The notes beneath the pieces were generated by a model, which did no database searches, was not told the DNA's origin, and was given only the letters and a program-made list of their open reading frames with translations. Shown here one piece after another: positions 1-64,000 of a DNA stretch of 64,000 nucleotides. Position 1 is the stretch's first letter. Each line of letters begins with the position of its first letter. The translations under genes and the position numbers were made by a program. The DNA is from Herpetosiphon aurantiacus DSM 785 (GTDB lineage: Bacteria > Chloroflexota > Chloroflexia > Chloroflexales > Herpetosiphonaceae), in assembly GCA_000018565.1 (NCBI GenBank), contig CP000875.1, forward strand, positions 697,199 through 761,198. Reading direction: 5' to 3'.

Positions 1-1
1 T

Positions 2-1969
2 GCGATGTATGGCGAATATACGATGCTCCAAACTTATTATGGACCATGGTTTTGGGTGCATACGGCTTATTCATATGTGTTTATGGCGGCTGGTACGTTA
101 ATTTTGCTGCAAGCATTAGTACTTTCTTCATCGCTTTATCAAAATCAAATTATTGCCTTAATTTTAAGTGCAATCGCGCCATGGGTCACCAATGCGTTTC
201 ATATTTTAGGCTATCGGCCATTTCCCTATCTTGATTTAACCCCGTTTGGCTTTGTGATTAGCACCGTTGCCTTGGCGTGGGGGGCTTTGCGCTATCGTTT
301 GTTCGATACGATTCCAATTGCGCGGCATATTTTGATGGAAAATCTCAGTGAGGGCGTGATTTTTCTCGATGCTAAGCGCCGCGTGATGGATATGAACGCC
401 ACGGCTGGCAAGTTGTTGGATATTCGGCCCGACCAGCAAATTGGTCAATCGGCCATCGTCAGCATTTTAGAACGTTTGGATGCACCGCAATCGGATGATT
501 CTGATGAGCATTTGCGTTGGGAATATACGCTCCATCGCGATGAGAAAAAATTAGTGCTCGATGTGCAATTATCGCCACTGAGCGATCGCAATCGCTATCT
601 TGGCCATTTGCTGTTGCTACGCGATATTACTGAGCGCCATCAGTACGAAGATTTGCTGCGCTCGCAACGTAATTTGTTTGCCGGCTTGGTTGAAGTGGCC
701 CGCGCCACCAGCGCTCAGATTGATCTCGACCAGACCTTGCAAAGCACCTTGGATGTGGCGCTCCACCTAACCACAGCCGAGCAAGGCAGTATTTTTCTGC
801 TCGACCAACATCAAATGGTGACTCATAGCATTTTGGCCCGCGAAAAAGCCACGCGCATCGAACAGCAAAATTTGGTTGGGCGGGTGATGCGCCAAGGCTT
901 GGCAGGCTGGATCGTCGCCCACAATCAAATTGCCTTGATCAAAGACACCCACACTGATGATCGTTGGTTGCATTTGCCAAACGCACCCTACAATGCGCGT
1001 TCGGTGTTGGCCTTGCCGATTTTTGGCACGGCTGGAATTTTGGGTATTTTGATGCTGTTGCATTCAGAGGTTGATCATTTTCGCCAGGAGCATTCCGAGT
1101 TGATGGAAGCGGCTACCGCTCAAATTTCGTTTGCAATTGGCAACGCCCATGTGTACCAAACCCAGCAACAACTGACTCGCGAGCTAAGCCGCGCCAAGGA
1201 TGCTGCCGAGGCTGCTAGCCAAACCAAAAGCCAATTTTTGGCCAATATGAGCCACGAATTACGCACCCCGCTTACCGCGATTATTGGCTATGCCGATGTG
1301 ATGCGCGAAGATTTACTCGATTCCAACGACCAAATTTATTTAGCCGACTTGGATCGGATTCGCTCAGCCGGAGCGCATTTGTTGGGCTTAATCAACGATG
1401 TGCTTGATCTCTCGAAAATTGAGGCAGGCAAAATGCCAGTCTATTGGGAGCAAACCCGCGTCAGCATTCTATTAAATGATGTGATTACGACGGTGCGCCC
1501 ACAGATTGACCGCAACCATAATAGCCTGATGATCGACCAGACCTACCATAACCTGATGTTTTGGACCGATATTTCTAAGTTGCGGCGGGTGTTGATTAAT
1601 TTGTTGGGCAATGCGGCCAAATTCACTGACCATGGCACGATTTCGCTCTCGCTTTTTCTTGATGAAACCGATGAGCCTGCTTGTTTGCAAATACGGGTTT
1701 GCGATACAGGCATTGGGATGACGGCTGAGCAAGTTGCCAATTTGTTTCAAAATTTTAGCCAAGCCGATGCCTCAACAACGCGTAAATATGGCGGCACTGG
1801 GCTTGGCTTGGCGATTAGTCGTAATCTGTGCAAATTAATGGGCGGCGATATTGAAGTGACCAGCGAGTTAGGCCATGGCTCAACTTTTATTGTCAAGTTG
1901 CCATGGGTCGAGCAACCATTTAGCGATCAGCGTGAAGTTGGTTCCGACGGACCACCCTACCTGTTTTGA
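2..1969 (+). CDS. 7TM-PAS-GAF sensor histidine kinase (5'-truncated)
   Basis: Membrane sensor kinase of a two-component system. The first in-window Met is at base 5, but the frame is open to the left edge and begins inside membrane helices, so the true start lies outside. Visible order: about three hydrophobic helices (residues 15-95), the end of a 7TM sensor module of the histidine-kinase N-terminal type; a PAS domain (about 105-215); a GAF domain (about 235-390); HisKA with phospho-acceptor His417 in [12 protein letters not shown]; and HATPase_c with an N box (NLLGNAAKF, about 533), DTGIGM (about 567) and GGTGLGLA (about 597). No receiver domain or response regulator gene is seen in the window. 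Its 3' end overlaps convergent hutI by 50 bp. The stimulus is unknown. Confidence 0.93.
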
Positions 1970-3203
1970 TCACGATGGCGACTGGATTTGTGCCAAACTT
2001 ATAGCCGATATGGCGTTCGTCGGGCAGGTTGAGCAAGGCCAGATCAGCTTGCATGCCAACTGCTAAGCTACCAACGCGCTCATGCTGGCGAATTGCAAAC
2101 GCTGAATTAACCGTGGCCGCGTTCAAGGCCTCGGCTGGAGTCAGCCGTAAATAGCGACAAGCAATGGCAATTGCCATCGGCATCGATTCACAAGGGCTGG
2201 TGCCTGGATTACAATCGGTGGCTAGGGCCAAAATTCCGTTCGCTTCGATTAAACTGCGAGCTGGGCTGAATTGACTCTTGCCCAGACCAAACGGCGTGCC
2301 AGGCAACGAAACGCCCACGGTTTCTGAATTTGCCAAGATCGCGATATGTTCGGGCGGCGTGGCGACCAAGTGATCAACCGAGATTGCCCCTAGTTCGACC
2401 GCTAGCGGCGTGCCACCCAACGGCTCAAACTCATCGACATGCAATTTCAAGCGAAAGCCCAATGCTTTGGCCTTAACCAAAATACGTTGGCTTTGGGCAA
2501 CTGAAAAGGCTCCATTTTCGCAGAAAATGTCGCAAGCCAAGGGTTCTTGCCAGATTGTTTGCTGTTGCCACCAAGCTGCTACTGCAGGCAACATCTCATC
2601 AACCACCAAATCTACAAACGCTTCTGGATTGTCGCGATATTCGGCGGGAATGGCGTGTGCCCCCATAAAGGTCGGCACGATGCCAATTGGATGAGTTTGG
2701 GCTAGCTCAGCGATCGCTTCGAGCATGGTTAATTCGGTAGCGGTATCAAGCCCATAGCCACTTTTGATTTCGACGGTAGTTGTGCCATGGGCCAATAATT
2801 GATCAAGCCGTGGGCGGGTTTGGGCAACTAATTCGGCTTTACTGGCTGCTCGTGTGGCATGAACTGTTGACATAATTCCTCCACCAGCCGCCATTAATTC
2901 GCTATAGCTTGCGCCTTTGATTCGTAATTCGAACTCATGGGCGCGATCGCCTGCATAACAAGCGTGGGTGTGGGGATCGACAAAGCCTGGGATTGCCAAA
3001 TAACCACCTGCATCGATTGTTTGATCGGCAGTCCAAGCGCTAAGCTCGGCCTGACTGCCAAGTGCCACGATGTTGCCTGCTTGGACAGCAACAACAGCTT
3101 GGTCGATAGCGGTTAATTGGGCCAGCTGTTGGCCGCGTAAAGGTGCTTGCGGGCCAGTAACCAAGCGACCTATATTGGTAATTAATTGATCAGCGTGGGG
3201 CAT
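1920..3203 (-). CDS. hutI: Imidazolonepropionase
   Basis: Cytoplasmic metal-dependent amidohydrolase that opens 4-imidazolone-5-propionate to N-formimino-L-glutamate, the third step of histidine breakdown. The protein is 427 aa, the usual size. It has the family metal motif [15 protein letters not shown] near residue 80, [10 protein letters not shown], and a downstream [10 protein letters not shown] segment carrying a second metal-binding His. I chose ATG at 3203 because AAGGAGGA sits just upstream; the longer frame to 3254 lacks a ribosome site. It converges on and overlaps the histidine kinase gene. hutU, the preceding enzyme, is at 27.9 kb in this window, so the pathway is split. hutH is not seen here. 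Confidence 0.95.
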
Positions 3204-3256
3204 AACTCCTCCTTGAGTTAACTGCGAGCAACGATAACCGCTGTATCCTACCACAG

Positions 3257-3284
3257 CTGAAAAGGTCGGCTTATCTGCTATAAT
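3257..3284 (+). promoter_or_regulatory. Promoter for the small membrane protein gene
   Basis: A perfect TATAAT (3279-3284) is preceded at 16 bp by CTGAAA (3257-3262), a weak -35. It lies between the divergent hutI start and the gene at 3314, whose GGAGG follows about 15 bp later. Confidence 0.4.
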
Positions 3285-3313
3285 AGCCTTACCAATAAGG
3301 AGGATACACGGTC

Positions 3314-3505
3314 ATGACAATCAATCGCCGTTCGACGCGGGCGCGTCGGCGACCACCAATTCGCAATATCAAAACATCATCAGCAGCCGGCATGAACCCA
3401 GATGTGGAATATATCTACATTCGCCATGATCTGATTCGGATCATTTTGATGGGTGGTGGGTTGTTGGCACTTATGGTCGTGCTAGCTGTATTAAATGTGT
3501 TCTAG
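3314..3505 (+). CDS. Small single-pass membrane protein, unknown function
   Basis: A 63-aa protein with an Arg-rich N-terminus (residues 5-18, including RRSTRARRRPP), a polar linker, and one C-terminal hydrophobic helix (about residues 40-62, ending in VLNVF). That layout predicts a tail-anchored inner-membrane protein with its basic head in the cytoplasm. A strong AAGGAGGA site lies 12 bp before the ATG, a TATAAT box lies upstream, and a clean intrinsic terminator follows at once, so it is a single-gene transcription unit. I do not recognise a named family. The strong expression signals argue that it is real despite its size. Confidence 0.75.
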   Translation: MTINRRSTRARRRPPIRNIKTSSAAGMNPDVEYIYIRHDLIRIILMGGGLLALMVVLAVLNVF

Positions 3506-3530
3506 CCGACACATTATTGGCTTGCTGCTG

Positions 3531-3557
3531 GCACGGCCTACGCCGTGCTTCTTTTTT
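3531..3557 (+). terminator. Intrinsic terminator
   Basis: Perfect 7-bp stem GCACGGC / GCCGTGC with a CTAC loop, then TTCTTTTTT. It ends the small membrane protein gene. Confidence 0.85.
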
Positions 3558-3583
3558 GAGCAGCGCCTATGCTTGAGGTTGCT

Positions 3584-4552
3584 ATGAGCGATGAACGTTT
3601 AGCCAGTAAAGCAGCACGTTTACGCTGGATTGAACGCAAACTCTATAATAATCCCCAAGGCTTGCGGGTGATGGATTTGGCCGAGGCTACGGGCATGGAT
3701 CGGCGCACCATCTACCGCGATTTGGGTGCGCTTGAAGACATGGGCGTGCCAATGTGGCAATTTGAGGGCAAATTTGGGATTAATCGCGAAGATTATCTCT
3801 CAACAGTGCGCTTAAATTTAAATCAAACAATTTCGCTGTTTTTTGCTGCCCGTTTGCTGGCCCACCATAGCGATGAGCAAAACCCGCATGTGGTGGCGGC
3901 GCTTGAGAAAATTGCGGCCTCGCTGCCCGATGAAACAATTGCTAAACATTTGAGCAATGTTGCCGCCCAAATTCAACTGCGCCCAACCCGCCGCGAATAT
4001 ATTTTGGTGCTCGAAACCTTCACTCGCGCTTGGGCTGATCGGCGTATGGTTAAATTTTCGTATTGGGCCTCGAACCGTGAGGAGCCTGAGGAGCGCACGG
4101 TTGCGCCGTATGTGCTCGAAGTGTCGCGGTTTGAACCAGCCTCATATGTGATTGGCCACGACCCATTACGCAATGCTTTGCGCACATTTAAGCTCGAACG
4201 AGTCCAACGCGCCGAAATTCTTGATCTCGAATATGTGATTCCCGCGGATTTCGACCCATACTCCATGCTGGCCGATAGCTGGGGCATCATGGACGAGGGC
4301 AATACTGTCACGGTGCGCTTACGATTTAGCGCAGTTGTGGCCCGTCGCGTCAAAGAAAGCACGTGGCATCGGTCGCAAGAAGTGATCGATTTGCCCGATG
4401 GTGGCTGTGAGCTTTCGATGAAACTCGCTGGTACGCGTGAAATGCGTTCATGGGTGCTGGGCTGGGGTGCTGATGTTGAGGTATTGGCTCCAGCTGATCT
4501 ACGCGCTGAAGTTGCCGAGCACGCTCAACGGATGGTTCAGCAATATCAATAG
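3584..4552 (+). CDS. HTH and WYL-domain transcriptional regulator
   Basis: DNA-binding regulator of the DeoR-like HTH plus WYL class, which as a family senses nucleic-acid or nucleotide ligands through the WYL domain. It has an N-terminal winged helix (about residues 10-65, with MDLAEATGMDRRTIYRDL as recognition region), a helical linker, a WYL-type beta domain (about 150-225; RMVKFSYW, VAPYVLEVS, RTFKLERVQRAEIL) and a C-terminal WCX-like extension. Two starts compete. I prefer ATG 3584, with TTGAGG 8 bp upstream, giving 322 aa; ATG 3569 would add MLEVA. It is bounded by terminators on both sides, so monocistronic. Its target is not evident from the neighbours. Confidence 0.88.
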   Translation: MSDERLASKAARLRWIERKLYNNPQGLRVMDLAEATGMDRRTIYRDLGALEDMGVPMWQFEGKFGINREDYLSTVRLNLNQTISLFFAARLLAHHSDEQNPHVVAALEKIAASLPDETIAKHLSNVAAQIQLRPTRREYILVLETFTRAWADRRMVKFSYWASNREEPEERTVAPYVLEVSRFEPASYVIGHDPLRNALRTFKLERVQRAEILDLEYVIPADFDPYSMLADSWGIMDEGNTVTVRLRFSAVVARRVKESTWHRSQEVIDLPDGGCELSMKLAGTREMRSWVLGWGADVEVLAPADLRAEVAEHAQRMVQQYQ

Positions 4553-4580
4553 TTAATTGGGCCAATTTGAATCAATCAAC

Positions 4581-4620
4581 AACCCCTGATCTCGCGATTG
4601 AGATGAGGGGTTTGTTTGTT
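4581..4620 (+). terminator. Intrinsic terminator after the WYL regulator
   Basis: The stem AACCCCT-GATCTC pairs with GAGAT-GAGGGGTT around GCGATT, followed by TTTGTTTGTT. It is 30 bp beyond the stop codon. Confidence 0.75.
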
Positions 4621-4732
4621 AATGTCATCAATCGCTCACCCGCCGTTAAGCGATATTTTCGGCTTGGCAACTCAACACGCGGTACAATAGCACAGAATGC
4701 GGAGTATCAGGCATTGATTTAAGGATGAGTGC

Positions 4733-6220
4733 ATGCAGCATGTGGTGATTGTTGGCGGCGGTTTAGGTGGTTTGGCAGCAGCCTTGCGGCTACGGGCGGC
4801 TGGTGTCGCCGTAACTTTATTTGAAAAAAACACGGCCCTTGGTGGCAAAATGGCCCAAGTTGTGCAACATGGCTTTCGCTTTGATACAGGACCATCGCTG
4901 TTTACGATGCCATGGGTGGTGGAAGAATTGCTCGCCAGTGTTGGGCGTGATCTCGCCAGCGAACTGACAATTAAGCCGGTTGATCCAACCTGCCGTTATC
5001 AATGGCCTGATGGCACACGCCTCGATGCTTGGAGCGATCTGCCCAAGCTTTTGAAAGAAATTGAACGCCTCGAACCAGCCGATGTTGCAGGCTTTTTGGG
5101 CTTTATGGCATTTAGCGCCCAGATTTATCAAGCAGCGGCTGAGCCATTTTTGCTTGAGCCATTTCAGGGCTTGCGCACAATGCTGCAACCACGTTTACTG
5201 CGCGATGTTTGGAAAATTGCCCCCTTGAAAACTGTTGATCAAGCGGTGCGCCACTATTTCAAACACCCCTATCTGCGCCAGTTGTTCAATCGCTATGCTA
5301 CCTATAATGGCTCCTCGCCCTATCGTTCGCCCGCGACGTTTTGTATTATTCCTTATGTTGAAATCGCCCAAGGCGGCTGGTATATCGACGGTGGTATGTA
5401 TCAATTGGCGGCGACGCTAGGCCGAATTGCTGGCGAAATGGGTGTCGATATTCAGTTAAATAGTTTGGTTAGCGAAGTTATTGTAACCAACAAAACCGCT
5501 ACTGGTGTGCGTTTGAGCGATGGCCGCACGATTAATGCCGATTATGTGATTGTGAATGCTGATGCGATGTATGCGCTTGATCAGCTGATTCCAACCACCA
5601 AAGCGCCAACCCACGAATTGGCGTGCTCAGGTTTTGTGTTGCTGTTGGGGGTTAATCGCGATTACGCTCAATTGCAGCATCACAACATTTTCTTTAGCGG
5701 CGATTATGCCGCCGAATTTCGGGCAATTTTTGAGCATGGTGTGCCAGCAGTTGACCCGACAATCTATATCGCTGCAACCTGCCGCTCGAACCCTGAGCAT
5801 GCCCCGCCTGGAATGCTGAATTTATTTGTGCTGGTCAATGCCCCAGTCACAGGTCGGGTGAATTGGCAACGCGAGGCGGCGGCCTATCGTGATTTAGTGG
5901 TGCGCCGTTTGGAGCAGCATGGCTTGGTTGGGCTGAATCAAGCGATTATCAGCGAAACTATGCTCACGCCTGCTGATCTGGCGAGCATGACCAATGCCCA
6001 GCGTGGCTCGTTGTATGGCCCTGCCTCGCATGGCTTACAGGCAGCCTTTTTGCGGCCAGCCAATCAGCCAGCAGGCTTGCAGAATTTGGCCCTTGTTGGT
6101 GGGGCGACCCATCCTGGTGGTGGAATTCCGCTGGTGTTGTTGTCGGGCAAAGCTGGGGCACGCTGGGCATTGCAAAGATTAGGAGTTGCTGAGAAGCCCA
6201 AACTTGGGACTATTTTCTGA
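4733..6220 (+). CDS. Phytoene desaturase-family (CrtI-type) carotenoid oxidoreductase
   Basis: FAD-dependent carotenoid desaturase/oxidase family enzyme, 495 aa, the normal length. It has an N-terminal dinucleotide fold VVIVGGGLGGLAAALRLRA (residues 4-22), ALGGKM, the FRFDTGPSLFTMP segment typical of CrtI proteins, and a C-terminal FAD-binding signature ALVGGATHPGGGIPLV. An AAGGATGA site precedes the ATG. The sequence alone does not say whether it acts on phytoene, on neurosporene derivatives (CrtD-like), or as a terminal carotenoid oxidase. No other carotenoid gene is adjacent, and the following gene is dsbA-like, so operon context does not decide. Confidence 0.85.
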   Translation: MQHVVIVGGGLGGLAAALRLRAAGVAVTLFEKNTALGGKMAQVVQHGFRFDTGPSLFTMPWVVEELLASVGRDLASELTIKPVDPTCRYQWPDGTRLDAWSDLPKLLKEIERLEPADVAGFLGFMAFSAQIYQAAAEPFLLEPFQGLRTMLQPRLLRDVWKIAPLKTVDQAVRHYFKHPYLRQLFNRYATYNGSSPYRSPATFCIIPYVEIAQGGWYIDGGMYQLAATLGRIAGEMGVDIQLNSLVSEVIVTNKTATGVRLSDGRTINADYVIVNADAMYALDQLIPTTKAPTHELACSGFVLLLGVNRDYAQLQHHNIFFSGDYAAEFRAIFEHGVPAVDPTIYIAATCRSNPEHAPPGMLNLFVLVNAPVTGRVNWQREAAAYRDLVVRRLEQHGLVGLNQAIISETMLTPADLASMTNAQRGSLYGPASHGLQAAFLRPANQPAGLQNLALVGGATHPGGGIPLVLLSGKAGARWALQRLGVAEKPKLGTIF

Positions 6221-6308
6221 TAGTCAGGTTGGTCAAAGATCGCTACGATGCGACTGTGGTAGCAGTTTGCTTGCCAAAATACAGCTGTTGGATGAAAGGA
6301 ATAATGTT

Positions 6309-7049
6309 ATGAGTAATACCCCCAAACCGCGCCAAGGCCGCCAGCGAGTACGCGAAAAGCGCTCGTTGTTGCCATTCTATTTGATGCTCGGCTTGGTTGG
6401 CATTGTTGGATTAACCTTTGTGTTTATTCAGGCCTTACAAACTCCGGTTGCTCCGCCCAGTGCCAGCATCCCGATTCGTCCTGTGATCAACGCAGCCATT
6501 GGTCAAACCTCGGAAGGCTATTGGTATAAGGGCGATCCCAATGCTCCAATCAAGGTGATTGAATTTGCTGATTTTGAATGTCCAGGCTGTCGCCAGCTTG
6601 AAGTTGATCTAGCAAATGCCAATTTTGATGCTGAATATATTGAAACTGGCAAAGTTCAATGGATTTATCGTGAATTTCCCTTGCGTAGCATTCATAAATC
6701 GGCCCAATATACAGCTGAAGTAAGCCGCTGTGCTGGCGACCAAGGTGTCTATTGGCCGGTGCATATGGCACTTTATGATAGCCAATTGCAATGGACAAAC
6801 TTAGACAACCCTAATCCACTCATCCTTGATGCAGCGGTCAAGGCTGGCGCTAACCTCGATAAATTGGAAGATTGTATGGATGCTGAAACGCATACAGCAG
6901 CCATCAATGCTTCCTACGATTCGGCCAAAAGCTTAGGCCTCGATCAAACGCCGACCGTTTTTATTAATGATGATCGGATTAATTTCGTGGGTGATTTTTA
7001 TACCGACTTAAAGCTCGCAATTGATGCGAAATTAGGTGTTACTCCCTAG
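6309..7049 (+). CDS. DsbA-family thiol:disulfide oxidoreductase, membrane-anchored
   Basis: Extracytoplasmic disulfide-forming thioredoxin-fold protein, 246 aa. It has a basic N-terminus, one membrane anchor (about residues 22-42) and a DsbA-like domain with active site C91-PG-C94 in the context FADFECPGCRQL. The cis-Pro loop is TPTVFIN near residue 217. Two further Cys (AVSRC-type and EDCMD) lie in the inserted helical part. The start is ATG 6309 after GAAAGGAA; the longer frame to 6186 runs back into the desaturase gene and is not needed. The next gene, 10 bp on, is a VKOR homologue, the expected reoxidase. Together they make a DsbA/VKOR oxidative-folding pair. Confidence 0.93.
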   Translation: MSNTPKPRQGRQRVREKRSLLPFYLMLGLVGIVGLTFVFIQALQTPVAPPSASIPIRPVINAAIGQTSEGYWYKGDPNAPIKVIEFADFECPGCRQLEVDLANANFDAEYIETGKVQWIYREFPLRSIHKSAQYTAEVSRCAGDQGVYWPVHMALYDSQLQWTNLDNPNPLILDAAVKAGANLDKLEDCMDAETHTAAINASYDSAKSLGLDQTPTVFINDDRINFVGDFYTDLKLAIDAKLGVTP

Positions 7050-7059
7050 GAGGCGTGTA

Positions 7060-7560
7060 ATGGACGACCGTCCGTATTGGCCGCGTATGGCCATGGCTTT
7101 TTTGGCGCTTGGTGGCCTGATTAATTCAAGTTATCTAACCATTCACCGTTTGCGACCAACCCAAAGCGCCCCGCTGGTGTGTGGTGTGGTTGGCAATTGT
7201 GAAGCTGTGCAAGCCAGCAAATATAGTGTTTTTCCCCCAACCAATGGCATTCCGGTGGCCTATATTGGCTTTGTGGGCTTTTTGTTGTTGGTGGTGCTGA
7301 GCGTGCTGAGTTTGCAGCGGTCGCAGATTGGGCGATTTAGTTTGCCAACGATCAACTTGGTGTTGGCAAGCGGTGGACTGGCATTTTCGGCCTATCTGAC
7401 GGCAATTGAGGCTTGGGTGCTGCACGAATGGTGTCAGTGGTGCATTATCTCGGCGGTGGTGGCAGTGCTCTTTTGGGCTTTAGCAGGGTTCGATTGGTGG
7501 CAAGCCCGCCGATCAGTTGATTCTGAATCGCTCGAACCTGCCAACGCGACTGCGGTATAA
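7060..7560 (+). CDS. VKOR-family quinone-linked disulfide reoxidase
   Basis: Integral membrane protein, 166 aa, with about four hydrophobic helices, related to vitamin K epoxide reductase. In bacteria this family replaces DsbB, passing electrons from DsbA-like proteins to quinone. It has the expected loop cysteines C41 and C47 (LVCGVVGNCEAV) and the CxxC C125-QW-C128 (HEWCQWC). ATG 7060 is preceded by a perfect AGGAGG that overlaps the stop of the dsbA-like gene, so the two are translationally linked. A TATAAT overlapping its stop codon may serve the downstream GNAT gene. Confidence 0.93.
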   Translation: MDDRPYWPRMAMAFLALGGLINSSYLTIHRLRPTQSAPLVCGVVGNCEAVQASKYSVFPPTNGIPVAYIGFVGFLLLVVLSVLSLQRSQIGRFSLPTINLVLASGGLAFSAYLTAIEAWVLHEWCQWCIISAVVAVLFWALAGFDWWQARRSVDSESLEPANATAV

Positions 7561-7593
7561 TACAGATTATTATTCAAGTAAGGACCAGCGTTT

Positions 7594-8145
7594 ATGGCGC
7601 ATTTTGAATCGATCTTTAGTGTGCGATTGTGTCACCCTGAAGATGCTCCTTTGCTCGCTCCGTTGATTTCGGCTTTGGCTACTGAAGAAGGCGTAACGCC
7701 GCCCGAACCCGAAGCCTTGGAAGAGATTATTCGGGCGATGCTGACTACTGGCTTTAGCGATTTTGTGATTGCTGAGCGTGGCCCCAACGAAGATGAAGTT
7801 GTGGGTTGTATTCAGATTAATTATCGGCTTTCGACTTGGGCTGCCGCGCCCTATGCCTATTTAGAAGATTTTTACCTTGTGCCCGAAGCGCGTGCCCAAG
7901 GGATTGGCACCAAATTGCTCGATTACGCCTGTCAGCGGGCCGAGGGCAAAGGCTGCCAAAATGTACAACTTGATGTCCGTGAGGCCAACAAAGGCGCAAT
8001 GCGTTTGTATGCCCGCTATGGCTTCAAAGTGACCAACAGCATGATTTGGAAACGCGATAAGCCAGAGTGTGAGCACGATTACAGTGCCGAAATCAACGAA
8101 TTGGTCGATCATTTACGCGGCAATGAGGAAACGGAGGCAGCCTAG
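7594..8145 (+). CDS. GNAT-family N-acetyltransferase
   Basis: Acetyl-CoA-dependent acyltransferase, 183 aa, one GNAT domain. The acetyl-CoA loop is EARAQGIGTKLLDYA (about residues 96-110) after the beta-strand YLEDFYLVP. The C-terminal motif LYARYGFK is also seen, followed by a short acidic tail of about 30 residues. A TAAGGA site lies upstream of ATG 7594, and a TATAAT (7556-7561) lies at the end of the previous gene. The substrate cannot be inferred. Its stop codon overlaps the GTG start of the M50 protease gene by one base, so the two are co-translated. Confidence 0.9.
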   Translation: MAHFESIFSVRLCHPEDAPLLAPLISALATEEGVTPPEPEALEEIIRAMLTTGFSDFVIAERGPNEDEVVGCIQINYRLSTWAAAPYAYLEDFYLVPEARAQGIGTKLLDYACQRAEGKGCQNVQLDVREANKGAMRLYARYGFKVTNSMIWKRDKPECEHDYSAEINELVDHLRGNEETEAA

Positions 8146-9230
8146 TGTGGAGCATGCGCATCGGTAATGTCAGTGGTATCCCGATTAAATTGCATCTTAG
8201 CTGGCTGATTTTGGCTGGTCTGAGCATCTATAGCTTTGAGCAGATGTTTACGCTCAATGGGCAATCGGGCTTACCGCTAGCCTTGCTTGGCACATTACTG
8301 TTGTTGTGCTCAATTGTGCTGCATGAAGTTGGCCATGCCCTAATGGCTCGGCGGTTAGGCTTGCGAGTAACAGCAATCACGCTGTTTTTAACTGGCGGCC
8401 TAACCGAGCTGGCCGATGATGTTGATTTGCCGCAAAGCGAATTTAAAATTGCCTTGGTTGGCCCATTAGTCAATGTTGGCTTGGCAATTGTGGCGTTCGT
8501 TGGGGCGTGGTTTTCCCAAGGGGTTTGGGCTAGTTTTTGGGCGACCTTGGCGATTGTCAATGGTTTGTTGGCAGTGTTTAATTTGCTGCCCTGTCATCCA
8601 CTCGATGGCGGGCGTGTGTTACGCTCGATCTTCTGGTTTTTGAATGATGATTTGTTGCGGGGCACGCTCCAAGCCAGCATGGTTGGGCGCTATCTTGGCA
8701 ACGGCTTGATGATCATCGGGCTAGTAGCCTTGTTTAGTAATGCCTTGACTGGCAGTTTGCTCTTGCTGATGGGCTGGATGACCAATCGGGCTGCGGTCAG
8801 CAATTTTGTGCAAACCACCCTAAACTACACCCTCAGCCGAGCTTTGGTTGGCGAAGTGATGACCCGTAGTTTTCGGACAGTTTCGCCGCATTTAACCCTC
8901 GATTTATTTGCTGGCCAATATTTGCTGGGCCAAGCCGAGCCTGCTTTTCCGGTCGTACACTCCGAACGTTTGATCGGCATGATCAGCGTGCAACATCTGT
9001 ATCGCTATGCGATGGGCGAATGGCGTAGCGTCTCGGTTGGCGATGCCATGACTCCCAAGGCTGATTTGCCACGGCTCAATGTTGGCGATAGTATGCAAAC
9101 TGCCTACTACACGATGCTTGGTCAGCGGTACGATAGCCTACCCGTGACCGATGGCGATGCGGTGGTGGGGATTGTGCGCCATCGTGATGTGGTAGCGTTT
9201 GTGCAAAGCGCCCTCAAAATCAACGTTTAA
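8145..9230 (+). CDS. Site-2 protease-like M50 metallopeptidase with tandem CBS domains
   Basis: Polytopic membrane zinc protease of the M50 (SpoIVFB-like) class. It has zinc motif H60-E-V-G-H64 in a hydrophobic helix and the second-site motif NLLPCHPLDGGRVLRS (about residues 146-161) supplying the Asp ligand. A C-terminal CBS pair (about 236-350; VGEVMTRSF and VGDAMTPKADL) usually binds adenosine nucleotides and gates activity. The GTG start overlaps the upstream TAG by one base, and GGAGG lies 7 bp before it; an internal ATG at 8154 is the alternative. The substrate is unknown; the family cleaves membrane-bound regulators. Confidence 0.92.
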   Translation: MWSMRIGNVSGIPIKLHLSWLILAGLSIYSFEQMFTLNGQSGLPLALLGTLLLLCSIVLHEVGHALMARRLGLRVTAITLFLTGGLTELADDVDLPQSEFKIALVGPLVNVGLAIVAFVGAWFSQGVWASFWATLAIVNGLLAVFNLLPCHPLDGGRVLRSIFWFLNDDLLRGTLQASMVGRYLGNGLMIIGLVALFSNALTGSLLLLMGWMTNRAAVSNFVQTTLNYTLSRALVGEVMTRSFRTVSPHLTLDLFAGQYLLGQAEPAFPVVHSERLIGMISVQHLYRYAMGEWRSVSVGDAMTPKADLPRLNVGDSMQTAYYTMLGQRYDSLPVTDGDAVVGIVRHRDVVAFVQSALKINV

Positions 9231-9265
9231 AGCATCTGCCGCTTTACGCATTTCAAACTGTAACC

Positions 9266-9302
9266 AAAAGCTGTATCTAGCGTTATAGAGATACAGCTTT
9301 TG
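9266..9302 (+). terminator. Intrinsic terminator, possibly bidirectional
   Basis: Perfect 13-bp stem AAAAGCTGTATCT / AGATACAGCTTTT around a 10-nt loop, with an A run on one side and TTTT on the other. It sits between the M50 gene and the WD40 protein gene. Confidence 0.85.
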
Positions 9303-9336
9303 CTGATTAACTGCATCGATTGAGAGAGGAACCCCT

Positions 9337-11010
9337 ATGCTGCGGCGTACTTTTTGGGTGATCATTGTTGGCATTCTGCTGGTTTTATTAAATTTCAAAA
9401 TTAATGGTATCGAGCTTTTGCCCAATTGGCTCGGCCTACTGCTGATATTTGGGGCGTTGCTGCGCTTGCAACAAGCGTATGTCTATTTCAAACGTGCTAC
9501 ATGGCTCAGTTTTTTCGCGCTTGGACAATCAATTCCTTGGTTCGAGAGTCCTACCACATTACCTGATGATCCATGGTATCAGTATGGCTTTGTTCTGAGC
9601 TACTTTTTTTATGGTATCTATCTATGGATGATCGGTGAAATATGTTATGCGCTGGTTCGCTATCAACGTTTGGCCGAGCCTGAGCGGAGCAATCGCCCGC
9701 TGGTGCTAAGCTATTTGGCGCTGATGAGCCACCTGATTTTTCTGCTCTTGCTGTGGATCTGGCCTGCGTTAGGCGTGAGTCTGCTGACCATGGTGGCATT
9801 GGGAATTGGATTTATCGCCTATGCTGTAGTGTTTTTTCAATGGCAACGCTATACGAAACGACTCAATAGCATTGATTTTGGCATTCAGCATACCCCGCGC
9901 TTCGCTGCTTGGCTCAAAGTCACAATCGTCATCTTGTTAATTGTGCCATTGCTGGGATTAAGTAGTACCTGGATCAATCCGACCAATCCTTTAGTAGCGA
10001 ATGAACCAACCGCAACCGCGATCTATCGTCAAAAATTCTCTAGATCATATGTTCTGCCTAAAAATCCTATTGCCTATAGCCCCGATGGTTCAATGCTGGC
10101 TTTAATTGATAAAGAAATCGTTGAACTGCCTGAGGAATTACAAAATAATTATGACTTTACTATAACTAAATTATATCTACTTGATACAGCAGATTATTCA
10201 AAACAACGAGTGATTACGCTGGGTGATAATGTTTTTGTAACAAATATGACTTGGAATCATACGGGAAGCCAGATTTTTGTTAGCCTAGGACGAGATAGTA
10301 GTACTATCAATTATATTATTGATCCAATCAAGGCGGATATTAAGTTTAGCAAAGAAGGGAAATATATTGGATTTTTGAATTCTGCTCGTTGGAGTGCTGA
10401 TGATCGGATCATAACTCTATTAGCTAATTCAGTTTGGGAGTTTAATGCGATTACTGGGGAAATGCAGATAATTTCACGACCTATTTATAATCCAAGTCTT
10501 AAAGCCGACTTAAGCCCTGACTCACAGTATATAGTTTATCGTGATGAACTACAGGATAGCCTTGATATTTATCGCTCACCAGATTGGATTGCATATACAA
10601 ATCTTCAGAAAAATATTGAATATGTCTATAATCTGAGTTGGAGTAACGACCAAAAACTAATTGCAGTAGCCAAAAGTAATGATGAGATCCAAGTGTGGGA
10701 TGCTGCTTCTGGCCAATCAATCCATAGTTTATTAATCACCTATCAAGATGATCGTTGGTGGAATGCTAAAACCTATGCAACATTTGCTCAAAGTGTTACA
10801 TTTAGCCTAGATAGCACCCTTATTGCAGGGGGTAGTCATGATGGTAACATGATGCTTTGGCAAGTGGATGATGGGCGACGTTTGCTCAGATTTGATCAGC
10901 AGCAATCAGGTATCATCGCCATCGCAATCAAACCGCATAACCAGCACATGGCTTCGATTGATGAAGATGGAAACTTATTAATTTGGGACATCATGAAAGT
11001 AGTACAATGA
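9337..11010 (+). CDS. Polytopic membrane protein with C-terminal WD40-like repeats
   Basis: A 557-aa protein of unknown function. Residues 1-215 hold about six hydrophobic helices (first RRTFWVIIVGILLVLLNF). Residues about 235-555 form a WD40-type beta-propeller with recognisable blade ends (IQVWDAASGQ, MMLWQVDDGR, LLIWDIMK) and several AYSPDGS / DLSPDSQY starts. GAGAGGA precedes the ATG. The propeller half (about 10.03-10.75 kb) is visibly richer in A+T than its surroundings, and the first blades are degenerate. Its stop overlaps the next gene's ATG (ATGA). I infer a membrane-tethered scaffold or sensor, with no assigned partner. Confidence 0.8.
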   Translation: MLRRTFWVIIVGILLVLLNFKINGIELLPNWLGLLLIFGALLRLQQAYVYFKRATWLSFFALGQSIPWFESPTTLPDDPWYQYGFVLSYFFYGIYLWMIGEICYALVRYQRLAEPERSNRPLVLSYLALMSHLIFLLLLWIWPALGVSLLTMVALGIGFIAYAVVFFQWQRYTKRLNSIDFGIQHTPRFAAWLKVTIVILLIVPLLGLSSTWINPTNPLVANEPTATAIYRQKFSRSYVLPKNPIAYSPDGSMLALIDKEIVELPEELQNNYDFTITKLYLLDTADYSKQRVITLGDNVFVTNMTWNHTGSQIFVSLGRDSSTINYIIDPIKADIKFSKEGKYIGFLNSARWSADDRIITLLANSVWEFNAITGEMQIISRPIYNPSLKADLSPDSQYIVYRDELQDSLDIYRSPDWIAYTNLQKNIEYVYNLSWSNDQKLIAVAKSNDEIQVWDAASGQSIHSLLITYQDDRWWNAKTYATFAQSVTFSLDSTLIAGGSHDGNMMLWQVDDGRRLLRFDQQQSGIIAIAIKPHNQHMASIDEDGNLLIWDIMKVVQ

Positions 11011-12278
11011 GCGATTTCGAATGGCCGCCAGAGCTTGACACCACGATTGATGGTTTGGCCCAAGGCGGCGATGGAGTTGGCCGCTATGCTGGCCGACCGG
11101 TGTTTGTGGCGGCGGCTTTGCCTGGCGAACAGGTGAGGGTGCGCCTCACCGAGCGCCGTAATGGCTGGGCACGCGGGGTTTTACTGGAGCCACCAAGCAA
11201 TCCGGCAGCTGAACGGGTTACTCCGGCGTGTCCGGTTTATCAACGCTGTGGTGGCTGCGATTGGCAATATCAGATGATTGAAAGCCAGCGCCAAGCCAAA
11301 CAAACGATTTTGGCTGAGCAATTGCGCTTTGTGGCCCAAACCGATCACGCCGAAGTTGCGGCCACGGCGGCAGGCGAACCATGGCATTATCGTTCGGTTG
11401 CGCGGGTGCATGTCGATGGTCAACGAGTGGGGTTTTATGCCGCTGGTGGTCGCCAGATTGTCGAATTTGATCAGTGCTTGATCATTGATCCGCGCTTGAA
11501 TGCGACGATTGAACGATTAAAACCACTGTTGCCTTTGATAGGCTTGCGCGAAATTAGCCTGCGCCTGAGCACCACCGATGGCACAATCCACGGTCATTTG
11601 ATTGGGCAAGGCCAAAGTGCTTGGCGTAGTTGGGCACGGCGTTGGATGTCAGCAGATGCCACGATTGCTGGAGTTTCTTCGGCGACCCGCGAGGGCTGGA
11701 TGGCCTTGGCGGGAGCCGAATACTTGTATGAGCAATTGGGCGATGTACGTTTGCGAATTGCCCCAACCAGCTTTTTTCAAGCTAATGTTGAGCGAGCGCG
11801 GGCAGTGTTGCAGCAAATCGAGTGCTTCTTGCCGTTGAATAACACCACCCGTTTACTTGATGGCTTTTGTGGCGTTGGTACGTTTTTGTTGCCTTTGGCA
11901 CATAACATTGGCCATGGCTGGGGCATTGAGGAACATCCGGCGGCAATTCGCGATGCTCAGGCGAGTGCTAAAGCCAATCAACTTAGTAATGTGACCCTGA
12001 AAACCGGCAAGGTTGAGGCGATTTTGCCGCAGCTCAAGCAACAATTTGATTTAGCGATTGTTGATCCGCCACGGCGTGGAGTCGAGCCAGCTGCCCTCAA
12101 TGCCCTGATTGCTGCCCAACCAACTATGATTGCCTATGTGTCCTGTCATCCTGGCACCTTGGCTCGCGATATTAAGCTTTTGCAGGCTGGCGGTTATACC
12201 ATTCAGCATGCTCAGCCCCACGATTTCTTTCCGCAAACCAGCCATGTTGAGAGTTTGGTTTTGCTCAGTAAGGCTTGA
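11007..12278 (+). CDS. TrmA/RlmD-type 23S rRNA (uracil-5-)-methyltransferase
   Basis: SAM-dependent RNA m5U methyltransferase family, 423 aa. An N-terminal TRAM domain (about residues 10-65, GLAQGGDGVGRYAGRPVFV) precedes an iron-sulfur cluster set C75-x5-C81-x2-C84 plus C157. The Rossmann domain carries DGFCGVGTFLLPLA and VDPPRRGVEP, and nucleophile Cys380 lies in YVSCHPGTLARD. The cluster cysteines favour RlmD/RumA-like or other Fe-S-containing members over TrmA, but the target uracil cannot be fixed from sequence. ATG 11007 overlaps the WD40 gene stop as ATGA; the longer frame adds only MGHHESST. Confidence 0.9.
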   Translation: MSDFEWPPELDTTIDGLAQGGDGVGRYAGRPVFVAAALPGEQVRVRLTERRNGWARGVLLEPPSNPAAERVTPACPVYQRCGGCDWQYQMIESQRQAKQTILAEQLRFVAQTDHAEVAATAAGEPWHYRSVARVHVDGQRVGFYAAGGRQIVEFDQCLIIDPRLNATIERLKPLLPLIGLREISLRLSTTDGTIHGHLIGQGQSAWRSWARRWMSADATIAGVSSATREGWMALAGAEYLYEQLGDVRLRIAPTSFFQANVERARAVLQQIECFLPLNNTTRLLDGFCGVGTFLLPLAHNIGHGWGIEEHPAAIRDAQASAKANQLSNVTLKTGKVEAILPQLKQQFDLAIVDPPRRGVEPAALNALIAAQPTMIAYVSCHPGTLARDIKLLQAGGYTIQHAQPHDFFPQTSHVESLVLLSKA

Positions 12279-12304
12279 TGAGCCTTCGCCCGATCCCTAC
12301 CAAA

Positions 12305-12347
12305 CGCCCCTCGCCCGCCGCAGTGGGAGAGGGGTTGGGGTGAGGGA
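12305..12347 (+). repeat. GC-rich imperfect palindrome, dispersed copy A
   Basis: A 43-bp G/C-rich hairpin unit (CCCCTCGCCC ... GGGAGAGGGG, then TTGGGGTGAGGGA). A copy at 35185-35228 in the opposite orientation differs by one substitution and one indel. A related, more symmetrical hairpin is at 39405-39462. All are just beyond gene ends, like REP elements. Confidence 0.8.
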
Positions 12348-12452
12348 GCCTAAAACCGACCCTTGTATGCTCCTAAACCCCAACTTGCACAATAGCCTGC
12401 TATCCGTAATAATGCAGCTTTCACCCTACTCCAGTTGATGGAAGGACACCCA

Positions 12453-13334
12453 ATGCCTTCGCCAGTGCCAGATGGACACGTTCGCGGTGCGTTGCTGCCA
12501 ATTGGTGGCGCAATGGATTTGCAGCGCAGACGGTTAATTTTATTACGCTTTTTTGAGCTTGCAGGCGGCTCCAACGCTCGTATTGTGGTTATTCCGACTG
12601 CTTCGGAATTGCCCGATGGGGGCCGCGAATACCTTGAGGTGTTTGGTAAATTAGGCGTTGCCAGCGTCGAATTATTGCCAGTTCGCGAACGGATCAATGC
12701 CAATGATCCAGCGGCAACCGAAATTATTGCCCAAGCGACTGGAATTTTTATGACAGGTGGCAATCAATTGAAGCTTACGGCGGTGCTTGGTGGCACGCCG
12801 GTTGCCACAGCTATTCGGCGAGCTAACGCGCGGGGGGTTCCGGTGGCGGGCACGAGTGCGGGCGCTTCGGCGATGAGTGCCCATATGATCGCCTATGGGG
12901 CCAAAGGGCTGGTGCCACGCTATGGCATGGTGCAATTTGGGCCAGGGCTTGGGCTAACCAATCGGGTTGTGCTTGATCAACACTTTGGCGCTCGCCATCG
13001 GCTGGGGCGTTTGATCGCGGCGGTCAGCTTTAATCCATATCTGATTGGGTTGGGTCTTGATGAAAATACCGCCGCCGAGATCGACGATGATCATCTGATG
13101 CAGGTGATTGGTGAAGGCTCGGTGACGGTGGTTGATGGCGCTGGCATTACATACAGCAATATTCATCAGCTCAAAGTTGGCCAAAAAGAGGCGATCGTCG
13201 GCGTGAAATTGCATGTGCTAACTCATGGCTGGTCGTATGATCTGATCAAACGTGAAGTAATTCCGCCAGTGGTGATGCCTGCGTTGCCAGTTGCCCCTAG
13301 CCTTGAACAGCCAGCCGCCGATCCAGAAATTTAA
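12453..13334 (+). CDS. cphB: Cyanophycinase
   Basis: Serine peptidase of family S51 that hydrolyses cyanophycin (multi-L-arginyl-poly-L-aspartate) to beta-Asp-Arg dipeptides, in the cytoplasm. It is 293 aa, close to the family length. Nucleophile Ser135 lies in the elbow VAGTSAGASAMS; the preceding IFMTGGNQLKL and the GLGLDENTAAEI segment are family features. ATG 12453 is preceded by GGAAGGA; upstream TTG/ATG codons at 12435 and 12438 are less well placed. The synthetase gene follows 126 bp later with its own promoter, giving a compact make-and-break storage module. The C-terminal about 25 residues are Pro/Ala-rich and probably disordered. Confidence 0.93.
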   Translation: MPSPVPDGHVRGALLPIGGAMDLQRRRLILLRFFELAGGSNARIVVIPTASELPDGGREYLEVFGKLGVASVELLPVRERINANDPAATEIIAQATGIFMTGGNQLKLTAVLGGTPVATAIRRANARGVPVAGTSAGASAMSAHMIAYGAKGLVPRYGMVQFGPGLGLTNRVVLDQHFGARHRLGRLIAAVSFNPYLIGLGLDENTAAEIDDDHLMQVIGEGSVTVVDGAGITYSNIHQLKVGQKEAIVGVKLHVLTHGWSYDLIKREVIPPVVMPALPVAPSLEQPAADPEI

Positions 13335-13343
13335 CCAGTCTCT

Positions 13344-13371
13344 TGCCGCGCTGGCTGCTCGTGGTACAATA
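13344..13371 (+). promoter_or_regulatory. Promoter for cphA
   Basis: TTGCCG (13344-13349), a 16-bp spacer, then TACAAT (13366-13371), in the gap between cphB and cphA. The transcript start would be about 80 bp before the cphA ATG. This allows synthesis to be controlled apart from degradation. Confidence 0.5.
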
Positions 13372-13460
13372 CGGCGCAACGTGGCTCAGCGCTGCGCCAC
13401 CCACTCGCATTTCCCCAAATTCTAGCCTACCCATTGCCACTATTCTGTGGAGGTTTCCCG

Positions 13461-16145
13461 ATGAAAATTCTCGACACGCGCGTCTATCGTGGGCCTAACT
13501 ATTGGTTGTATAAGCCAGCCATCAACATGACCGTTGATCTTGAAGAGCTTGAGGCTTATCCGACCCATTTGTTGGGTGATTTTGTTGATCGCTTGTTGGC
13601 GCTCGTGCCCAGCCTCGATGATCATCATTGTTCGTTGGGGCGACCAGGTGGCTTTGTGGAGCGGCTGCGCGATGGCACATGGCTGGGCCATGTGATGGAG
13701 CATTTGTCGCTTGAGTTGCAGTGTTTGGCCGGAACCTATGTGACCCAAGGCAAAACCCGTGGCACAGGCCAAGATGGCCAGTATTTTGTGATTTTTCAGT
13801 ATGGCCAAGAGGATGTCGGGATCGAGGCGGCTAATCTGGCGTTGCGTTTGATTCAGTTTTTGCTGCCTGAACACTTGCCCTCAGCTATGCCCGCTGCCGA
13901 ACGAGCCACCTTTGATCTGGTGCGCGAGAAAGAAGATTTGGCGCGGATGGCGGTGCGTTTGGCCTTTGGCCCCTCAACTGCCTCCTTGGTCAAGGCTGCC
14001 GAGGAGCGTGGGATTCCATGGTTGCGCTTGAATGAGCATTCATTGGTGCAATTTGGCCATGGCAAATATCAAAAACGCATTCAGGCTACGATTACCTCGC
14101 AAACCAGCCATATCGGGGTCGAAGTGGCCCAAGATAAGCAATTGACCAATAAATTGCTAGAAGATGCTGGATTGCCTGTGCCTCGTCAGCGGGTGGTGCG
14201 CTCGGCTGAGGGTGCGGTGCAAGCTGCGCGACGGTTGCGCTACCCTTTGGTCGTCAAGCCCTTGGATGCCTCGCATGGCCGTGGCATCTCGATTGGCCTG
14301 ACTACTGAAGAAGAAGTTCAAGTTGCCTTCGCCCAAGCCCAAGAATATCGCTCATATGTGATTGTTGAAGAACTTGTGCCAGGCAGTGATCATCGGGTTT
14401 TGGTGATTAATGGCGAGGTCGTGGCAGTTTCCGAGCGCGTGCCTGGCCATGTGGTTGGCGATGGGCAACATACAGTGGCTGAATTGGTCGAAATCGTCAA
14501 TAGCGATCCACGGCGTGGGGTTGGTCACGAAAATGTATTGACTAAACTGGAGATCGATCATCAAGCTGAGCGCTGCATGGAAAAAGCTGGAGTCAGCTTA
14601 GAAACCGTGCTCGAAGCAGGCCAAGTGCTGTATTTGCGCTCAACCGGCAACCTCTCGACTGGTGGCACAGCGATCGATCGCACCGATATGATTCACTATG
14701 AAAATGCCCAAATTGCGATTCGCGCCGCCAAAATTGTGGGCTTGGATGTGGCGGGGATCGATTTTATTATTCCTGATATTAGCCGTCCGGTCAGCGAGGT
14801 TGGTGGCGGGATTGTTGAAGTTAATGCAGCGCCTGGCTTTCGCATGCACGTTGCGCCATCCGAGGGCACGCCGCGCGATGCAGCAGGCCCAGTGATCGAT
14901 ATGCTGTTTCCGGCAGGCACGCCAAGCCGCATTCCGCTGGCAGCATTAACTGGCACCAACGGCAAAACCACCACCGCTCGCATGACCGCGCATATTCTCA
15001 AGATGGCGGGCTATCACGTTGGCATGACCAGCACCGATGGGATTTATATCGACGGCGAGCGGGTGTTGCGCGGCGATATGACTGGCCCCAAATCGGCCCG
15101 CATGGTGTTGCGCGACCCGACAGTTGATGCCGCTGTGTTGGAAACCGCGCGTGGTGGCATTTTGCGCGAAGGTTTGGGCTACGATGAAGTTGATGTTGGC
15201 GCGATTCTCAATATCAGTGCCGATCACCTTGGCCTACGGGGCATCGATACGCTCGAAGAGATGGCCAAAGTTAAATCGCTGATCATCGAAGTGATTAAGC
15301 GTGATGGCTGGGCCGTGTTGAATGCCGATGATCCTCTGGTGGCAAAATTGGTAGCGCGAACGCGGGCCAAGCCCTTCTACTTCAGCTTTGATCCGGCTAA
15401 TCCCTTGGTGCGTGAGCAAGTTCAAGTTGGCGGGCGGGCGATTGTGGTCGAAAAAGGGGTTAACGGCGATATGGTGACGCTCTACGATAAAGGCCGCCAT
15501 ATTCCGCTGTTGTGGACGCATCTAATTCCGGCAACCTTGGAAGGTCGGGCCAAATTCAATGTTGCCAATGCTCTGGCGGCGGCAGCGCTGGCCTATAGTT
15601 TAGGCATTAGCATCGAAAATATTCGCCAAGGCTTGCGCACCTTTACCACCTCGTTCTATCAAACGCCTGGACGCTTGAATGTCTTTGATGAACATCCTTT
15701 CCGCGTAATTTTGGATTATGGGCATAATCCGGCAGCTGTCAGCAACTTGATCGATGTGGTGCGTCAATTGCCACGCGAGGGCAAAGCGATCTGTGTGATT
15801 TCGGTGCCTGGCGATCGGCGTGAGGTTGATGCGCGTGAGATTGGGCGCTTGCTGGGGGCAGGGGTTTTCGATCAGATCATCATCAAAGAAGACACCAGTT
15901 TGCGAGGCCGCAAAGAGGGCGAAATGCCTGGCTATATTCGCGAAGGTTTAGCTGAGGCGGGTTTTGCTGAGAGCAATATTCATTATACTCGTCACGAGCG
16001 CGAGGCGATTGCCATGGCCTTAGATGGCGCACAGCGTGGCGATTTGGTGATGGTATTTGCCGATGAGCCAACCGAGGCTTGGAAACAGATTATTTATTGG
16101 GGCAAGCCGCGCGATGCTCAAAGCAAAGTTGGTGGCGTGATTTAG
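13461..16145 (+). CDS. cphA: Cyanophycin synthetase
   Basis: ATP-dependent polymerase that adds Asp to the backbone and Arg to its side chains to build cyanophycin. It is 894 aa, the full family length. Order: N-terminal domain from MKILDTRVYRGPNYW; an ATP-grasp domain (about residues 220-480; YPLVVKPLDASHGRGIS, IVEVNAAPGFRMH); and a Mur-ligase-like domain with P-loop GTNGKTTT starting near residue 498, then DVGAILNISADHLG and a C-terminal ligase domain (FRVILDYGHNPAA). ATG 13461 has GGAGG 7 bp upstream; the longer frame to 13434 is a track artefact of the same reading frame. Paired with cphB. It serves nitrogen storage in a presumably non-photosynthetic host. Confidence 0.96.
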   Translation: MKILDTRVYRGPNYWLYKPAINMTVDLEELEAYPTHLLGDFVDRLLALVPSLDDHHCSLGRPGGFVERLRDGTWLGHVMEHLSLELQCLAGTYVTQGKTRGTGQDGQYFVIFQYGQEDVGIEAANLALRLIQFLLPEHLPSAMPAAERATFDLVREKEDLARMAVRLAFGPSTASLVKAAEERGIPWLRLNEHSLVQFGHGKYQKRIQATITSQTSHIGVEVAQDKQLTNKLLEDAGLPVPRQRVVRSAEGAVQAARRLRYPLVVKPLDASHGRGISIGLTTEEEVQVAFAQAQEYRSYVIVEELVPGSDHRVLVINGEVVAVSERVPGHVVGDGQHTVAELVEIVNSDPRRGVGHENVLTKLEIDHQAERCMEKAGVSLETVLEAGQVLYLRSTGNLSTGGTAIDRTDMIHYENAQIAIRAAKIVGLDVAGIDFIIPDISRPVSEVGGGIVEVNAAPGFRMHVAPSEGTPRDAAGPVIDMLFPAGTPSRIPLAALTGTNGKTTTARMTAHILKMAGYHVGMTSTDGIYIDGERVLRGDMTGPKSARMVLRDPTVDAAVLETARGGILREGLGYDEVDVGAILNISADHLGLRGIDTLEEMAKVKSLIIEVIKRDGWAVLNADDPLVAKLVARTRAKPFYFSFDPANPLVREQVQVGGRAIVVEKGVNGDMVTLYDKGRHIPLLWTHLIPATLEGRAKFNVANALAAAALAYSLGISIENIRQGLRTFTTSFYQTPGRLNVFDEHPFRVILDYGHNPAAVSNLIDVVRQLPREGKAICVISVPGDRREVDAREIGRLLGAGVFDQIIIKEDTSLRGRKEGEMPGYIREGLAEAGFAESNIHYTRHEREAIAMALDGAQRGDLVMVFADEPTEAWKQIIYWGKPRDAQSKVGGVI

Positions 16146-16171
16146 CACCTCGCCGCGTTTGATCCACGTAG

Positions 16172-16316
16172 GACACGAAGCGCACGAAGAATGAAACCGC
16201 GAAGATCGCGAAGATCGCGAAGGTTGATTGAGTGGTTCACTGAGATGGGTTCGTCGTTCAAATATTACAACACTCAACCATTCGTGTTCTTCGTGTTCTT
16301 CGCGGTTAAATTTCAT
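16172..16316. repeat. Imperfect inverted repeat built from short GAAGAACAC/GAAGATCGC words
   Basis: Two arms (about 16190-16236 and 16271-16316) are imperfect reverse complements of each other: ATGAAA-CCGCGAAGATCGCGAAG against ATGAAATTTAACCGCGAAG on the other strand, both running on into a GGTTGA-type word. The left arm holds a 3x tandem of CGCGAAGAT. The word ACACGAAGCGCA recurs at 36043-36055. Noncoding spacer between cphA and the NFACT gene. Confidence 0.7.
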
Positions 16317-16370
16317 CCCTTATCTCTTGCTATGCGCCGCTGCGTTAAATTGCGATCGCGATTTTGCCTT

Positions 16371-16404
16371 TTGATGTTTGACTTCTGCCTTGTTCCTATG
16401 TTCT
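16371..16404. repeat. Dispersed intergenic repeat word, copy 1
   Basis: A 21-bp stretch (16371-16391, TTGATGTTTGACTTCTGCCT plus one T) is repeated exactly in inverse orientation at 27644-27664. The adjoining CCTATGTTCT is found again at 27798-27807. It overlaps the last codons of the NFACT gene. Confidence 0.75.
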
Positions 16405-18132
16405 CTTCGGTTCTTTTTGGGGTGCGACGCGTAGGGTTTGCTCAGCGGTATAGCGCACTAAACCAGGTGGGCCGCCTTTGATTTTGCGCACATGTTTGCG
16501 TAAGGCAATATCGACTTCAACTGCGCCATCGTTGCGAGCCGATGAATAGTAGGCCGCCAGTTGCGCCGCTTGCTCAAGGGTACGCGGCGGCACATTCGCC
16601 GATTGCATACGAATAATCACATGGCCGCCAGTTCGTTCACGGGCATGCAACCAATAATCCTCGGGCTGACCAAGTTTGAAGGTTACTTCATCGTTTTGGT
16701 CAGCGGTACGACCAACGAAAATTGTCCAGCCATCGGGCGAAATTACCCGCAACGGGCCACGCCCAACGCTAGAATTGGGCTTGCTTTTGGCTTTGCCAAT
16801 CGTTTGGCGCAGCCAGCCACCAGCAATCAACTCACGCTCAAATTGCTCAATTTCAGCAAAACTCTCGGCCAAACTCAACAGATCGTTGGTTTGTTGCAAA
16901 TATTCGGCTTGAGCCTCGGTTTGCTCCAAGAGTTGTGGCACATCCTCTAATGCACCTTTGGCTTTGTCGTACTCGCGAAATTTTGCTTGAGCATTCTCGA
17001 CCGCCGATAATGTTGGATCAAGCGTGATCACGCCTTGGTCAAGCAGCAATTCGCTTTGTCCAGGTTTGATCGCATAAATATAGCCAAAAATCATCTCACC
17101 TTCCCAGCGCAAACGCTCAAGTTGCTCAACCCGCGCCAACTGAGTGCGTAATTGATCAGCTTTGGTTTTGATGCGGCGCTGAGCTTCAGCCACCCGTTCG
17201 AGCAAGGCTTCACGCCGTTGAGCGTGCGCTGTCACCTGATCAAGCTCAGCAAAGGCGGTTGCCAAGGCCTCGTTCATGCTGGGGAAGGTTTCAGTATGCG
17301 CTTGGTGCTGCAAATTAAAGGCAGCAATCCCAATTGGCGTGCCATCAGCATTGCGGGCAAGGGTTGGCTCGCTCCTGCTAAGGCTGGTAAGTTGGCGCAA
17401 AAGCTGGGCAATCTGTGCAAAATCTAGTTCTGGCGTAATTTCGACGCTGGTTGCGCCGACTGCCCGCCAAGCAATTTCACGGCCAGTTTGCGGCGAGATG
17501 CCACTATATTCGGTCACCAAGGCTTTGGCCAAATCGCCACCTAAGGCCGCAATTTGTTCAGCGGTTGCTTGGAGCGGGTCAGATTTGCCTTGGCTGGGCG
17601 GCGCTTCGTACATGCCACGTGGCATGATTGGGCGTTGCGAACGTTGCGGGTTATAGTGACGAATACTTTCCAAGACCAAGCCATTATCATCGACCAAAAT
17701 AATATTTGATGAATGACCGATAATTTCTAGTACCAACTCACTATAACGCGGCGTAAGCATCACCTCATCGTCGTCATCATCGTCAGGCTCAAGTTCCTTG
17801 CGAGGAATCGGCATCTTGGCTATACTGAGCGAAATAACCCGTTCCAATGGCGCAGATTCGATTTTGGTAATCCGTCCACCACGAACATATTTACGCAATA
17901 ATAGCAACAAAGGCGAATCGGCATTCGGATCACGAGTTAGCTTGGTTGGGGTAGTATGCATGCGGGCAAATTTAGGATTGGCCGAAAGCAATAACTGATG
18001 GCGCTGGCCATCAGCATAGACTTCAAAACCTACACTATCAGGATTTGGCAAAACCACCTGTTGAATTTTGCCGCCAACCAAGATCTGTAATTCAGCGACA
18101 ATCGCTGCAACAACTAGCGCATCAATGTGCAT
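16396..18132 (-). CDS. NFACT-family protein, RqcH/Rqc2 homologue
   Basis: Ribosome-associated quality-control factor family (bacterial RqcH, eukaryotic Rqc2/NEMF), which as a family binds stalled 50S-peptidyl-tRNA and promotes C-terminal alanine tailing. It is 578 aa: NFACT-N domain from MHIDALVVAAIVAEL with the SANPKFARMHTT segment, a coiled-coil middle (about residues 270-420), and the NFACT-R (DUF814) domain with GRTADQNDEVTF, DYWLHARERTGGHVIIR and HVRKIKGGPPGLVRY. GGAG lies upstream of ATG 18132, and gmk is divergent 78 bp away. The last codons (KEPKRT) fall in a dispersed repeat, so the C-terminus may be recently altered. Confidence 0.93.
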   Translation of the reverse strand: MHIDALVVAAIVAELQILVGGKIQQVVLPNPDSVGFEVYADGQRHQLLLSANPKFARMHTTPTKLTRDPNADSPLLLLLRKYVRGGRITKIESAPLERVISLSIAKMPIPRKELEPDDDDDDEVMLTPRYSELVLEIIGHSSNIILVDDNGLVLESIRHYNPQRSQRPIMPRGMYEAPPSQGKSDPLQATAEQIAALGGDLAKALVTEYSGISPQTGREIAWRAVGATSVEITPELDFAQIAQLLRQLTSLSRSEPTLARNADGTPIGIAAFNLQHQAHTETFPSMNEALATAFAELDQVTAHAQRREALLERVAEAQRRIKTKADQLRTQLARVEQLERLRWEGEMIFGYIYAIKPGQSELLLDQGVITLDPTLSAVENAQAKFREYDKAKGALEDVPQLLEQTEAQAEYLQQTNDLLSLAESFAEIEQFERELIAGGWLRQTIGKAKSKPNSSVGRGPLRVISPDGWTIFVGRTADQNDEVTFKLGQPEDYWLHARERTGGHVIIRMQSANVPPRTLEQAAQLAAYYSSARNDGAVEVDIALRKHVRKIKGGPPGLVRYTAEQTLRVAPQKEPKRT

Positions 18133-18210
18133 AGACGATTCTCCTTCAATGGCTCAATCGTACTCAAGCATTGGCAGAACGTCAATAATTCCCTTAGTTT
18201 AGGAGGCATT

Positions 18211-18843
18211 GTGTCACACCCAGAACTCAACCCGATTTTGCACAACCAAGCTCCTGTGCCATTACTGGTCATTATTTCAGGCCCATCAGGGGTTGGCAAA
18301 GATACGGTGTTGATGCGAATGCGCGAATTTGGCATGCCCTTTCATTTTGTGGTCACCACTACCAGCCGTGGCCAACGCCCAGGTGAATTAGAGGGCTTTG
18401 ATTATAATTTTGTTTCCAAAGCCGAGTTTGAGACCATGATCGCCCAAAACGACCTTTTGGAGCATGCGGTCGTTTATGGCGAATACAAGGGCATTCCCAA
18501 ATCGCAGGTACGCGATGCCTTGGCGAGCGGCAAAGATGTAATTTTGCGGATCGATGTGCAGGGCGCGGCCACCATGCGCAAATTAGTGCCCGATGCGGTG
18601 TTGATTTTCATCGTGCCACCTTCAAGCGCCGAATTGGCCAACCGCTTACGCCTACGCCGCACCGAATCAGCAGAGGGCTTAGAACGGCGCATGGCCTTGG
18701 CCGAAGAAGAAATGGGTCGCGTCGATGAATTTGATTATGTGGTGATGAACCCCGAATCGCGGCCTGACGAAGCCGCCAGCATGATTCAAGCGATCATTCG
18801 CGCCGAAAAATCACGCATCCGCCCCCGCCGCATTAAACTGTAG
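18211..18843 (+). CDS. gmk: Guanylate kinase
   Basis: Converts GMP + ATP to GDP + ADP in purine nucleotide synthesis. It is 210 aa. P-loop GPSGVGKDT begins at residue 24; TTTSRGQRPGELEGFDYNFV and the GMP-binding EHAVVYGEYKG and RIDVQGAATMRKLV motifs are intact. An Asp replaces the usual Gly/Ser after the P-loop Lys. The best start is GTG 18211, preceded by AGGAGG; the open frame to 18127 would overlap the divergent NFACT gene start and has no ribosome site. A strong terminator follows, so it is a single-gene unit. Confidence 0.94.
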   Translation: MSHPELNPILHNQAPVPLLVIISGPSGVGKDTVLMRMREFGMPFHFVVTTTSRGQRPGELEGFDYNFVSKAEFETMIAQNDLLEHAVVYGEYKGIPKSQVRDALASGKDVILRIDVQGAATMRKLVPDAVLIFIVPPSSAELANRLRLRRTESAEGLERRMALAEEEMGRVDEFDYVVMNPESRPDEAASMIQAIIRAEKSRIRPRRIKL

Positions 18844-18849
18844 CCTCTC

Positions 18850-18906
18850 AAATGGGCTTAATTGGCCAAAGCATGGCTGATTAAGCCCATTTCCTCAGCA
18901 TTTTTT
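18850..18906 (+). terminator. Intrinsic terminator after gmk
   Basis: The 13-bp arm AAATGGGCTTAAT pairs with ATTAAGCCCATTT, with an inner GGCCA/TGGCT extension. A run of six T follows 8 bp later (18901-18906). Confidence 0.75.
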
Positions 18907-19017
18907 CATCAAACGAGTACTTTCGTGCAAACGAAAAACCCCCTATAATACTTGTTAATCTATGCTCCACCGCAGGGTTGCATTGGAGTGTCTGTGTGGC
19001 TCCGAGGATTGAACAAC

Positions 19018-19863
19018 ATGACCACTGCATTGGTTACCGCCTCAACGTCGAGCTTGCCAATGGAGCTTATTCAGCGCTATGGCATTGAATTAATTCCATT
19101 TACCATTCAATTTGTCGATGGCAATCTGCGTGAAAGCGAAGATGTCTCGCTCGATGAGTTTTATCGCCGTTTAGTTCATGAAGATGTGATTCCTACAACT
19201 GCTCCCTCATCGGCAGGGCAGTTTATTAATTATTTTCGCCAACATCCCGCTGATGATATTATCGTGATTCATGTTGGGGCAATGCTCAGCCAAAGTTATG
19301 CCAATGCCATGCAAGCCGCATCACGGGTGCAAGGCCGCATGATCTACAACATTGATTCGCGCCAATTTGCCCTAGGTACAGGTTTATTGGTGCTCGAAGC
19401 AGCCGAAGCTTTGGCTCACGGGGCGAGTGCTGCTTCGATCGTTTCGCAAATCGAGCATCAAATTCCCAATATCTTGACTGTTGCCTCACTCGAAACGGTG
19501 CGCTATTTGCGGCTCAGTGGGCGCTTGGGGCGCATCGGGGCCATGGCCGCCTCACTTTTGGGCATCTACCCAATTTTAGGGCTGGATCGCAAAGGCCAAG
19601 CCGAAATGGTCGGTCGTGCCCGCTCCCGCGAAGATTCCTTGACCATGATGATTCAGCAAGCCCTAGCGTTTGTTGGCAAAGGCAAAGTTCGGCGCATGGG
19701 TATTTTGCACACCAATGCTTTAGCCGAAGCTCAAGCCTTTGCCCAGCAAGTTTCAGCTCATTTTCCAGATGTGCCATTGTTGATCTCCGATGCAGGCCCA
19801 GTTTTGGCGGTTCATGGCGGGCCAGGCGCGTTGGGTATTTCGGTCTTGCGAGAAGAAGCTTAA
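19018..19863 (+). CDS. DegV-family fatty-acid-binding protein
   Basis: DegV/FakB-like fold, 281 aa. In Firmicutes, FakB members present fatty acids to the kinase FakA. Here no DAK-domain kinase is adjacent, so only the family is assigned. Visible family features: TALVTASTSSLPMELIQRYGIELIPF at the N-terminus, PTTAPSSAGQF, IHVGAMLSQSYANA, NIDSRQFALGTG and LRLSGRLGRIGAMAASLLGIYP. ATG 19018 has GAGGA upstream; a TATAAT at 18944-18949 lies after the gmk terminator. The gene starts a same-strand run with a GNAT (3 bp on) and moxR/DUF58. Confidence 0.9.
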   Translation: MTTALVTASTSSLPMELIQRYGIELIPFTIQFVDGNLRESEDVSLDEFYRRLVHEDVIPTTAPSSAGQFINYFRQHPADDIIVIHVGAMLSQSYANAMQAASRVQGRMIYNIDSRQFALGTGLLVLEAAEALAHGASAASIVSQIEHQIPNILTVASLETVRYLRLSGRLGRIGAMAASLLGIYPILGLDRKGQAEMVGRARSREDSLTMMIQQALAFVGKGKVRRMGILHTNALAEAQAFAQQVSAHFPDVPLLISDAGPVLAVHGGPGALGISVLREEA

Positions 19864-19866
19864 GTT

Positions 19867-20751
19867 ATGCATTTGTTTCGTCGCGTTCCGAGCATTCACG
19901 ATTTGGCGATGAGGCCACTGGTTGAGAGCGATCTACCGCCGCTGATGGGCTTGCTTGAGCAAACTCCATGGGCTTCGCTTTCGATTCCCCACGATGAGTT
20001 TCGCTTAACCCTCAACGATCAACTCAGTATTGTTTTGGAATATAACGGCAAATTGTGGGGCTGCGTGCTGATGGGCTATGCGGTCGGCCCAATTGCTTGG
20101 ATTCGAGCACTGATTGTGCATCATTCGTTGCGCCCAGCCGAGGCGGTCACTGAATTTTTACATGCTGCCGAGGGTTATGCCAAGGCGCATGGTGTTGAGC
20201 GCTTGTTGATTATGAGCGACGAACGCGATGCCAGTTGGCTGTTGCCGTGGGTGCTGCGCGAGGGCTATCAGCCCCAGCTTGATGTGGTGGGCTACGAAAA
20301 ACGTGCGATGAACATTCCAGCTTGGGGCAATACCGGGGCTTGGATTCGCCCAGCGACGACCGACGATGTGCCGATGATTGCCAAGATCGATGCCGCCGCT
20401 TTTGCTGACGAATGGGTCAAAAATAGCACGATTTTGGCTGGAGTTTTCCCTGTTGCCCCCTTCTATATCGTAGCCGAGCTTAACCAGACCATTGTTGGCT
20501 ATGCCTTTGCAACCGTGCATCATGGCGGCATGATGGCTCATTTAGTACGGATCGCGGTTGATCCGGCACTGCAAGGCCAAGCGATTGGCGTGCGGCTTTT
20601 AGCTGAATTAGTCGATTGGTGCAGTTTGAACGGTGTGCAATTGCTCTCGCTGAATACCCAAAACACCAACCAACATGCCCAACGGCTCTACGAGTGGTTT
20701 GGGTTTATGCGCAATGGCGAACGCCAAACCGTTTTGGTCAAAGATTTGTAG
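19867..20751 (+). CDS. Tandem GNAT-like acetyltransferase
   Basis: A 294-aa protein with two GNAT-type halves. The N-terminal half (about residues 15-150) looks degenerate: it keeps the strands but lacks a clear Q/RxxGxG/A loop. The C-terminal half (about 157-290) has VRIAVDPALQGQAIGVRLL as acetyl-CoA loop and QRLYEWFGF near the end. It starts 3 bp after the degV stop, so is almost certainly translated with it. The substrate is unknown. A double-GNAT layout fits the mycothiol-synthase-like superfamily in shape only; I see no reason to assign that function. Confidence 0.85.
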   Translation: MHLFRRVPSIHDLAMRPLVESDLPPLMGLLEQTPWASLSIPHDEFRLTLNDQLSIVLEYNGKLWGCVLMGYAVGPIAWIRALIVHHSLRPAEAVTEFLHAAEGYAKAHGVERLLIMSDERDASWLLPWVLREGYQPQLDVVGYEKRAMNIPAWGNTGAWIRPATTDDVPMIAKIDAAAFADEWVKNSTILAGVFPVAPFYIVAELNQTIVGYAFATVHHGGMMAHLVRIAVDPALQGQAIGVRLLAELVDWCSLNGVQLLSLNTQNTNQHAQRLYEWFGFMRNGERQTVLVKDL

Positions 20752-20781
20752 CACCGAATCAGTTTTCGGGAGGATCTTGAA

Positions 20782-21765
20782 ATGAAACATGTGCAAGAGA
20801 TAGCCCAACGCGTCGCTGCCAATGTCGAAAAAGTGATCATCGGCAAACGCGCGGCGGTCGATTTAACCTTGATCGCCCTGCTGTGTCGCGGCCATGTGCT
20901 GTTGGAAGATGTGCCAGGCGTGGGCAAAACCACCCTCGCCAAGGCAATTGCTCGCAGCATCGGCTGTAGCTTCAAGCGCATTCAATTCACCCCCGACCTG
21001 CTACCAACCGATGTGAGCGGAGTTTCGATCTACAATCAAAAATCAGGTGAGTTTGAATTTCGGCCTGGGCCAATTATTGCCAACTTAGTGCTGGCCGATG
21101 AAATTAACCGCGCTACACCCAAAACTCAATCGGCCTTGCTCGAGAGCATGGAAGAAGGTCAATTGACCGTCGATGGCATTACCCGCGCTTTGCCTCAGCC
21201 ATTTATTGTGCTTGCAACCCAAAATCCCATTGAATATGAAGGTACGTTTCCGCTACCCGAAGCGCAACTCGACCGCTTTCTGCTGCGAATTACCCTCGGC
21301 TATCCGGCCAAAGCCGATGAATTAGCAATTTTGGAGAGCCAACGCAAAGCCCACCCAATCGATGCGCTAGCTCAAGTCGTCAGCATCGAAGAGCTGCAAC
21401 ATATGCAATCCGAGATTCGCGATGTCTATGTCGATGAGCAAATCAAAGAATATATTGTGGCAATTACTACCGCCACCCGCAACAACAGCGATGTGTACCT
21501 TGGGGCTAGCCCGCGTGGCTCGTTAGCCTTGTATCGCACCGCCCAAGCTTTATCTGCCTTGCAAGGCCGTGATTATGTGATTCCTGACGACATCAAAGTG
21601 CTGGTCAAGCCAGTATTGGCCCATCGCATGATCATCAGCCCAGCAGCGCGGATTCGCAATATTCATGCTGATGAGTTGATGCAACAAATTTTGAGTCAAG
21701 TGCCCGTACCAGGCGCACGCGCTGGGCGACGATATGAGCGGCAGCAGCCGGCGGCTGCACATTAG
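20782..21765 (+). CDS. MoxR-family AAA+ ATPase
   Basis: AAA+ chaperone-like ATPase, 327 aa. Walker [13 protein letters not shown] (about residue 48), Walker [16 protein letters not shown] (about 105-119), sensor-1 [22 protein letters not shown] and the C-terminal lid are all intact. MoxR proteins typically work with VWA or DUF58 proteins to mature complexes; the DUF58 gene follows after 9 bp, which supports that pairing here. GGGAGGA lies upstream of ATG 20782. No VWA-domain gene is present, so this is the short moxR-DUF58 version of the module. Confidence 0.95.
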
Positions 21766-21774
21766 GGGCGGCAT

Positions 21775-23034
21775 ATGCGGGCATTAGGCATTTTGGGCTT
21801 GGCCGTGGTGCTATTTCTGACCGGCCTTTCGAGTAATATTTCTTTCTTTTATTACTTAACCTATACCCTGCTGGGCTTATTGGTTGTGGCCTATGCTTGG
21901 GCGTGGAGCAATCTCGAAGGGCTGGAGATCGAGCGCGAATCGAGCACTACTCGCGCCCAAGTTGGCGAAACTGTGCGCGAACGAATTACGATCTACAATA
22001 CGTGGCCCGTGCCCAAACTCTGGGTCGAAGTGCGCGATCACTCCGATTTACCTTCGCATGGCTCGGGCTTTGTGAGCTATATTCCAGGCCGCGAAAAACG
22101 GCGCTGGATGGTGCGCACACCCTGTACCTTGCGCGGTAAATGGCGCTTGGGGCCAGTTTCGGTGCGCAGCGGCGATCCCTTCGGTATCTTCCAATTGCAT
22201 AAAATGGTCGATCTAACCCATGATCTGTTGGTATATCCTGCCACTGTCGATTTACCAAAATTCGAGCTACCAACCGCTGAGTTAATCGGCGGGCAAGATG
22301 TGCGTTCACGCACCTTTCACGTTACGCCGAATGTTTCGACTGTGCGCCAATATGTGCCAGGCGATAGCTTCAACCGCATTCACTGGCGTTCGACAGCGCG
22401 AACTGGCAATCTCATGGTCAAGGAATTTGAGCTTGATCCATCAGCAGATGTTTGGATCATTTTGGATATGGAAGAACGTTTTCACCATGGCCAGCCGGAT
22501 GCAGCGATTCCAGCGATTATCAAAACCTTGCAAGGCAAAATCGCAATTCCCAACACCACCGAGGAATATAGCATTACCTTGGCAGCTTCGTTGGCACGGC
22601 ATCTGTTGCGGATCAATCGCAGCGTGGGCTTATTGACCTACGGCGCACAACGCGAAATTATCCTGCCTGAACGCGAAGCTCGCCAGCTTTACAAAATTTT
22701 AGAGCCATTGGCGATGCTACATGCCACCAGCAATACCTCATTAGCCGAATTATTGGCCGCTGAAAGCCAACGCTTTGGGCGTAACTCCTCGCTGCTGATC
22801 ATCACCGCCGCGCTCGATGAACGTTGGGTGGCGGCAGTTCAGCGTTTGGTCTATCGTGGCGCACGCGCTTCAATTATGTTTCTCGATGGTAAATCGTTTG
22901 GCGGCTGGCGTGACCCTGAGCCAACCTTTGCCCGCTTGGCCGAGTTACGCGTGCCAGTCTATCGCATTCATGCTGGCGATGGTTTAGATCGCGCACTGGC
23001 CGAGCCAGCTATTCGCCCAATGGGTCGGAGCTAA
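21775..23034 (+). CDS. DUF58-domain membrane protein, partner of MoxR
   Basis: A 419-aa protein with two N-terminal hydrophobic helices (about residues 2-42: LGLAVVLFLTGLSSN and YYLTYTLLGLLVV), a beta-rich stretch, then the DUF58 core (about 190-240, YVPGDSFNRIHWRSTARTG) and a VWA-like C-terminal fold (VWIILDME ... SLLIITAALDERWV). GGGGCGG/ATG spacing is short, 9 bp after moxR. In related gene pairs the ATPase remodels or loads the DUF58 protein. The role here is unknown. Membrane-anchored with a cytoplasmic bulk is the likely topology. Confidence 0.9.
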   Translation: MRALGILGLAVVLFLTGLSSNISFFYYLTYTLLGLLVVAYAWAWSNLEGLEIERESSTTRAQVGETVRERITIYNTWPVPKLWVEVRDHSDLPSHGSGFVSYIPGREKRRWMVRTPCTLRGKWRLGPVSVRSGDPFGIFQLHKMVDLTHDLLVYPATVDLPKFELPTAELIGGQDVRSRTFHVTPNVSTVRQYVPGDSFNRIHWRSTARTGNLMVKEFELDPSADVWIILDMEERFHHGQPDAAIPAIIKTLQGKIAIPNTTEEYSITLAASLARHLLRINRSVGLLTYGAQREIILPEREARQLYKILEPLAMLHATSNTSLAELLAAESQRFGRNSSLLIITAALDERWVAAVQRLVYRGARASIMFLDGKSFGGWRDPEPTFARLAELRVPVYRIHAGDGLDRALAEPAIRPMGRS

Positions 23035-23037
23035 GCA

Positions 23038-23679
23038 ATGACACAAACCCAACCAACCGTCGAGTTACGTCCGGCCAATGCGAATGATCTGGCAATTTTG
23101 GGTGAGCTGTTGCTCGATTTGTATGATGCTGAATTGCCCGATTCGTTGCGTGGAGCCGATAGCCAGCGCCAAGCTTTGTTGCGCTACACCTTGCATGCCA
23201 ACGATTTTTCCGGAGTGCGGGGGCGTTATTTGGCGCTCAATCAAGCTGGCGAGATTGTGGGCATGGCGGGAATTCAATTTCCCAACGAGCCAGCCCCCGA
23301 TCGGGTGCCGCGTGGCACGCTGAATATGGCGATACAACTCATTGGCCTGAAACATACCTTGCACCTGTTGAGCACCGTTGCGGCCTCGATGCTTATGCCA
23401 CCGCCCAAATTCAACCCCAAGTATGCCTATATTCATGGCATTGTCGTGCGCGAGCAACAGCGCAACCAAGGCTATGGCGCGGCAATTATGCAGGCAGTTG
23501 AACAACAATTAGTGGCGCGTAAAGTAGCAGGAGCGCAACTACAAGTGATTGTCGATAACCAGCAAGCCGCCAAATTATACGAGCGGCTCGGCTATCGCAC
23601 GGTCTATCGTTCGCCCCAGTGGCTCGATCGTGTGACGATTCCGAATGTATTGATGCAAAAGCCGTTGGTAACAAACTAA
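23038..23679 (+). CDS. GNAT-family N-acetyltransferase
   Basis: A 213-aa single-domain GNAT. It begins VELRPANANDLAILGELLLDLYDAEL; the acetyl-CoA loop is VVREQQRNQGYGAAIMQAVEQQL (about residues 138-160), with NQQAAKLYERLGYRTVYRS as the C-terminal strand/helix. It starts 3 bp after the DUF58 stop, so it belongs to the degV-GNAT-moxR-DUF58 transcription unit. The substrate is unknown. It is the second GNAT in this cluster and does not look like a duplicate of the first, which has two domains. Confidence 0.88.
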   Translation: MTQTQPTVELRPANANDLAILGELLLDLYDAELPDSLRGADSQRQALLRYTLHANDFSGVRGRYLALNQAGEIVGMAGIQFPNEPAPDRVPRGTLNMAIQLIGLKHTLHLLSTVAASMLMPPPKFNPKYAYIHGIVVREQQRNQGYGAAIMQAVEQQLVARKVAGAQLQVIVDNQQAAKLYERLGYRTVYRSPQWLDRVTIPNVLMQKPLVTN

Positions 23680-23724
23680 GATCAAGAAAACTCACGCTCC
23701 AATCGTTTGAGAAAGAGGCTGACG

Positions 23725-24375
23725 ATGTACGAGGTTGCTCATGCACGCTCACAACGGCTGCACATTCCGATCGTTACATGGCTTTATTGGATTGGCGTGC
23801 ATATCCCAGCACTGGTATTGTATGCCCTAGTACTACCCTATTTTTACCAAGATCATCCTGATGGTGGCGAATTATTTGTTTTCGGCTTGCTGATTGTCAT
23901 CATGCTAAGCGCTATTGGAAGCATGAGCTATGGTCAGGCTTGGATTTTAAAACGGACAATCGATCCAAACTCGTTCAAACACTGGTTTAGGGCAACAATT
24001 GCAGCATATTGTGCAGTGAGTATTGCGAAATATATGCTGAGTATCGATCATCTTCTCTTTTCGATGTTTCGTACTTCTAATACGAGCAACCCCTTCGTCC
24101 ACTGGATAGAACCGCAATTAATCTCAGTTGCAATTACATGTTTGGTGATTAGCAGTGTTCAAGCCTGGATTTTACGCAAAGCTGGCTATCGCATGCTGCA
24201 TTGGATTCCAACGATGCTGCTTAGTTGGGTCGTCGTATCACTAACCATCGCCTCGTTTAATAGTTTGTACGCTGAAGCTTTCTCTGGATCAACGGTGCTC
24301 GTCATGGGTTGCGCTAGTCTACTGAATGGTTTAGGTTTGTTTTTGATTCAATCTAGAAACCCAAACTCCCTTTAA
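23725..24375 (+). CDS. Polytopic membrane protein, unknown function
   Basis: A 216-aa protein with about five hydrophobic segments (residues about 16-40, 55-75, 92-108, 133-150, 165-215) and a short cytoplasmic N-terminus. I recognise no motif. The start is ATG 23725 with AAGAGG upstream; a TTG at 23707 would extend it by six residues. It lies last in the + strand run and converges on tetR, whose stop codon region overlaps it by 4 bp (24372-24375). A+T content is a little higher than in the neighbouring genes. Confidence 0.75.
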   Translation: MYEVAHARSQRLHIPIVTWLYWIGVHIPALVLYALVLPYFYQDHPDGGELFVFGLLIVIMLSAIGSMSYGQAWILKRTIDPNSFKHWFRATIAAYCAVSIAKYMLSIDHLLFSMFRTSNTSNPFVHWIEPQLISVAITCLVISSVQAWILRKAGYRMLHWIPTMLLSWVVVSLTIASFNSLYAEAFSGSTVLVMGCASLLNGLGLFLIQSRNPNSL

Positions 24376-24971
24376 CGAGCCACAATCGCCTTGAGCAATA
24401 GTTGCAAGGCTGCTTGCAATTGTTCGGTCAAACGCTGGGGCATTGGCTCTAGCAGCCAGAGCACGGTCGAGCCTTCGTAGAGCGCTGCCAAATGCCAAGC
24501 AACTTGTTCGGGGTCGATTGAACTGAATTCGCCGCGCTCAAGACCTTGCTGAATTAACTCTGCCAAACTGGCCCGATAGCGCTGAAAATAGCTTGCCAAG
24601 AAGCTTTGAACGTTGTTATTGCGAGCCGAAAGTGCATACAATTCTTGCGCTAAGGGCACAAGGCTTTGTAATTCTTCCAAGGCGGCAGCCAAGTTGGTGG
24701 TGAGTTGGCTCAAGCGATGGGCCGTCGATTCAGGTGCTTGCAACAGCGCTTGCACTTCCAACAGTGGTTGATTGAATAGTTGCTCCAACAACGCGAGGAT
24801 GATTGCATCTTTGCTCTCAAAATACCAATACAAGACCCCTTTGCTCATGCCAACGGCCTTGGCTAGCATATCCATGCTAGTTTGATCGATGCCATGCTGG
24901 GCAAACAAGCGGGTTGCTGCTTCGATAATCTGCGCCGTGCGTTCAACTCGGACATCGCGCCGTGGAGACAT
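24372..24971 (-). CDS. TetR-family transcriptional regulator
   Basis: A 199-aa repressor-type regulator. N-terminal HTH at about residues 15-60 (IIEAATRLFAQHGIDQTSMDMLA, then VGMSKGVLYWYFESKDAI as recognition helix region). The Leu/Gln-rich C-terminal ligand domain includes VQALLQAPESTAHRLSQL and a TetR_C-like helix bundle. The gene runs toward the membrane protein gene and has no divergent partner: the next gene upstream (MBL) reads the same way 76 bp away. The target is therefore unclear. It may regulate itself. Confidence 0.9.
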   Translation of the reverse strand: MSPRRDVRVERTAQIIEAATRLFAQHGIDQTSMDMLAKAVGMSKGVLYWYFESKDAIILALLEQLFNQPLLEVQALLQAPESTAHRLSQLTTNLAAALEELQSLVPLAQELYALSARNNNVQSFLASYFQRYRASLAELIQQGLERGEFSSIDPEQVAWHLAALYEGSTVLWLLEPMPQRLTEQLQAALQLLLKAIVAR

Positions 24972-25046
24972 GCCAATTCCTCATCAACAAAAAAAGCCAA
25001 TCGTAGCAGCCTCAGCATACCACGATTGGCCTTGCATCCATTCATG

Positions 25047-25964
25047 TTAGATTTCGATTGTTAAGCCTTCGTAGGCGGCAGTGGTGTTGGCAAAAATCGC
25101 CTGCGAAGCCTGCTCCAACTCACGAATCATTGCATCGTTGTAGCGTGGCTCGTGATGGAACAAGACGAGGCGTTTGGCCTGCGCAGCCATGGCCACAGCA
25201 CACGCCATCTGCGGCGTAGAGTGGCCCCAACCTTGGGTTGCGTTATAACCGGCATGGCCGAGATAATGCGCTTCACTATATTGAGCATCGTGGATCAACA
25301 AGTCGGTTTGGTTGGCAAACGCTGCCAAGCGCTGATCAGTATTGACATAGCCTTCGGTGTCGGTCGCATAGACCACACTCTTGCCCTGCCATTGCACCCG
25401 ATAGATAAACACACCTTCGGGGTGCGCATACGAACGCATGGCCCGAATCTGCACCACATCAGGATCATCAGTAATTTGATCGTGGTAGAAATTCTTGACC
25501 GTCACCGTATCTTGATTGGCATCAAACAGCAATACATCGGTCTCGGTCATGTTGCGCATAAACTTCAGTGAGTTCATTTCGCCCAACGACACCGGAAAAC
25601 TTGGTGGCAACATTGAATGTGCCAAAGTTTCTTCAAGATCACGCTCGAATACCCGTGGCCCAAAAATATTCAAAATACTTGAGCCAACATAGGCTGGAGT
25701 AAAGAATGGAAAGCCTTGGGTATGATCATGGTGCATATGGCTAAATAGCAAGGTTGCCCGTACTGGTCCACCACGCTCTTTGGCTCGTCGCAACAGATCA
25801 TTACCGAGGCGCACAATTCCCGTCCCCGCATCGAGAATAATCGTATGCCCATTGGCCTCGACTTCGACACATGGTGTATTGCCGCCAAACCCCACAGTAT
25901 CCGACCCGGGAACCGGATAGCTACCCCGAACACCCCAAAATGTGACCCGCATTGTCCCAGCCAT
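25047..25964 (-). CDS. Metallo-beta-lactamase-fold hydrolase
   Basis: Cytoplasmic MBL-fold hydrolase, 305 aa, of the RNase Z/phosphodiesterase-like branch (MRVTFWGVRGSYPVPGSDTVGFGGNTPCVEV at the N-terminus). The metal motif is HMHHDH (SHMHHDHTQGFPFF, about residues 82-95), with YATDTEG, LIHDAQYSEAHY, GHSTPQMACAVA and LFHHEP supplying later ligands. This branch often acts on cyclic nucleotides or phosphodiesters; the substrate is not set here. The start is ATG 25964, with GGGAG 9 bp upstream lying in the 14-bp gap after pepA. The frame to 26000 overlaps pepA. Co-transcribed with pepA. Confidence 0.88.
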   Translation of the reverse strand: MAGTMRVTFWGVRGSYPVPGSDTVGFGGNTPCVEVEANGHTIILDAGTGIVRLGNDLLRRAKERGGPVRATLLFSHMHHDHTQGFPFFTPAYVGSSILNIFGPRVFERDLEETLAHSMLPPSFPVSLGEMNSLKFMRNMTETDVLLFDANQDTVTVKNFYHDQITDDPDVVQIRAMRSYAHPEGVFIYRVQWQGKSVVYATDTEGYVNTDQRLAAFANQTDLLIHDAQYSEAHYLGHAGYNATQGWGHSTPQMACAVAMAAQAKRLVLFHHEPRYNDAMIRELEQASQAIFANTTAAYEGLTIEI

Positions 25965-25978
25965 AGACCACACTCCCG

Positions 25979-27469
25979 CTATAACGAAACGCCACTCCAC
26001 TCGCGCAGCAATTCCGTCAAGAGGCGCACCCCATAGCCGGTTGCTCCTTTAGGGTTGTATTCCTTGGGTTGATCTTCAGTCCATGCCACGCCGGCAATAT
26101 CCAAATGGACCCATGGATAATCGCCAACGAAATGGCTCAAGAACGCCCCAGCGGTAATCGCCCCACCGTTGCGGCCACCAGTATTTTTGATGTCGGCAAC
26201 ATCGGAACGCACTTGACGGCGGTATTCATCCCACAATGGCAGTTCCCAAACCCGATCGCCTGAACCTTCGGCAGCTTGCTGCACCCGTTGCAACAAAGCT
26301 GGATTGTTGGTCATTGCGCCTGCGGCATATGAGCCAAGCGCCACGACACACGCGCCAGTCAGGGTTGCAAGGTCGATAATTGCATCGGGATTGTATTTTT
26401 GGGCATAGGAAAGGGCATCGGCCAAGACCAAACGGCCTTCGGCATCGGTGTTGAGCACTTCGATCGTTACGCCATTCATGGCTTTGAGAATATCGCCTGG
26501 TTTGTAGGCATTGCTGCCAGGCATATTTTCGGTTGCGGCCACCAAGGCTACGACGTGAATTGGCAATTTCAAACGACCTACCGCTTCCATCGTGCCAATC
26601 ACTGCGCCAGCGCCTTGCATGTCCATTTTCATTTTGTCCATGTTATCGGCTGGCTTGATCGAAATCCCGCCTGTATCGAAGGTAATGCCTTTGCCGACCA
26701 AACAAATCGTTGGTTTGCCTGGCTCAGCTTGGCCATGCTCCAAAACGATGAACTTGGCTGGCTCGGCAGCACCCTTGGCAACCCCAATTAACGCACCCAT
26801 ACCCAACTCTTTTTGTTGGTCGTGGTCGAGCACCAAACAGGTCATGCCATAATCACGGGCGATCGTTTGAGCGGCTTCGGCCAAGTAGGTTGGCGTTGCC
26901 ACGATTGGCGGATTGTTGCCCAAATCGCGGGCAAGATTGACTCCATGAGCCAACGCAATGCCCCATTTCGAGCCAAATTCGGCGGCTTCAAGCTCAGCTT
27001 CGGCAACCAACGTCACCTGTTCTAAAGCAACGGCTGGCACAAAATCGTCGGGCAAAGTTTTAAAGCCATCAAAGCGATAAGCACCCAACAATGCGCCTTC
27101 GCTCAAAGCCTCGGCGCTACGGCTAACACCCAAAACTTCGCTTCCAAGCAAAGGCAGGCTATAGCTCGTCAGGCCCAAATCGCGTACTCGTTGGGCCAGA
27201 ATTGCCCCGATGACGCGAGCACGCTCAGCGTTCCATAATTCGCGCTTGCCCAAACCAACCAACAGCACCCGGCGGCTGGCGAAGGCGGGAATACCTGTCG
27301 CTTGTGCGCCAAGATAGAGCACAGTGGTTTTTTTGTACTTACCTGACCAATCACTCGCTTCAATTAAACCAGCAACGCTGGCAGGCAGTTCCTCATTCGC
27401 CCATGTACCAACAACAACAATGGCATCGGCTTGTTGAGCAACATCGCCTTGTATTACACGAATCTGCAT
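25979..27469 (-). CDS. pepA: Cytosol (leucyl) aminopeptidase
   Basis: M17 metallo-aminopeptidase, 496 aa, removing N-terminal residues from peptides; a hexamer in known members. Two-metal active site: VGKGITFDTGGISIKPADNM (about residues 262-281) and the signature NTDAEGRLVLADAL (about 342-355), with the intervening MKMDMQGAG segment. GGAAGGA precedes ATG 27469, and a consensus promoter lies 50-80 bp upstream. The MBL-fold gene follows in the same operon. Some PepA proteins also bind DNA; nothing here bears on that. Confidence 0.96.
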   Translation of the reverse strand: MQIRVIQGDVAQQADAIVVVGTWANEELPASVAGLIEASDWSGKYKKTTVLYLGAQATGIPAFASRRVLLVGLGKRELWNAERARVIGAILAQRVRDLGLTSYSLPLLGSEVLGVSRSAEALSEGALLGAYRFDGFKTLPDDFVPAVALEQVTLVAEAELEAAEFGSKWGIALAHGVNLARDLGNNPPIVATPTYLAEAAQTIARDYGMTCLVLDHDQQKELGMGALIGVAKGAAEPAKFIVLEHGQAEPGKPTICLVGKGITFDTGGISIKPADNMDKMKMDMQGAGAVIGTMEAVGRLKLPIHVVALVAATENMPGSNAYKPGDILKAMNGVTIEVLNTDAEGRLVLADALSYAQKYNPDAIIDLATLTGACVVALGSYAAGAMTNNPALLQRVQQAAEGSGDRVWELPLWDEYRRQVRSDVADIKNTGGRNGGAITAGAFLSHFVGDYPWVHLDIAGVAWTEDQPKEYNPKGATGYGVRLLTELLREWSGVSL

Positions 27470-27521
27470 TGGAGTCCTTCCGGTTTCTAGAGGTTGACAA
27501 GAGCTTGCACAGTTGCTTGGT

Positions 27522-27551
27522 ATTGTAACGGTTTCAATTTGCCGCTGTCAA
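27522..27551 (-). promoter_or_regulatory. Promoter for pepA
   Basis: On the minus strand, TTGACA (27551-27546), an 18-bp spacer, then TACAAT (27527-27522). The transcript would start near 27515, about 45 bp before the pepA ATG. Confidence 0.6.
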
Positions 27552-27589
27552 TGATTGATATTGATTGGGAATCGGTTGGTGGGGATCGG

Positions 27590-27830
27590 TTCTTAACGCA
27601 GAGGCGCAGAGACAAAGGATGAGGGATGAGGGATGAAGTGCAAAAGGCAGAAGTCAAACATCAACAAGGAAAAAAGGTTATGAGCAAGAGATTATGCATT
27701 GAGCAGAAACAATAATCACACAAATCTGTGCAATCTGTGGCTAAGACTTAACCTTCGTGGATCAAAAAACTCCCGATCCCCAGCCCCTGATCCCTATCCT
27801 ATGTTCTTTGCTCTATGTTCTTATTTTCAA
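27590..27830. repeat. Mosaic of dispersed intergenic repeat words
   Basis: This gap (27470-27886) has no gene. It holds a GGATGAG tandem (27617-27637), an exact inverse 21-bp copy of the word at 16371 (27644-27664), AATCTGTGCAATCTGTGGCT, the inverse of AGCCACAGATTAGCACAGAT at 36071-36090 (19 of 20 match with one indel), and two CTATGTTCTT words. The same words are shuffled in other gaps, which suggests a decayed, recombined repeat family. Confidence 0.7.
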
Positions 27831-27886
27831 CAAAATCAACTATCATAGAGCCAACCGACAATCCTGTGTACAAGGAGAACTGTCTC

Positions 27887-29545
27887 ATGACTTCATCGCG
27901 CATTGTGCGTGCACCACGCGGCTCAGAATTATCGTGCAAAGGGTGGGCGCAAGAAGCAGCGTTGCGAATGCTGATGAATAATCTTGATCCTGATGTGGCC
28001 GAAGATCCGCAAAATTTGATTGTCTACGGCGGCACGGGGAAGGCTGCCCGCAATTGGCAATGCTTCGATGCGATTGTGCGTTCGTTGCAAGAACTCAACG
28101 ATGATGAAACCTTGTTGGTGCAATCGGGCAAACCTGTTGCTGTATTTCGTAGCCATCGCGATGCTCCACGGGTGCTGATTGCCAATTCGATGCTCGTGCC
28201 ACATTGGGCCACATGGGAGAACTTCCGCGAATTGGAGCAGGCTGGCTTGACGATGTATGGCCAAATGACCGCTGGCTCGTGGATTTATATTGGTACACAA
28301 GGAATTTTGCAAGGCACTTATGAGACACTGGCCGCCATTGCCCGCCAACATTTTGGTGGCTCGTTGCGCGGTCGTTGGACGCTCACCGCTGGCCTTGGCG
28401 GTATGGGCGGCGCACAACCTTTGGCCGTCACCATGAACGATGGCGTGGCCTTGGTGGTTGAAGTTGATCGCCAGCGCATGCAGCGCCGCTTGGATACGCG
28501 CTATCTCGACGTGGCGGTTGATACGCTTGAAGAAGCCATGACCTTGGTTGATGAAGCGGTGCGCGACGGCAAAGCACTTTCGGTTGGTTTATTGGGCAAC
28601 GCCGCCGAAGTCTTTGGCGAATTGTATAAGCGTGGTGTGCGCCCCGATATTGTGACCGACCAAACCAGTGCCCACGACCCGCTTGAGGGCTATGTGCCAG
28701 CTGGCATGAGCCTTGAGCAGGCACTCGAATTGCGTCAACGCGACCCCGAAGAATATGTCAAGCATTCAACTGCTTCAATGGTTGAGCATGTTAAAGCTAT
28801 GGTTGCCTTCGCTGATGCTGGCTCGATCGTGTTTGATTATGGCAATAATTTGCGTGGTGTAGCTAAGGCTGCTGGTTATGATCGAGCATTTGCCTATCCT
28901 GGCTTTGTGCCTGCCTATATTCGCCCATTGTTCTGCGAAGGCAAAGGGCCATTCCGTTGGGCAGCGCTTTCGGGCGACCCCGCTGATATTGCCAAAACCG
29001 ATGAAGCCTTGCTCGAATTGTTCCCAGAGGATCAAGCATTGCATCGCTGGATTCGCGCCGCTCAAGAGCGGGTTCAATTCCAAGGTTTGCCCGCCCGCAT
29101 TTGCTGGCTCGGCTATGGCGAACGGGCCAAGGCTGGCGCGTTATTCAACAAATTGGTGCGTGATGGCGTTGTGAGTGCGCCAATCGTGATTGGACGCGAC
29201 CACCTCGATTGTGGTTCAGTCGCTTCGCCCAACCGCGAAACCGAAGCTATGCGCGATGGCTCCGATGCAATTGGCGATTGGCCCATTTTGAATGCGATGA
29301 TCAATGCGGTCAATGGTGCAACCTGGGTCAGCGTGCATCATGGCGGCGGCGTTGGCATCGGCTATTCGCTGCATGCTGGCATGGTGATTGTGGCTGATGG
29401 CACTGCTGAAGCCGATCACCGCCTAGAGCGGGTGCTCACCAGCGATCCGGGCATGGGCGTGGTGCGTCACGTTGATGCAGGCTACGATGAAGCAATTGCC
29501 GTAGCCCAAGAGCGCAACGTGCATATTCCAATGCTGAAACAATAG
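27887..29545 (+). CDS. hutU: Urocanate hydratase
   Basis: NAD+-dependent urocanase, converting urocanate to 4-imidazolone-5-propionate, step two of histidine breakdown. It is 552 aa, the standard length. The signature [17 protein letters not shown], the glycine-rich [12 protein letters not shown] (NAD site) and the late [25 protein letters not shown] block are all intact. ATG 27887 has AAGGAG 10 bp upstream; the frame to 27815 reaches into repeat DNA. The substrate flows to HutI, encoded at 1.9-3.2 kb here. A hairpin terminator follows. Confidence 0.96.
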
Positions 29546-29552
29546 CTCATCG

Positions 29553-29582
29553 AGTGGTAGTGTTGGAGTCAACACTACCACT
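29553..29582 (+). terminator. Hairpin after hutU
   Basis: Perfect 13-bp stem AGTGGTAGTGTTG / CAACACTACCACT with a GAGT loop, 8 bp after the stop. The T tract is poor (TAAATCC), so termination may be inefficient or Rho-aided. Confidence 0.65.
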
Positions 29583-29929
29583 TAAATCCCCCCAAATTTT
29601 GGCACAGCCTATGCTAAGATGATCAAACCTTAGATTTAAGCCTGAACCACGCCGTTCACTTCTGGCATGCGCCATCCACATTTATGCCCACGACTGGCTA
29701 CTTTTACTACTTTTTAATGAATATCCGTGCAACTAGCTATAATTTCTAGCAAGTTCATGATATATCTATGCATAGATTGGCTAAATCCACTCCAAAATTT
29801 TGGCCTATTTTGCATCAATACTAATTAACAGTGTTGGTGAGGTGGCATGGTATTGCGACACATTTGATCTAAGCGCTCCATGGGCTGAGTACCTGTGCCA
29901 GCGTAACGATTTCCATTGGAGTGCATCCC
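29583..29929. other. Gene-free leader of the GGDEF-EAL gene
   Basis: An A+T-rich 347-bp gap. I looked for a c-di-GMP riboswitch, which would suit the downstream gene, and see none of its conserved blocks. There are small inverted words (CTAGCTATAATTTCTAGC, 29731-29748) and no convincing promoter. Confidence 0.5.
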
Positions 29930-31978
29930 ATGAGTAATCCACGAATCTTGATTCTTGATCATACGCCTACAAGTACTCAAGACCTCAGCACTCAATTGAT
30001 GGCGGCTGGTTGCAGCGTTATGGCCCATCTGAGCACATGGGAAGCCGCCGCCTGCCTGCTTGGCGAGCAGAGTGTTGATCTGGTCTTGGCAACGCTGCAT
30101 TTTGTGCCTCAAATCAATCAGCAACCCTGCCCAGTTCCGGTGGTCTATCTGAGCCAAACCAATGAGCAAGCCACCCAAATACCCAATCAACCCACCGCGA
30201 TCGATATTTTAACCTTGCCAATTAGCACCGAAAGCCTTGTGCTCACGCTTAAAACGATCATCGAGCGCAGCAATTTGACCCAGCGGCTTAGCCGCGTTGA
30301 GGTGTGGATGCAAACGATGTTGGCCAATGTCAGCGATGGCGTGGTGGCAATCGATCAGCATGGCAAAATTCAGTGGATTAATTCTGCCGCCGAGCACATG
30401 ACTGGCTGGGATTATCGTAGTGCGCTCCAGCAGGATTTTAATCAAGTGGTGGTAATTCGCAGCAGTCTCAACGATCAACGCATCGATGTCATTGCGGCGG
30501 CCTTACGCAACGAGCCAGTGTTTGCCTTGCCCTTTGAGCGTTATTTGCATGCTCGCGATGGCCATGCAACCTCAATTACTGAACATGTTACGCCATTGCT
30601 CAATAACGACGGCCAAAATAATGGAGCAATCGTGATTTTGCGCGATCATACAGCCCAATTACAAATGGAAGAGGCGCTGTATTATCAATCGCTGCACGAT
30701 TCATTAACTGGCTTGCCCAATCGCCGTTCATTTCAATTACATTTATCACGGGCTTTAGAATACCAACGCCATCATCATGATTATAGCTTTGCGATCATTT
30801 TGCTCGATATCGATGAATTTAAAATGGTTAATGATGGCTTGGGTTATCACATCGGCGATACGATGCTGACCGAAATTGCCCAACGTTTACGTCGTGCCCT
30901 CTATTTACCAGGCGATGTGGTAGCACGCTTCGATGGCGATGAATTTGCAATCTTTTTTGATCGGCTGCCCGATTTGCCTGCGGCCTTCAACGCCGCCCAA
31001 CGCATCCGCCAACTCTTTGAAGATCCATTTATGATTGAAAATGGTCAGGAAATTTTCTGTAATGTCAGCATTGGCTTGGAATTAATCACCAGCGAAGTGC
31101 CGATTGAAACCGTGATGCGAAACGCTGACCTGGCACTGTATCGGGCCAAACATACAGGTCGCGGCGGCATCGAAATTTTCGATCAAACCTTGTATGCCAA
31201 TTTTAGCACCCGTTTGCACAACGAAACAGCGTTACGCCTAGCCTTGCAACGCCAAGAATTTCGGTTGTTTGCCCAGCCAATTATCGATTTTGAGCATAGC
31301 CATTGCACAGGCTTTGAAATTTTGATTCGTTGGGCACACCCCGATGGGCGTTTGCGCTCGCCTGGCCAATTTTTGGATATTGCCGAGGAAACTGGCTTAA
31401 TTATTCCATTGGGCTGGTGGATGCTGGAAGTTGCAGCCGAGCAGCTTGAGCGGTGGCAAGCAGACTCAATGATGCAGCATATGACCTTGGCGATTAATCT
31501 CTCGCCGCGTCAATTATTGCATAGCCAGCTTTTGCCAACGCTTAAATCAATATTCGAGCGCTATCAATTTCCACGTCAACAATTGCATTTAGAAATTACC
31601 GAAGGTGCATTATTAAATACCGAACGAGCTGAACCAATTTTGAATGCCTTGCGTCATTTTGGCTTACATTTACATATTGATGATTTTGGCACTGGCTATT
31701 CGTCATTAACCTATTTACATCGTTTTCCGTTGAATACAATCAAAATTGACCGTTCGTTTATTCAAGCAGCGCTCGAAGATCAACGGAGTTTAGCGATTGT
31801 GCGCACAATTATCAATTTGGCCCAAACCATGCAATTGGCCACGATTGCCGAGGGCATCGAAACCGCTGAGCATATTCAAGTGCTGCGTGAACTTGGCTGT
31901 CAAGCAGGCCAAGGCTACTTCTTCTCGCCGCCCGTTCCACTCGAACAGGCGGCGGACTTCGCATGTTCGTTGAATTAG
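29930..31978 (+). CDS. PAS-GGDEF-EAL c-di-GMP protein with degenerate receiver
   Basis: Cytoplasmic signalling protein of 682 aa. Residues 1-110 look like a receiver fold (RILILDHTP at the first strand), but the usual phospho-Asp strand reads VDLVLATL, without an Asp, so phosphorylation is unlikely. A PAS domain follows (about 120-245). The GGDEF domain (about 250-415) has RFDGDEFA at the A site, one change from GGDEF. The EAL domain (about 430-680) has FEILIRW at the EAL position, DDFGTGYSSLTYLHRFP and KIDRSFI intact, which favours phosphodiesterase activity. ATG 29930 follows GGAG by 9 bp. No TM helices, so the input is probably cytoplasmic. Confidence 0.92.
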   Translation: MSNPRILILDHTPTSTQDLSTQLMAAGCSVMAHLSTWEAAACLLGEQSVDLVLATLHFVPQINQQPCPVPVVYLSQTNEQATQIPNQPTAIDILTLPISTESLVLTLKTIIERSNLTQRLSRVEVWMQTMLANVSDGVVAIDQHGKIQWINSAAEHMTGWDYRSALQQDFNQVVVIRSSLNDQRIDVIAAALRNEPVFALPFERYLHARDGHATSITEHVTPLLNNDGQNNGAIVILRDHTAQLQMEEALYYQSLHDSLTGLPNRRSFQLHLSRALEYQRHHHDYSFAIILLDIDEFKMVNDGLGYHIGDTMLTEIAQRLRRALYLPGDVVARFDGDEFAIFFDRLPDLPAAFNAAQRIRQLFEDPFMIENGQEIFCNVSIGLELITSEVPIETVMRNADLALYRAKHTGRGGIEIFDQTLYANFSTRLHNETALRLALQRQEFRLFAQPIIDFEHSHCTGFEILIRWAHPDGRLRSPGQFLDIAEETGLIIPLGWWMLEVAAEQLERWQADSMMQHMTLAINLSPRQLLHSQLLPTLKSIFERYQFPRQQLHLEITEGALLNTERAEPILNALRHFGLHLHIDDFGTGYSSLTYLHRFPLNTIKIDRSFIQAALEDQRSLAIVRTIINLAQTMQLATIAEGIETAEHIQVLRELGCQAGQGYFFSPPVPLEQAADFACSLN

Positions 31979-32392
31979 GCTTGGCTGGCCTCGACCATTA
32001 CATTGGCAACGAGCGTATAGGCAGCAACCCATGCTGCTTGCACTTCGTCATTCCACTGCTCGCCCAGCTGTTGCGATAAGGCCCAAATCAGCGCCGCGCC
32101 AACTGTTTGATAGTGTTCGGGCTTGACCCCATAATCCACATGACGACGACCAAGCTCTTGCACCGCAGGCAAAACCGCTTCAGGCTTTTTGAGATTGTTG
32201 ACGACCAAGACCAACGATTGTAACAATTTCTTCTTTTGCTCGCTCATATCTTCGGGGAACAAAGGCCGAAAATCGGGAGCCAACATGAACAACTGTCCAT
32301 AAAAGGCTTCGACCAATTGCTGTGGATTGCGGCCAACCTCGGCAAAGGTTTGCTGCACAAGCTCAATCGCCGCAGGAGTTATATGGAGACAT
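31975..32392 (-). CDS. Single-domain globin with an apparent 1-bp frameshift near its start
   Basis: Haem-binding globin of the flavohaemoglobin-globin type without a reductase domain. The intact frame (GTG 32358 to 31975, 127 aa) begins VQQTFAEVG, that is inside helix A, and has the proximal-His region HYQTVGAALIWAL and PDFRPLFPEDM. Reading upstream in frame gives ITPAAIEL, a natural globin N-terminus, but no start codon before a stop. One base out of frame, ATG 32392 has a perfect AAGGA site; dropping the T at 32383 would give MSPITPAAIELVQQTF. Either a real disruption, a sequencing error, or GTG/rare-codon initiation. It overlaps the GGDEF-EAL gene end by 4 bp. Confidence 0.8.
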
Positions 32393-32564
32393 TCGTCATC
32401 CTTTCAGTATATTTTTGGTGCTCCAAGGACGTTGCCTAGCCTACCAACCGCAAGCCCATGCTGACAATCGGGTTGCTAGTGCAGATCAAATCAGGCATTC
32501 AACCGATTGGCTTTTGTTACCAAATCCTTATACTCAGAGCTTTTTCAGCCAGCCAAAATAGCGC

Positions 32565-32570
32565 TATAAT
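32565..32570 (+). promoter_or_regulatory. -10 box of tgt, implying a near-leaderless mRNA
   Basis: A perfect TATAAT ends 10 bp before the tgt ATG, with a T-rich -35 zone (TTTTTC, near 32541). Transcription would start within a few bases of the ATG, and no ribosome-binding site is visible before it. Confidence 0.45.
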
Positions 32571-32580
32571 TGTCCACATT

Positions 32581-33759
32581 ATGAACAACTTTACTTACAC
32601 CCTTGAACATAGCGATGGTGAGGCGCGGGCAGGCCAATTCAGCACGCCGCATGGCACCATTCAAACGCCTGTCTTTATGCCGGTTGGCACCCAAGCCACG
32701 GTGAAAACGCTTGATCCCTTGGAAGTCGAGGCGATCGGCTCACAAATTATCTTATCGAATACCTATCATTTATATTTGCGCCCAAGCGCCGATTTGGTGG
32801 CTGAAATGGGCGGCTTGCATCGTTTTATGCAATGGCCTAAGCCAATTCTGACCGATTCGGGAGGCTTTCAGGTGTTTAGCTTGGGGCCGCATAGCAAAAT
32901 TGATGAAGATGGCGTAACCTTCAAATCGCATATCGATGGCTCGAAACATCGCTTTACCCCCGAAAGCGCGATTGGCATTCAAGAAAAATTGGGCGCTGAT
33001 ATTATTATGGCCTTTGATGAATGTGCCCCCCAACCCACGACCCATGCCTATACCAAAGCTGCCATGGAGCGCACTCATCGTTGGTTATTACGCTGTATTG
33101 CCGCCAAAACCCGTGCGGATCAAGCGCTATTTGGGATTGTGCAGGGTGGGGTTGAGGCCGATTTGCGCCGCGAAAGCGCGAGCTTTATCGCCCAACAAGA
33201 TGTGCCTGGCATCGGTATTGGTGGCCTGAGCGTTGGCGAACCCAAAGAGCAAATGTATGGCATGCTCGAAGAAACTACGCCCTTGCTACCGCGCAACAAG
33301 CCGCGCTACCTGATGGGTGTTGGTTCACCCGAAGATTTGCTCGAAGGCGTGGCGCGTGGGGTCGATATGTTTGATTGCGTGTTGCCAACTCGTTTGGGGC
33401 GTAATGGAGCCTTATTCATTCCCGAAGGGCGCTTGAATATTGGCAACGCCAAATATGCCCGCGAAGATGCGCCAATTGATGCAACGTGCGATTGCTCGAC
33501 CTGCCAACGTTTTAGCCGCGCCTATCTGCGCCACTTGTTCCGTACCGAGGAAGTGCTTGGGCTACGCTTGGCAACGCTGCATAATCTGCGTTTTTTAATT
33601 CGGCTGATGGAACAAGCACGTGAGGCAATTCTGCAAGATCGCTATCAAAGCTTTATGGACGATTGGCTCAGCCGCTTTCAAACCATCCCGCATGCTGTGC
33701 GCGAAGCCAGCCGTGCAGCCCGATTAAACTCATTACGCACCCAAGGGGACAAGGCATGA
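32581..33759 (+). CDS. tgt: Queuine tRNA-ribosyltransferase (tRNA-guanine transglycosylase)
   Basis: Swaps guanine-34 for preQ1 in tRNAs with GUN anticodons, the first tRNA-level step of queuosine synthesis; tRNA-Asn(GUU), present in this window, is one of its targets. It is 392 aa. TDSGGFQVFSL, MAFDECAP, VQGGVEADLRRES, GIGGLSVGEPKEQM and DCVLPTRLGRNG are intact, and the zinc site is CDCSTCQRFSRAYLRHLF. ATG 32581 starts the conserved sequence; the longer frame to 32458 is not conserved-looking. There is no Shine-Dalgarno site, and a TATAAT sits just upstream. The next gene's ATG overlaps its stop (ATGA). Confidence 0.96.
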   Translation: MNNFTYTLEHSDGEARAGQFSTPHGTIQTPVFMPVGTQATVKTLDPLEVEAIGSQIILSNTYHLYLRPSADLVAEMGGLHRFMQWPKPILTDSGGFQVFSLGPHSKIDEDGVTFKSHIDGSKHRFTPESAIGIQEKLGADIIMAFDECAPQPTTHAYTKAAMERTHRWLLRCIAAKTRADQALFGIVQGGVEADLRRESASFIAQQDVPGIGIGGLSVGEPKEQMYGMLEETTPLLPRNKPRYLMGVGSPEDLLEGVARGVDMFDCVLPTRLGRNGALFIPEGRLNIGNAKYAREDAPIDATCDCSTCQRFSRAYLRHLFRTEEVLGLRLATLHNLRFLIRLMEQAREAILQDRYQSFMDDWLSRFQTIPHAVREASRAARLNSLRTQGDKA

Positions 33760-35180
33760 GCGGCGTGACCGTTCGTTCAACCGAAGAATATACCCGCATC
33801 GCTTGGCGCTTGATCATTTTGAGCTTTCTGGCGTTTTGTTTTGTGATCGCAAGTAGTTGCTATTTGGCCTGGCGGGTCAAGGCGTTTGCCCGTACTCAGC
33901 CAGCTGAGCCAGGTATCCTCGACACCTATGTCAGTGGGATTGAAATTATTCGGGCTGGCTTAGTCCAGCCTGAGCTACCCACGCCACCCAAAACAATTAT
34001 TTATGAAGGCGATCGCATTAATGTCAGCAGCAAAGCGCCAGCTGGTATCGCCGCCACGATCACCTTATTCGATGGCAGCAAACTCGATTTGTGGGCTGGT
34101 ACAAGCGTGGTTTTTGAAAAAGTCCAGACGACGCGGTTTAGCTCGCGCAACCAAGAAGTAGCCTTGCGCTTGGACTCGGGCTTGGTGCGCTTGCGCTTGG
34201 CCTCGGTCGCCTCGCAACAATATCAAGATGTGCATTTTAGTGTGTTCGTGCAGCAGGCTGGTTATAGTGTGGAACAGGCGTTGCTCAAACCAGGTGGCAC
34301 CTATCGCGTGCGGTTGCTTGATGCCAAGGCACCAACCACCAGCGCTAGCGAACGTGAACGGCTTAAACAAACCACGATCAGCGAATATGTGGTTGAACAA
34401 GGTGGCATCACGCTGGCCTATAGCAGCCAAAACCGTAGCATCGACAACCAACAAAAGCTCGAAATTGCCCAAGGCCGCTTATCGCAACCACAGCCTGCCG
34501 AATGGCAATTGGCCCGTGATAGCAACTTTACCGAGTTTACCGCCCAAGAATATAACAATAATGCGACTGTGCCAGTTTCGGTCACCGATATTGTGCGGGC
34601 TGACACTTGGCGCGTGTTTGGCTCGTTGTATTCGCCTGAAGCCGAGGAAGATGGCTATTTTTATGTGGTGGGCGGCTGTGCCCAACGTAGCACTGAGCAG
34701 CCGAATAATTGCTTGCGCCCGTTGATCAATGTGGCTCAATTTCATCGTGACATTAGCGAAGGCATTGATCATACCAAGAGCTTTCGCACTGGCATCACCC
34801 AAACAATTGACCTTGATACAACCTCGTATAGCAAGCTTGAATTGAGCTTTACTGGGCGAATTTATGAGCAATCGCTCAATCGGGCGGGCGATATTGGCGA
34901 AGAATGTGCTTTGGCGATTGCAGTTTTCTACTACAACCCTGCCAACCAACTTGGCTCAACCACCTATTGCTTTTACGCCCGCGACGATGCTGGCCCAGGC
35001 AGCATCTCGAACAAAGAATATATTCGTTCGATCAAGTTGCCCTATCGCCAATGGACTGATCAAACCCTCGAACTCAAAGACGATCTTGGCAATATGCGGC
35101 GCATCTCGCACCTTGAAATTTACGCCAACGGCCACGATTATATCTCCGAAATTACCAACATTCGGCTGATTGCTAAATAA
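33756..35180 (+). CDS. FecR-like single-pass membrane protein, unknown function
   Basis: A 474-aa protein with a short cytoplasmic N-terminus, one hydrophobic helix (about residues 18-42) and a large extracytoplasmic part. Residues about 90-190 resemble a FecR domain (GDRINVSSKAPAGIAATITLFDGSKLDLWAGTSVVFE, then LDSGLVRLRL). The C-terminal 200 residues look like a beta-sandwich of carbohydrate-binding shape (SYSKLELSFTGRIY, ISHLEIYANGHDYISEI). ATG 33756 overlaps the tgt stop (ATGA), so it is translationally coupled to tgt although no functional link is evident. FecR-like is a fold-level guess. Confidence 0.75.
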   Translation: MSGVTVRSTEEYTRIAWRLIILSFLAFCFVIASSCYLAWRVKAFARTQPAEPGILDTYVSGIEIIRAGLVQPELPTPPKTIIYEGDRINVSSKAPAGIAATITLFDGSKLDLWAGTSVVFEKVQTTRFSSRNQEVALRLDSGLVRLRLASVASQQYQDVHFSVFVQQAGYSVEQALLKPGGTYRVRLLDAKAPTTSASERERLKQTTISEYVVEQGGITLAYSSQNRSIDNQQKLEIAQGRLSQPQPAEWQLARDSNFTEFTAQEYNNNATVPVSVTDIVRADTWRVFGSLYSPEAEEDGYFYVVGGCAQRSTEQPNNCLRPLINVAQFHRDISEGIDHTKSFRTGITQTIDLDTTSYSKLELSFTGRIYEQSLNRAGDIGEECALAIAVFYYNPANQLGSTTYCFYARDDAGPGSISNKEYIRSIKLPYRQWTDQTLELKDDLGNMRRISHLEIYANGHDYISEITNIRLIAK

Positions 35181-35184
35181 GTAT

Positions 35185-35228
35185 TCCCTCACCCCCAACC
35201 CCTCTCCCACGGCGGCGGGCGAGGGGCG
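35185..35228 (-). repeat. GC-rich imperfect palindrome, dispersed copy B
   Basis: Inverse copy of the unit at 12305-12347 with one substitution and one indel. It is 4 bp after the stop of the FecR-like gene and before the convergent carbonic anhydrase gene, so it can act as a two-sided terminator. Confidence 0.8.
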
Positions 35229-35272
35229 TTCCCATGGTTATGATGGCAAAAGCGGGTAAGAGACCGCAGCCC

Positions 35273-35989
35273 CTAATCGACCGCAAGTTCTTCAGGCGTA
35301 ATAAAGAAATCGACAGCGCCGCTGCCAATTTCATAATATGCCCCAATGACGGCAATTGTGCCAGCCGCCTCGAAGGCTTGAACTACCGAATTTTGGCGCA
35401 AACGGGCGACTTGGGCACGAACATGCTGGGTTACGGCCTCGCGCATGCGAGCTTTCTCATCGCGAATCGCTGGCAGTCGCTCACAAACAGGTCGAATTTG
35501 TTCGATCAAGTAGCGAATATTGGCCGATTCTTTGGCGATCTGCTCGTCGCTAGCTAGTGCTGCCTTGACGGCACCACAACCTTCATGGCCCATTACTACA
35601 ATCAATTTGCACTTAAGATGCGAGATCGCATATTCAATACTGCCTTGGGTCGCCGGATCGACAATCTGGCCTGCAACGCGTACCACAAACAAATCGCCCA
35701 AATTACGGTCAAAAATCATCTGCGGCGGCACACGGCTATCCGAGCAGCCCAGAATGACTGCAAATGGCGTTTGGCTGATAATTTGCGAACGGCGTTGATT
35801 GACACTGACCACCGTGCGTTGGGTTTCGCCGCTAAAAAAGCGTTCGTTGCCCTGTTTCAAGGCCTCGATCGCGGCGGCGGGTGTATCGACCTCAGGCCCG
35901 CGCAGGTTGGCGATATCTTCCATTGAAGCTCGCCCGCGAATTGCATCAAGCAGGCGGCGATCAATATTCTCATCAGCAAACTCTGGCAT
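35273..35989 (-). CDS. Beta-class carbonic anhydrase
   Basis: Zinc enzyme interconverting CO2 and bicarbonate, 238 aa. The catalytic and zinc motifs are complete: GCSDSRVPP (Cys and the Asp-Arg dyad, about residues 81-89) and VMGHEGCGAV (His and Cys ligands, about 131-140). RVAGQIVDPATQGSIEYAI is typical. An N-terminal extension of about 40 residues precedes the core. Cytoplasmic: no signal peptide. A short repeat-rich gap separates it from the VOC gene. Confidence 0.95.
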   Translation of the reverse strand: MPEFADENIDRRLLDAIRGRASMEDIANLRGPEVDTPAAAIEALKQGNERFFSGETQRTVVSVNQRRSQIISQTPFAVILGCSDSRVPPQMIFDRNLGDLFVVRVAGQIVDPATQGSIEYAISHLKCKLIVVMGHEGCGAVKAALASDEQIAKESANIRYLIEQIRPVCERLPAIRDEKARMREAVTQHVRAQVARLRQNSVVQAFEAAGTIAVIGAYYEIGSGAVDFFITPEELAVD

Positions 35990-36033
35990 AATGCTCCTTG
36001 TAAGTAGGGTTCAGGGGCTAGTTGATTTTTGAA

Positions 36034-36090
36034 ACCACGAAGAACACGAAGCGCATAACGTTTAGGTTTCAGCCACAGATTAGCACAGAT
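36034..36090. repeat. Dispersed intergenic repeat words
   Basis: ACCACGAAGAACACGAAGCG (36034-36053) shares ACACGAAGCGCA with 16173-16184. AGCCACAGATTAGCACAGAT (36071-36090) is the inverse of a word near 27720. This gap (35990-36180) has no gene. Confidence 0.65.
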
Positions 36091-36180
36091 GAATGTGATT
36101 ATTCTACTATTCTCCCTGACTGCCTCTGAACCATGACATTTGATCCCCGATCTCCAAAAACCGAACCCCATTTCTGCCAA

Positions 36181-36519
36181 TCAACCGTTGTTATAGACCG
36201 TTTCGGCTGGTGGATAACAAATGACTTCGAGCACATTCCCATTTGGATCGCGGAGATAAAAGCCCTTTGTGCCATCACGATGGCGATCGATCGGCTGGTT
36301 ATGCTGGATTGCGAGGGCGTTTAATTGCGTTTCATCGACCCGAACTGCCACATGGGGTGGGTGTTGATAGGCCATAACCAAGGCTAATTTCCCTTGACCA
36401 ATCCGCAAAAAAGCCCATGTATCATCAGCATATAACACCTGCGCCCCACATTGCGCAACATACCAAGCAGTCGATTCGGCAATATTATTGACCACAACCG
36501 CTACATGATCCATTTCCAT
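36181..36519 (-). CDS. VOC/glyoxalase-fold protein
   Basis: A 112-aa protein of the vicinal oxygen chelate superfamily. It begins MEMDHVAVVVNNIAEST; a His early (MDHVAV), HPPHVAVRVDE in the middle and FYLRDPNGNVLEVICYP near the end are the usual metal-site positions, the last supplying a Glu. ATG 36519 has AAGGAG upstream; the frame to 36585 overlaps the glycosyltransferase gene. It follows that gene by 14 bp on the same strand. Lyase, dioxygenase or resistance roles are all possible, and nothing nearby decides. Confidence 0.85.
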   Translation of the reverse strand: MEMDHVAVVVNNIAESTAWYVAQCGAQVLYADDTWAFLRIGQGKLALVMAYQHPPHVAVRVDETQLNALAIQHNQPIDRHRDGTKGFYLRDPNGNVLEVICYPPAETVYNNG

Positions 36520-36533
36520 GTGCAAGCTCCTTG

Positions 36534-37703
36534 TTAGCGTAACTTCTGATAGTGCTGGGCTAATTGTCGCCCAATTGCCTGCCAATCATACTGTTGGGCG
36601 ATCAATTGCCGGCCTGCTTCGCCGAGTTGTTCGGCCAAACGTGGCGAGTTCAAAATGCGCACAAGCGCTGCGGCAAAGGTTTGCGGCGTTTCGGCAAACA
36701 GCGCATGCTCTTCGTGTTTCAGCGGCAAGCCTTCAGCCGCCAACGTTGTGGTGACTAAGGGCAAGCCTGTCGCCAAGCCCTCTAAAATTTTGATGCGCAC
36801 GCCGCTGCCCCAAAAAATTGGCGCTGCCACCACCTGGCTTTGCCGATACACGGCCTGTAAATCATCAATTGTGCCAGGCACTTGAATTGTAGCACTCGCA
36901 AGTTGTTGAATTTCAGGGGTTGGGCTGCGCCCTGCTAGCATCAAGCGTGCTTCAGGCAGTTGAGCTTGCACCAATGGCCAAACCTCCCGTGCTAACCACA
37001 AGGCTCCTTCAACATTTGGCGGGTGAAAATAGTTACCGACAAACAGCACCTGCTGTGGTGCTTGGGACTGGCGACATAATGGCCATTGGCTTAAATCAAC
37101 CCCTGCTGGCACAGTGACAACGTTGAGTTTTGGTTGCCAACGATTCAAGGTTTGTTGATCGGTTGTGCTCAAGGTAACCAGCAAATCGCACTGGCGCAAG
37201 GCTCGCTGCTCATATAGCCATAAGCTGAGTAAACCAGCTAAGCGGCGGGCACGTAGTTTCCAATGGTGTTCACGTTGTAAACGTCGCCATTGTGCCACAA
37301 ACCCAACTTGATGTATGGTACAGATAATTGCTTTTAGCCCCAAACGGCGGGCAAATGGCGCATACTGAGCCATGGTTGTGCCTTCAAGTTGCAACAAATC
37401 AGGCAGATTGCGCATCCAGCGTTGTTGTAAATAATCGCACATGGGTTGCGAAAATTCCAAATGCACCGCTGGTGGATCGATGCCTTTTCGCGCTGGCTTG
37501 GTTGGGGTAAACGCCCGTAGATCACGACACCATTGCGGCAATGGCCCCCAATCGACGGCTTCAGGTTGGGTGGCTAAACAATAACTATCGACAGTATAAT
37601 AATGACTTAATTGCTGTACGGCATTCAAACTATAGTTTTTTGAACCAGCATGGGCTGGATACACTGGAGTGGGGGTTAGTACACTGAGGCTTGCAGGTTG
37701 CAT
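36534..37703 (-). CDS. GT-B glycosyltransferase (GT4-like)
   Basis: Cytoplasmic or membrane-peripheral sugar transferase, 389 aa. The N-terminal half begins SLSVLTPTPVYPAHAGSKNYSLNAVQQLS. The C-terminal nucleotide-sugar domain has VLFVGNYFHPPNVEGALWL, ARLMLAGRSP, VPGTIDDLQAVYRQSQVVAAPIFWGSG and the E-rich VRIKILEGLATGLPLVTT motif. The start is ATG 37703 (a TTG lies just before it). It is an isolated glycosyltransferase with no surface-polysaccharide genes near it; the acceptor is unknown. Confidence 0.9.
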   Translation of the reverse strand: MQPASLSVLTPTPVYPAHAGSKNYSLNAVQQLSHYYTVDSYCLATQPEAVDWGPLPQWCRDLRAFTPTKPARKGIDPPAVHLEFSQPMCDYLQQRWMRNLPDLLQLEGTTMAQYAPFARRLGLKAIICTIHQVGFVAQWRRLQREHHWKLRARRLAGLLSLWLYEQRALRQCDLLVTLSTTDQQTLNRWQPKLNVVTVPAGVDLSQWPLCRQSQAPQQVLFVGNYFHPPNVEGALWLAREVWPLVQAQLPEARLMLAGRSPTPEIQQLASATIQVPGTIDDLQAVYRQSQVVAAPIFWGSGVRIKILEGLATGLPLVTTTLAAEGLPLKHEEHALFAETPQTFAAALVRILNSPRLAEQLGEAGRQLIAQQYDWQAIGRQLAQHYQKLR

Positions 37704-37851
37704 CAATTGACCTACCGAAGCTAGAGAACCACTGGCCCAAGTATAGCAGACGAATCACAATCAGCAGCGAATATTGATTCACGACGTTAAATATTGCACC
37801 ATCGCAACAATCCCTCAAACTCCAGGCTCTTGAAATTACAAAGGAGCAACG

Positions 37852-38562
37852 ATGAAAATCGCATTTCTATCGGCGCAATGGGCCAATTTAGGCTTATTCT
37901 CGTATGCTGTGCCCGATCAATTATTGCAGCCCTATTTGCCAACTGGCTTAGAGCTTGATCGGCGTGATGGTTCGGCGTTTGTTAGTTTGGTGGTGTTTGA
38001 TTTTCTCCAAACCAAGGTTTTGGGCCTAGCTTGGCCGGGCTTTCGCAACTTTGCCGAGATGAATTTGCGCTTTTATGTCCGTCGTGGTCAGCAACGTGGC
38101 GTGGTTTTTGTGCGCGAGATTGTGCCGCAATGGCTGGTTGCTACCTTGGCCAACGTCATTTATAACGAGCCATATGTGGCCGCGCCGTTACAGAGCCATA
38201 CCCAACAGAGTGCCAGCCACATCACGGTTGAGCACAATCTCTACTGGCAAGGCCAAACCAATTTGGTCAAACTGACCGCTAGCAAACAGCTATATCACCC
38301 AGCCGCTGATAGCACCGAACATTTTTTCAAGGAGCACGAGTGGGGCTTTGGGCGTAAACGCAATGGTCAGCCAATCATTTATCGGGTTGAGCATCCGGAG
38401 TGGGATGTGTATCCAGTGGAGCGCTATCAACTGCAATTTGATTGGGGCGCGATTTATGGCCCGCAATGGGCTTGGTTGGCCCAGGAAACGCCCTATTCAG
38501 TCGTCTTAGCCAAAGGCTCTGCCGTCAAGGTGTTTCCGCATCAACGCATGCCCAATGGCTAA
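37852..38562 (+). CDS. DUF2071 (YqjF-like) protein
   Basis: A 236-aa protein of the DUF2071 family, function unknown, possibly an acetoacetate decarboxylase-like beta-barrel. Visible: AVPDQLLQPYLPTGLELDRRDGSAFVSLVVFDFLQTKVLG near the N-terminus (residues about 19-58), FAEMNLRFYVRR, and FFKEHEWGFGRKRNGQPIIYRVEHPEWDVYPV in the second half. GGAG precedes the ATG by 6 bp. It is divergent from the glycosyltransferase gene (148-bp gap) and has no operon partner. Confidence 0.88.
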   Translation: MKIAFLSAQWANLGLFSYAVPDQLLQPYLPTGLELDRRDGSAFVSLVVFDFLQTKVLGLAWPGFRNFAEMNLRFYVRRGQQRGVVFVREIVPQWLVATLANVIYNEPYVAAPLQSHTQQSASHITVEHNLYWQGQTNLVKLTASKQLYHPAADSTEHFFKEHEWGFGRKRNGQPIIYRVEHPEWDVYPVERYQLQFDWGAIYGPQWAWLAQETPYSVVLAKGSAVKVFPHQRMPNG

Positions 38563-38641
38563 ACATCCTAGGCTGCTGGTAACGCTGGCCGAGTTGTGGC
38601 GTAATGGGGGGTAATCATTAATCAGAGTTTGGAGAAGAACG

Positions 38642-39334
38642 ATGCAAACAACTATTTCTTGGCGAATTACTTGGATTCTATTGGGCTTATTTGTTGCGAT
38701 TGTTGGATTGGCGGCTTATCCACTGCTCCAACATCAACCGCAAAGCCAAGTATTTCGCCGAACAACCCGCGTGCAAATTGACAGTAGCTTGGCGGCTGAA
38801 GCTGTTATGTGGGGAATGGATGCGTATTTATTTCCCGATTATGGTGGTGTGGTTACCCATACGACGACGATCAATAATGTTACAACCACCAGAACCTTCA
38901 CGCGGCAACAGGATTATTATGGAGTTGTCTTTCACAATACCTTGCAGGCTGGACGAGAATATGTAGCCTTGGTAGGGCAACCGATCGAACAGGGTGGCAT
39001 CAAACGCATTAATTTTTATCGAATTGAATATGCTATTGGTGAAGAACAGCTTCAATTTTTGCCGTACCCCTATCGAGGAGTTAAGATTTACACTGGCCTT
39101 GAAGTTGGCTATGAGGTTTGTCACTACAACCAACCAACCTGTGAGCCGATCGTTATGACCGATTTCTTAACCGCCGAGCCATCTCCAGCCCGTAAGAAGG
39201 CGCTAAGCCACAAGTTTTTCAGCGAAGAGGTCATTCGGCATATGCGCCATGATTTTACAAGCGCATTGATTAATGCTGGGCCTGGCTCGTTTTTTGAGCA
39301 GGATGAATGGTTAGGTGCATTGCCTGTCCGTTAA
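38642..39334 (+). CDS. Membrane-anchored protein, unknown function
   Basis: A 230-aa protein with one N-terminal hydrophobic helix (about residues 9-29, ITWILLGLFVAIVGLAAYPLL), which is a signal anchor, and then a soluble part rich in Tyr, Thr and Val with a TTTINNVTTTRTFTRQ stretch. Two Cys (YEVCHYNQPTC) could form an extracytoplasmic disulfide. I do not recognise a family. GGAGAAG lies before the ATG. A very strong hairpin follows and separates it from the convergent CobW-type gene. Confidence 0.7.
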   Translation: MQTTISWRITWILLGLFVAIVGLAAYPLLQHQPQSQVFRRTTRVQIDSSLAAEAVMWGMDAYLFPDYGGVVTHTTTINNVTTTRTFTRQQDYYGVVFHNTLQAGREYVALVGQPIEQGGIKRINFYRIEYAIGEEQLQFLPYPYRGVKIYTGLEVGYEVCHYNQPTCEPIVMTDFLTAEPSPARKKALSHKFFSEEVIRHMRHDFTSALINAGPGSFFEQDEWLGALPVR

Positions 39335-39404
39335 AACTGTACGCTTATGCTCCAACCCAGTGGGATCGTAGAGCGCGTAGGGCTATTATCAACAACCCTT
39401 GGAA

Positions 39405-39462
39405 TGCCCCTGACCACCACCCCTCGTCCACCGTAGTGGGCGAGGGGTGGTGGTCAGGGGCA
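39405..39462 (+). terminator. Long perfect hairpin between convergent genes (repeat-family copy C)
   Basis: A 22-bp perfect stem (TGCCCCTGACCACCACCCCT..., arms 39405-39426 and 39441-39462), with CCAC/GTGG pairing again inside the loop. It sits between convergent stops at 39334 and 39481. It shares the CCCCTCG ... CGAGGGG core with copies A (12305) and B (35185). Confidence 0.75.
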
Positions 39463-39480
39463 TGGTTCTTCCTATACTTG

Positions 39481-40689
39481 CTAAGCTATCGCTTCGTACT
39501 CATTCCAATCAGCAAACGGATCATCGATTTGCCACGTTGCGGCAGGTTGCTGCCATTCGTGATCGCTAACCAAACAGGCATCTAACGTTTGCTGTAACCA
39601 TTGTTGATCAAAATCTTGGCCGATAAAGACGAGTTCCTGCCGACGGTCGCCGACCTGCTCATCCCACAAGGCTTCAATTTCGGTGCGTTCCTCGGCAGTT
39701 TCCGGCCATTCGCTCTGATCGCTATCAGCCCACCATTGTCCAGCTGGCTCGACCCGGCAATTTTGGCCCGCCTGCGAAAGCAAGCCAGCCGTCTCGGGCT
39801 GCGAAATTACCCAAAAGAAGCCTTTGGCGCGAATTACGCCAGGCCAATCATTATTGACAAAATCCCAAAAACGCTGAGCGACAAATGGCCGTCGAGCGCG
39901 ATATACCCAGCTGCGAATGCCATATTCCTCGGTTTCGGGCGTATGTTCGCCGCGCAATTCGGCCAACCAACCAGGTGCAGCGCTTGCTTGATCAAAATCA
40001 AACAAGCCTGTATTCAGAATTTCGTTGAGTGGCACTTGACCATGTTGTGCATGAAAAATCTTGGCTTGCGGATTGAGTTTATTTAGCAATTCATGCAAAT
40101 GGATTAATTGTTCGGCACTAACCAAATCAGTTTTATTAATGATTAACACATTGCAAAACTCAATCTGATCGATCAATAAATCGACCAAAGTCCGCTCATC
40201 GGCCTCGTCGATCGCCAAATCACGATCGCGTAAATCGTGAGCAGCATTGAAATCGTGTAAGAAATTGAGTGCATCAACCACGGTTACCATCGTATCGAGC
40301 TTGGCAATTTCGCCCAAACTGAGGCCCGATTCATCCTCGAAAGTAAAGGTTTCGGCGACGGGCAACGGCTCCGAAATACCAGTCGATTCGATCAGCAGAT
40401 AATCGAATCGGCCAGCACGAGCTAGCTTACTAACCTCAAGCAACAAATCTTCACGCAAGGTACAGCAAATACAACCATTGCTGAGCTCGATCAATTGTTC
40501 TTCGACCCGATTGAGTGCAAGTTCGCCTTGACCAACCAACCGCGCATCGATATTAACTTCGCTCATATCATTGACGATGACGGCGACCCGCAAGCCCTCG
40601 CGGTTGGCCAAAATATGATTTAATAAGGTGGTTTTCCCTGCACCAAGAAAACCAGAAAGTACAGTTACGGGAAGCGGCAACTTCGACAT
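39481..40689 (-). CDS. CobW/COG0523-family G3E GTPase, probable metal chaperone
   Basis: P-loop GTPase of 402 aa: Walker [12 protein letters not shown] (about residues 12-22), the metal-binding GCICC motif (about 73-77; [12 protein letters not shown]), [11 protein letters not shown], the base motif NKTDL, and a CobW C-terminal domain ([14 protein letters not shown] onward) with an acidic tail. Such proteins deliver zinc or cobalt. There is no cobalamin or zinc-uptake gene beside it. An AAGGA site and an A+T-rich promoter region precede ATG 40689; I see no clear Zur-type palindrome. It stands next to the tRNA-Asn promoter, divergent. Confidence 0.92.
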
Positions 40690-40727
40690 TTGGCTTTAAT
40701 CCTTGCTATTTATTGATACTATATATC

Positions 40728-40754
40728 ATTATAATCGATTTTTGCATTCGTCAA
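40728..40754 (-). promoter_or_regulatory. Possible promoter for the CobW-type gene
   Basis: On the minus strand, TTGACG (40754-40749) and TATAAT (40733-40728) are 15 bp apart, a short spacer. It is back-to-back with the tRNA promoter. Confidence 0.35.
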
Positions 40755-40761
40755 GCAGCGT

Positions 40762-40790
40762 TTGACAAAACGGCCAAAGCGGAGTATACT
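40762..40790 (+). promoter_or_regulatory. Promoter of the tRNA-Asn pair
   Basis: Perfect TTGACA (40762-40767), exact 17-bp spacer, TATACT (40785-40790). Transcription would start near 40797, about 40 bp before the first tRNA. Confidence 0.75.
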
Positions 40791-40837
40791 TCAGCACTGT
40801 TGAACGGCAAAATCGTCTGAAACAAACAACTATATAA

Positions 40838-40913
40838 TCCCTGATAGCTCAGTTGGTAGAGCAATTGACTGTTAATCAATGGGTCCTAGGTTCGAGTCCT
40901 AGTCAGGGAGCCA
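40838..40913 (+). tRNA. tRNA-Asn (GUU), first copy
   Basis: Full cloverleaf: acceptor TCCCTGA / TCAGGGA, D-stem GCTC/GAGC, anticodon stem ATTGA/TCAAT around CTGTTAA (anticodon GTT), and T-stem CTAGG/CCTAG around TTCGAGT. Discriminator G; CCA is encoded (40911-40913). Confidence 0.97.
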
Positions 40914-40933
40914 CTTCTTTTTACAATTGATAT

Positions 40934-41009
40934 TCCCTGATAGCTCAGTTGGTAGAGCGGTTGACTGTTAATCAGCATGTCCTAGGTTCGAGTCCTAGTC
41001 AGGGAGCCA
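40934..41009 (+). tRNA. tRNA-Asn (GUU), second copy
   Basis: Same cloverleaf with a compensated anticodon stem (GTTGA/TCAGC) and a different variable loop (ATGTC); CCA is encoded. The last 32 bp (40979-41010) are identical to 40883-40914. Phage-type sequence begins just downstream. Confidence 0.97.
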
Positions 41010-41010
41010 C
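40979..41010 (+). other. Candidate left attachment site (attL) in the tRNA-Asn 3' end
   Basis: Everything to the right reads as prophage, and tyrosine integrases commonly use tRNA 3' ends. The matching attR would lie beyond 64000 and is not seen, so this is inferred only from position. Confidence 0.3.
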
Positions 41011-41341
41011 AACCGACAAGCGTCCATCTGAGTAATCACATGGGCGTTTGTCAATTAAGCACAAAAAATAAAGCACTGCTTTCAAAACAGTCGCTTGGTA
41101 TCAATACAATCAGGGGTAACTACCGTATTCCTGATCTGGATAACTGGCAGCGGTCGCATGAATGGCTACCATTCATACAACGATCTCAGCATGCCAAGAA
41201 TCTTGTCCCCTTTATTTATTCAATTGGTAAGGTGCGTTGCTCTTATAGGGGTAACTAGCTTATCGTGGTAAGACTGAAGAGGGTTGCCAAACACTAACAA
41301 CAGTTTTTACCACAAATAGAACTAGCTCATCTTACAGCAGC
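41010..41341. other. Gap between tRNA-Asn and the first Xre gene
   Basis: It contains a hairpin (41015-41052) and a 72-codon frame (41040-41258) with no ribosome site and no recognisable motif. I do not call a gene. GGGGTAAC occurs twice (41112, 41248). Confidence 0.5.
41015..41052 (+). terminator. Hairpin after the tRNA pair
   Basis: GACAAGCGTCCAT pairs with ATGGGCGTTTGTC; the two differences are G-T wobbles in RNA. A weak T tract follows. Confidence 0.45.
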
Positions 41342-41373
41342 CTAAAAACCTGCAAGATGAGCTAGTTCTATTT
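41314..41373 (-). terminator. 20-bp perfect inverted repeat spanning the end of an Xre gene
   Basis: Arms 41314-41333 and 41354-41373 (AAATAGAACTAGCTCATCTT and its exact complement) around a 20-bp loop. One arm encodes the last residues (ELAHL) of the Xre protein, so the hairpin lies over the stop codon. It can act as terminator or mRNA end stabiliser. Confidence 0.7.
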
Positions 41374-41593
41374 TAGATTCTGAATTTTCCTCGGAATCGT
41401 CGAAAATCAGTAGATCCTGAATAGCGATGCCCAACGCTTTGCACAACTTTGCTACTGTATCGGTAGTAATGTTGGTGGTTGGATGGTTCTTAATATTCGA
41501 AATCCTGGCTGATGTTAGACCTGTCCGTTCTGACAGATCTTTCACTGAGATTTTGCGTCTCCACATGATCTCATCCAGATTATTACGAATCAT
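41342..41593 (-). CDS. Xre-family (Cro/CI) HTH regulator
   Basis: A small 83-aa DNA-binding protein consisting of one Xre HTH: NLDEIMWRRKISVKDLSERTGLTSARISNIKNHPTTNITTDTVAKLCKALGI, with recognition helix at about residues 27-36 and a short acidic tail. It resembles stand-alone Cro-like or YozG-type regulators of mobile elements. A consensus promoter lies upstream (TTGACA-17-TAGAAT) and a GGGGG site before ATG 41593. No partner gene is next to it, because a MITE-like insertion occupies the neighbouring space. It may regulate the element's lysogeny together with the second Xre gene at 43.0 kb. Confidence 0.9.
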   Translation of the reverse strand: MIRNNLDEIMWRRKISVKDLSERTGLTSARISNIKNHPTTNITTDTVAKLCKALGIAIQDLLIFDDSEENSESKIELAHLAGF

Positions 41594-41618
41594 AATGACC
41601 CCCTATCGAGATATTACG

Positions 41619-41647
41619 ATTCTAACGTATATAATAACATCTGTCAA
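41619..41647 (-). promoter_or_regulatory. Promoter of the first Xre gene
   Basis: On the minus strand, TTGACA (41647-41642), 17-bp spacer, TAGAAT (41624-41619). The mRNA start is about 20 bp before the ATG. Confidence 0.65.
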
Positions 41648-41738
41648 AAAATCTCACGTAGATAGTATATGGTTAAAATATTATTTTATATAATATGATT
41701 TTATCACAAAAATAATCTAGAATCTTGTTGAAGTAATA

Positions 41739-41888
41739 GGTTCTGTCTGATAATTCAATCTCATACCGTATATCATCATAAGAACCTCGCATTAATAGGC
41801 TGATTGGGCAGTATTCTTGGTGATTTTCATGTCCATAATGGTGTTCTAATACTTCATCTGAAGGCTTCCGAAATTATCGGACAGAGCC
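41739..41888 (+). mobile_element. MITE-like element, left copy (150 bp)
   Basis: Terminal inverted repeats GGTTCTGTCTGATAATT and AATTATCGGACAGAGCC (15 of 17 match), TA on both flanks, and no coding frame. A diverged second copy lies inverted at 42778-42933 with shared internal blocks such as AGTATTCTTGGTGATTTT and GAAGGCTTC. Confidence 0.75.
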
Positions 41889-41902
41889 TAACACACTGAA
41901 AA

Positions 41903-42676
41903 TTAGCTTGGAAGGTCATCAAGGGGTTTCACAGGTTCATCAGGTTGATTTCTAGTTTGCTGCTCTATCTCTCTAAAATTTTTTTCTACTATATGAAGAT
42001 TTCTATTTATATCAGAGCGTGCAGAGATAACTTTATCTACAAATTCATATGGGTTGATTCCTTTAAATGTATCGGGGGATACACCATGGTATTTGCGAAT
42101 TTCTATATCTTCTGCGAGCTCATTAAGTTTTGGAATATTTTGAGAAACCCAATCTTCTAAATGAATCAAAATATTCTTTATGTTATTAAAAGCATTCGAT
42201 ACTTCTATATCGTATATAAAAGAAGCACCCATTTTTTGCATATTGATACGAGTTTCTATAATAGCTCGCAATAATAACAAAGGATCTTCAGATGAGACAA
42301 GTTTATTAAAAGCTTTTCTGTCAAATAGAATTAATAAATTTCTTATTTTTTCTGCATCATTAATAATTTGAGTATTTTTAATGTGATTCATCTCATATAA
42401 AGTTTTTTTTGTTTCTGCTATTAGCTTAGAAACCTCAGCAGATTGTAAATTTCTAATATCATAGGCATCGATTATAGTTTTTTCCGTTTCTATATTGAGC
42501 TTTGCTATTTCTGCATCCATTCTTTTACGATCATTATCAAGTTTTTGTTGTTCAATCATTATCTTTTCTTTATCTGACTTAAACGTTCTTTTTGCTATTA
42601 TCATTGTTATAATGGTACCAAAAACAGCTACAATCCCAGCAATTAAAGCAGCTTGTACTTCAGGTGAAGTTGTCAT
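41903..42676 (-). CDS. Membrane-anchored coiled-coil protein, strongly AT-rich
   Basis: A 257-aa protein with one membrane helix (about residues 6-30, VQAALIAGIVAVFGTIITMIIAK), then a long charged helical region (about 35-120) of coiled-coil character (KEKIMIEQQKLDNDRKRMDAEIAKLN is split by few breaks), and a helical C-terminal domain ending in a Pro/Asp-rich tail. I recognise no family. ATG 42676 has GGAG 6 bp upstream; the frame continues to 42763. The gene is roughly 30% G+C in a 50%-plus genome and lies exactly between the two inverted MITE-like copies, so it was probably acquired with them. Confidence 0.8.
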   Translation of the reverse strand: MTTSPEVQAALIAGIVAVFGTIITMIIAKRTFKSDKEKIMIEQQKLDNDRKRMDAEIAKLNIETEKTIIDAYDIRNLQSAEVSKLIAETKKTLYEMNHIKNTQIINDAEKIRNLLILFDRKAFNKLVSSEDPLLLLRAIIETRINMQKMGASFIYDIEVSNAFNNIKNILIHLEDWVSQNIPKLNELAEDIEIRKYHGVSPDTFKGINPYEFVDKVISARSDINRNLHIVEKNFREIEQQTRNQPDEPVKPLDDLPS

Positions 42677-42777
42677 TATAGCTCCATATTTCTCAAATGT
42701 ATATCCAGATATTGATTTATAGGATATACCTGCAACAGATGATAGTAAATTATTTACTTTCATCCAAAACTTTACTA

Positions 42778-42933
42778 GATTCTGTCTAATAATTCCTGAA
42801 GCCTTCTAGAAAAGACCAAAACATCGCGATAAACATAAAAAATCACCAAGAATACTATCTCTATCAACATATTAATGCAGCTTTTATGACAGTATATGAT
42901 GTGAGCTTGAATTATCAGACAGAACCCAGAGCC
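42778..42933 (-). mobile_element. MITE-like element, right inverted copy
   Basis: On the minus strand it starts with GGTTCTGTCTGATAATTCAA (from 42926), identical to the left copy for 20 bp. It keeps GCATTAATA, AGTATTCTTGGTGATTTT and GAAGGCTTC in order, and ends GAATTATTAGACAGAATC. An extra CAGAGCC at 42927-42933 repeats the left copy's end. Confidence 0.75.
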
Positions 42934-43040
42934 TAAAGTTAGATTGGATAATAAGCCTATTCGGAACATCGCAAGAAAAGTCACTCCTATCGCAAACCTG
43001 TGTGACTACTAGCGCTATTGCGATACAATCTTTCAGTACT

Positions 43041-43268
43041 CTATCCTTCCTCTATTGCATTCTTCGTTCTGGGTTCGCGCACGAAAACCTCACCAGGCTC
43101 GATGCCTAATGCTTCGCAAATACTATCAAGGGTTTTTAAGTCTATTCTGTTTATTCTACCTTTATATAAACCATATGCTGTTGGATAAGATAGATGGGTT
43201 TCATCAGCAAATCGTTGTATATTCCACCCTCGTGCATCAACGATCTCTCCAATACGCAAATAAATCAT
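43041..43268 (-). CDS. Xre-family repressor, divergent from the early operon
   Basis: A 75-aa Cro/CI-type HTH protein (IGEIVDARGWNIQRFADETHLSYPTAYGLYKGRINRIDLKTLDSICEALGIEPGEVF), recognition helix about residues 27-37. AGGAG lies 8 bp before ATG 43268. It is divergent from the first early gene across a 152-bp region that holds a 17-bp-arm palindrome covering the early promoter, the standard place for the master lysogeny repressor. Too small to carry a cleavage or dimerisation domain of the lambda CI type. Confidence 0.9.
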   Translation of the reverse strand: MIYLRIGEIVDARGWNIQRFADETHLSYPTAYGLYKGRINRIDLKTLDSICEALGIEPGEVFVREPRTKNAIEEG

Positions 43269-43340
43269 AGCTATCTCCTGAACTTGTGTGTTTATTAGTT
43301 ATCTTGACTGTGTGAAATATACCATATTTATACATAATCA

Positions 43341-43388
43341 ATAAATCTAGCTTTATAGGTTATTGACATCTTATAAAGCTAGATTTAT
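43341..43388. promoter_or_regulatory. Palindromic operator over the early promoter
   Basis: Perfect 17-bp inverted arms ATAAATCTAGCTTTATA (43341-43357) and its complement (43372-43388), 14 bp apart. The -35 lies in the loop and the -10 starts in the right arm. The neighbouring Xre protein is the likely binder. Confidence 0.65.
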
Positions 43389-43391
43389 AAT
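43363..43391 (+). promoter_or_regulatory. Early promoter
   Basis: Consensus TTGACA (43363-43368), exact 17-bp spacer, consensus TATAAT (43386-43391). AAGGAG (43407-43412) and the ATG at 43421 follow. Confidence 0.8.
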
Positions 43392-43420
43392 ATTATATAA
43401 ATAATCAAGGAGTTAGAACC

Positions 43421-43918
43421 ATGGCACACACAAAAGCGGTCACCTACAACTTCAAGAATCGGGATTTCGATGCGTCCGTGAATGGCGAGTACATTGGCTC
43501 ATTCCCCACCGATCTGGATGCACGAATGGCCTGTAATCGTTTAGTGTTGGAATTGATTGAGTTAGATAACCGAGCGGTTGAGGACGCTGAAGAAGCAATG
43601 GCCATTGGCGTGGTTGAACCAGTTGCCGAAGCGAGCGCTGAGGTTCCGTTGTTCGAAGTCGTCGATTTGATTCCTATGCCTGCGGTTACTGCCACGACCT
43701 ATGCCAACACCCCTATTGATGCGCTGGCTCGCACCATGGTCATTTTGAGCCGCAACTGGCAACGGGCGATTCGCGCAGGTCGCTACGCTGATGCCGAACG
43801 GATCGAGGCCCATGAACAGGCGGTTCGCAGTCAATTCCGCTCCCTCTCCAGCCCTTCGCTACCACCTGTACCTGTTGTTCAGCAGCGTCCAACGACCAGC
43901 CGCCGGATTAACTATTAA
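43421..43918 (+). CDS. Early prophage protein, unknown
   Basis: A 165-aa protein, first gene behind the repressed early promoter, with an AAGGAG site 8 bp before its ATG. The N-terminal 45 residues (VTYNFKNRDFDASVNGEYIGSF) look like a small beta-alpha domain. A Glu/Ala/Val-rich stretch follows (about 46-85), then a helical segment with two basic patches (RNWQRAIRAGRYADAERIEAHEQ), and a Pro/Ser-rich tail. I do not recognise it. Position and control suggest a lysis-lysogeny switch or replication accessory protein. Confidence 0.75.
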   Translation: MAHTKAVTYNFKNRDFDASVNGEYIGSFPTDLDARMACNRLVLELIELDNRAVEDAEEAMAIGVVEPVAEASAEVPLFEVVDLIPMPAVTATTYANTPIDALARTMVILSRNWQRAIRAGRYADAERIEAHEQAVRSQFRSLSSPSLPPVPVVQQRPTTSRRINY

Positions 43919-44009
43919 ACCCTTCACTGCTCGCAAAAGCAGCAAAGGGCCTCACATGACCGAGGTACAGATTCGAAGCCTTGCCTCGGCCACGAAAGGA
44001 TGATACCTG

Positions 44010-44327
44010 ATGACACCAACCCATGTCAATCACGACCGCTGCCAGCGCTTGGCGCGTGCCAGCGCGATCGTGCAACTGGCGACCATTATTCAGGAAGAAG
44101 AAGGCCTCGACGACAACACCGCCTACATATTGGCCGAGCAAGAACTGGATGCCATTGCTGCGACCGAAGCGGCATGGAGCGATCAGCAACCTGTTGCCAT
44201 GCTGCGTATCTTGCCAACGGCGTGGGGGGTCGTATTGGTTCGCAACGGCTCGCGTTTGGTGGTACATCGTACCGATATTCCGGCGGTGCTGGAATCCTTG
44301 ACCCGTTGGGCTGCTTCATCCTATTAA
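44010..44327 (+). CDS. Small early prophage protein, unknown
   Basis: A 105-aa protein. An acidic helical N-terminal half (ASAIVQLATIIQEEEGLDDNTAYILAEQELDAI) is followed by a short beta-rich part (VAMLRILPTAWGVVLVRNGSRLVVHRTDIPAVLESL). AAAGGATGA lies upstream of ATG 44010. It is the second gene of the early unit, 91 bp after the first. No family recognised. An overlapping 118-codon frame from 44000 in another phase is rejected because this frame has the ribosome site and more protein-like content. Confidence 0.7.
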   Translation: MTPTHVNHDRCQRLARASAIVQLATIIQEEEGLDDNTAYILAEQELDAIAATEAAWSDQQPVAMLRILPTAWGVVLVRNGSRLVVHRTDIPAVLESLTRWAASSY

Positions 44328-44348
44328 TAGATATAGAGGATTATCGTT

Positions 44349-44708
44349 ATGGCTGATACGACACCATCACCATCGAGCATCAAAGTGGAGCACCAGATTC
44401 ACTTCACGCTTGATGGCTTTCCCTGCACCACCTCGGTAGCAGGTGCGACCGCCGATCAACTCAAGGTGGTGATTGATCGCCTGAAAGCGATCGGCGCACA
44501 ACCACCCACGACACACCCAGCTCACCCAACCCAACCAGTCGCCGCCGTTGCACCACCCAGCGTTCCCGCTCAACGCCTCTGCCCAACGCATGGAACACCC
44601 TTACAACTGCGCCAAGGCACGCGACGCGGTGGCAAGCCCTACAAATTTTGGAGCTGCAACCATACCGATGCGGATGGCAACTGGTGTGATCATACCGAGA
44701 AGCCATAA
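44349..44708 (+). CDS. Early prophage protein with a zinc-ribbon-like C-terminus
   Basis: A 119-aa protein. The N-terminal half (SIKVEHQIHFTLDGFPCTTSVAGATADQLKVVIDRLKAIG) is followed by a Pro/Thr/His linker (about residues 50-75), and a C-terminal metal-site-like segment (about 77-117) with C-P-T-H-G, F-W-S-C-N-H and W-C-D-H, resembling topoisomerase-type zinc fingers. It may bind DNA or RNA. AGAGGA precedes the ATG. Last clear gene of the early unit. It is an assignment of shape, not of function. Confidence 0.75.
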   Translation: MADTTPSPSSIKVEHQIHFTLDGFPCTTSVAGATADQLKVVIDRLKAIGAQPPTTHPAHPTQPVAAVAPPSVPAQRLCPTHGTPLQLRQGTRRGGKPYKFWSCNHTDADGNWCDHTEKP

Positions 44709-44717
44709 GGGAACTCC

Positions 44718-44804
44718 ATGTACCTTCATCCAAAAACCATCACTTCAGTACAGCTAGGTCTCAATGCGCAGTCCCTGAACTCTGGCAGCGATCATCTGTA
44801 CTAG
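44718..44804 (+). CDS. Possible 28-aa peptide
   Basis: ATG 44718 has AAGGGAA 5 bp upstream, 10 bp after the previous stop, and a 28-codon frame follows (MYLHPKTITSVQLGLNAQSL...). Nothing but the ribosome site and position supports it. Confidence 0.25.
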   Translation: MYLHPKTITSVQLGLNAQSLNSGSDHLY

Positions 44805-44829
44805 GGGTTACCGCCGAAACGCCAACGAG

Positions 44830-44853
44830 GGGCCATACGTTCTAGTATGGCCC
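44830..44853 (+). terminator. Hairpin at the end of the early unit
   Basis: 9-bp perfect stem GGGCCATAC / GTATGGCCC around GTTCTA. No T run, so possibly Rho-aided or processing only. Confidence 0.45.
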
Positions 44854-44973
44854 ATCGCATTCGCTTCAATGAGGCAGATAGGGTCTGTCGTTGTTCCATC
44901 AGGCATATGCACGCGCACGGCTAGTCATGCATTCAAGCTCAGCTGTGCACGCATTCCGCGCCGCAGCTCCACG

Positions 44974-45918
44974 CTAGTCGCTGCCGGACACCAAACACGC
45001 GGTTGCCCACCAGTAGTCGTACAGTGGGCGGACTTCGACCGCTGCGAAGCCAGCCGCACGTACCAACTCCGCCCACTCCACAATTGGCTGCTCATAGGTT
45101 GTGCGAGCCGCCGTCTGGTCGAAGTATCCCATAAGGACTGGCATCAGAAAGCCTTGGGCAACCAGTCCGCCGTCGTCGGCATACTCGGCCAGTCCACGCT
45201 GGTAGCGGCCTAGGATATCGCGGACTCGCGCCGGGTCGTACATACTGGCAAACTCCGGCACGTCGAACTCGACGATTAGCAGGCGTTGGCCCAGGTCCCG
45301 CAACCGGCGCAGCAGCTCCGGTCGCTCCTCTGGCGGGATTGAGTGCAAGCTGTAGGTGGCTTGGATGATCGTCCAGCTGCTACTCTCCTGACGCGCAAAC
45401 TCCTGCGCGGTGACGGCGAAGGCCTCGATGGGCCGTCCGCTGGCCCCTAAGCGCTCGCGTAGTTCAGCCAGCAGCGCCGCTGACGGCTCGACTACTCCCA
45501 AGCGGTCGATGTTTGGGGTCAGGGCTGGGATCAGGGCGTGGCCGTTGCCAGCACCGATATCCAGCACATCCAGCCGCTCGTACTCGCCATAGGCCGCGTG
45601 CAGGGCCGCGCTCGTCGCTGCATAGAGCGGGATGTTGCCGCCGCCGCCGATGAAGGCCGCGAAAGCTTCGCCGCTGACGTAAACATTGTGCTTGCCTTGG
45701 CTGGCCACCCGACCCAGATAGGCTGCCGCCTCGGTAAATACCCGCTCGTCTGGCGCACCCGCTGCCGCCCGGCTGGCGAAATCGGCGGCACGGGCTACGT
45801 CCTGATGGCCAAACGCCAGCAGCGCGGCGTAGAACAGATCGAGCGGATCAGTGCCAACTGGCTGATCGGCGCGGTAGCCATGCTCGCGGTATGCTTCCCA
45901 AAGCTGCTCAAGACTCAC
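44974..45918 (-). CDS. Class I SAM-dependent methyltransferase, GC-rich cargo gene
   Basis: A 314-aa protein. The N-terminal helical part (about residues 1-115) precedes a Rossmann methyltransferase core with motif I LDVLDIGAGNGHALIPAL (about 118-135), VVEPSAALLAELRERLG, and IIQATYSLHSIPPEERPELLRRLRDLG. It resembles methyltransferase type-11/12 enzymes of small molecules rather than DNA methylases (no DPPY/NPPY). The best start is GTG 45918, with GGAGG 8 bp upstream. By eye about 63% G+C, well above both host and prophage, and reads against the early operon: a recently gained cargo gene. Substrate unknown. Confidence 0.85.
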   Translation of the reverse strand: MSLEQLWEAYREHGYRADQPVGTDPLDLFYAALLAFGHQDVARAADFASRAAAGAPDERVFTEAAAYLGRVASQGKHNVYVSGEAFAAFIGGGGNIPLYAATSAALHAAYGEYERLDVLDIGAGNGHALIPALTPNIDRLGVVEPSAALLAELRERLGASGRPIEAFAVTAQEFARQESSSWTIIQATYSLHSIPPEERPELLRRLRDLGQRLLIVEFDVPEFASMYDPARVRDILGRYQRGLAEYADDGGLVAQGFLMPVLMGYFDQTAARTTYEQPIVEWAELVRAAGFAAVEVRPLYDYWWATACLVSGSD

Positions 45919-46394
45919 TATTGCGTCCTCCAAAACACACGATACACTGTTTGCTGCCCAAGCCACTGATCAGCCGCCGTCAACTCGGAAAAATGCGGTG
46001 TCGGTGGCATCGCGGGCGTTGATGTTGGGGGGATAGTTGCCCATCGATACCCTCAACGAGATATGGATGCGACCACCAGTATGGAGTGTGGGTGATTTCC
46101 TGTCAACGCGTGTGCATATGCCTGGTGAAATAGCGAGTGTCCTCAGCACCGATGGTCGCTGCCATAGTTCGGTAGTCCGCGCGTTCAAGCCCAACCGTAT
46201 GGAAGGAATAGTGTTTGGATGAAGTTACTTTTAAGTTCTCTACGCTGATCGCGAAACTGATAGTATGGTTATCGCGATTGATTGATCGATGATGGATGAC
46301 CAGCCAGCAGTTCAAATCAGGCTGTTGGCGGATGTTTTTTTAGCGCGAAACGGTTATGATAATGCACATTATACAAACCGCTGGAGAGTCGAGC
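45919..46394. other. Integrase upstream gap
   Basis: No gene supported; frames here lack ribosome sites. It holds a TCGCGA pair (about 46239 and 46273) and the inverted repeat ATAATG-CA-CATTAT (46359-46372) just before the integrase, a possible operator. Confidence 0.45.
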
Positions 46395-47381
46395 ATGCAC
46401 GATGATTTTTCACTCGCATTAACCACCCTTGCCGCAACTACCCCAACCGCAATCCAATCAACGACTAATCCCTTCATTGCCTATATCGCCAGTCTGCAAA
46501 GTACCAATAGTCAACGCACGATGGAGAAGCAGCTGCATCGTTTGGCAACAATGATGGGCTTTGCCGATGCGCATGCAGTTCCGTGGTCGCAGCTGCGGGT
46601 TGAACATACCCAAGCCTTGTGGGCCAAGCTCGCCAGCAGTAAATCAGCAGCCACTGCCAACCTGATACTCTCGGCCTTGCGCGGGGTGCTGAAGATGGCG
46701 TGGCGCATGGGCTTAATGACTGGGGAAGATTACACACGAGCGGTTGATCTCAAAACGGTCAAAGGGAACGCACCTGATGCCGCAGCGGGCCGATCGCTCA
46801 CCGCTGCCGAACTCCGCGCCTTATTTGCCGCGTGTGCCGCTGATTCATCACCCATTGGGCGGCGTGATGCAGCGATTCTAGCATTGGCCTATGCTGGTGG
46901 TGGTTTGCGTCGGGCCGAGATCGTCAATCTCGATCTGTCAGACTTCAATCCTGAAACGGCGATGCTGACGATTCGCGGGAAGGGCAATAAAGTGCGGACG
47001 GCGTATGTGCGTGGTGGCGCTCGTGAGGCGCTCGACGAGTGGTTGGCGGTGCGTGGCGACGAAGCTGGGCCACTGTTTTGGCGGTTACAAGCTGGCGGTG
47101 TGGCAGGCCAAATGTACGAGCGTCTCAGTGATCAGGCGATTTATATTTTATGTCAGCGGCGTGGCAAAGAGGCCAATGTACGGCATTTCAGCCCGCACGA
47201 TATTCGACGAACCTTTATCAGTGATCAACTGGATGCGGGAACCGATGTCTTGACCGTGGCTCGGCTGGCTGGCCATAGCAATGCCAACACCACCAGCCGC
47301 TACGATCGTCGGGGTGAACGGGCCAAACAAGCAGCAGCTGATGCTCTGCATGTGCCGTTTATTTCGCAACAGGAGTTGTAA
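46395..47381 (+). CDS. Tyrosine recombinase / integrase
   Basis: Site-specific recombinase, 328 aa. An N-terminal SAM-like core-binding domain (about residues 20-110, FIAYIASLQSTNSQRTMEKQLHRL) precedes a catalytic domain (about 135-320) with Arg172 in GGGLRRAEIVNLDLSDF, H268-D-I-R271 in SPHDIRRTF, a later His (GHSNANTTSRYD) and the nucleophile Tyr about 303. ATG 46395 has GGAG 8 bp upstream. It should catalyse integration and excision of this element. No excisionase is recognised. The last 33 coding bases are repeated at 49134-49166. Confidence 0.95.
   Translation: MHDDFSLALTTLAATTPTAIQSTTNPFIAYIASLQSTNSQRTMEKQLHRLATMMGFADAHAVPWSQLRVEHTQALWAKLASSKSAATANLILSALRGVLKMAWRMGLMTGEDYTRAVDLKTVKGNAPDAAAGRSLTAAELRALFAACAADSSPIGRRDAAILALAYAGGGLRRAEIVNLDLSDFNPETAMLTIRGKGNKVRTAYVRGGAREALDEWLAVRGDEAGPLFWRLQAGGVAGQMYERLSDQAIYILCQRRGKEANVRHFSPHDIRRTFISDQLDAGTDVLTVARLAGHSNANTTSRYDRRGERAKQAAADALHVPFISQQEL
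47347..47379 (+). repeat. 33-bp direct repeat, copy 1 (integrase 3' end)
   Basis: Matches 49134-49166 at 31 of 33 positions, both starting TGCATGTGCCGTTT. It marks the left edge of the segment holding the secreted repeat protein gene. Confidence 0.8.
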
Positions 47382-47498
47382 CATTGCTTCGATCATGGCG
47401 TATCACTTGACGAATATTCAAGAGTCATTACACTAGAGATCTATCATCACTGAGAGATGCTATCTCACGTTTATCACACACTTTTGAGGGAGGTAACT

Positions 47499-49064
47499 AT
47501 GGTATCGTACCATCGTGTCCGTATGCTCTTCGCATTGATCCTGCTTTTCAGTTTATGCAGCACCGCTCCTGCGTCTTCTAGCCAAGCAACATCCCAAGCA
47601 CTTTCCCATGCCGTTATTGATGCTAGCGGGGTTCTTGATAACTGGCAATCACTTGCCATAGGGTCAGATGGATTAGGCTTAATTGCGTATTGGGATGAAA
47701 CAGCTAAAGTACTCAAGGTTGCCCATTGTAATGATGTCGCTTGCCGCACCGCAACTATTACTCCTCTTGTTACAACGACTACCGAGTTCGGGAGTATTGA
47801 ACTTACCATTGGAAGGGATGGTTTAGGGAAAATTATCTATAACGTGGGCGGGCAAATATTCTTAGCCTTTTGCCAAAATATTAGTTGTACGAGTATTCAG
47901 ACTAAACCTATTCACAGTGGTGGAAATAGCCAGCTTCTTATAGGAAGTGATAGTAACCCAATCATTTTTAGTACGACTGGTTCTAGTCCTGACAATTATC
48001 AGATCAAGGTATCACATTGTGATGATCCACAATGTCAAGCTATCACTACAACAAAACTCACCGATACCTTAAAAACATCTTCTCCTTTAGTTGCTGCTAT
48101 CGGTAGTGATGGATTTCCACTTATTTTATACTATGATAATGATCTGCTTCAACACATGCTTATTCACTGTTCCGATGTCGCTTGCCAACAAACAACGACT
48201 TCAGCGCTTCCTATAGCTACCTATCAAGCAAACACCGATAGTGATATGACCATAGGTAGTGATGGATTTCCAATCATTACCTATAAAACTATTCAATTTG
48301 ATCAATTAGGTATCATTCACTGTGAAAATATTCTTTGTACCACCTATACAAATGTGTATCATGATGATTTTTGGCTGGGTACCCATCCATCAGTTATTAT
48401 CAATAGTGATGGATTACCGCTCGTGAGTTACTCTGTTGATCGTAATCAACGCAGGGATCTTTATATTTCCCGTTGTCTTGACCTTGCCTGTAACGATATA
48501 ACGACCCATATTTTAGATAAAACAACGTGGATAGGGACGCAAGATATGGCGCTCGGAAATGATGGCTTGGTGTTGATCGCCTATCATGATCTCTCTCGAG
48601 CACAATTACGCGTTATCCACTGTAAAGATATTGCCTGTAGTGAAGATGGGGTTAATCTTTTTGCTCAGTATGCACCGATGCTGATGCAAACACCAACATC
48701 GATGGTTGTTCCGATCAATGCAACAGCTATTCCTGATCAAGCAGTCACCACCCTTGGCCAAGTCTTCTTTACGACGTCGATTTCAATTCCTCAGCCCATT
48801 CCTAGCGGTGGGAGATATGTTCTTGCGGGGAATGCACAAGGTACAGCACCAAGCATTGTGGATGATAAAGTGGTTCTCAAAGCAGGAAACCAAACGATTT
48901 TTGAATTTGAGTATGGTGGTACGGGAACTCCTAATCCTACTTTAGTTGAGGTTCCGAATGCCATTATTGAATCACATATTGGACAAACCATTACTATAGA
49001 ATTCCGTGATGTGTATGGTGGACGAATCCAAGCTTCAACGATGTATCTGGTTTGGATTCCCTAG
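47499..49064 (+). CDS. Secreted beta-propeller-like repeat protein
   Basis: A 521-aa exported protein with a signal peptide (about residues 1-30; basic MVSYHRVRM, hydrophobic LFALILLFSLCS, APASS cleavage region). Then at least six repeats of about 50 residues follow, each with G(S/N)DG-hydrophobic-P/G-I-Y ... HC-D-C ... T (IGSDGLGLIAYWDE, IGSDGFPLILYYDN, IGSDGFPIITYKT, INSDGLPLVSYSVD, LGNDGLVLIAYHD), each with a paired HCxDxxC that may form an in-blade disulfide. The C-terminal 110 residues are a separate beta domain. GGGAGG precedes ATG 47499. It is bracketed by direct repeats: likely cargo rather than virion protein. Confidence 0.82.
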   Translation: MVSYHRVRMLFALILLFSLCSTAPASSSQATSQALSHAVIDASGVLDNWQSLAIGSDGLGLIAYWDETAKVLKVAHCNDVACRTATITPLVTTTTEFGSIELTIGRDGLGKIIYNVGGQIFLAFCQNISCTSIQTKPIHSGGNSQLLIGSDSNPIIFSTTGSSPDNYQIKVSHCDDPQCQAITTTKLTDTLKTSSPLVAAIGSDGFPLILYYDNDLLQHMLIHCSDVACQQTTTSALPIATYQANTDSDMTIGSDGFPIITYKTIQFDQLGIIHCENILCTTYTNVYHDDFWLGTHPSVIINSDGLPLVSYSVDRNQRRDLYISRCLDLACNDITTHILDKTTWIGTQDMALGNDGLVLIAYHDLSRAQLRVIHCKDIACSEDGVNLFAQYAPMLMQTPTSMVVPINATAIPDQAVTTLGQVFFTTSISIPQPIPSGGRYVLAGNAQGTAPSIVDDKVVLKAGNQTIFEFEYGGTGTPNPTLVEVPNAIIESHIGQTITIEFRDVYGGRIQASTMYLVWIP

Positions 49065-49085
49065 CTAAATACTATCGTTATCACA

Positions 49086-49134
49086 TAACTAATGACCCCA
49101 TACTTTTTTAGGTATGGGGTCATTAGTTATTTTT
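49086..49134 (+). terminator. Intrinsic terminator of the secreted repeat protein gene
   Basis: Perfect 18-bp stem (TAACTAATGACCCCATAC and complement, 49086-49103 and 49112-49129) with an 8-nt loop, followed by TTTTT. Confidence 0.9.
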
Positions 49135-49166
49135 GCATGTGCCGTTTGTTTCGCAACAGGATTTGT
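49134..49166 (+). repeat. 33-bp direct repeat, copy 2 (integrase-end remnant)
   Basis: 31 of 33 positions equal the integrase 3' end at 47347-47379. It begins immediately at the end of the terminator T run. Sequence after it is unrelated to that downstream of the integrase. Confidence 0.8.
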
Positions 49167-49324
49167 CATATCTCCTTGAAGTTAGATAGAGCGATCGCAA
49201 CGCAAACAACACTTTACTGGATTGCCATGGGGCGTTATTTGCTTGTTGAGAAATCGTTTTATTGGTGTATATTTTTCTACTTGTATCTAGCTTGTTCATC
49301 ATTCTATGATAAGAGCCAATCTAA

Positions 49325-49456
49325 CAGTTGGGCAACTGGAGTCCTAATCCTCAGAACGAACAAGTAATGGCCCGTAGCTCGAAGAAACTCGCTGGCCGTA
49401 TGCTTGATGGTCGAACTTGGGATGAGGTTCCTGATTTGCATCTCATTCATCAATAG
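49325..49456 (+). pseudogene. Remnant C-terminus of a Gp37/Gp68-type phage protein
   Basis: The frame after a stop reads QLGNWSPNPQNEQVMARSSKK, then LAGRMLDGRTWDEVPDLH, and stops at 49456. The KKxAGRxLDGRTWDExP ending is typical of the phage Gp37/Gp68 (DUF5131) family. Only the last 43 codons remain, preceded by a stop, so this is a fragment. A 29-bp hairpin overlaps the stop. Confidence 0.6.
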
Positions 49457-49513
49457 CTATGATCAAAAAGAACCAGAAGCATCACTTCTGGTTCTTTTTG
49501 ATCATAGCTATTG
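49451..49513. terminator. 29-bp perfect inverted repeat, two-way terminator
   Basis: Arms 49451-49479 and 49485-49513 are exact complements around CATCA, with an AAAAAG block in one arm and CTTTTT in the other. It separates the phage gene remnant from the convergent Calx-beta protein gene. Confidence 0.85.
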
Positions 49514-49525
49514 CCGTTGAATAGT

Positions 49526-50758
49526 CTAATATGGACGATTCAAAATACTTATGCGGGTATATCGATTTTGTTCATTGATGCTTGCATTGGAAGGACTATA
49601 GAGATTTAGGGCAAAAAACTCTGTCCCTTCAGTCACATCCCCTGTTGTTATCGGAATAGAAACCACCTTTTCCGTTTGTCCAGCCGAGAAAATAACACTC
49701 CCTTGGGTATTGATATAGTCGTCGATGCTATCGCATTGATTGATATTACAGCCTACGGCTGATAACGAGGTGGTTTTATATGCGACCGATACATCATACG
49801 ATACGGCTGTTGATAGCTTAATTTTGACTTGTAAGGTATTTCCTTCGCGAACCGTATAGGTATTTTGTTCAATCGAGAGTGCTGTTTCTGTATCTAATGC
49901 AGGATTGAACGTGAGTGCATCAAGATTCGTGGTATTGAGAATTTGGTTATTCGAATTTGGAATCGTCATCACATGAATCGTATGGAATTTCTTGCCATTG
50001 GCATCGATATCAAAATTAATCCATTTCTGGTGTACTTGATTCTGACTTTCCTGATCAATAATGCCAATCTCTTCACCATCAACGGTAATAACAACTTTAT
50101 CGTAGTTTGGTGATTGGGTGTAGTAATAGGTGAATGATTGAGCAGGTGTAATTACCCACCATCCTCGACCAGAACTCATTTCTAGTAAGGTATTTTGGAT
50201 TGCCCCTGTTGCTCCATTGATTCCTGATAATGCACCTTGATACATCAGAATGGTTGTTGTGTTATCGAGCCACGATGGTGTAACGATATTTGTGGGCAAG
50301 ATATCAACAATAAAAGCATCGATATTGAAATATCCGCTCGCTCCATTTGCTAATTTAATATCGATTGTATGATTACCGGCTGAGAGTGTCCATGATTGGC
50401 TAACTTGCGACTTACTATAGAGCGAGTTTTGATTAATAATCTCAACCAACTTATTGTCGATAAAAACTTCAGCCTTGCCAAAAGCTGGCCCAGTTTCATA
50501 CATATACGTTATTGTGTTGCCATTGAATGCAAATTGAACACTACTTCCAACAGTGCCTTTGTGATAGCCACCCAGATAGGGATAGGTTCCTGTATTTAGT
50601 ACATTTTCCCATGTACCTTGGTAGGTAAGTGACAGTGAATTATCGTTATACGAGGTGCCTGTGTAATACGGGGGATCAACAGCAACAGCTGCGCTCATTT
50701 TTTGGGGCAATAAGATAACGATGGCGAACAGAATGATCGCATAGCGAATAGATCGCAT
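49526..50758 (-). CDS. Secreted Calx-beta domain protein
   Basis: A 410-aa exported protein. Signal peptide (about residues 1-25, SIRYAIILFAIVILLPQKMSAA). Two consecutive beta-sandwich modules of about 130 residues each resemble lectin or carbohydrate-binding folds (GTVGSSVQFAFNGNTITYMYETGPAFGKAEVFIDNKLVEI, and a similar TYYYTQSPNYDKVVITVDGEEIGII). A C-terminal Calx-beta domain (about 305-408; YTVREGNTLQVKIKLS, FSAGQTEKVVSIPITTGDVTEGTEFFALNL) typically binds calcium and mediates surface contacts. AGGAGG precedes ATG 50758. Cargo of the prophage, oriented against the late operon, so expressed independently. Confidence 0.85.
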   Translation of the reverse strand: MRSIRYAIILFAIVILLPQKMSAAVAVDPPYYTGTSYNDNSLSLTYQGTWENVLNTGTYPYLGGYHKGTVGSSVQFAFNGNTITYMYETGPAFGKAEVFIDNKLVEIINQNSLYSKSQVSQSWTLSAGNHTIDIKLANGASGYFNIDAFIVDILPTNIVTPSWLDNTTTILMYQGALSGINGATGAIQNTLLEMSSGRGWWVITPAQSFTYYYTQSPNYDKVVITVDGEEIGIIDQESQNQVHQKWINFDIDANGKKFHTIHVMTIPNSNNQILNTTNLDALTFNPALDTETALSIEQNTYTVREGNTLQVKIKLSTAVSYDVSVAYKTTSLSAVGCNINQCDSIDDYINTQGSVIFSAGQTEKVVSIPITTGDVTEGTEFFALNLYSPSNASINEQNRYTRISILNRPY

Positions 50759-50839
50759 GGGTAGAACCCTCCTACTAACTAAAGTCTCAACACCCACAGT
50801 ATACGATACTCTATGAAATTTGTTGCAGCAAACCATTGC

Positions 50840-50869
50840 TTGACAAGCGCACATGGGTGCTGGTATAGT
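50840..50869 (+). promoter_or_regulatory. Late promoter
   Basis: Consensus TTGACA (50840-50845), 18-bp spacer, TATAGT (50864-50869). The transcript starts near 50876 and meets an intrinsic terminator about 20 bp later (50894). Confidence 0.75.
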
Positions 50870-50893
50870 ATTCGTACCGTAAGGACGGATGAC

Positions 50894-50929
50894 CGCCTAC
50901 GATGTGTCGCACACATCGGGGCGTTTTTT
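50894..50929 (+). terminator. Terminator in the late leader (tR'-like)
   Basis: CGCC-TA-CGATGTGT pairs with ACACATCG-G-GGCG around CGC, followed by TTTTTT. It lies between the late promoter and the first late gene's GAGGAGG, with no room for another promoter. Unless read through, only a transcript of about 50 nt is made. Confidence 0.8.
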
Positions 50930-50951
50930 ATTTCCCCACCGAGGAGGGGAT

Positions 50952-51326
50952 ATGCTTCCAGAGACGCTACGCACCATCTATGGCGATCCGGATGCGGATG
51001 CAACGGAATTTGGCACCAAGTACTTTGTGTGGGGAACCCCGCCCGATCCGAACGCAGCATTACCCAGCACATCTACGCAGCGACGGCTGTTCGGCGCACG
51101 CTTTACCTATCGGATTCGCCCTGGCGAAAGCAATCACGAATTTGAAGCCCGCGTTGATGCGCTGGCCCTGAAATTCCTGAGCGGCAGCGGCACGCTGTAT
51201 ATTGAAGGCGAAATGACCTTTAGTCGCCATCGCTATACCGAAGCCGCCCTGACCCTGTATCATGCGCCCATTGTGGCTCCCATCGATGTGCCCAAAGTCC
51301 TTCGTCGTCCATCCGCTGCGGCCTAG
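50952..51326 (+). CDS. First late-operon protein, unknown
   Basis: A 124-aa protein. It starts LPETLRTIYGDPDADATEFGTKYFVWG and has a beta-rich middle (FGARFTYRIRPGESNHEFEARVDALALKFLSGSGTLYIEGEMTFSRHRYTEAALTLYHAP is broken by several turns). The total is soluble and without motif. ATG 50952 has GAGGAGGGG directly upstream; the frame to 50889 runs through the terminator and is rejected. It stands between two terminators, so its mRNA depends on read-through of the first. Possibly a minor structural or regulatory protein; I cannot name a family. Confidence 0.75.
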   Translation: MLPETLRTIYGDPDADATEFGTKYFVWGTPPDPNAALPSTSTQRRLFGARFTYRIRPGESNHEFEARVDALALKFLSGSGTLYIEGEMTFSRHRYTEAALTLYHAPIVAPIDVPKVLRRPSAAA

Positions 51327-51378
51327 AGCGCCACCGGAGCAACAATCGAATCATTCGGATAGTCAGTAGTTACGAGAC

Positions 51379-51421
51379 GCGGCTATCAACCCTCAGCTGA
51401 GGGTTGGTGGCCGCTTTTTTT
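51379..51421 (+). terminator. Second terminator in the late operon head
   Basis: Two-tier stem: GCGGC/GCCGC outside and AACCCTC-AGCT-GAGGGTT inside, followed by seven T. It lies between the first and second late genes, 9 bp before the next ribosome site. Confidence 0.82.
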
Positions 51422-51443
51422 ATGCCCGTTGGAGGAACCACCT

Positions 51444-51806
51444 ATGACCGAAGGAGACTTGCTCAAAGTGTATGGCCCCAGCCTCTTTCTGGTGGGGTGG
51501 TTCCTCTACCGCGAAGTCTGGCCACTGCTCAAAGAACGCCTGCGTCCTGACCTTGTGGCTCAACGCCGCAAGGCTGAAAGCCAAGCCGAAGCCAAGGTCT
51601 TGACCGCCTTTATCGACAATACCGTTGCCATGACGGGGCTGAAGCACACACTGGAGGTGGTGTCGGACGAAATGGGCCGTCTGCGCGAAGGGCAAGAAGT
51701 CCATACTCAGTTGTTGGCCGAGATGTTTGGCTTTTTCCGGCAGCCGCGCCCTAGTCCCAATCCCAGCACGCGGCCACGCCCCAGCAAAAAAGGAGAGACC
51801 GTATGA
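51444..51806 (+). CDS. Small membrane protein of the lysis cassette
   Basis: A 120-aa protein with one N-terminal hydrophobic helix (about residues 10-27, YGPSLFLVGWFLYREVWPLL). A charged helical region follows (about 30-95; RRKAESQAEAKVLTAFIDNTVAM, then HTLEVVSDEMGRLREGQEV), with a Pro/Arg-rich tail. Size, topology and position just before the LLH holin suggest a second holin, an antiholin or an i-spanin-like protein. GGAGG precedes ATG 51444, and the ATGA overlap couples it to the holin gene. Function not proven by any motif. Confidence 0.7.
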   Translation: MTEGDLLKVYGPSLFLVGWFLYREVWPLLKERLRPDLVAQRRKAESQAEAKVLTAFIDNTVAMTGLKHTLEVVSDEMGRLREGQEVHTQLLAEMFGFFRQPRPSPNPSTRPRPSKKGETV

Positions 51807-52171
51807 CCACCGCTGTTTCCGCCAGTTTGTTGAGTACTCTTGTGCAGCTGTTGCTCGCCGTGCTTGTGCCGTTGGCGCTCGCCGTCGCCGCGCGGATCGG
51901 TCGCCGCATCGCCCGGGCGTTGGAAGATAAAGCCACGGCGCTGCTCAGTCGCGAAGAGCGGGACACCCTCTATAGCGCGATCAAGGTCGGCCTGCGGGTG
52001 GCCCAAAGCTATGGCATTACGCCGGATGGGGTGCGCCACCAGATTGAAGCCAAGGGCGTGGAGGCCGCAAGTCGCTATCTGACCGAGCTGGGCCTACGCT
52101 TTGATCCGAAGTTCCTCATTGACCTGTTACATGCCGAATATCAGAAGCATTTTGGAGCACCCACGTCATGA
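51803..52171 (+). CDS. LLH-family phage holin
   Basis: A 122-aa inner-membrane protein. N-terminal membrane helix (about residues 8-32, LLSTLVQLLLAVLVPLALAVAA), followed by a charged helical region and a C-terminal KVGLRVAQSYGITPDGVRHQIEAKGVEAASRYLTELGLRFDPKFLIDLLHAEY-type segment (about 60-113) that matches the LLH holin layout. It overlaps the upstream gene as ATGA, and the endolysin gene as ATGA at its end. It should form the lesion that lets the amidase reach peptidoglycan. Confidence 0.8.
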   Translation: MTTAVSASLLSTLVQLLLAVLVPLALAVAARIGRRIARALEDKATALLSREERDTLYSAIKVGLRVAQSYGITPDGVRHQIEAKGVEAASRYLTELGLRFDPKFLIDLLHAEYQKHFGAPTS

Positions 52172-52920
52172 CCTTCGTGATCGATCTGCGCTGGCGCAAA
52201 CATCACCGCCCCGTTGGCACGGGCTGGGACTATCGCCCCAAAGGCATCAAGCCCAGTTCTGCCGTGATTCACACGACCAATGGCAATCGCGGCAGCAGTT
52301 TTGAAGCTGAAGCCGACTACTTGGAAGCCAGTAGCGGGGTGGGTGCGCATTATTTGGTTGGCCAACGCGGCCAGATTGCCGAGATTCTGCCGCCGATCTA
52401 TCGGGCCTGGCATGCCGGAGCCGCTAAGGACGACTGGATCAATAGTCGCTCGATTGGCATCGAATGCCATCACGCGGTTGGTGAGGCATGGACTCACGAG
52501 CAACGCGCGGCCCTCGCATGGCTCTGCCAACGCCTGATGGCCGACTGGTCAATTGTCCTCGGCGCGATCGAAACCCATCGCTTTGTGGCTTTGCCTGCGG
52601 GACGCAAGCCCGATCCTTCCGACTGGACGGATCGCAGCTTCTATGACTGGCGAGCGGCCCTGATCGCTCCGGTCCAACCAGCCGGAACCTATCCGGTGGC
52701 GCTTGAACTCAAAGTGGCATGGCAAAGCAGTGGTGGTCTGTGGCATCCGTCGCAATTTGCGCCGGGCTATGCCCTGACTCCCTTCTTTCGCCATCCTGAT
52801 GGCCATCAGTATCAACTCTTCGAGCGCAGCGGCGCACGCTTTACACCGCAGGGCACGATCGAATGGTTGTTTACCGAAGAAGTGGAACGTTTGAAACAGT
52901 GGTGGCGAACCCACCCATAA
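52168..52920 (+). CDS. Endolysin, N-acetylmuramoyl-L-alanine amidase (Amidase_2)
   Basis: A 250-aa phage lysin that cuts the MurNAc-L-Ala bond. The amidase_2 domain (about residues 25-165) has zinc ligands in AVIHTTNG and ETHRFVALPAGRKPDPSDW, and AWHAGAAKDDWINSRSIGIECHH around the catalytic region. The C-terminal 80 residues (GTYPVALELKVAWQSSGGLWHPSQF to WLFTEEVERLKQWW) look like a separate wall-binding or cap module. There is no signal peptide, so it depends on the holin encoded just upstream. Its start overlaps the holin stop. Confidence 0.92.
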   Translation: MTFVIDLRWRKHHRPVGTGWDYRPKGIKPSSAVIHTTNGNRGSSFEAEADYLEASSGVGAHYLVGQRGQIAEILPPIYRAWHAGAAKDDWINSRSIGIECHHAVGEAWTHEQRAALAWLCQRLMADWSIVLGAIETHRFVALPAGRKPDPSDWTDRSFYDWRAALIAPVQPAGTYPVALELKVAWQSSGGLWHPSQFAPGYALTPFFRHPDGHQYQLFERSGARFTPQGTIEWLFTEEVERLKQWWRTHP

Positions 52921-53028
52921 TGTCGCTTCGGCGACGATCAGCGGCGGTGCGGCTGCGCCGTGGGCGGGGCTAGAGCAGCAATGTGACTGTGTTCCCCCGC
53001 CCCACCGCAAACTTTTCAAGGAGATCGC

Positions 53029-53310
53029 ATGCCACGTCGCCTTCCGGCTGACCAAATCACGCTGTTTTGGCAGGCCTATGATGCCAGTGGCAATGCAAGT
53101 GCAGCGGGGCGGATTGCGGGCCTGAGTAAAGACCAAGCCCATCGCCTGCTCAAGAAACGCGGGGAGCGTCCAGTGGCCACGGTCACACGAGCGCAACTCG
53201 AAGCGGTGCTTGAGCAGGTTGAGACGCTGGCGACCGAGGTGCAGGCCGTGCGCCAACGGCTTGTGCGGTTGGTCGCCTTGTTGCCAGCACCACCCATTTC
53301 GAATCACTAA
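53029..53310 (+). CDS. Small HTH protein of the packaging region
   Basis: A 93-aa protein. A helix-turn-helix (about residues 5-42; PADQITLFWQAYDASGNASAAGRIAGLSKDQAHRLLKK) is followed by a Leu-zipper-like heptad helix (about 48-82; AQLEAVLEQVETLATEVQAVRQRLVRLVALL). AAGGAG lies before ATG 53029, after a 108-bp GC-rich spacer with small hairpins. It precedes the terminase small subunit, which also has an HTH; a DNA-recognition accessory for packaging or a late regulator are both possible. Confidence 0.75.
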   Translation: MPRRLPADQITLFWQAYDASGNASAAGRIAGLSKDQAHRLLKKRGERPVATVTRAQLEAVLEQVETLATEVQAVRQRLVRLVALLPAPPISNH

Positions 53311-53362
53311 TCCATTCATACCGAATCATTTCGAATCATTGTCGCATCACCCTGAGGCTGCC

Positions 53363-53890
53363 ATGGGACGCAAAAGCACGATTACCGATGAGCTTGCCAA
53401 CCAGCTGCTCGCCGCTGCCAAAGCGGGATCGAGCCAACGCCAGATCGCGCGGGACTTCGGCTTGTCGGTCAGCACCGTGCAGCGCTTTTTCGAATCACTG
53501 CCGACGGCGACCGCGCCGACGCTCATGCAACATGCGGCGGTCGTCGAACGGGCTGGCTCGTCCCTCTGGGATAGTCGTGCGGCGCTCAGTGACAACTACC
53601 AACGGGTGCTCGATCTGGTGAACAAGCTCGAAACGGGCATTGTCGAAGTTGATGGTGAGTACACCAGTCGCACGCCGATTGCCGTGCATGTGGCGGCGCT
53701 GCGCGAAGTGCGCGAACACATCAAAACCAGTTTGGCCATTCTCAAGTTGTTGGTTGATGTCGATGAAGTGCGCCGCTTCCAACAAGCGGTGCTGACAGCG
53801 ATTGGAGAGGCCGATGAATCGACCAAGCAACGGATTCTCGCCACCCTCCAAGCGCGACACGCTCTGGAGTTCCCTGTTTTCCGATCTTAG
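53363..53890 (+). CDS. Terminase small subunit (probable)
   Basis: A 175-aa protein. An N-terminal HTH (about residues 5-42; ITDELANQLLAAAKAGSSQRQIARDFGLSVSTVQRFFESLP) is followed by helical oligomerisation segments (about 65-160). It lies directly before the large terminase, overlapping it by 77 bp in another frame, which is the usual small-subunit place. GAGG lies 7 bp before ATG 53363; the longer frame to 53210 runs through the previous gene and is rejected. The function is inferred from the HTH, size and position: it would recognise the packaging site. Confidence 0.75.
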   Translation: MGRKSTITDELANQLLAAAKAGSSQRQIARDFGLSVSTVQRFFESLPTATAPTLMQHAAVVERAGSSLWDSRAALSDNYQRVLDLVNKLETGIVEVDGEYTSRTPIAVHVAALREVREHIKTSLAILKLLVDVDEVRRFQQAVLTAIGEADESTKQRILATLQARHALEFPVFRS

Positions 53891-55334
53891 CCTTGCCGTT
53901 GGCGGGAAACGCACGGTGTTGCCCTATGCCCATGATCCGGTGGCCTATGCGCGGGAGGTGTTAGGGGAAGTTTGGTGGACGAAGCAGGAACTGATCGCGC
54001 GGTCGTTGCTCACGCCGCCGTATCGCACGTTGGTCAAAGCGTGTCATAAGGTTGGCAAAACCCACCTTGGCGGCGGCTTAGTCAACTGGTGGTACGACAG
54101 TTTTGACCCGGGACTGGTGCTGACAACCGCCCCCACCGATCGCCAAGTGCGTGACCTGCTTTGGAAGGAAGTGCGCATGCAGCGGCGCGGACGCGCGGGC
54201 TTTACTGGCCCTAAGTCGCCGCGCTTGGAGAGTACGCCCGACCATTTCGCCCATGGCTTCACGGCCAAAGATGGTGATTCGTTTCAAGGCCATCACTCGC
54301 CGCATACCCTGTTCATCTTTGATGAAGCGGTTGGCGTGGCCAGTGTGTTTTGGGAAACCGCAGAGTCGATGTTCAACGAGGGCGGCGCATGGCTGGCGAT
54401 TTTCAATCCGACCGATACCAGCTCGCAAGCCTATGCTGAGGAATTGAGTGGGGGTTGGCATGTCATTTCGATGAGCGTGCTCGAGCATCCTAACATTCTG
54501 GCCGAATTGCAGGGCTTGCCGCCGCCGTTTCCCTCGGCGATTCGCCTGAGCCGCGTCGATACCTTGCTCAAAAAGTGGTGTCGCGCACTCAGCCCCGAAG
54601 AACCAAAACGCGCCACCGATATTCACTGGCGGGATGCCTGGTATCGGCCTGGACCGATCGCCGAAGCGCGGTTGTTGGGCCGTTGGCCATCCCAAGCGAC
54701 CAACAATGTTTGGAGCGATGGCGCGTTTCAGGTGGCAGAAAGCCTGCTGTTGCCTGCGAGTGATGAACCGTGCGAGCTGGGCTGTGATGTCGCCCGCTAT
54801 GGCGATGACTTTACCGAGATTCATGTGCGCCGTGGCGGCCACAGTCTCTATCACGAAGCGGCCAATGGCTGGAGCACGGTCGAAACCGCAGGGCGCTTGA
54901 AGCAATTGGCCAACGAATATGGGCGACGATGTGGGGTTGATGGTCGCGCCGTTGCGGTCAAAATCGACGATGACGGCATCGGCGGCGGCGTGGTCGATCT
55001 CGCCGACGGCTATACCTTCCTCGGAGTCAGTGGGGCACGCACGGCCTACGATCCCGAGAAGTATCCCAATCGCCGTAGCGAATTATGGTTCAGTGTGGCC
55101 GAACGGGCGATGGAGCAACGTCTGAGCTTCGTTGCGCTCGATGCGGAAACCCGCCGCGAGCTGCGTCGCCAAGCGATGGCTCCCACGTGGAAGCAAGATA
55201 GTCAGGGACGGCGGGTCGTCGAGCCAAAAGCCGACACCAAGAAACGGATTAAGCGCAGTCCCGATGGCATGGATGCGGTCAATTTGGCCTATGCCCCCGC
55301 CCCGATCGTCAGTTTTGGCCCAAGTCTTTGGTAA
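53814..55334 (+). CDS. Terminase large subunit
   Basis: DNA-packaging motor ATPase/nuclease, 506 aa. Walker-A-like KACHKVGKTHLGGG (about residues 74-87), Walker B TLFIFDEAVGV (about 164-174) with catalytic Glu, and coupling motif AIFNPTDTSS. The C-terminal RNase H-like nuclease has acidic residues in LGCDVARYGDDFTEI (about 322), VKIDDDGIGGGVVDL (about 382) and SPDGMDAVNLAYA near the end. ATG 53814 with GGAGAGG upstream; TTG 53802 is an alternative. The portal gene follows after 19 bp. Confidence 0.93.
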   Translation: MNRPSNGFSPPSKRDTLWSSLFSDLSLAVGGKRTVLPYAHDPVAYAREVLGEVWWTKQELIARSLLTPPYRTLVKACHKVGKTHLGGGLVNWWYDSFDPGLVLTTAPTDRQVRDLLWKEVRMQRRGRAGFTGPKSPRLESTPDHFAHGFTAKDGDSFQGHHSPHTLFIFDEAVGVASVFWETAESMFNEGGAWLAIFNPTDTSSQAYAEELSGGWHVISMSVLEHPNILAELQGLPPPFPSAIRLSRVDTLLKKWCRALSPEEPKRATDIHWRDAWYRPGPIAEARLLGRWPSQATNNVWSDGAFQVAESLLLPASDEPCELGCDVARYGDDFTEIHVRRGGHSLYHEAANGWSTVETAGRLKQLANEYGRRCGVDGRAVAVKIDDDGIGGGVVDLADGYTFLGVSGARTAYDPEKYPNRRSELWFSVAERAMEQRLSFVALDAETRRELRRQAMAPTWKQDSQGRRVVEPKADTKKRIKRSPDGMDAVNLAYAPAPIVSFGPSLW

Positions 55335-55353
55335 GAAAGCAGCAGGAATGGGT

Positions 55354-56721
55354 ATGTTTCCACCAACCGCCACCAGTAGCATCATTAGTCAGCACCTGCA
55401 TGGGCAACGCGTGGCTGATGATTTTCAGCGCTTGCAGCAGTTTCGCGCGGCGTGGGAAGCCTATCGCAAACAGGATACGCCCCCGCTGCCAATCGAAGCC
55501 GGACGACCCAACGACAACGTGCGGGTCAATCTGATTAAGCTGATTGTCCAGACCTCAGTCTCGTTCTTGTTTGGCGATCAGGTGGCGTTTAGCGTGCCTG
55601 ATGCCCCGCCTGACGACCCACGCATCCAGTATCTTGATCGTATCTGGAATGCGGCCAAAAAGATGACGTGGCTCTACAAACAAGGCATCAACGGGGGCTT
55701 GTGTGGCCACATCTTTGCGCGGATCTATCCAGAGCAGCCGCTGCCGCGCATCGTGATTCTCGATCCGGCGACCGTGACCGTGCGCTGGGCGGCGGACGAT
55801 CTGGATCGGGTGGAATGCTACCTGATTGACTACAGTGCCTACGAATGGCAGGGCAATCGTGAAGTGCTCGTGAGTATCCGCCAACGCATCGAGCGCACTG
55901 ATACCGGCTGGCGCATTCTTGACCAACGCAGCCAGCCCGATAAACAGGCCTTTGATACCCTGCATGAAGCGCCATGGCCCTATCCGTTCCCGCCGATCGT
56001 CGATAGTCAAAACCTCGCCGCGCCGAATGAATACTGGGGCGAGGCCGATATCACGCCCGACCTGATTGCCCTGGTCAATGCGGGCGATTTCACCTTATCC
56101 AATCAACAACGGATTGTGCGCTTCTATGCCCAGCCGCTCACCGTGGCCAAGGGGATGGACCCTGCGCAGCTCAAGCATGGGCGCGACCGCACGGTCTTTA
56201 TTCCGCCCAATGCCGACCTGAGCATTGTCGAGATGCAGAGCGAGTTGGCGGCCAGTCTTGACCACCACAGCCGGATCAAGAGCAGTATTCACGAGGTAGC
56301 CCAAACACCAGAGATTGCGACGGGCAAGGTCGAGGATCTGGGCAACCTGAGCGGCTTAGCCTTGCAAATCCTCTATGGCCCCTTACTGCAAAAGACCGTG
56401 CAAAAACGCATGCTCTATGGCGATTTCCTGAGCGAACTCAATCGCCGCTTGCTGATGATTGGCGGCTTTCCCGAGACCACGACCACGGTGGTATGGGATT
56501 CGATGCTGCCCACCGACCCACAGGCCGAACGCGTCGTCGCACAGGCCGATCGCACGCTCGGCGTAAGTGAAGCCACGCTGTTGACCCAACTGGGCTATGA
56601 CCCCGCCCATGAACGCGAGCAGCGGCAGGCCGAAACGCCGCCCGACCACGACCCCATGACATCCAAAGGAGATGCTGATGATTCGAATCCTGATGCCGCA
56701 GCGCCGACTGAACGCCGATGA
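55354..56721 (+). CDS. Portal protein (SPP1 gp6-like)
   Basis: A 455-aa head-vertex protein through which DNA enters and leaves. Visible portal traits: NDNVRVNLIKLIVQTSVSFLFGDQVAFSVPD near the N-terminus, the beta-rich stem with RVECYLIDYSAYEW and VLVSIRQRIERTDTGW, PPIVDSQNLAAPNEYWGEADI, and the long helical crown with RIKSSIHEVAQTPEIATGKVEDLGNLSGLALQILYGPL. I chose ATG 55354 because AGCAGGA lies 7 bp upstream; ATG 55348 is too close to it, and the frame to 55132 overlaps terminase. The C-terminal tail is acidic and overlaps the next gene. Confidence 0.92.
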   Translation: MFPPTATSSIISQHLHGQRVADDFQRLQQFRAAWEAYRKQDTPPLPIEAGRPNDNVRVNLIKLIVQTSVSFLFGDQVAFSVPDAPPDDPRIQYLDRIWNAAKKMTWLYKQGINGGLCGHIFARIYPEQPLPRIVILDPATVTVRWAADDLDRVECYLIDYSAYEWQGNREVLVSIRQRIERTDTGWRILDQRSQPDKQAFDTLHEAPWPYPFPPIVDSQNLAAPNEYWGEADITPDLIALVNAGDFTLSNQQRIVRFYAQPLTVAKGMDPAQLKHGRDRTVFIPPNADLSIVEMQSELAASLDHHSRIKSSIHEVAQTPEIATGKVEDLGNLSGLALQILYGPLLQKTVQKRMLYGDFLSELNRRLLMIGGFPETTTTVVWDSMLPTDPQAERVVAQADRTLGVSEATLLTQLGYDPAHEREQRQAETPPDHDPMTSKGDADDSNPDAAAPTERR

Positions 56722-57259
56722 TGGCGGGGGCAGTGGTGGTGATCCCACGCCACCTGCTGCGCCGCCAAGTCCTACGCCGACCGTGCCCGTTGTCCCGCCC
56801 ACACCGCCAGCAGCACCACCCGCCGCTGTGCCACCTGCTGCGCCGCCTGCTGCGGATGCCGGAATACCGGACTTGCAGGCACGCTTGGCCACGTTGGAAA
56901 CCCAACTCGAAGCCGATCGGGCGGCGTTGCGCAGCGAGCGCGGCGCTCGATTGATTGAGCAAACCGCTGCGGCCCATGGCCTCGATGCGGGGTTACTGGG
57001 GCGCTTGGTTACGCCGGAGTTTGATGAGCAGGGCCAGCCCAAGCCGCTCGATGCCGCGATTGCCAGCTTGCTTACGACCTATCCCTACTTGGCCAAGCCA
57101 GCTGCTGGTGGAACGGCTGCGCCTGCTCCGGTCGGAACCAGTCCAGCCAATCCGGCGCGGACACCAGCCCTGACCAAGGCGGCGATTGAACGCATGACTC
57201 CCGAGCAAATCAATACCAACTGGGATGCAATCCAAGCCTACTTAGCTCGCCAAGGCTAA
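56678..57259 (+). CDS. Scaffold-like head protein with a Pro/Ala linker
   Basis: A 193-aa protein. A short basic start, then a low-complexity Gly/Pro/Ala linker (about residues 15-62, PPTPPAAPPAAVPPAAPP-type), a coiled coil (about 65-95, LQARLATLETQLEADRAALRSERGAR), a small helical domain (LIEQTAAAHGLDAGLLGRLVTPEF), and another linker ending in ITKAAIERMTPEQI-like helix. Position between portal and capsid and this layout fit a scaffolding protein. ATG 56678 is 6 bp after AAAGGAG. It overlaps the portal gene end by 44 bp in another frame. Confidence 0.78.
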   Translation: MIRILMPQRRLNADDGGGSGGDPTPPAAPPSPTPTVPVVPPTPPAAPPAAVPPAAPPAADAGIPDLQARLATLETQLEADRAALRSERGARLIEQTAAAHGLDAGLLGRLVTPEFDEQGQPKPLDAAIASLLTTYPYLAKPAAGGTAAPAPVGTSPANPARTPALTKAAIERMTPEQINTNWDAIQAYLARQG

Positions 57260-57298
57260 GCATTATCCGCACGCATGGCGTGCCAGAAAGGAACCACG

Positions 57299-58150
57299 AT
57301 GGCGCTGACTAATTTCATTCCAGTGGTCTGGAGTGCGCGGATTCTCTCGAATCTGCATCGTGCCCATGTTTACGGGCAAGCAGGCGTGGTCAATCGCGAG
57401 TATGAGGGCGAGATTCGCGATGCAGGCGATACCGTCAAGATTAACAGCATTGGCCCGGTCACGATTGGCAATTACACCAAGAATACCAACATTGGCGACC
57501 CTGAAACCTTGACGGATGCCCAAATGACCTTGCTGATCAACCAAGCCAAATACTTCAACTTCCAAGTTGATGATATCGATCGCGCTCAACAAAAACCCAG
57601 CGTGATGGATGAGGCCATGAAAGAAGCCAGCTATGGCCTGCGCGATGTCAGCGATGGCTTTATCGCCTCGCTCTATACGGGCGTGGCCGCTGGCAATGTG
57701 ATTGGCAACGACACCACGCCTGTCACGCCCACCAGTGCCAATGCCTACGATTACTTGGTGGATTTGGGCACGCTGCTCGATGAGGCGAATGTGCCATCCG
57801 AAGGCCGCTGGACGATCGTGCCGCCATGGTTTCACGGCTTATTGCTCAAAGATGATCGCTTCGTCGGCGTTGGCTCGGCAAGCAGCGATCAGGTGTTGCG
57901 CAATGGTCAGATTGGTTCTGCTGCGGGGTTTAGCGTGTTGAAGTCGAATAGCGTGCCCAACGTGGCGGGAGCCAAATACAAGATTATGGCAGGTCACCCC
58001 ATGGCAATCTCGTTTGCCGAGCAAATCGTCAAGGTCGAAGGCTATCGTCCGGAAAAGCGCTTTGCCGATGCGGTGAAAGGCTTGCATGTCTATGGCGCGA
58101 AGGTCGTGCGGCCCACCGCCTTTGCCGTGATGACCGCCAATCGGAGTTAG
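57299..58150 (+). CDS. Major capsid protein
   Basis: A 283-aa coat protein, HK97-fold type (P22-coat-like branch by its opening). It begins ALTNFIPVVWSARILSNLHRAHVYGQAGVVNREYEGEIRDAGDTVKI, then SYGLRDVSDGFIASLYTGVA, GRWTIVPPWFHGLLLKDDRFVGVGS, FSVLKSNSVP and HPMAISFAEQIVKVEGYRPEKRFADAVKGLHVYGAKVVRP, the typical P-domain/A-domain order. AAAGGA lies before ATG 57299. The longer frame to 57275 adds MACQKGTT. Expected to be the most abundant late product. Confidence 0.92.
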   Translation: MALTNFIPVVWSARILSNLHRAHVYGQAGVVNREYEGEIRDAGDTVKINSIGPVTIGNYTKNTNIGDPETLTDAQMTLLINQAKYFNFQVDDIDRAQQKPSVMDEAMKEASYGLRDVSDGFIASLYTGVAAGNVIGNDTTPVTPTSANAYDYLVDLGTLLDEANVPSEGRWTIVPPWFHGLLLKDDRFVGVGSASSDQVLRNGQIGSAAGFSVLKSNSVPNVAGAKYKIMAGHPMAISFAEQIVKVEGYRPEKRFADAVKGLHVYGAKVVRPTAFAVMTANRS

Positions 58151-58184
58151 AACAGATGGGCGATTGCCGAGTAAGGAGCGCTAT

Positions 58185-58340
58185 ATGTGGGTGTTGAATA
58201 CCGAAACGGGTGTGACGTGGGAAGTCGATGGCGAGCTGGCCGATCGCCTCGCCGCTGATCCCGCTTATCGCGTCGTCGATGCGCCGCTGGATGAGGCTGA
58301 TGCAAAGCCAGCCAAGAAAGCCCCAACCAAGGAAGGATAA
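58185..58340 (+). CDS. Very small head protein (51 aa)
   Basis: ATG 58185 has AAGGAG 6 bp upstream. The product starts MWVLNTETGVTWEVDGELAD, then RLAADPAYRVVDAPLDEAD, with a basic Lys/Ala/Pro tail. It sits between the capsid and connector genes with tight spacing on both sides. Small proteins with this WVLN...G..WEV start are common at this place in siphovirus operons. Role unknown. Confidence 0.7.
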   Translation: MWVLNTETGVTWEVDGELADRLAADPAYRVVDAPLDEADAKPAKKAPTKEG

Positions 58341-58346
58341 GCCACC

Positions 58347-58934
58347 ATGCTGTATGTGAGCGTTGCCGAAGTCCAAGCCCAGTCTGAGGATCTGCCTGCC
58401 GATCCTGCGCTGCTGGAACCCTATGTGGTGCGGGCCTCGGATATTGTGCGCTCGGCCCTTCGCGCCTTGCTGCACGATCCGACCTTTGAGTTTGTGCCCA
58501 ATCCGGTGGCCACGATGCGCGTGGTCACCGGATTGCCGCTGCCGACCTTGACGCTCGCAGCCCATGTGATTGGCAGTATTAGCCTGATTGAGCAACGGCT
58601 GCACGGCGCATGGCAGCCGCTGGCGGCGACGGCGTGGCTCGAAGATGCATGCGGGGTGCTGCATGCGGACGCGGTGTGGGATGGCTATTGGGCCACGAGC
58701 TGGACGGATCATGCGCTGTATCGGATTACGGCCATTTGGGGTTATGGGGCCGTGCCGCCTGCGGTCGTCGATGTGGCGCTGCAGCTGACCATTAATCTCT
58801 ATCGCTCGCGCACCACGGGCGGCATGATCGATAGCGTTGGCGTGCATGGGCAGGGCATGACGCGGGTGGTAGCAGGCTTGACCAAGCAACAACTGGCGAT
58901 TTTGGAGAGTGTGGTTGCGCCATGGCGAGCCTAA
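58347..58934 (+). CDS. Head-tail connector/adaptor protein (probable)
   Basis: A 195-aa protein of mixed helices: LYVSVAEVQAQSEDLPADPALLEPYVVRASDIVRSALRALLHD at the N-terminus and VPPAVVDVALQLTINLYRSRTTGGMIDSVGVHG near the C-terminus, the latter a helix typical of gp6/gp15-like connectors. GAAGGA precedes ATG 58347. It follows the capsid and 51-aa genes and overlaps the gp10-like gene by 13 bp. The assignment rests on position and the all-helical adaptor shape, not on a signature motif. Confidence 0.7.
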   Translation: MLYVSVAEVQAQSEDLPADPALLEPYVVRASDIVRSALRALLHDPTFEFVPNPVATMRVVTGLPLPTLTLAAHVIGSISLIEQRLHGAWQPLAATAWLEDACGVLHADAVWDGYWATSWTDHALYRITAIWGYGAVPPAVVDVALQLTINLYRSRTTGGMIDSVGVHGQGMTRVVAGLTKQQLAILESVVAPWRA

Positions 58935-59395
58935 GAACCGTGGCTATGGCGCTCCAACGCGGTGTGCCACCCCCATGGCGGGCCGAGGTGCTGCAACGGG
59001 TGGTGCTCACGGTCAAAAGCGCGATCGAGCAAGCGACTCCGATCAAAGAGGGGCATCTCAAGGCCAATACGCGCCACGAAATCCTGAGCACGGGGGCCAA
59101 AGGCCGAATTTATAACCGCACGCCCTATGCCGTGTTTGTCCATGCGGGTACGAAGCCGCATGTGATTCTGCCCAAATTCACCTCGCGCGAAGCGGCTCGC
59201 ACGATCGGGGGCGGTGCGGCGCTGCTGGCGTTCCAAATTGGTGGCCGCTGGGTGCGCACGCGGATGGTTCGCCACCCGGGCACACGCGCGAATCCGTTCA
59301 TGCGGCGCGGCCTGACCGACGCGCGGCCCAGTCTGTCCTTGCTGCTGAAGCTGGCTGCTGCCGACTTAATGAGTGAGTTACGAGGTCGCCCATGA
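58922..59395 (+). CDS. HK97 gp10-like head-tail joining protein
   Basis: A 157-aa protein. A helix (VLQRVVLTVKSAIEQATPIKEGHLKANTRHEI) is followed by the characteristic beta segment GAKGRIYNRTPYAVFVHAGTKPHVILPKF, and RTRMVRHPGTRANPFMRRGL before a C-terminal helix. The PYAVFVHxGTKPHxI and PGTRANPFM blocks are the hallmarks of HK97-gp10/minor capsid families. It overlaps both neighbours by a few bases (ATGA at the end), as in a tightly coupled tail operon. Confidence 0.85.
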   Translation: MASLRTVAMALQRGVPPPWRAEVLQRVVLTVKSAIEQATPIKEGHLKANTRHEILSTGAKGRIYNRTPYAVFVHAGTKPHVILPKFTSREAARTIGGGAALLAFQIGGRWVRTRMVRHPGTRANPFMRRGLTDARPSLSLLLKLAAADLMSELRGRP

Positions 59396-59841
59396 CCATC
59401 ACCTATCAGGCCATCATTGACCAGCTGCACCTACGTTTCGCCCTGCTGCCGAGCTTGGTCCGGCTGAATGCCAGTGGCCAGAATGTCGCGTTGCTAACCG
59501 AAGAACCCAAGACGATCAGCCAGTGCCCGACGCTCTACAGTTTGCTCGAGCACGTCACCTATGCCCCCAGTACGCCTGTGGCGATCAGCGAGGTCGTGAT
59601 TCTCTCGCGCCTCGTGGTGGCCGATGCTGGCAGCGATCGCTGTGAAGCGGCGGTGATGCCCTATGTCTTTGACCTGCCAGCCACGATCAACGGTTCCTCA
59701 GAAGGGCGACGCTTAGGCAACTGGATCGCCCTGCGACGAGGGATTGCGACGGTCGAACGGGCGGAAGCGGTGTGGGTCGCGATTGGTGGCAAGAACCTGT
59801 ACCGAGCGCTCGATCTGTATACAAGGATTACCCTGCAATGA
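59392..59841 (+). CDS. Tail terminator/completion protein (probable)
   Basis: A 149-aa protein beginning TITYQAIIDQLHLRFALLPSLVRL, with SQCPTLYSLLEHVTYAPSTPVAISEVVILSRLVV in the middle and WIALRRGIATVERAEAVWVAIGGKNLYRALDLYTRITLQ at the end. Size, alpha/beta pattern and location between gp10-like and tail tube genes match lambda gpU-like tail terminators. I see no decisive motif, so the call is positional. Starts and ends with 4-bp overlaps to its neighbours. Confidence 0.65.
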   Translation: MTITYQAIIDQLHLRFALLPSLVRLNASGQNVALLTEEPKTISQCPTLYSLLEHVTYAPSTPVAISEVVILSRLVVADAGSDRCEAAVMPYVFDLPATINGSSEGRRLGNWIALRRGIATVERAEAVWVAIGGKNLYRALDLYTRITLQ

Positions 59842-60182
59842 TCTATTTTACCTACGTGGCCACGCCTGATGACGGCTTTTTGCCGGGCATTCCGTTGGCC
59901 AACCTGACCGCAACCCACGGCGAACAGATGGCCGATTGGCAGCTGCGCAGTGTGGCCGCAGCGGCGATGTACCAGCCAACGCCTGCGGGTCTGGCGTATC
60001 TGGCGGAACGCTTGCCCGAACCCGATCCAGCGCCTGAGATTCCGAGCGAACCAGAACCACCAGCGGAGCCAGAGCCACCTGCTGACCCTGGGCCACCCGC
60101 TGACCCTGAACCCGAACCACCGATTGACCCTGAGCCAACGCCGACGGCGACCAGTGTGCGCCGCCGAGGAGGTGCTGCATGA
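59838..60182 (+). CDS. Small tail-region protein with Pro/Glu/Asp repeat tail
   Basis: A 114-aa protein. A short folded-looking N-terminal part (about residues 1-60, MIYFTYVATPDDGFLPGIPLANL then ADWQLRSVAAAAMYQPTPAGL) is followed by a low-complexity tail of PEPPAEPEPPADP-type units (about 63-100) and a basic end SVRRRGGAA. Coupled by ATGA overlaps to both neighbours. Repeats of EP/DP make a stiff extended spacer. Function unknown; perhaps a tail-assembly or decoration protein. Confidence 0.7.
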   Translation: MIYFTYVATPDDGFLPGIPLANLTATHGEQMADWQLRSVAAAAMYQPTPAGLAYLAERLPEPDPAPEIPSEPEPPAEPEPPADPGPPADPEPEPPIDPEPTPTATSVRRRGGAA

Positions 60183-61195
60183 CCATTGCCCAACAAATTG
60201 CCTTTGAATATTTCGCGATGGCGCGGGAAGCCACGGCGGGCACGCCTGCCAGTGCGCCCACCCACTATGTCACTGCCAAAGGCCAAGTTGATCCCGAAAT
60301 TGCCCACGACGAGCCGGAAGAATCGCGCGGCACGTTGGCCAAGATCTATCGCTCTGCCGTGGTCAATCGCCAATCCAAATGGAAAGCCAGCGGTGGCCTT
60401 GATCTCGATCTCATCCCCTTTCTGCTCCAGATGATGCACAACGGAGCGCTCACTACGCCAACGACTCCAGCGGGGGCAACGCTGGGGCGCTTGTGGGAAG
60501 CCACCCGCGTGATGACCAGTGCCAATACCAAATTTGCGACGCTCTGGTTTGGCGATCCGAATGTGCAAACCTTTCGCGCCGCGTTTGGTGGGCTGAACAA
60601 TCTCAAACTGACCAGCAATGTCGTGGGCAATGCGGCCACCAAGCTCGATCTCGATGGCTTTGCCCAATTTATGGAAGCCGTCACCACGCCTGCATTGCCT
60701 GCCCAAACCGCTGGCGATCTAGTAATTCCCAGTGACTTAGAGTGCTGGATTGACCAAGGCAGCGATGCGATTGGCACAACCCCCGCGACCTTTCGTGTGA
60801 TTCAGGTCGAGCACACCTTTCAACCGGGGTTAGAACCCGATAAGTCGGCCAGTGGCCCCAGTGGCAACCGCACGTGGAATCGGGTCAATGTGGGGGTGAG
60901 TTCGCCCCAAACCATCCTCACGCTCTACTTTGATGACCTGACCGATTACGACCGCTGGCGCAACGGCGTGCGCTGTAAGGTGCGCGTGCGCCATAACGGC
61001 TCGTTCATCGAGACCGTGGCGGGGAATCCGAGCTATCGCTATCTCGAAGTCGATGGCTATGGGGTGCTCAAAGCGATGACGTGGGGCGCACAGAAGAACG
61101 CTCGCACGATCAAACTCACCTTGGATCACGCCTATGAACCCACGATTGGTAGCGATCTGCGCATCGCCTGCCAAAACACCAAAACCACGGTATAA
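60179..61195 (+). CDS. Major tail tube protein
   Basis: A 338-aa tail structural protein with the tube-protein order: AQQIAFEYFAMAREATAGTPASAPTHYVTAK, a loop with EESRGTLAKIYRSAVVNRQSKWKASGGLDLDLIPFLLQMM, FRAAFGGLNNLKLTSNVVGNAATKLDLDGFAQFMEAV, and a C-terminal half resembling an Ig/beta extension (RTIKLTLDHAYEPTIGSDLRIACQNTK). It starts by ATGA overlap. It stands directly before the frameshifted chaperone pair and tape measure, which fixes its identity by synteny. Longer than minimal tube proteins, so an added domain is likely. Confidence 0.85.
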   Translation: MTIAQQIAFEYFAMAREATAGTPASAPTHYVTAKGQVDPEIAHDEPEESRGTLAKIYRSAVVNRQSKWKASGGLDLDLIPFLLQMMHNGALTTPTTPAGATLGRLWEATRVMTSANTKFATLWFGDPNVQTFRAAFGGLNNLKLTSNVVGNAATKLDLDGFAQFMEAVTTPALPAQTAGDLVIPSDLECWIDQGSDAIGTTPATFRVIQVEHTFQPGLEPDKSASGPSGNRTWNRVNVGVSSPQTILTLYFDDLTDYDRWRNGVRCKVRVRHNGSFIETVAGNPSYRYLEVDGYGVLKAMTWGAQKNARTIKLTLDHAYEPTIGSDLRIACQNTKTTV

Positions 61196-61249
61196 GCCAC
61201 GGTTTTCGCGCAACGTTGATAGATGTTCACTTGTGAAAAGGATGCCTGT

Positions 61250-61633
61250 ATGAGCCGTTTTACCCCAACCACCACCATTGACCTGACCGATGCGGAGGAC
61301 ACGATCACCATGCGCACGGGCTTGACCTATGGCCAACGCGCCGATTATGCCGATGCCTTGATGCAGATTGAGGGTGAGTATGTCACGACCTATCGCCGCC
61401 AGTTGCTGATGCTCGAAGCCACAATCGAGGATTGGTCAGGCCCATCGTTTGATGCCATGCCGCTCACCCGCACCAGCATTGCGGCGCTCGATGCGCGTGA
61501 TCCGCTGGTACAACGGGCCGTGGCCCATGCGGAGGCGGTGATCTACCCAAAGGCCGCACCATTAACGGACGACACCAGCAGTACAGCTTCAGCCACGCCG
61601 AGCAGCTCTACTGGGGTTGGTACGCCCAGCTAA
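61250..61633 (+). CDS. Tail assembly chaperone, G-like product
   Basis: A 127-aa zero-frame product: SRFTPTTTIDLTDAEDTITMRTGLTYGQRADYADALMQI at the N-terminus, a helical middle, and a low-complexity Thr/Ser tail (DDTSSTASATPSSSTGVGTPS). AAAAGGA precedes ATG 61250. It lies between tail tube and tape measure, where lambda-like phages encode gpG. A slippery heptamer within it (61546-61552) leads to the longer GT form. The Ser/Thr tail after the slip site looks noncoding-constrained, as expected where the other frame is the conserved one. Confidence 0.82.
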   Translation: MSRFTPTTTIDLTDAEDTITMRTGLTYGQRADYADALMQIEGEYVTTYRRQLLMLEATIEDWSGPSFDAMPLTRTSIAALDARDPLVQRAVAHAEAVIYPKAAPLTDDTSSTASATPSSSTGVGTPS

Positions 61634-61818
61634 GTGGCGCAGTGGCCACGCGGATCGGTGATTACGATGCTGAGGTGGCCTTAGCCATGCGCTTTGGCTG
61701 GACGTATGAGCAAATTCGCCAGCAACCCGCTGGCTTTATTGATGAATTAATCGCGCGTGCCAATGCGGAAAGCGACTGGCAAGCCGAGGAGCAGGGCCGT
61801 GGCGGAAGAAACGCTTGA
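61250..61818 (+). CDS. Tail assembly chaperone, GT fusion by programmed -1 frameshift
   Basis: Residues 1-101 are read in the zero frame to AAG at 61550-61552. Then a -1 slip on CCCAAAG (61546-61552: C CCA AAG, the X XXY YYZ rule) continues from 61552 as GRTINGRHQQYSFSHAEQLYWGWYA-, followed by LSGAVATRIGDYDAEVALAMRFGWTYEQIRQQPAGF and IDELIARANAESDWQAEEQG, ending at TGA 61816-61818. Total 189 aa. The T frame has no start codon with a ribosome site, yet is clearly protein-like. It overlaps the tape measure GTG by 20 bp. Confidence 0.8.
61546..61552 (+). promoter_or_regulatory. Slippery heptamer CCCAAAG for -1 frameshifting
   Basis: Zero-frame codons TAC-CCA-AAG; both tRNAs can re-pair as CCC-AAA after a -1 slip. 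The -1 frame is open from here to 61815 and encodes the T part of the tail chaperone. Confidence 0.8.
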
Positions 61819-64000
61819 ACTGATTCTCTCCCTCCGCGATGAGGCCACCAGCAAACTTGCCGCTGCTGGTGGCCAGCTTGCGTCCCTGAGCGAGCAATCG
61901 ACCCGCGCCGCTGCGACGGTGCAAACGCTGGCGGATAAATACCGCTTGGCGGGGCAATCCCAAGACCTCGTGGCCAAGTCGATCACCGACCTCACGGGCA
62001 AACAAGCCAAACTCGAAAGCACGATCGAGGCAACCACCCGGGCGCTGGAGCAGGAACGCGCCAAAGCCGATAGCAATGCCACGACTATCGCCACGTTGGA
62101 GCGCTCACTCGATAAATTGCAACAGCAGGCACGATCGACGAGTGATGCGATTGAACGCAAGGTGATCAGTATCGAGAAGGCCAGTGTCAGTATGCGCCAG
62201 CTGGAGCAGCGCACGCTGAGCGCCGCCGATGCCATGCGCCGCGAAGACACTGCCATGACTGAATCGAAAGGCTCGCTTGGTGGTCTCACCGATGGGCTGA
62301 TGGGCGTGGCTAAAGCCTATGTTGGGGTGGAGGCGGTACGCAAGGTGGTGCAGTGGGGCAAGGAAGGAGCGGCGATCGAAGGGGTTGAGGAAGCCTTCGA
62401 CAACCTTGCGCGGAAGTCGGGTACGTCGAGCACTGCCTATCTGGCAGCGCTGAAGCAGGCCAGTGCAGGCACAATCAGCGAAACCAATCTGATGATTGGG
62501 GCCAATAAGGCGGTATTGCTGGCAGGCGATCGCTTGGCCAAGGATGTGCCGAAGCTCTTGGAGATTGCCCGTGCAGCCAGCAAAGCGACAGGCGAAGATA
62601 TCAACTTCATGTTTGATTCGCTGGTCACGGGTCTCGCGCGAAACTCGAAGATGATCATCGACAACTTGGGGATCACGGTCGATGTGGCCAAGGCCAATCA
62701 GGACTATGCCGCGTCACTGGGCAAAACCGTGATGGCCCTGACCGATCAAGAGAAGGCGCTGGCCTTCCAACAGGCGGTGATGCAGAGTGGCCAGCAGATG
62801 ATCAACGATGTCGGCGTGGATGTCGATTCGAATGCGGCCAAAATCGCTCGTGCCGAAGCCCATTTGCAAAACTTTAGCAACAGCCTGAAGGTGCTGGCAG
62901 GCAATATCGTGGGCTTCTTTGCCGAAGGCATTGATGTGCTCGATCGCCTGACCAGTCAAAACTTTACCCTTGCGCAGCGGCTCGATGAGGTGGATTACAA
63001 AGCGATTCAATCGGGAAAGAGCTTTGCCACCTATCGCCAAATCTTGACCGACCTCGATGCCACGGAGGGCATGGTCACCGAGGGCCAATATCACTTGGCC
63101 GAAGCCTTTCTCAACACGGGCATGGATGCGCAGGCGGCGATGGATCGGGTGCGGGGCTTAGGTGATGCGTTTGTGCGCAAAGCTGAGGCTGCCGGACTCT
63201 CCACCACCGCGATTGCCGAGCTGGCGACGCGGGCTGATACCTTGTCCGACAAAAGCGAACGGGCACGCGGGGCGGTCGAAGCCACGACCTTTGCCTTCAG
63301 TGCCGGATCGATTGATGCGACCCTCTACCAGCAGGCGCTCAATGAGATTGAGCAACAGGTGGTGCAGGATGAAATTGAACTGACCCGCTTGGAAGGGGCA
63401 ACCCTGCTCGTTGCCAGTGCCACCCGCGAAGCCACGGTCAGCACGGATGACTTTACCGCAGCGGTCGATGTCCATACCGAGAGCCTGTACGCCAAAATCG
63501 ATGCCACGATCGAAGCCAGTATGGAGCAAGAAACCCTTGCGCTCTTGACCCAAAACGCACGACTGGCTGCCGATGATCATATTGGCGCATTAGCCGCCGA
63601 AACCAGTAGCCTCTACGATCTCGCCGCTGCGGCCCAAACCGCAGGCGATGCGCTGGCCTATAAAGCCCTGATGGAAGGGGTCGCGCAGCTGCCACGCAAT
63701 ACCACCGCTTCGCGCAATGATCTCCGCGCTGAGGGCATCGACCCGCGTGATCAGCGTCAATACAAAGATGCGGTGGCCGATCGGGCACAAGATCTGGTCA
63801 ATCCGGCAGGCGCAGCGGCGCGGCAACGCGAGGCCGAACGCCAAGCGGGAGAGTTCAATCGCCGCAATGCCGAACGGGTGCGCACGGCTCGCAATCCGAC
63901 CCGCCGAAGTGGTGGCGGGAGTGGGAGTGGCAGCCGTGGTCAATCCGCCAGCCAACGCGAAGCCGAGCAACGGATCAAACAGGCCGAGCAGACCGAAGCC
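61799..64000 (+). CDS. Tail tape measure protein (3'-truncated by the window)
   Basis: At least 734 residues, open to the right edge. GTG 61799 follows GAGGAG by 7 bp and overlaps the GT end. It begins VAEETLELILSLRDEATSKLAAAG, then a long coiled coil (about residues 15-155). The globular block NLARKSGTSSTAYLAALKQASAGTISETNLM, FMFDSLVTGLARNSKMIIDNLGITVDVAKANQDYAASLGKTV and LTDQEKALAFQQAVMQSGQQMI is typical of tape measure proteins. Further helices and a Gly/Ser/Arg-rich patch (GGGSGSGSRGQS) near the edge follow. It sets tail length and is threaded inside the tube. The antisense frames over it are shadows. Confidence 0.9.
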   Translation, partial: MAEETLELILSLRDEATSKLAAAGGQLASLSEQSTRAAATVQTLADKYRLAGQSQDLVAKSITDLTGKQAKLESTIEATTRALEQERAKADSNATTIATLERSLDKLQQQARSTSDAIERKVISIEKASVSMRQLEQRTLSAADAMRREDTAMTESKGSLGGLTDGLMGVAKAYVGVEAVRKVVQWGKEGAAIEGVEEAFDNLARKSGTSSTAYLAALKQASAGTISETNLMIGANKAVLLAGDRLAKDVPKLLEIARAASKATGEDINFMFDSLVTGLARNSKMIIDNLGITVDVAKANQDYAASLGKTVMALTDQEKALAFQQAVMQSGQQMINDVGVDVDSNAAKIARAEAHLQNFSNSLKVLAGNIVGFFAEGIDVLDRLTSQNFTLAQRLDEVDYKAIQSGKSFATYRQILTDLDATEGMVTEGQYHLAEAFLNTGMDAQAAMDRVRGLGDAFVRKAEAAGLSTTAIAELATRADTLSDKSERARGAVEATTFAFSAGSIDATLYQQALNEIEQQVVQDEIELTRLEGATLLVASATREATVSTDDFTAAVDVHTESLYAKIDATIEASMEQETLALLTQNARLAADDHIGALAAETSSLYDLAAAAQTAGDALAYKALMEGVAQLPRNTTASRNDLRAEGIDPRDQRQYKDAVADRAQDLVNPAGAAARQREAERQAGEFNRRNAERVRTARNPTRRSGGGSGSGSRGQSASQREAEQRIKQAEQTEA

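Follow-up and report, generated by a model that had tools for sequence, protein, structure and literature searches.

We report that the late genes of a prophage-like element in a Herpetosiphon chromosome follow a promoter (P), an intrinsic terminator (T1), a first late gene and a second, strong terminator (T2). The late operon is probably kept off by termination at T1 and T2 and turned on by an antiterminator loaded at P; this reading is drawn from the sequence and from analogy with described systems. The P-T1-gene 1-T2 layout is more than chance, and its conservation in relatives is a stronger proof of this than the folding and window statistics. All positions (Table 1) are those of the window, i.e., of the whole stretch of 64,000 nucleotides that was analysed. 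The preliminary description of this stretch had placed the promoter, T1, the first gene, T2 and gene 2 correctly to the base.

Table 1. Features of the late control region and selected genes of the element (positions in the window)
Feature	Position	Strand	Remarks
Early zinc-ribbon protein, weak antiterminator candidate	44349-44708	+	75-91% identity across five genomes
Integrase	46356-47381		
Late promoter P	50840-50869	+	TTGACA 50840-50845, 18-bp spacer, TATAGT 50864-50869, extended -10 (TGG)
Spacer, candidate antiterminator site	50846-50863	+	ACATGGGTGC / ATGACTACTGG; putative function
-10-like hexamer TACCGT, candidate sigma-dependent pause	50875-50880	+	-1 to +5 of expected start; invariant in five genomes
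Expected leader RNA, about 54 nt, ending at T1	50876-50929	+	Predicted from promoter spacing and U-tract
T1, intrinsic terminator	50894-50929	+	12-bp interrupted stem and TTTTTT
Gene 1, first late gene, 124 aa	50952-51326	+	Without Pfam or PHROG family
T2, strong intrinsic terminator before gene 2	51379-51421	+	16-bp stem 51379-51414, T7 51415-51421
Gene 2, small protein	51444-51806	+	N-terminal hydrophobic stretch; possibly holin-like, by position and sequence only
Gene 3, small protein	51803-52171	+	N-terminal hydrophobic stretch, by sequence only
Endolysin (amidase)	52168-52920	+	Pfam Amidase_2, E=1.2e-23
Terminase large subunit (terL)	53802-55334	+	PHROG 2, E=4.5e-23

The element

The element adjoins two tRNA-Asn genes and consists, in this order, of repressor-like genes, early genes (43421, 44010 and 44349), the integrase, variable cargo and the plus-strand late genes. 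Its right end lies beyond the window, and the late region covered is 50.7-64.0 kb (13.3 kb). The relatives within the genus that match the window are H. llansteffanensis and H. geysericola.

A perfect inverted repeat AATCTAGCTTTATA at 43340-43389 (copies at 43344 and 43372) overlaps and flanks an early promoter scoring 12/12 and is likely a repressor operator. A search for an operator shared with the late promoter found no AATCTAGCTTTATA at P, and a common repressor operator of the two promoters was rejected.

Promoter and terminators

P is strong and, in a sigma-70-like scan, the sole plus-strand promoter scoring at least 9/12 in 50.7-64.0 kb. The window has 15 promoters scoring at least 10/12, and P alone among them is followed by a terminator within 85 nt; for random starts drawn from window positions the rate is about 1% (34/3000).

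Judging by the promoter spacing, the transcript would start near 50876, so that T1 would begin about 18 nt past the start and be preceded by a leader of about 17 nt. In T1, CGCC (50894-50897) pairs with GGCG (50920-50923) around a hairpin at 50900-50918, and TTTTTT occupies 50924-50929. The folding of T1 is modest (z = -1.7; 9/200 shuffles are equally stable), and that of T2 is exceptionally stable (z = -4.9; 0/200 shuffles are as stable). The GGAGG of gene 2 is found just past T2 (at 51431), and no plus-strand promoter of at least 9/12 follows T2. With P the sole plus-strand promoter of this score in 50.7-64 kb, expression of the late genes seems to require a transcript that passes T1 and, past gene 1, T2.

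Two further features were noted here: an inverted repeat GGTA-N9-TACC spans -10/+1 of P, and a CCCC/GGGG hairpin at 50935-50948, kept except for one loop base, could cover the Shine-Dalgarno sequence of gene 1.

Conservation among five Herpetosiphon genomes

The alignment includes the window and the genomes G001, G003, G004 and G005. Homology breaks off at P: by blastn, three of the four other genomes align from 50837-50839 and G003 from 50860, its -35 box with the flank TACTTGACAA being kept in the multiple alignment. The sequence just upstream of P differs in all five genomes. Downstream, only 4 of the 130 columns in 50875-51004 are variable, and the T1 loop accounts for three; no other 130-nt segment in 7.7 kb varies so little, the mean there being 18% of columns. 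The changes in T1 are confined to its 3-nt loop (CGC to GCA), and T2 with its 5' flank (51357-51424) carries a single change in one loop base; the stem and the U-tract of both terminators are unchanged. The argument draws on no more than five closely related genomes and a single clear case of T1 at greater distance. The comparison of related prophages suggested in the preliminary description came out in favour of the arrangement, with the leader and T1 near-invariant in the five genomes and the layout recurring in the viral contig L013 considered below.

All five genomes have the same promoter hexamers, 18 bp apart. The spacer (AGCGCACATGGGTGCTGG, followed by TATAGT) is among the more variable segments of the promoter region: its ATG and CTGG are kept in all five genomes, its interior drifts, and it matches no known element. 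The conserved 130-nt stretch starts at the first base of the hexamer TACCGT, which would have the same register (-1 to +5) as CACGAT of AlpA, given a start at 50876.

Recurrence in other phages

The clearest distant case is L013, a viral contig with a terminase large subunit 75% identical to that of the window, where the sequence has diverged and the P-T1-gene 1-T2 layout is the same. Its promoter TTGCAC-18-TATCCT with an extended -10 is followed by a leader hairpin GGCA..TGCC, T1 (GCGCGG..CCGCGC-TTTTT), a small gene and T2 (GCGCGG..CCGCGC-TCGTTTTT); genes for a membrane protein and an amidase lie past T2. Both terminators fold stably (z = -3.7 for T1 and -5.2 for T2; 0/200 shuffles as stable for each).

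Three further Herpetosiphon prophages whose terminases differ (L024, L025 and L074) have a promoter, a small gene, T2 and gene 2, without T1. Seven pairs of their T2 RNA are kept through double changes. Directly before T2 they carry a conserved multi-hairpin RNA with a GCAA-loop stem (L025:11396-11541; L024:10240-10386, minus strand; L074:7222-7350), which is not in Rfam. A promoter, a small gene and a terminator are also arranged in this way in L082. In L013 and L082 the promoter was recognised by inspection under relaxed criteria, the standard scan giving none in L013, and each of the two cases is weaker than the five-genome alignment. The regions upstream of the terminase in L014 and L083-L087 show no clear promoter-terminator pair; in L014, L083 and L084 this region measures just 2.4-2.9 kb. 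Thus, what recurs is a terminator separating gene 1 from the gene after it, and T1 is common to the family of the window and L013.

A hexamer of the form NANNNT is present in L074 (TACAGT, at the same offset) and in L025 and L024 (AATCGT, one base later); such a hexamer at one of two offsets is expected by chance in about 12% of cases, and each match alone is not significant. No -10-like hexamer is found at the expected offset in L013 and L082.

Outside the late genes, L082 contains at 227-330 a promoter TTGACC-17-TACCCT followed directly by a strong terminator, beside an antisense repressor-like gene.

Gene 1

Codons 1-17 of gene 1 have no third-position changes in the five genomes (0/16 vs 43% elsewhere); terL has one run of this kind that is as long. 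The structure model of the window protein is too poor for use (pLDDT 46). Its relative from L025 is predicted to be beta-beta-alpha-beta-beta (pLDDT 71), and neither PDB nor BFVD offers a significant match to this model. A relationship between the gene 1 proteins of L025 and L013 is probable (pairwise E=1.5e-5). We do not claim common ancestry of all gene 1 proteins: that of the window shares only an ESxxxFxxR motif with the others, without significant similarity. An N-terminal extension of gene 1 from the ATG at 50889 was rejected, since a TGA interrupts it in G004 and G005.

Search for the antiterminator

The preliminary description saw no Q-like gene, and Pfam and PHROG reveal no Q-family protein among the early and late genes scanned; the host genome has only sub-threshold matches to the Q families PF03589 and PF06530, none of them inside the element. 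No AlpA homologue was seen among the scanned genes, and the early and gene 1-3 proteins scanned have no Pfam or PHROG match relevant to GafY/GafZ. Rfam yields nothing relevant at gathering or relaxed thresholds.

An antiterminator is expected to be conserved, since its target is unchanged. The early unknowns and the zinc-ribbon protein had been proposed for this role, and the proposal survives in part. Identity between the window and G001 is 44% for 43421 and 55% for 44010; the zinc-ribbon protein 44349 reaches 79% and the integrase 94%. The first two are disfavoured because they are poorly conserved in G001, although its leader and T1, the presumed target, are nearly unchanged. Among the early genes, 44349 alone is conserved enough to match the unchanged target, and it stays a weak candidate. 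A protein of L082 is weakly similar to it (E=0.018, the same two-part build), and the gene for this protein immediately precedes the late promoter there, the position of the Q gene in lambda; no further relatives were found in the viral contigs. An early gene co-varying with the spacer type (the window equals G001) was also sought, and no early gene groups in this way. The factor may also be gene 1, another late gene, a host factor or the nascent RNA.

Discussion

We presume the following order of events, where the firing of P, the termination at T1 and T2 and the loading of a factor at P are what we infer. Host RNA polymerase with the housekeeping sigma factor would recognise P. By default, transcription would stop at T1 after about 54 nt, and transcripts leaking past T1 would stop at T2 after gene 1. 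The late genes would be expressed once the polymerase leaving P is made terminator-resistant. The likeliest route is that an antiterminator loads at the promoter during a pause just past the start, as do Q of phage 21 and lambda, AlpA and GafZ; a single loading event would then open T1, T2 and the rest of the operon.

The late operon is likely to depend on antitermination because T1 and T2 are conserved, the arrangement recurs in related phages, and P is the sole sigma-70-like promoter on the plus strand of the late region. This reading is weakened by the failure to find the antiterminator, the less conserved spacer, the lack of the hexamer in L013 and L082, and the modest z of T1. The earlier claim of a terminator-gated late operon in need of antitermination is well supported as to the gating, and its other half has yielded no protein.

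Promoter-level processive antitermination is known to be carried out by few proteins (lambda Q, Q21, AlpA and GafZ) that have the mechanism in common and not the sequence. The promoter-loaded antiterminators described require a -10-like sequence just past the start, together with an element located between -35 and -10 to which they bind (PMC9371919); the elements of lambda Q, AlpA and GafZ occupy the latter position, which matches the spacer of P (PMC9371919, PMC7969949, PMC11150451). In AlpA the former is CACGAT at -1 to +5 (PMC9371919).

The lambda PR'-like model put forward earlier fits in that a late promoter is followed by a terminator; phage 21 Q, AlpA and GafZ of the Caulobacter cluster (CcGTA) are closer than lambda itself. 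As in PR'-tR' of lambda and phage 21, the intrinsic terminator stands before the late genes, a candidate -10-like hexamer would lie in the initially transcribed region, and the -35 and -10 boxes leave space for a binding element. Unlike them, the window has a second strong terminator past the first gene, a Chloroflexota host and no Q protein found. AlpA at PalpB-tB is similar in the candidate -10-like hexamer at -1 to +5, the terminator soon past the start and before the first gene, and the lysis genes downstream. However, tB of Pseudomonas aeruginosa PalpB begins 54 nt past the start (PMC7969949, PMC9371919) vs about 18 nt for T1, and the AlpA binding element (ABE) GGGACGN5GGTA is absent at P, GGTA alone being shared. 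GafZ passes a terminator placed after the first gene of the phage-like CcGTA cluster (PMC11150451), and T2 would have to be bypassed likewise; the candidate element between -35 and -10 would be a further likeness. In contrast, terGTA consists of three 150-bp repeats, and the part of that source drawn on here describes no T1-like terminator before the first gene. The likeness is one of layout and not of membership, the window having terminators both before the first gene (as with AlpA) and after it (as with GafZ).

An element of the nascent RNA, located in the leader or between gene 1 and T2, could also make the polymerase resistant without a phage protein, as the put RNA of HK022 near the transcript start suppresses termination in cis. 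The leader, including CCGTAAGGACGG, is invariant, L013 has its leader hairpin, and the multi-hairpin RNA directly before T2 in L025, L024 and L074 covaries; even so, we consider this explanation unlikely, as the roughly 17 nt before T1 in the window look too short for a put-like element and Rfam gives no match even at a relaxed threshold.

It is less easy to accept that T1 is leaky, weakens P and shields the late operon from cargo read-through, the late genes being turned on by derepression at P. The variable cargo upstream of P and the inverted repeat across its -10/+1 would suit such a scheme. However, a shield is expected upstream of P and not downstream, the second, stronger T2 with no promoter after it is left unexplained, and the early operator is absent at P; the scheme seems improbable to us.

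Translational attenuation, with a ribosome from ATG 50889 running through T1 and blocking its hairpin, has little to recommend it: in the window this ATG has a possible Shine-Dalgarno sequence (AAGGA) and a reading frame that runs on without a stop across T1 and is shared with gene 1, but the TGA of G004 and G005 comes before gene 1, the changes in T1 are non-synonymous and in the loop only, and the ATG is just 13 nt past the expected start, which leaves little time. Equally hard to credit is that P-T1 chiefly yields a regulatory RNA of about 54 nt with the late genes driven otherwise, since the invariance of the leader and the short promoter-terminator unit of L082 (about 227-330) are outweighed by the lack of another late promoter of the usual type and by the conserved gene order directly past T1.

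To return to antitermination, we would go further only tentatively. An antiterminator of a new kind, with no sequence relationship to Q, AlpA or GafZ (e.g., the zinc-ribbon protein 44349, or gene 1 together with the structured RNA before T2), might act through the promoter-T1-gene 1-T2 module to control the late genes of prophages throughout Herpetosiphon and of related phages in other hosts, a generalisation that is conceivable and, on balance, somewhat doubtful.

A compact conserved promoter-terminator module in a phylum with little phage biology offers a direct handle for finding another antiterminator: the unit of 130 bp is small enough for a reporter, and the candidate conserved phage genes are a handful. 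It also suggests how lysis genes may be kept silent in these prophages, where the late promoter has no repressor site that can be recognised.

Additional observations

The segment from the integrase to the late promoter (47400-50836) is a variable cargo site, different in all five genomes and bounded by the late promoter. Between the early genes and the integrase, 44710-46240 is found in the window only and includes a minus-strand methyltransferase-like gene (44974-45966); in the other genomes the early genes and the integrase are joined almost directly. G003, G004 and G005 have the element at the same tRNA-Asn (39481-41392 and 50837-64000 were compared), with a host flank identity of 85-90% vs 89-95% for the late genes, the stretch of G001 in this comparison being without host flank. 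Two values so close suggest that the element has long been inherited vertically or that a single site has been used repeatedly.

The intergenic region 52919-53010 before 53029 is near-invariant in the five genomes, with an invariant run of 51 nt; it is GC-rich, has several inverted repeats and no T-run, and is a candidate cos/pac site or RNA element. CGAATCA repeats at 53290-53350, directly ahead of the putative gene for the small terminase, vary in number and spacing among the genomes and are a possible terminase binding site.
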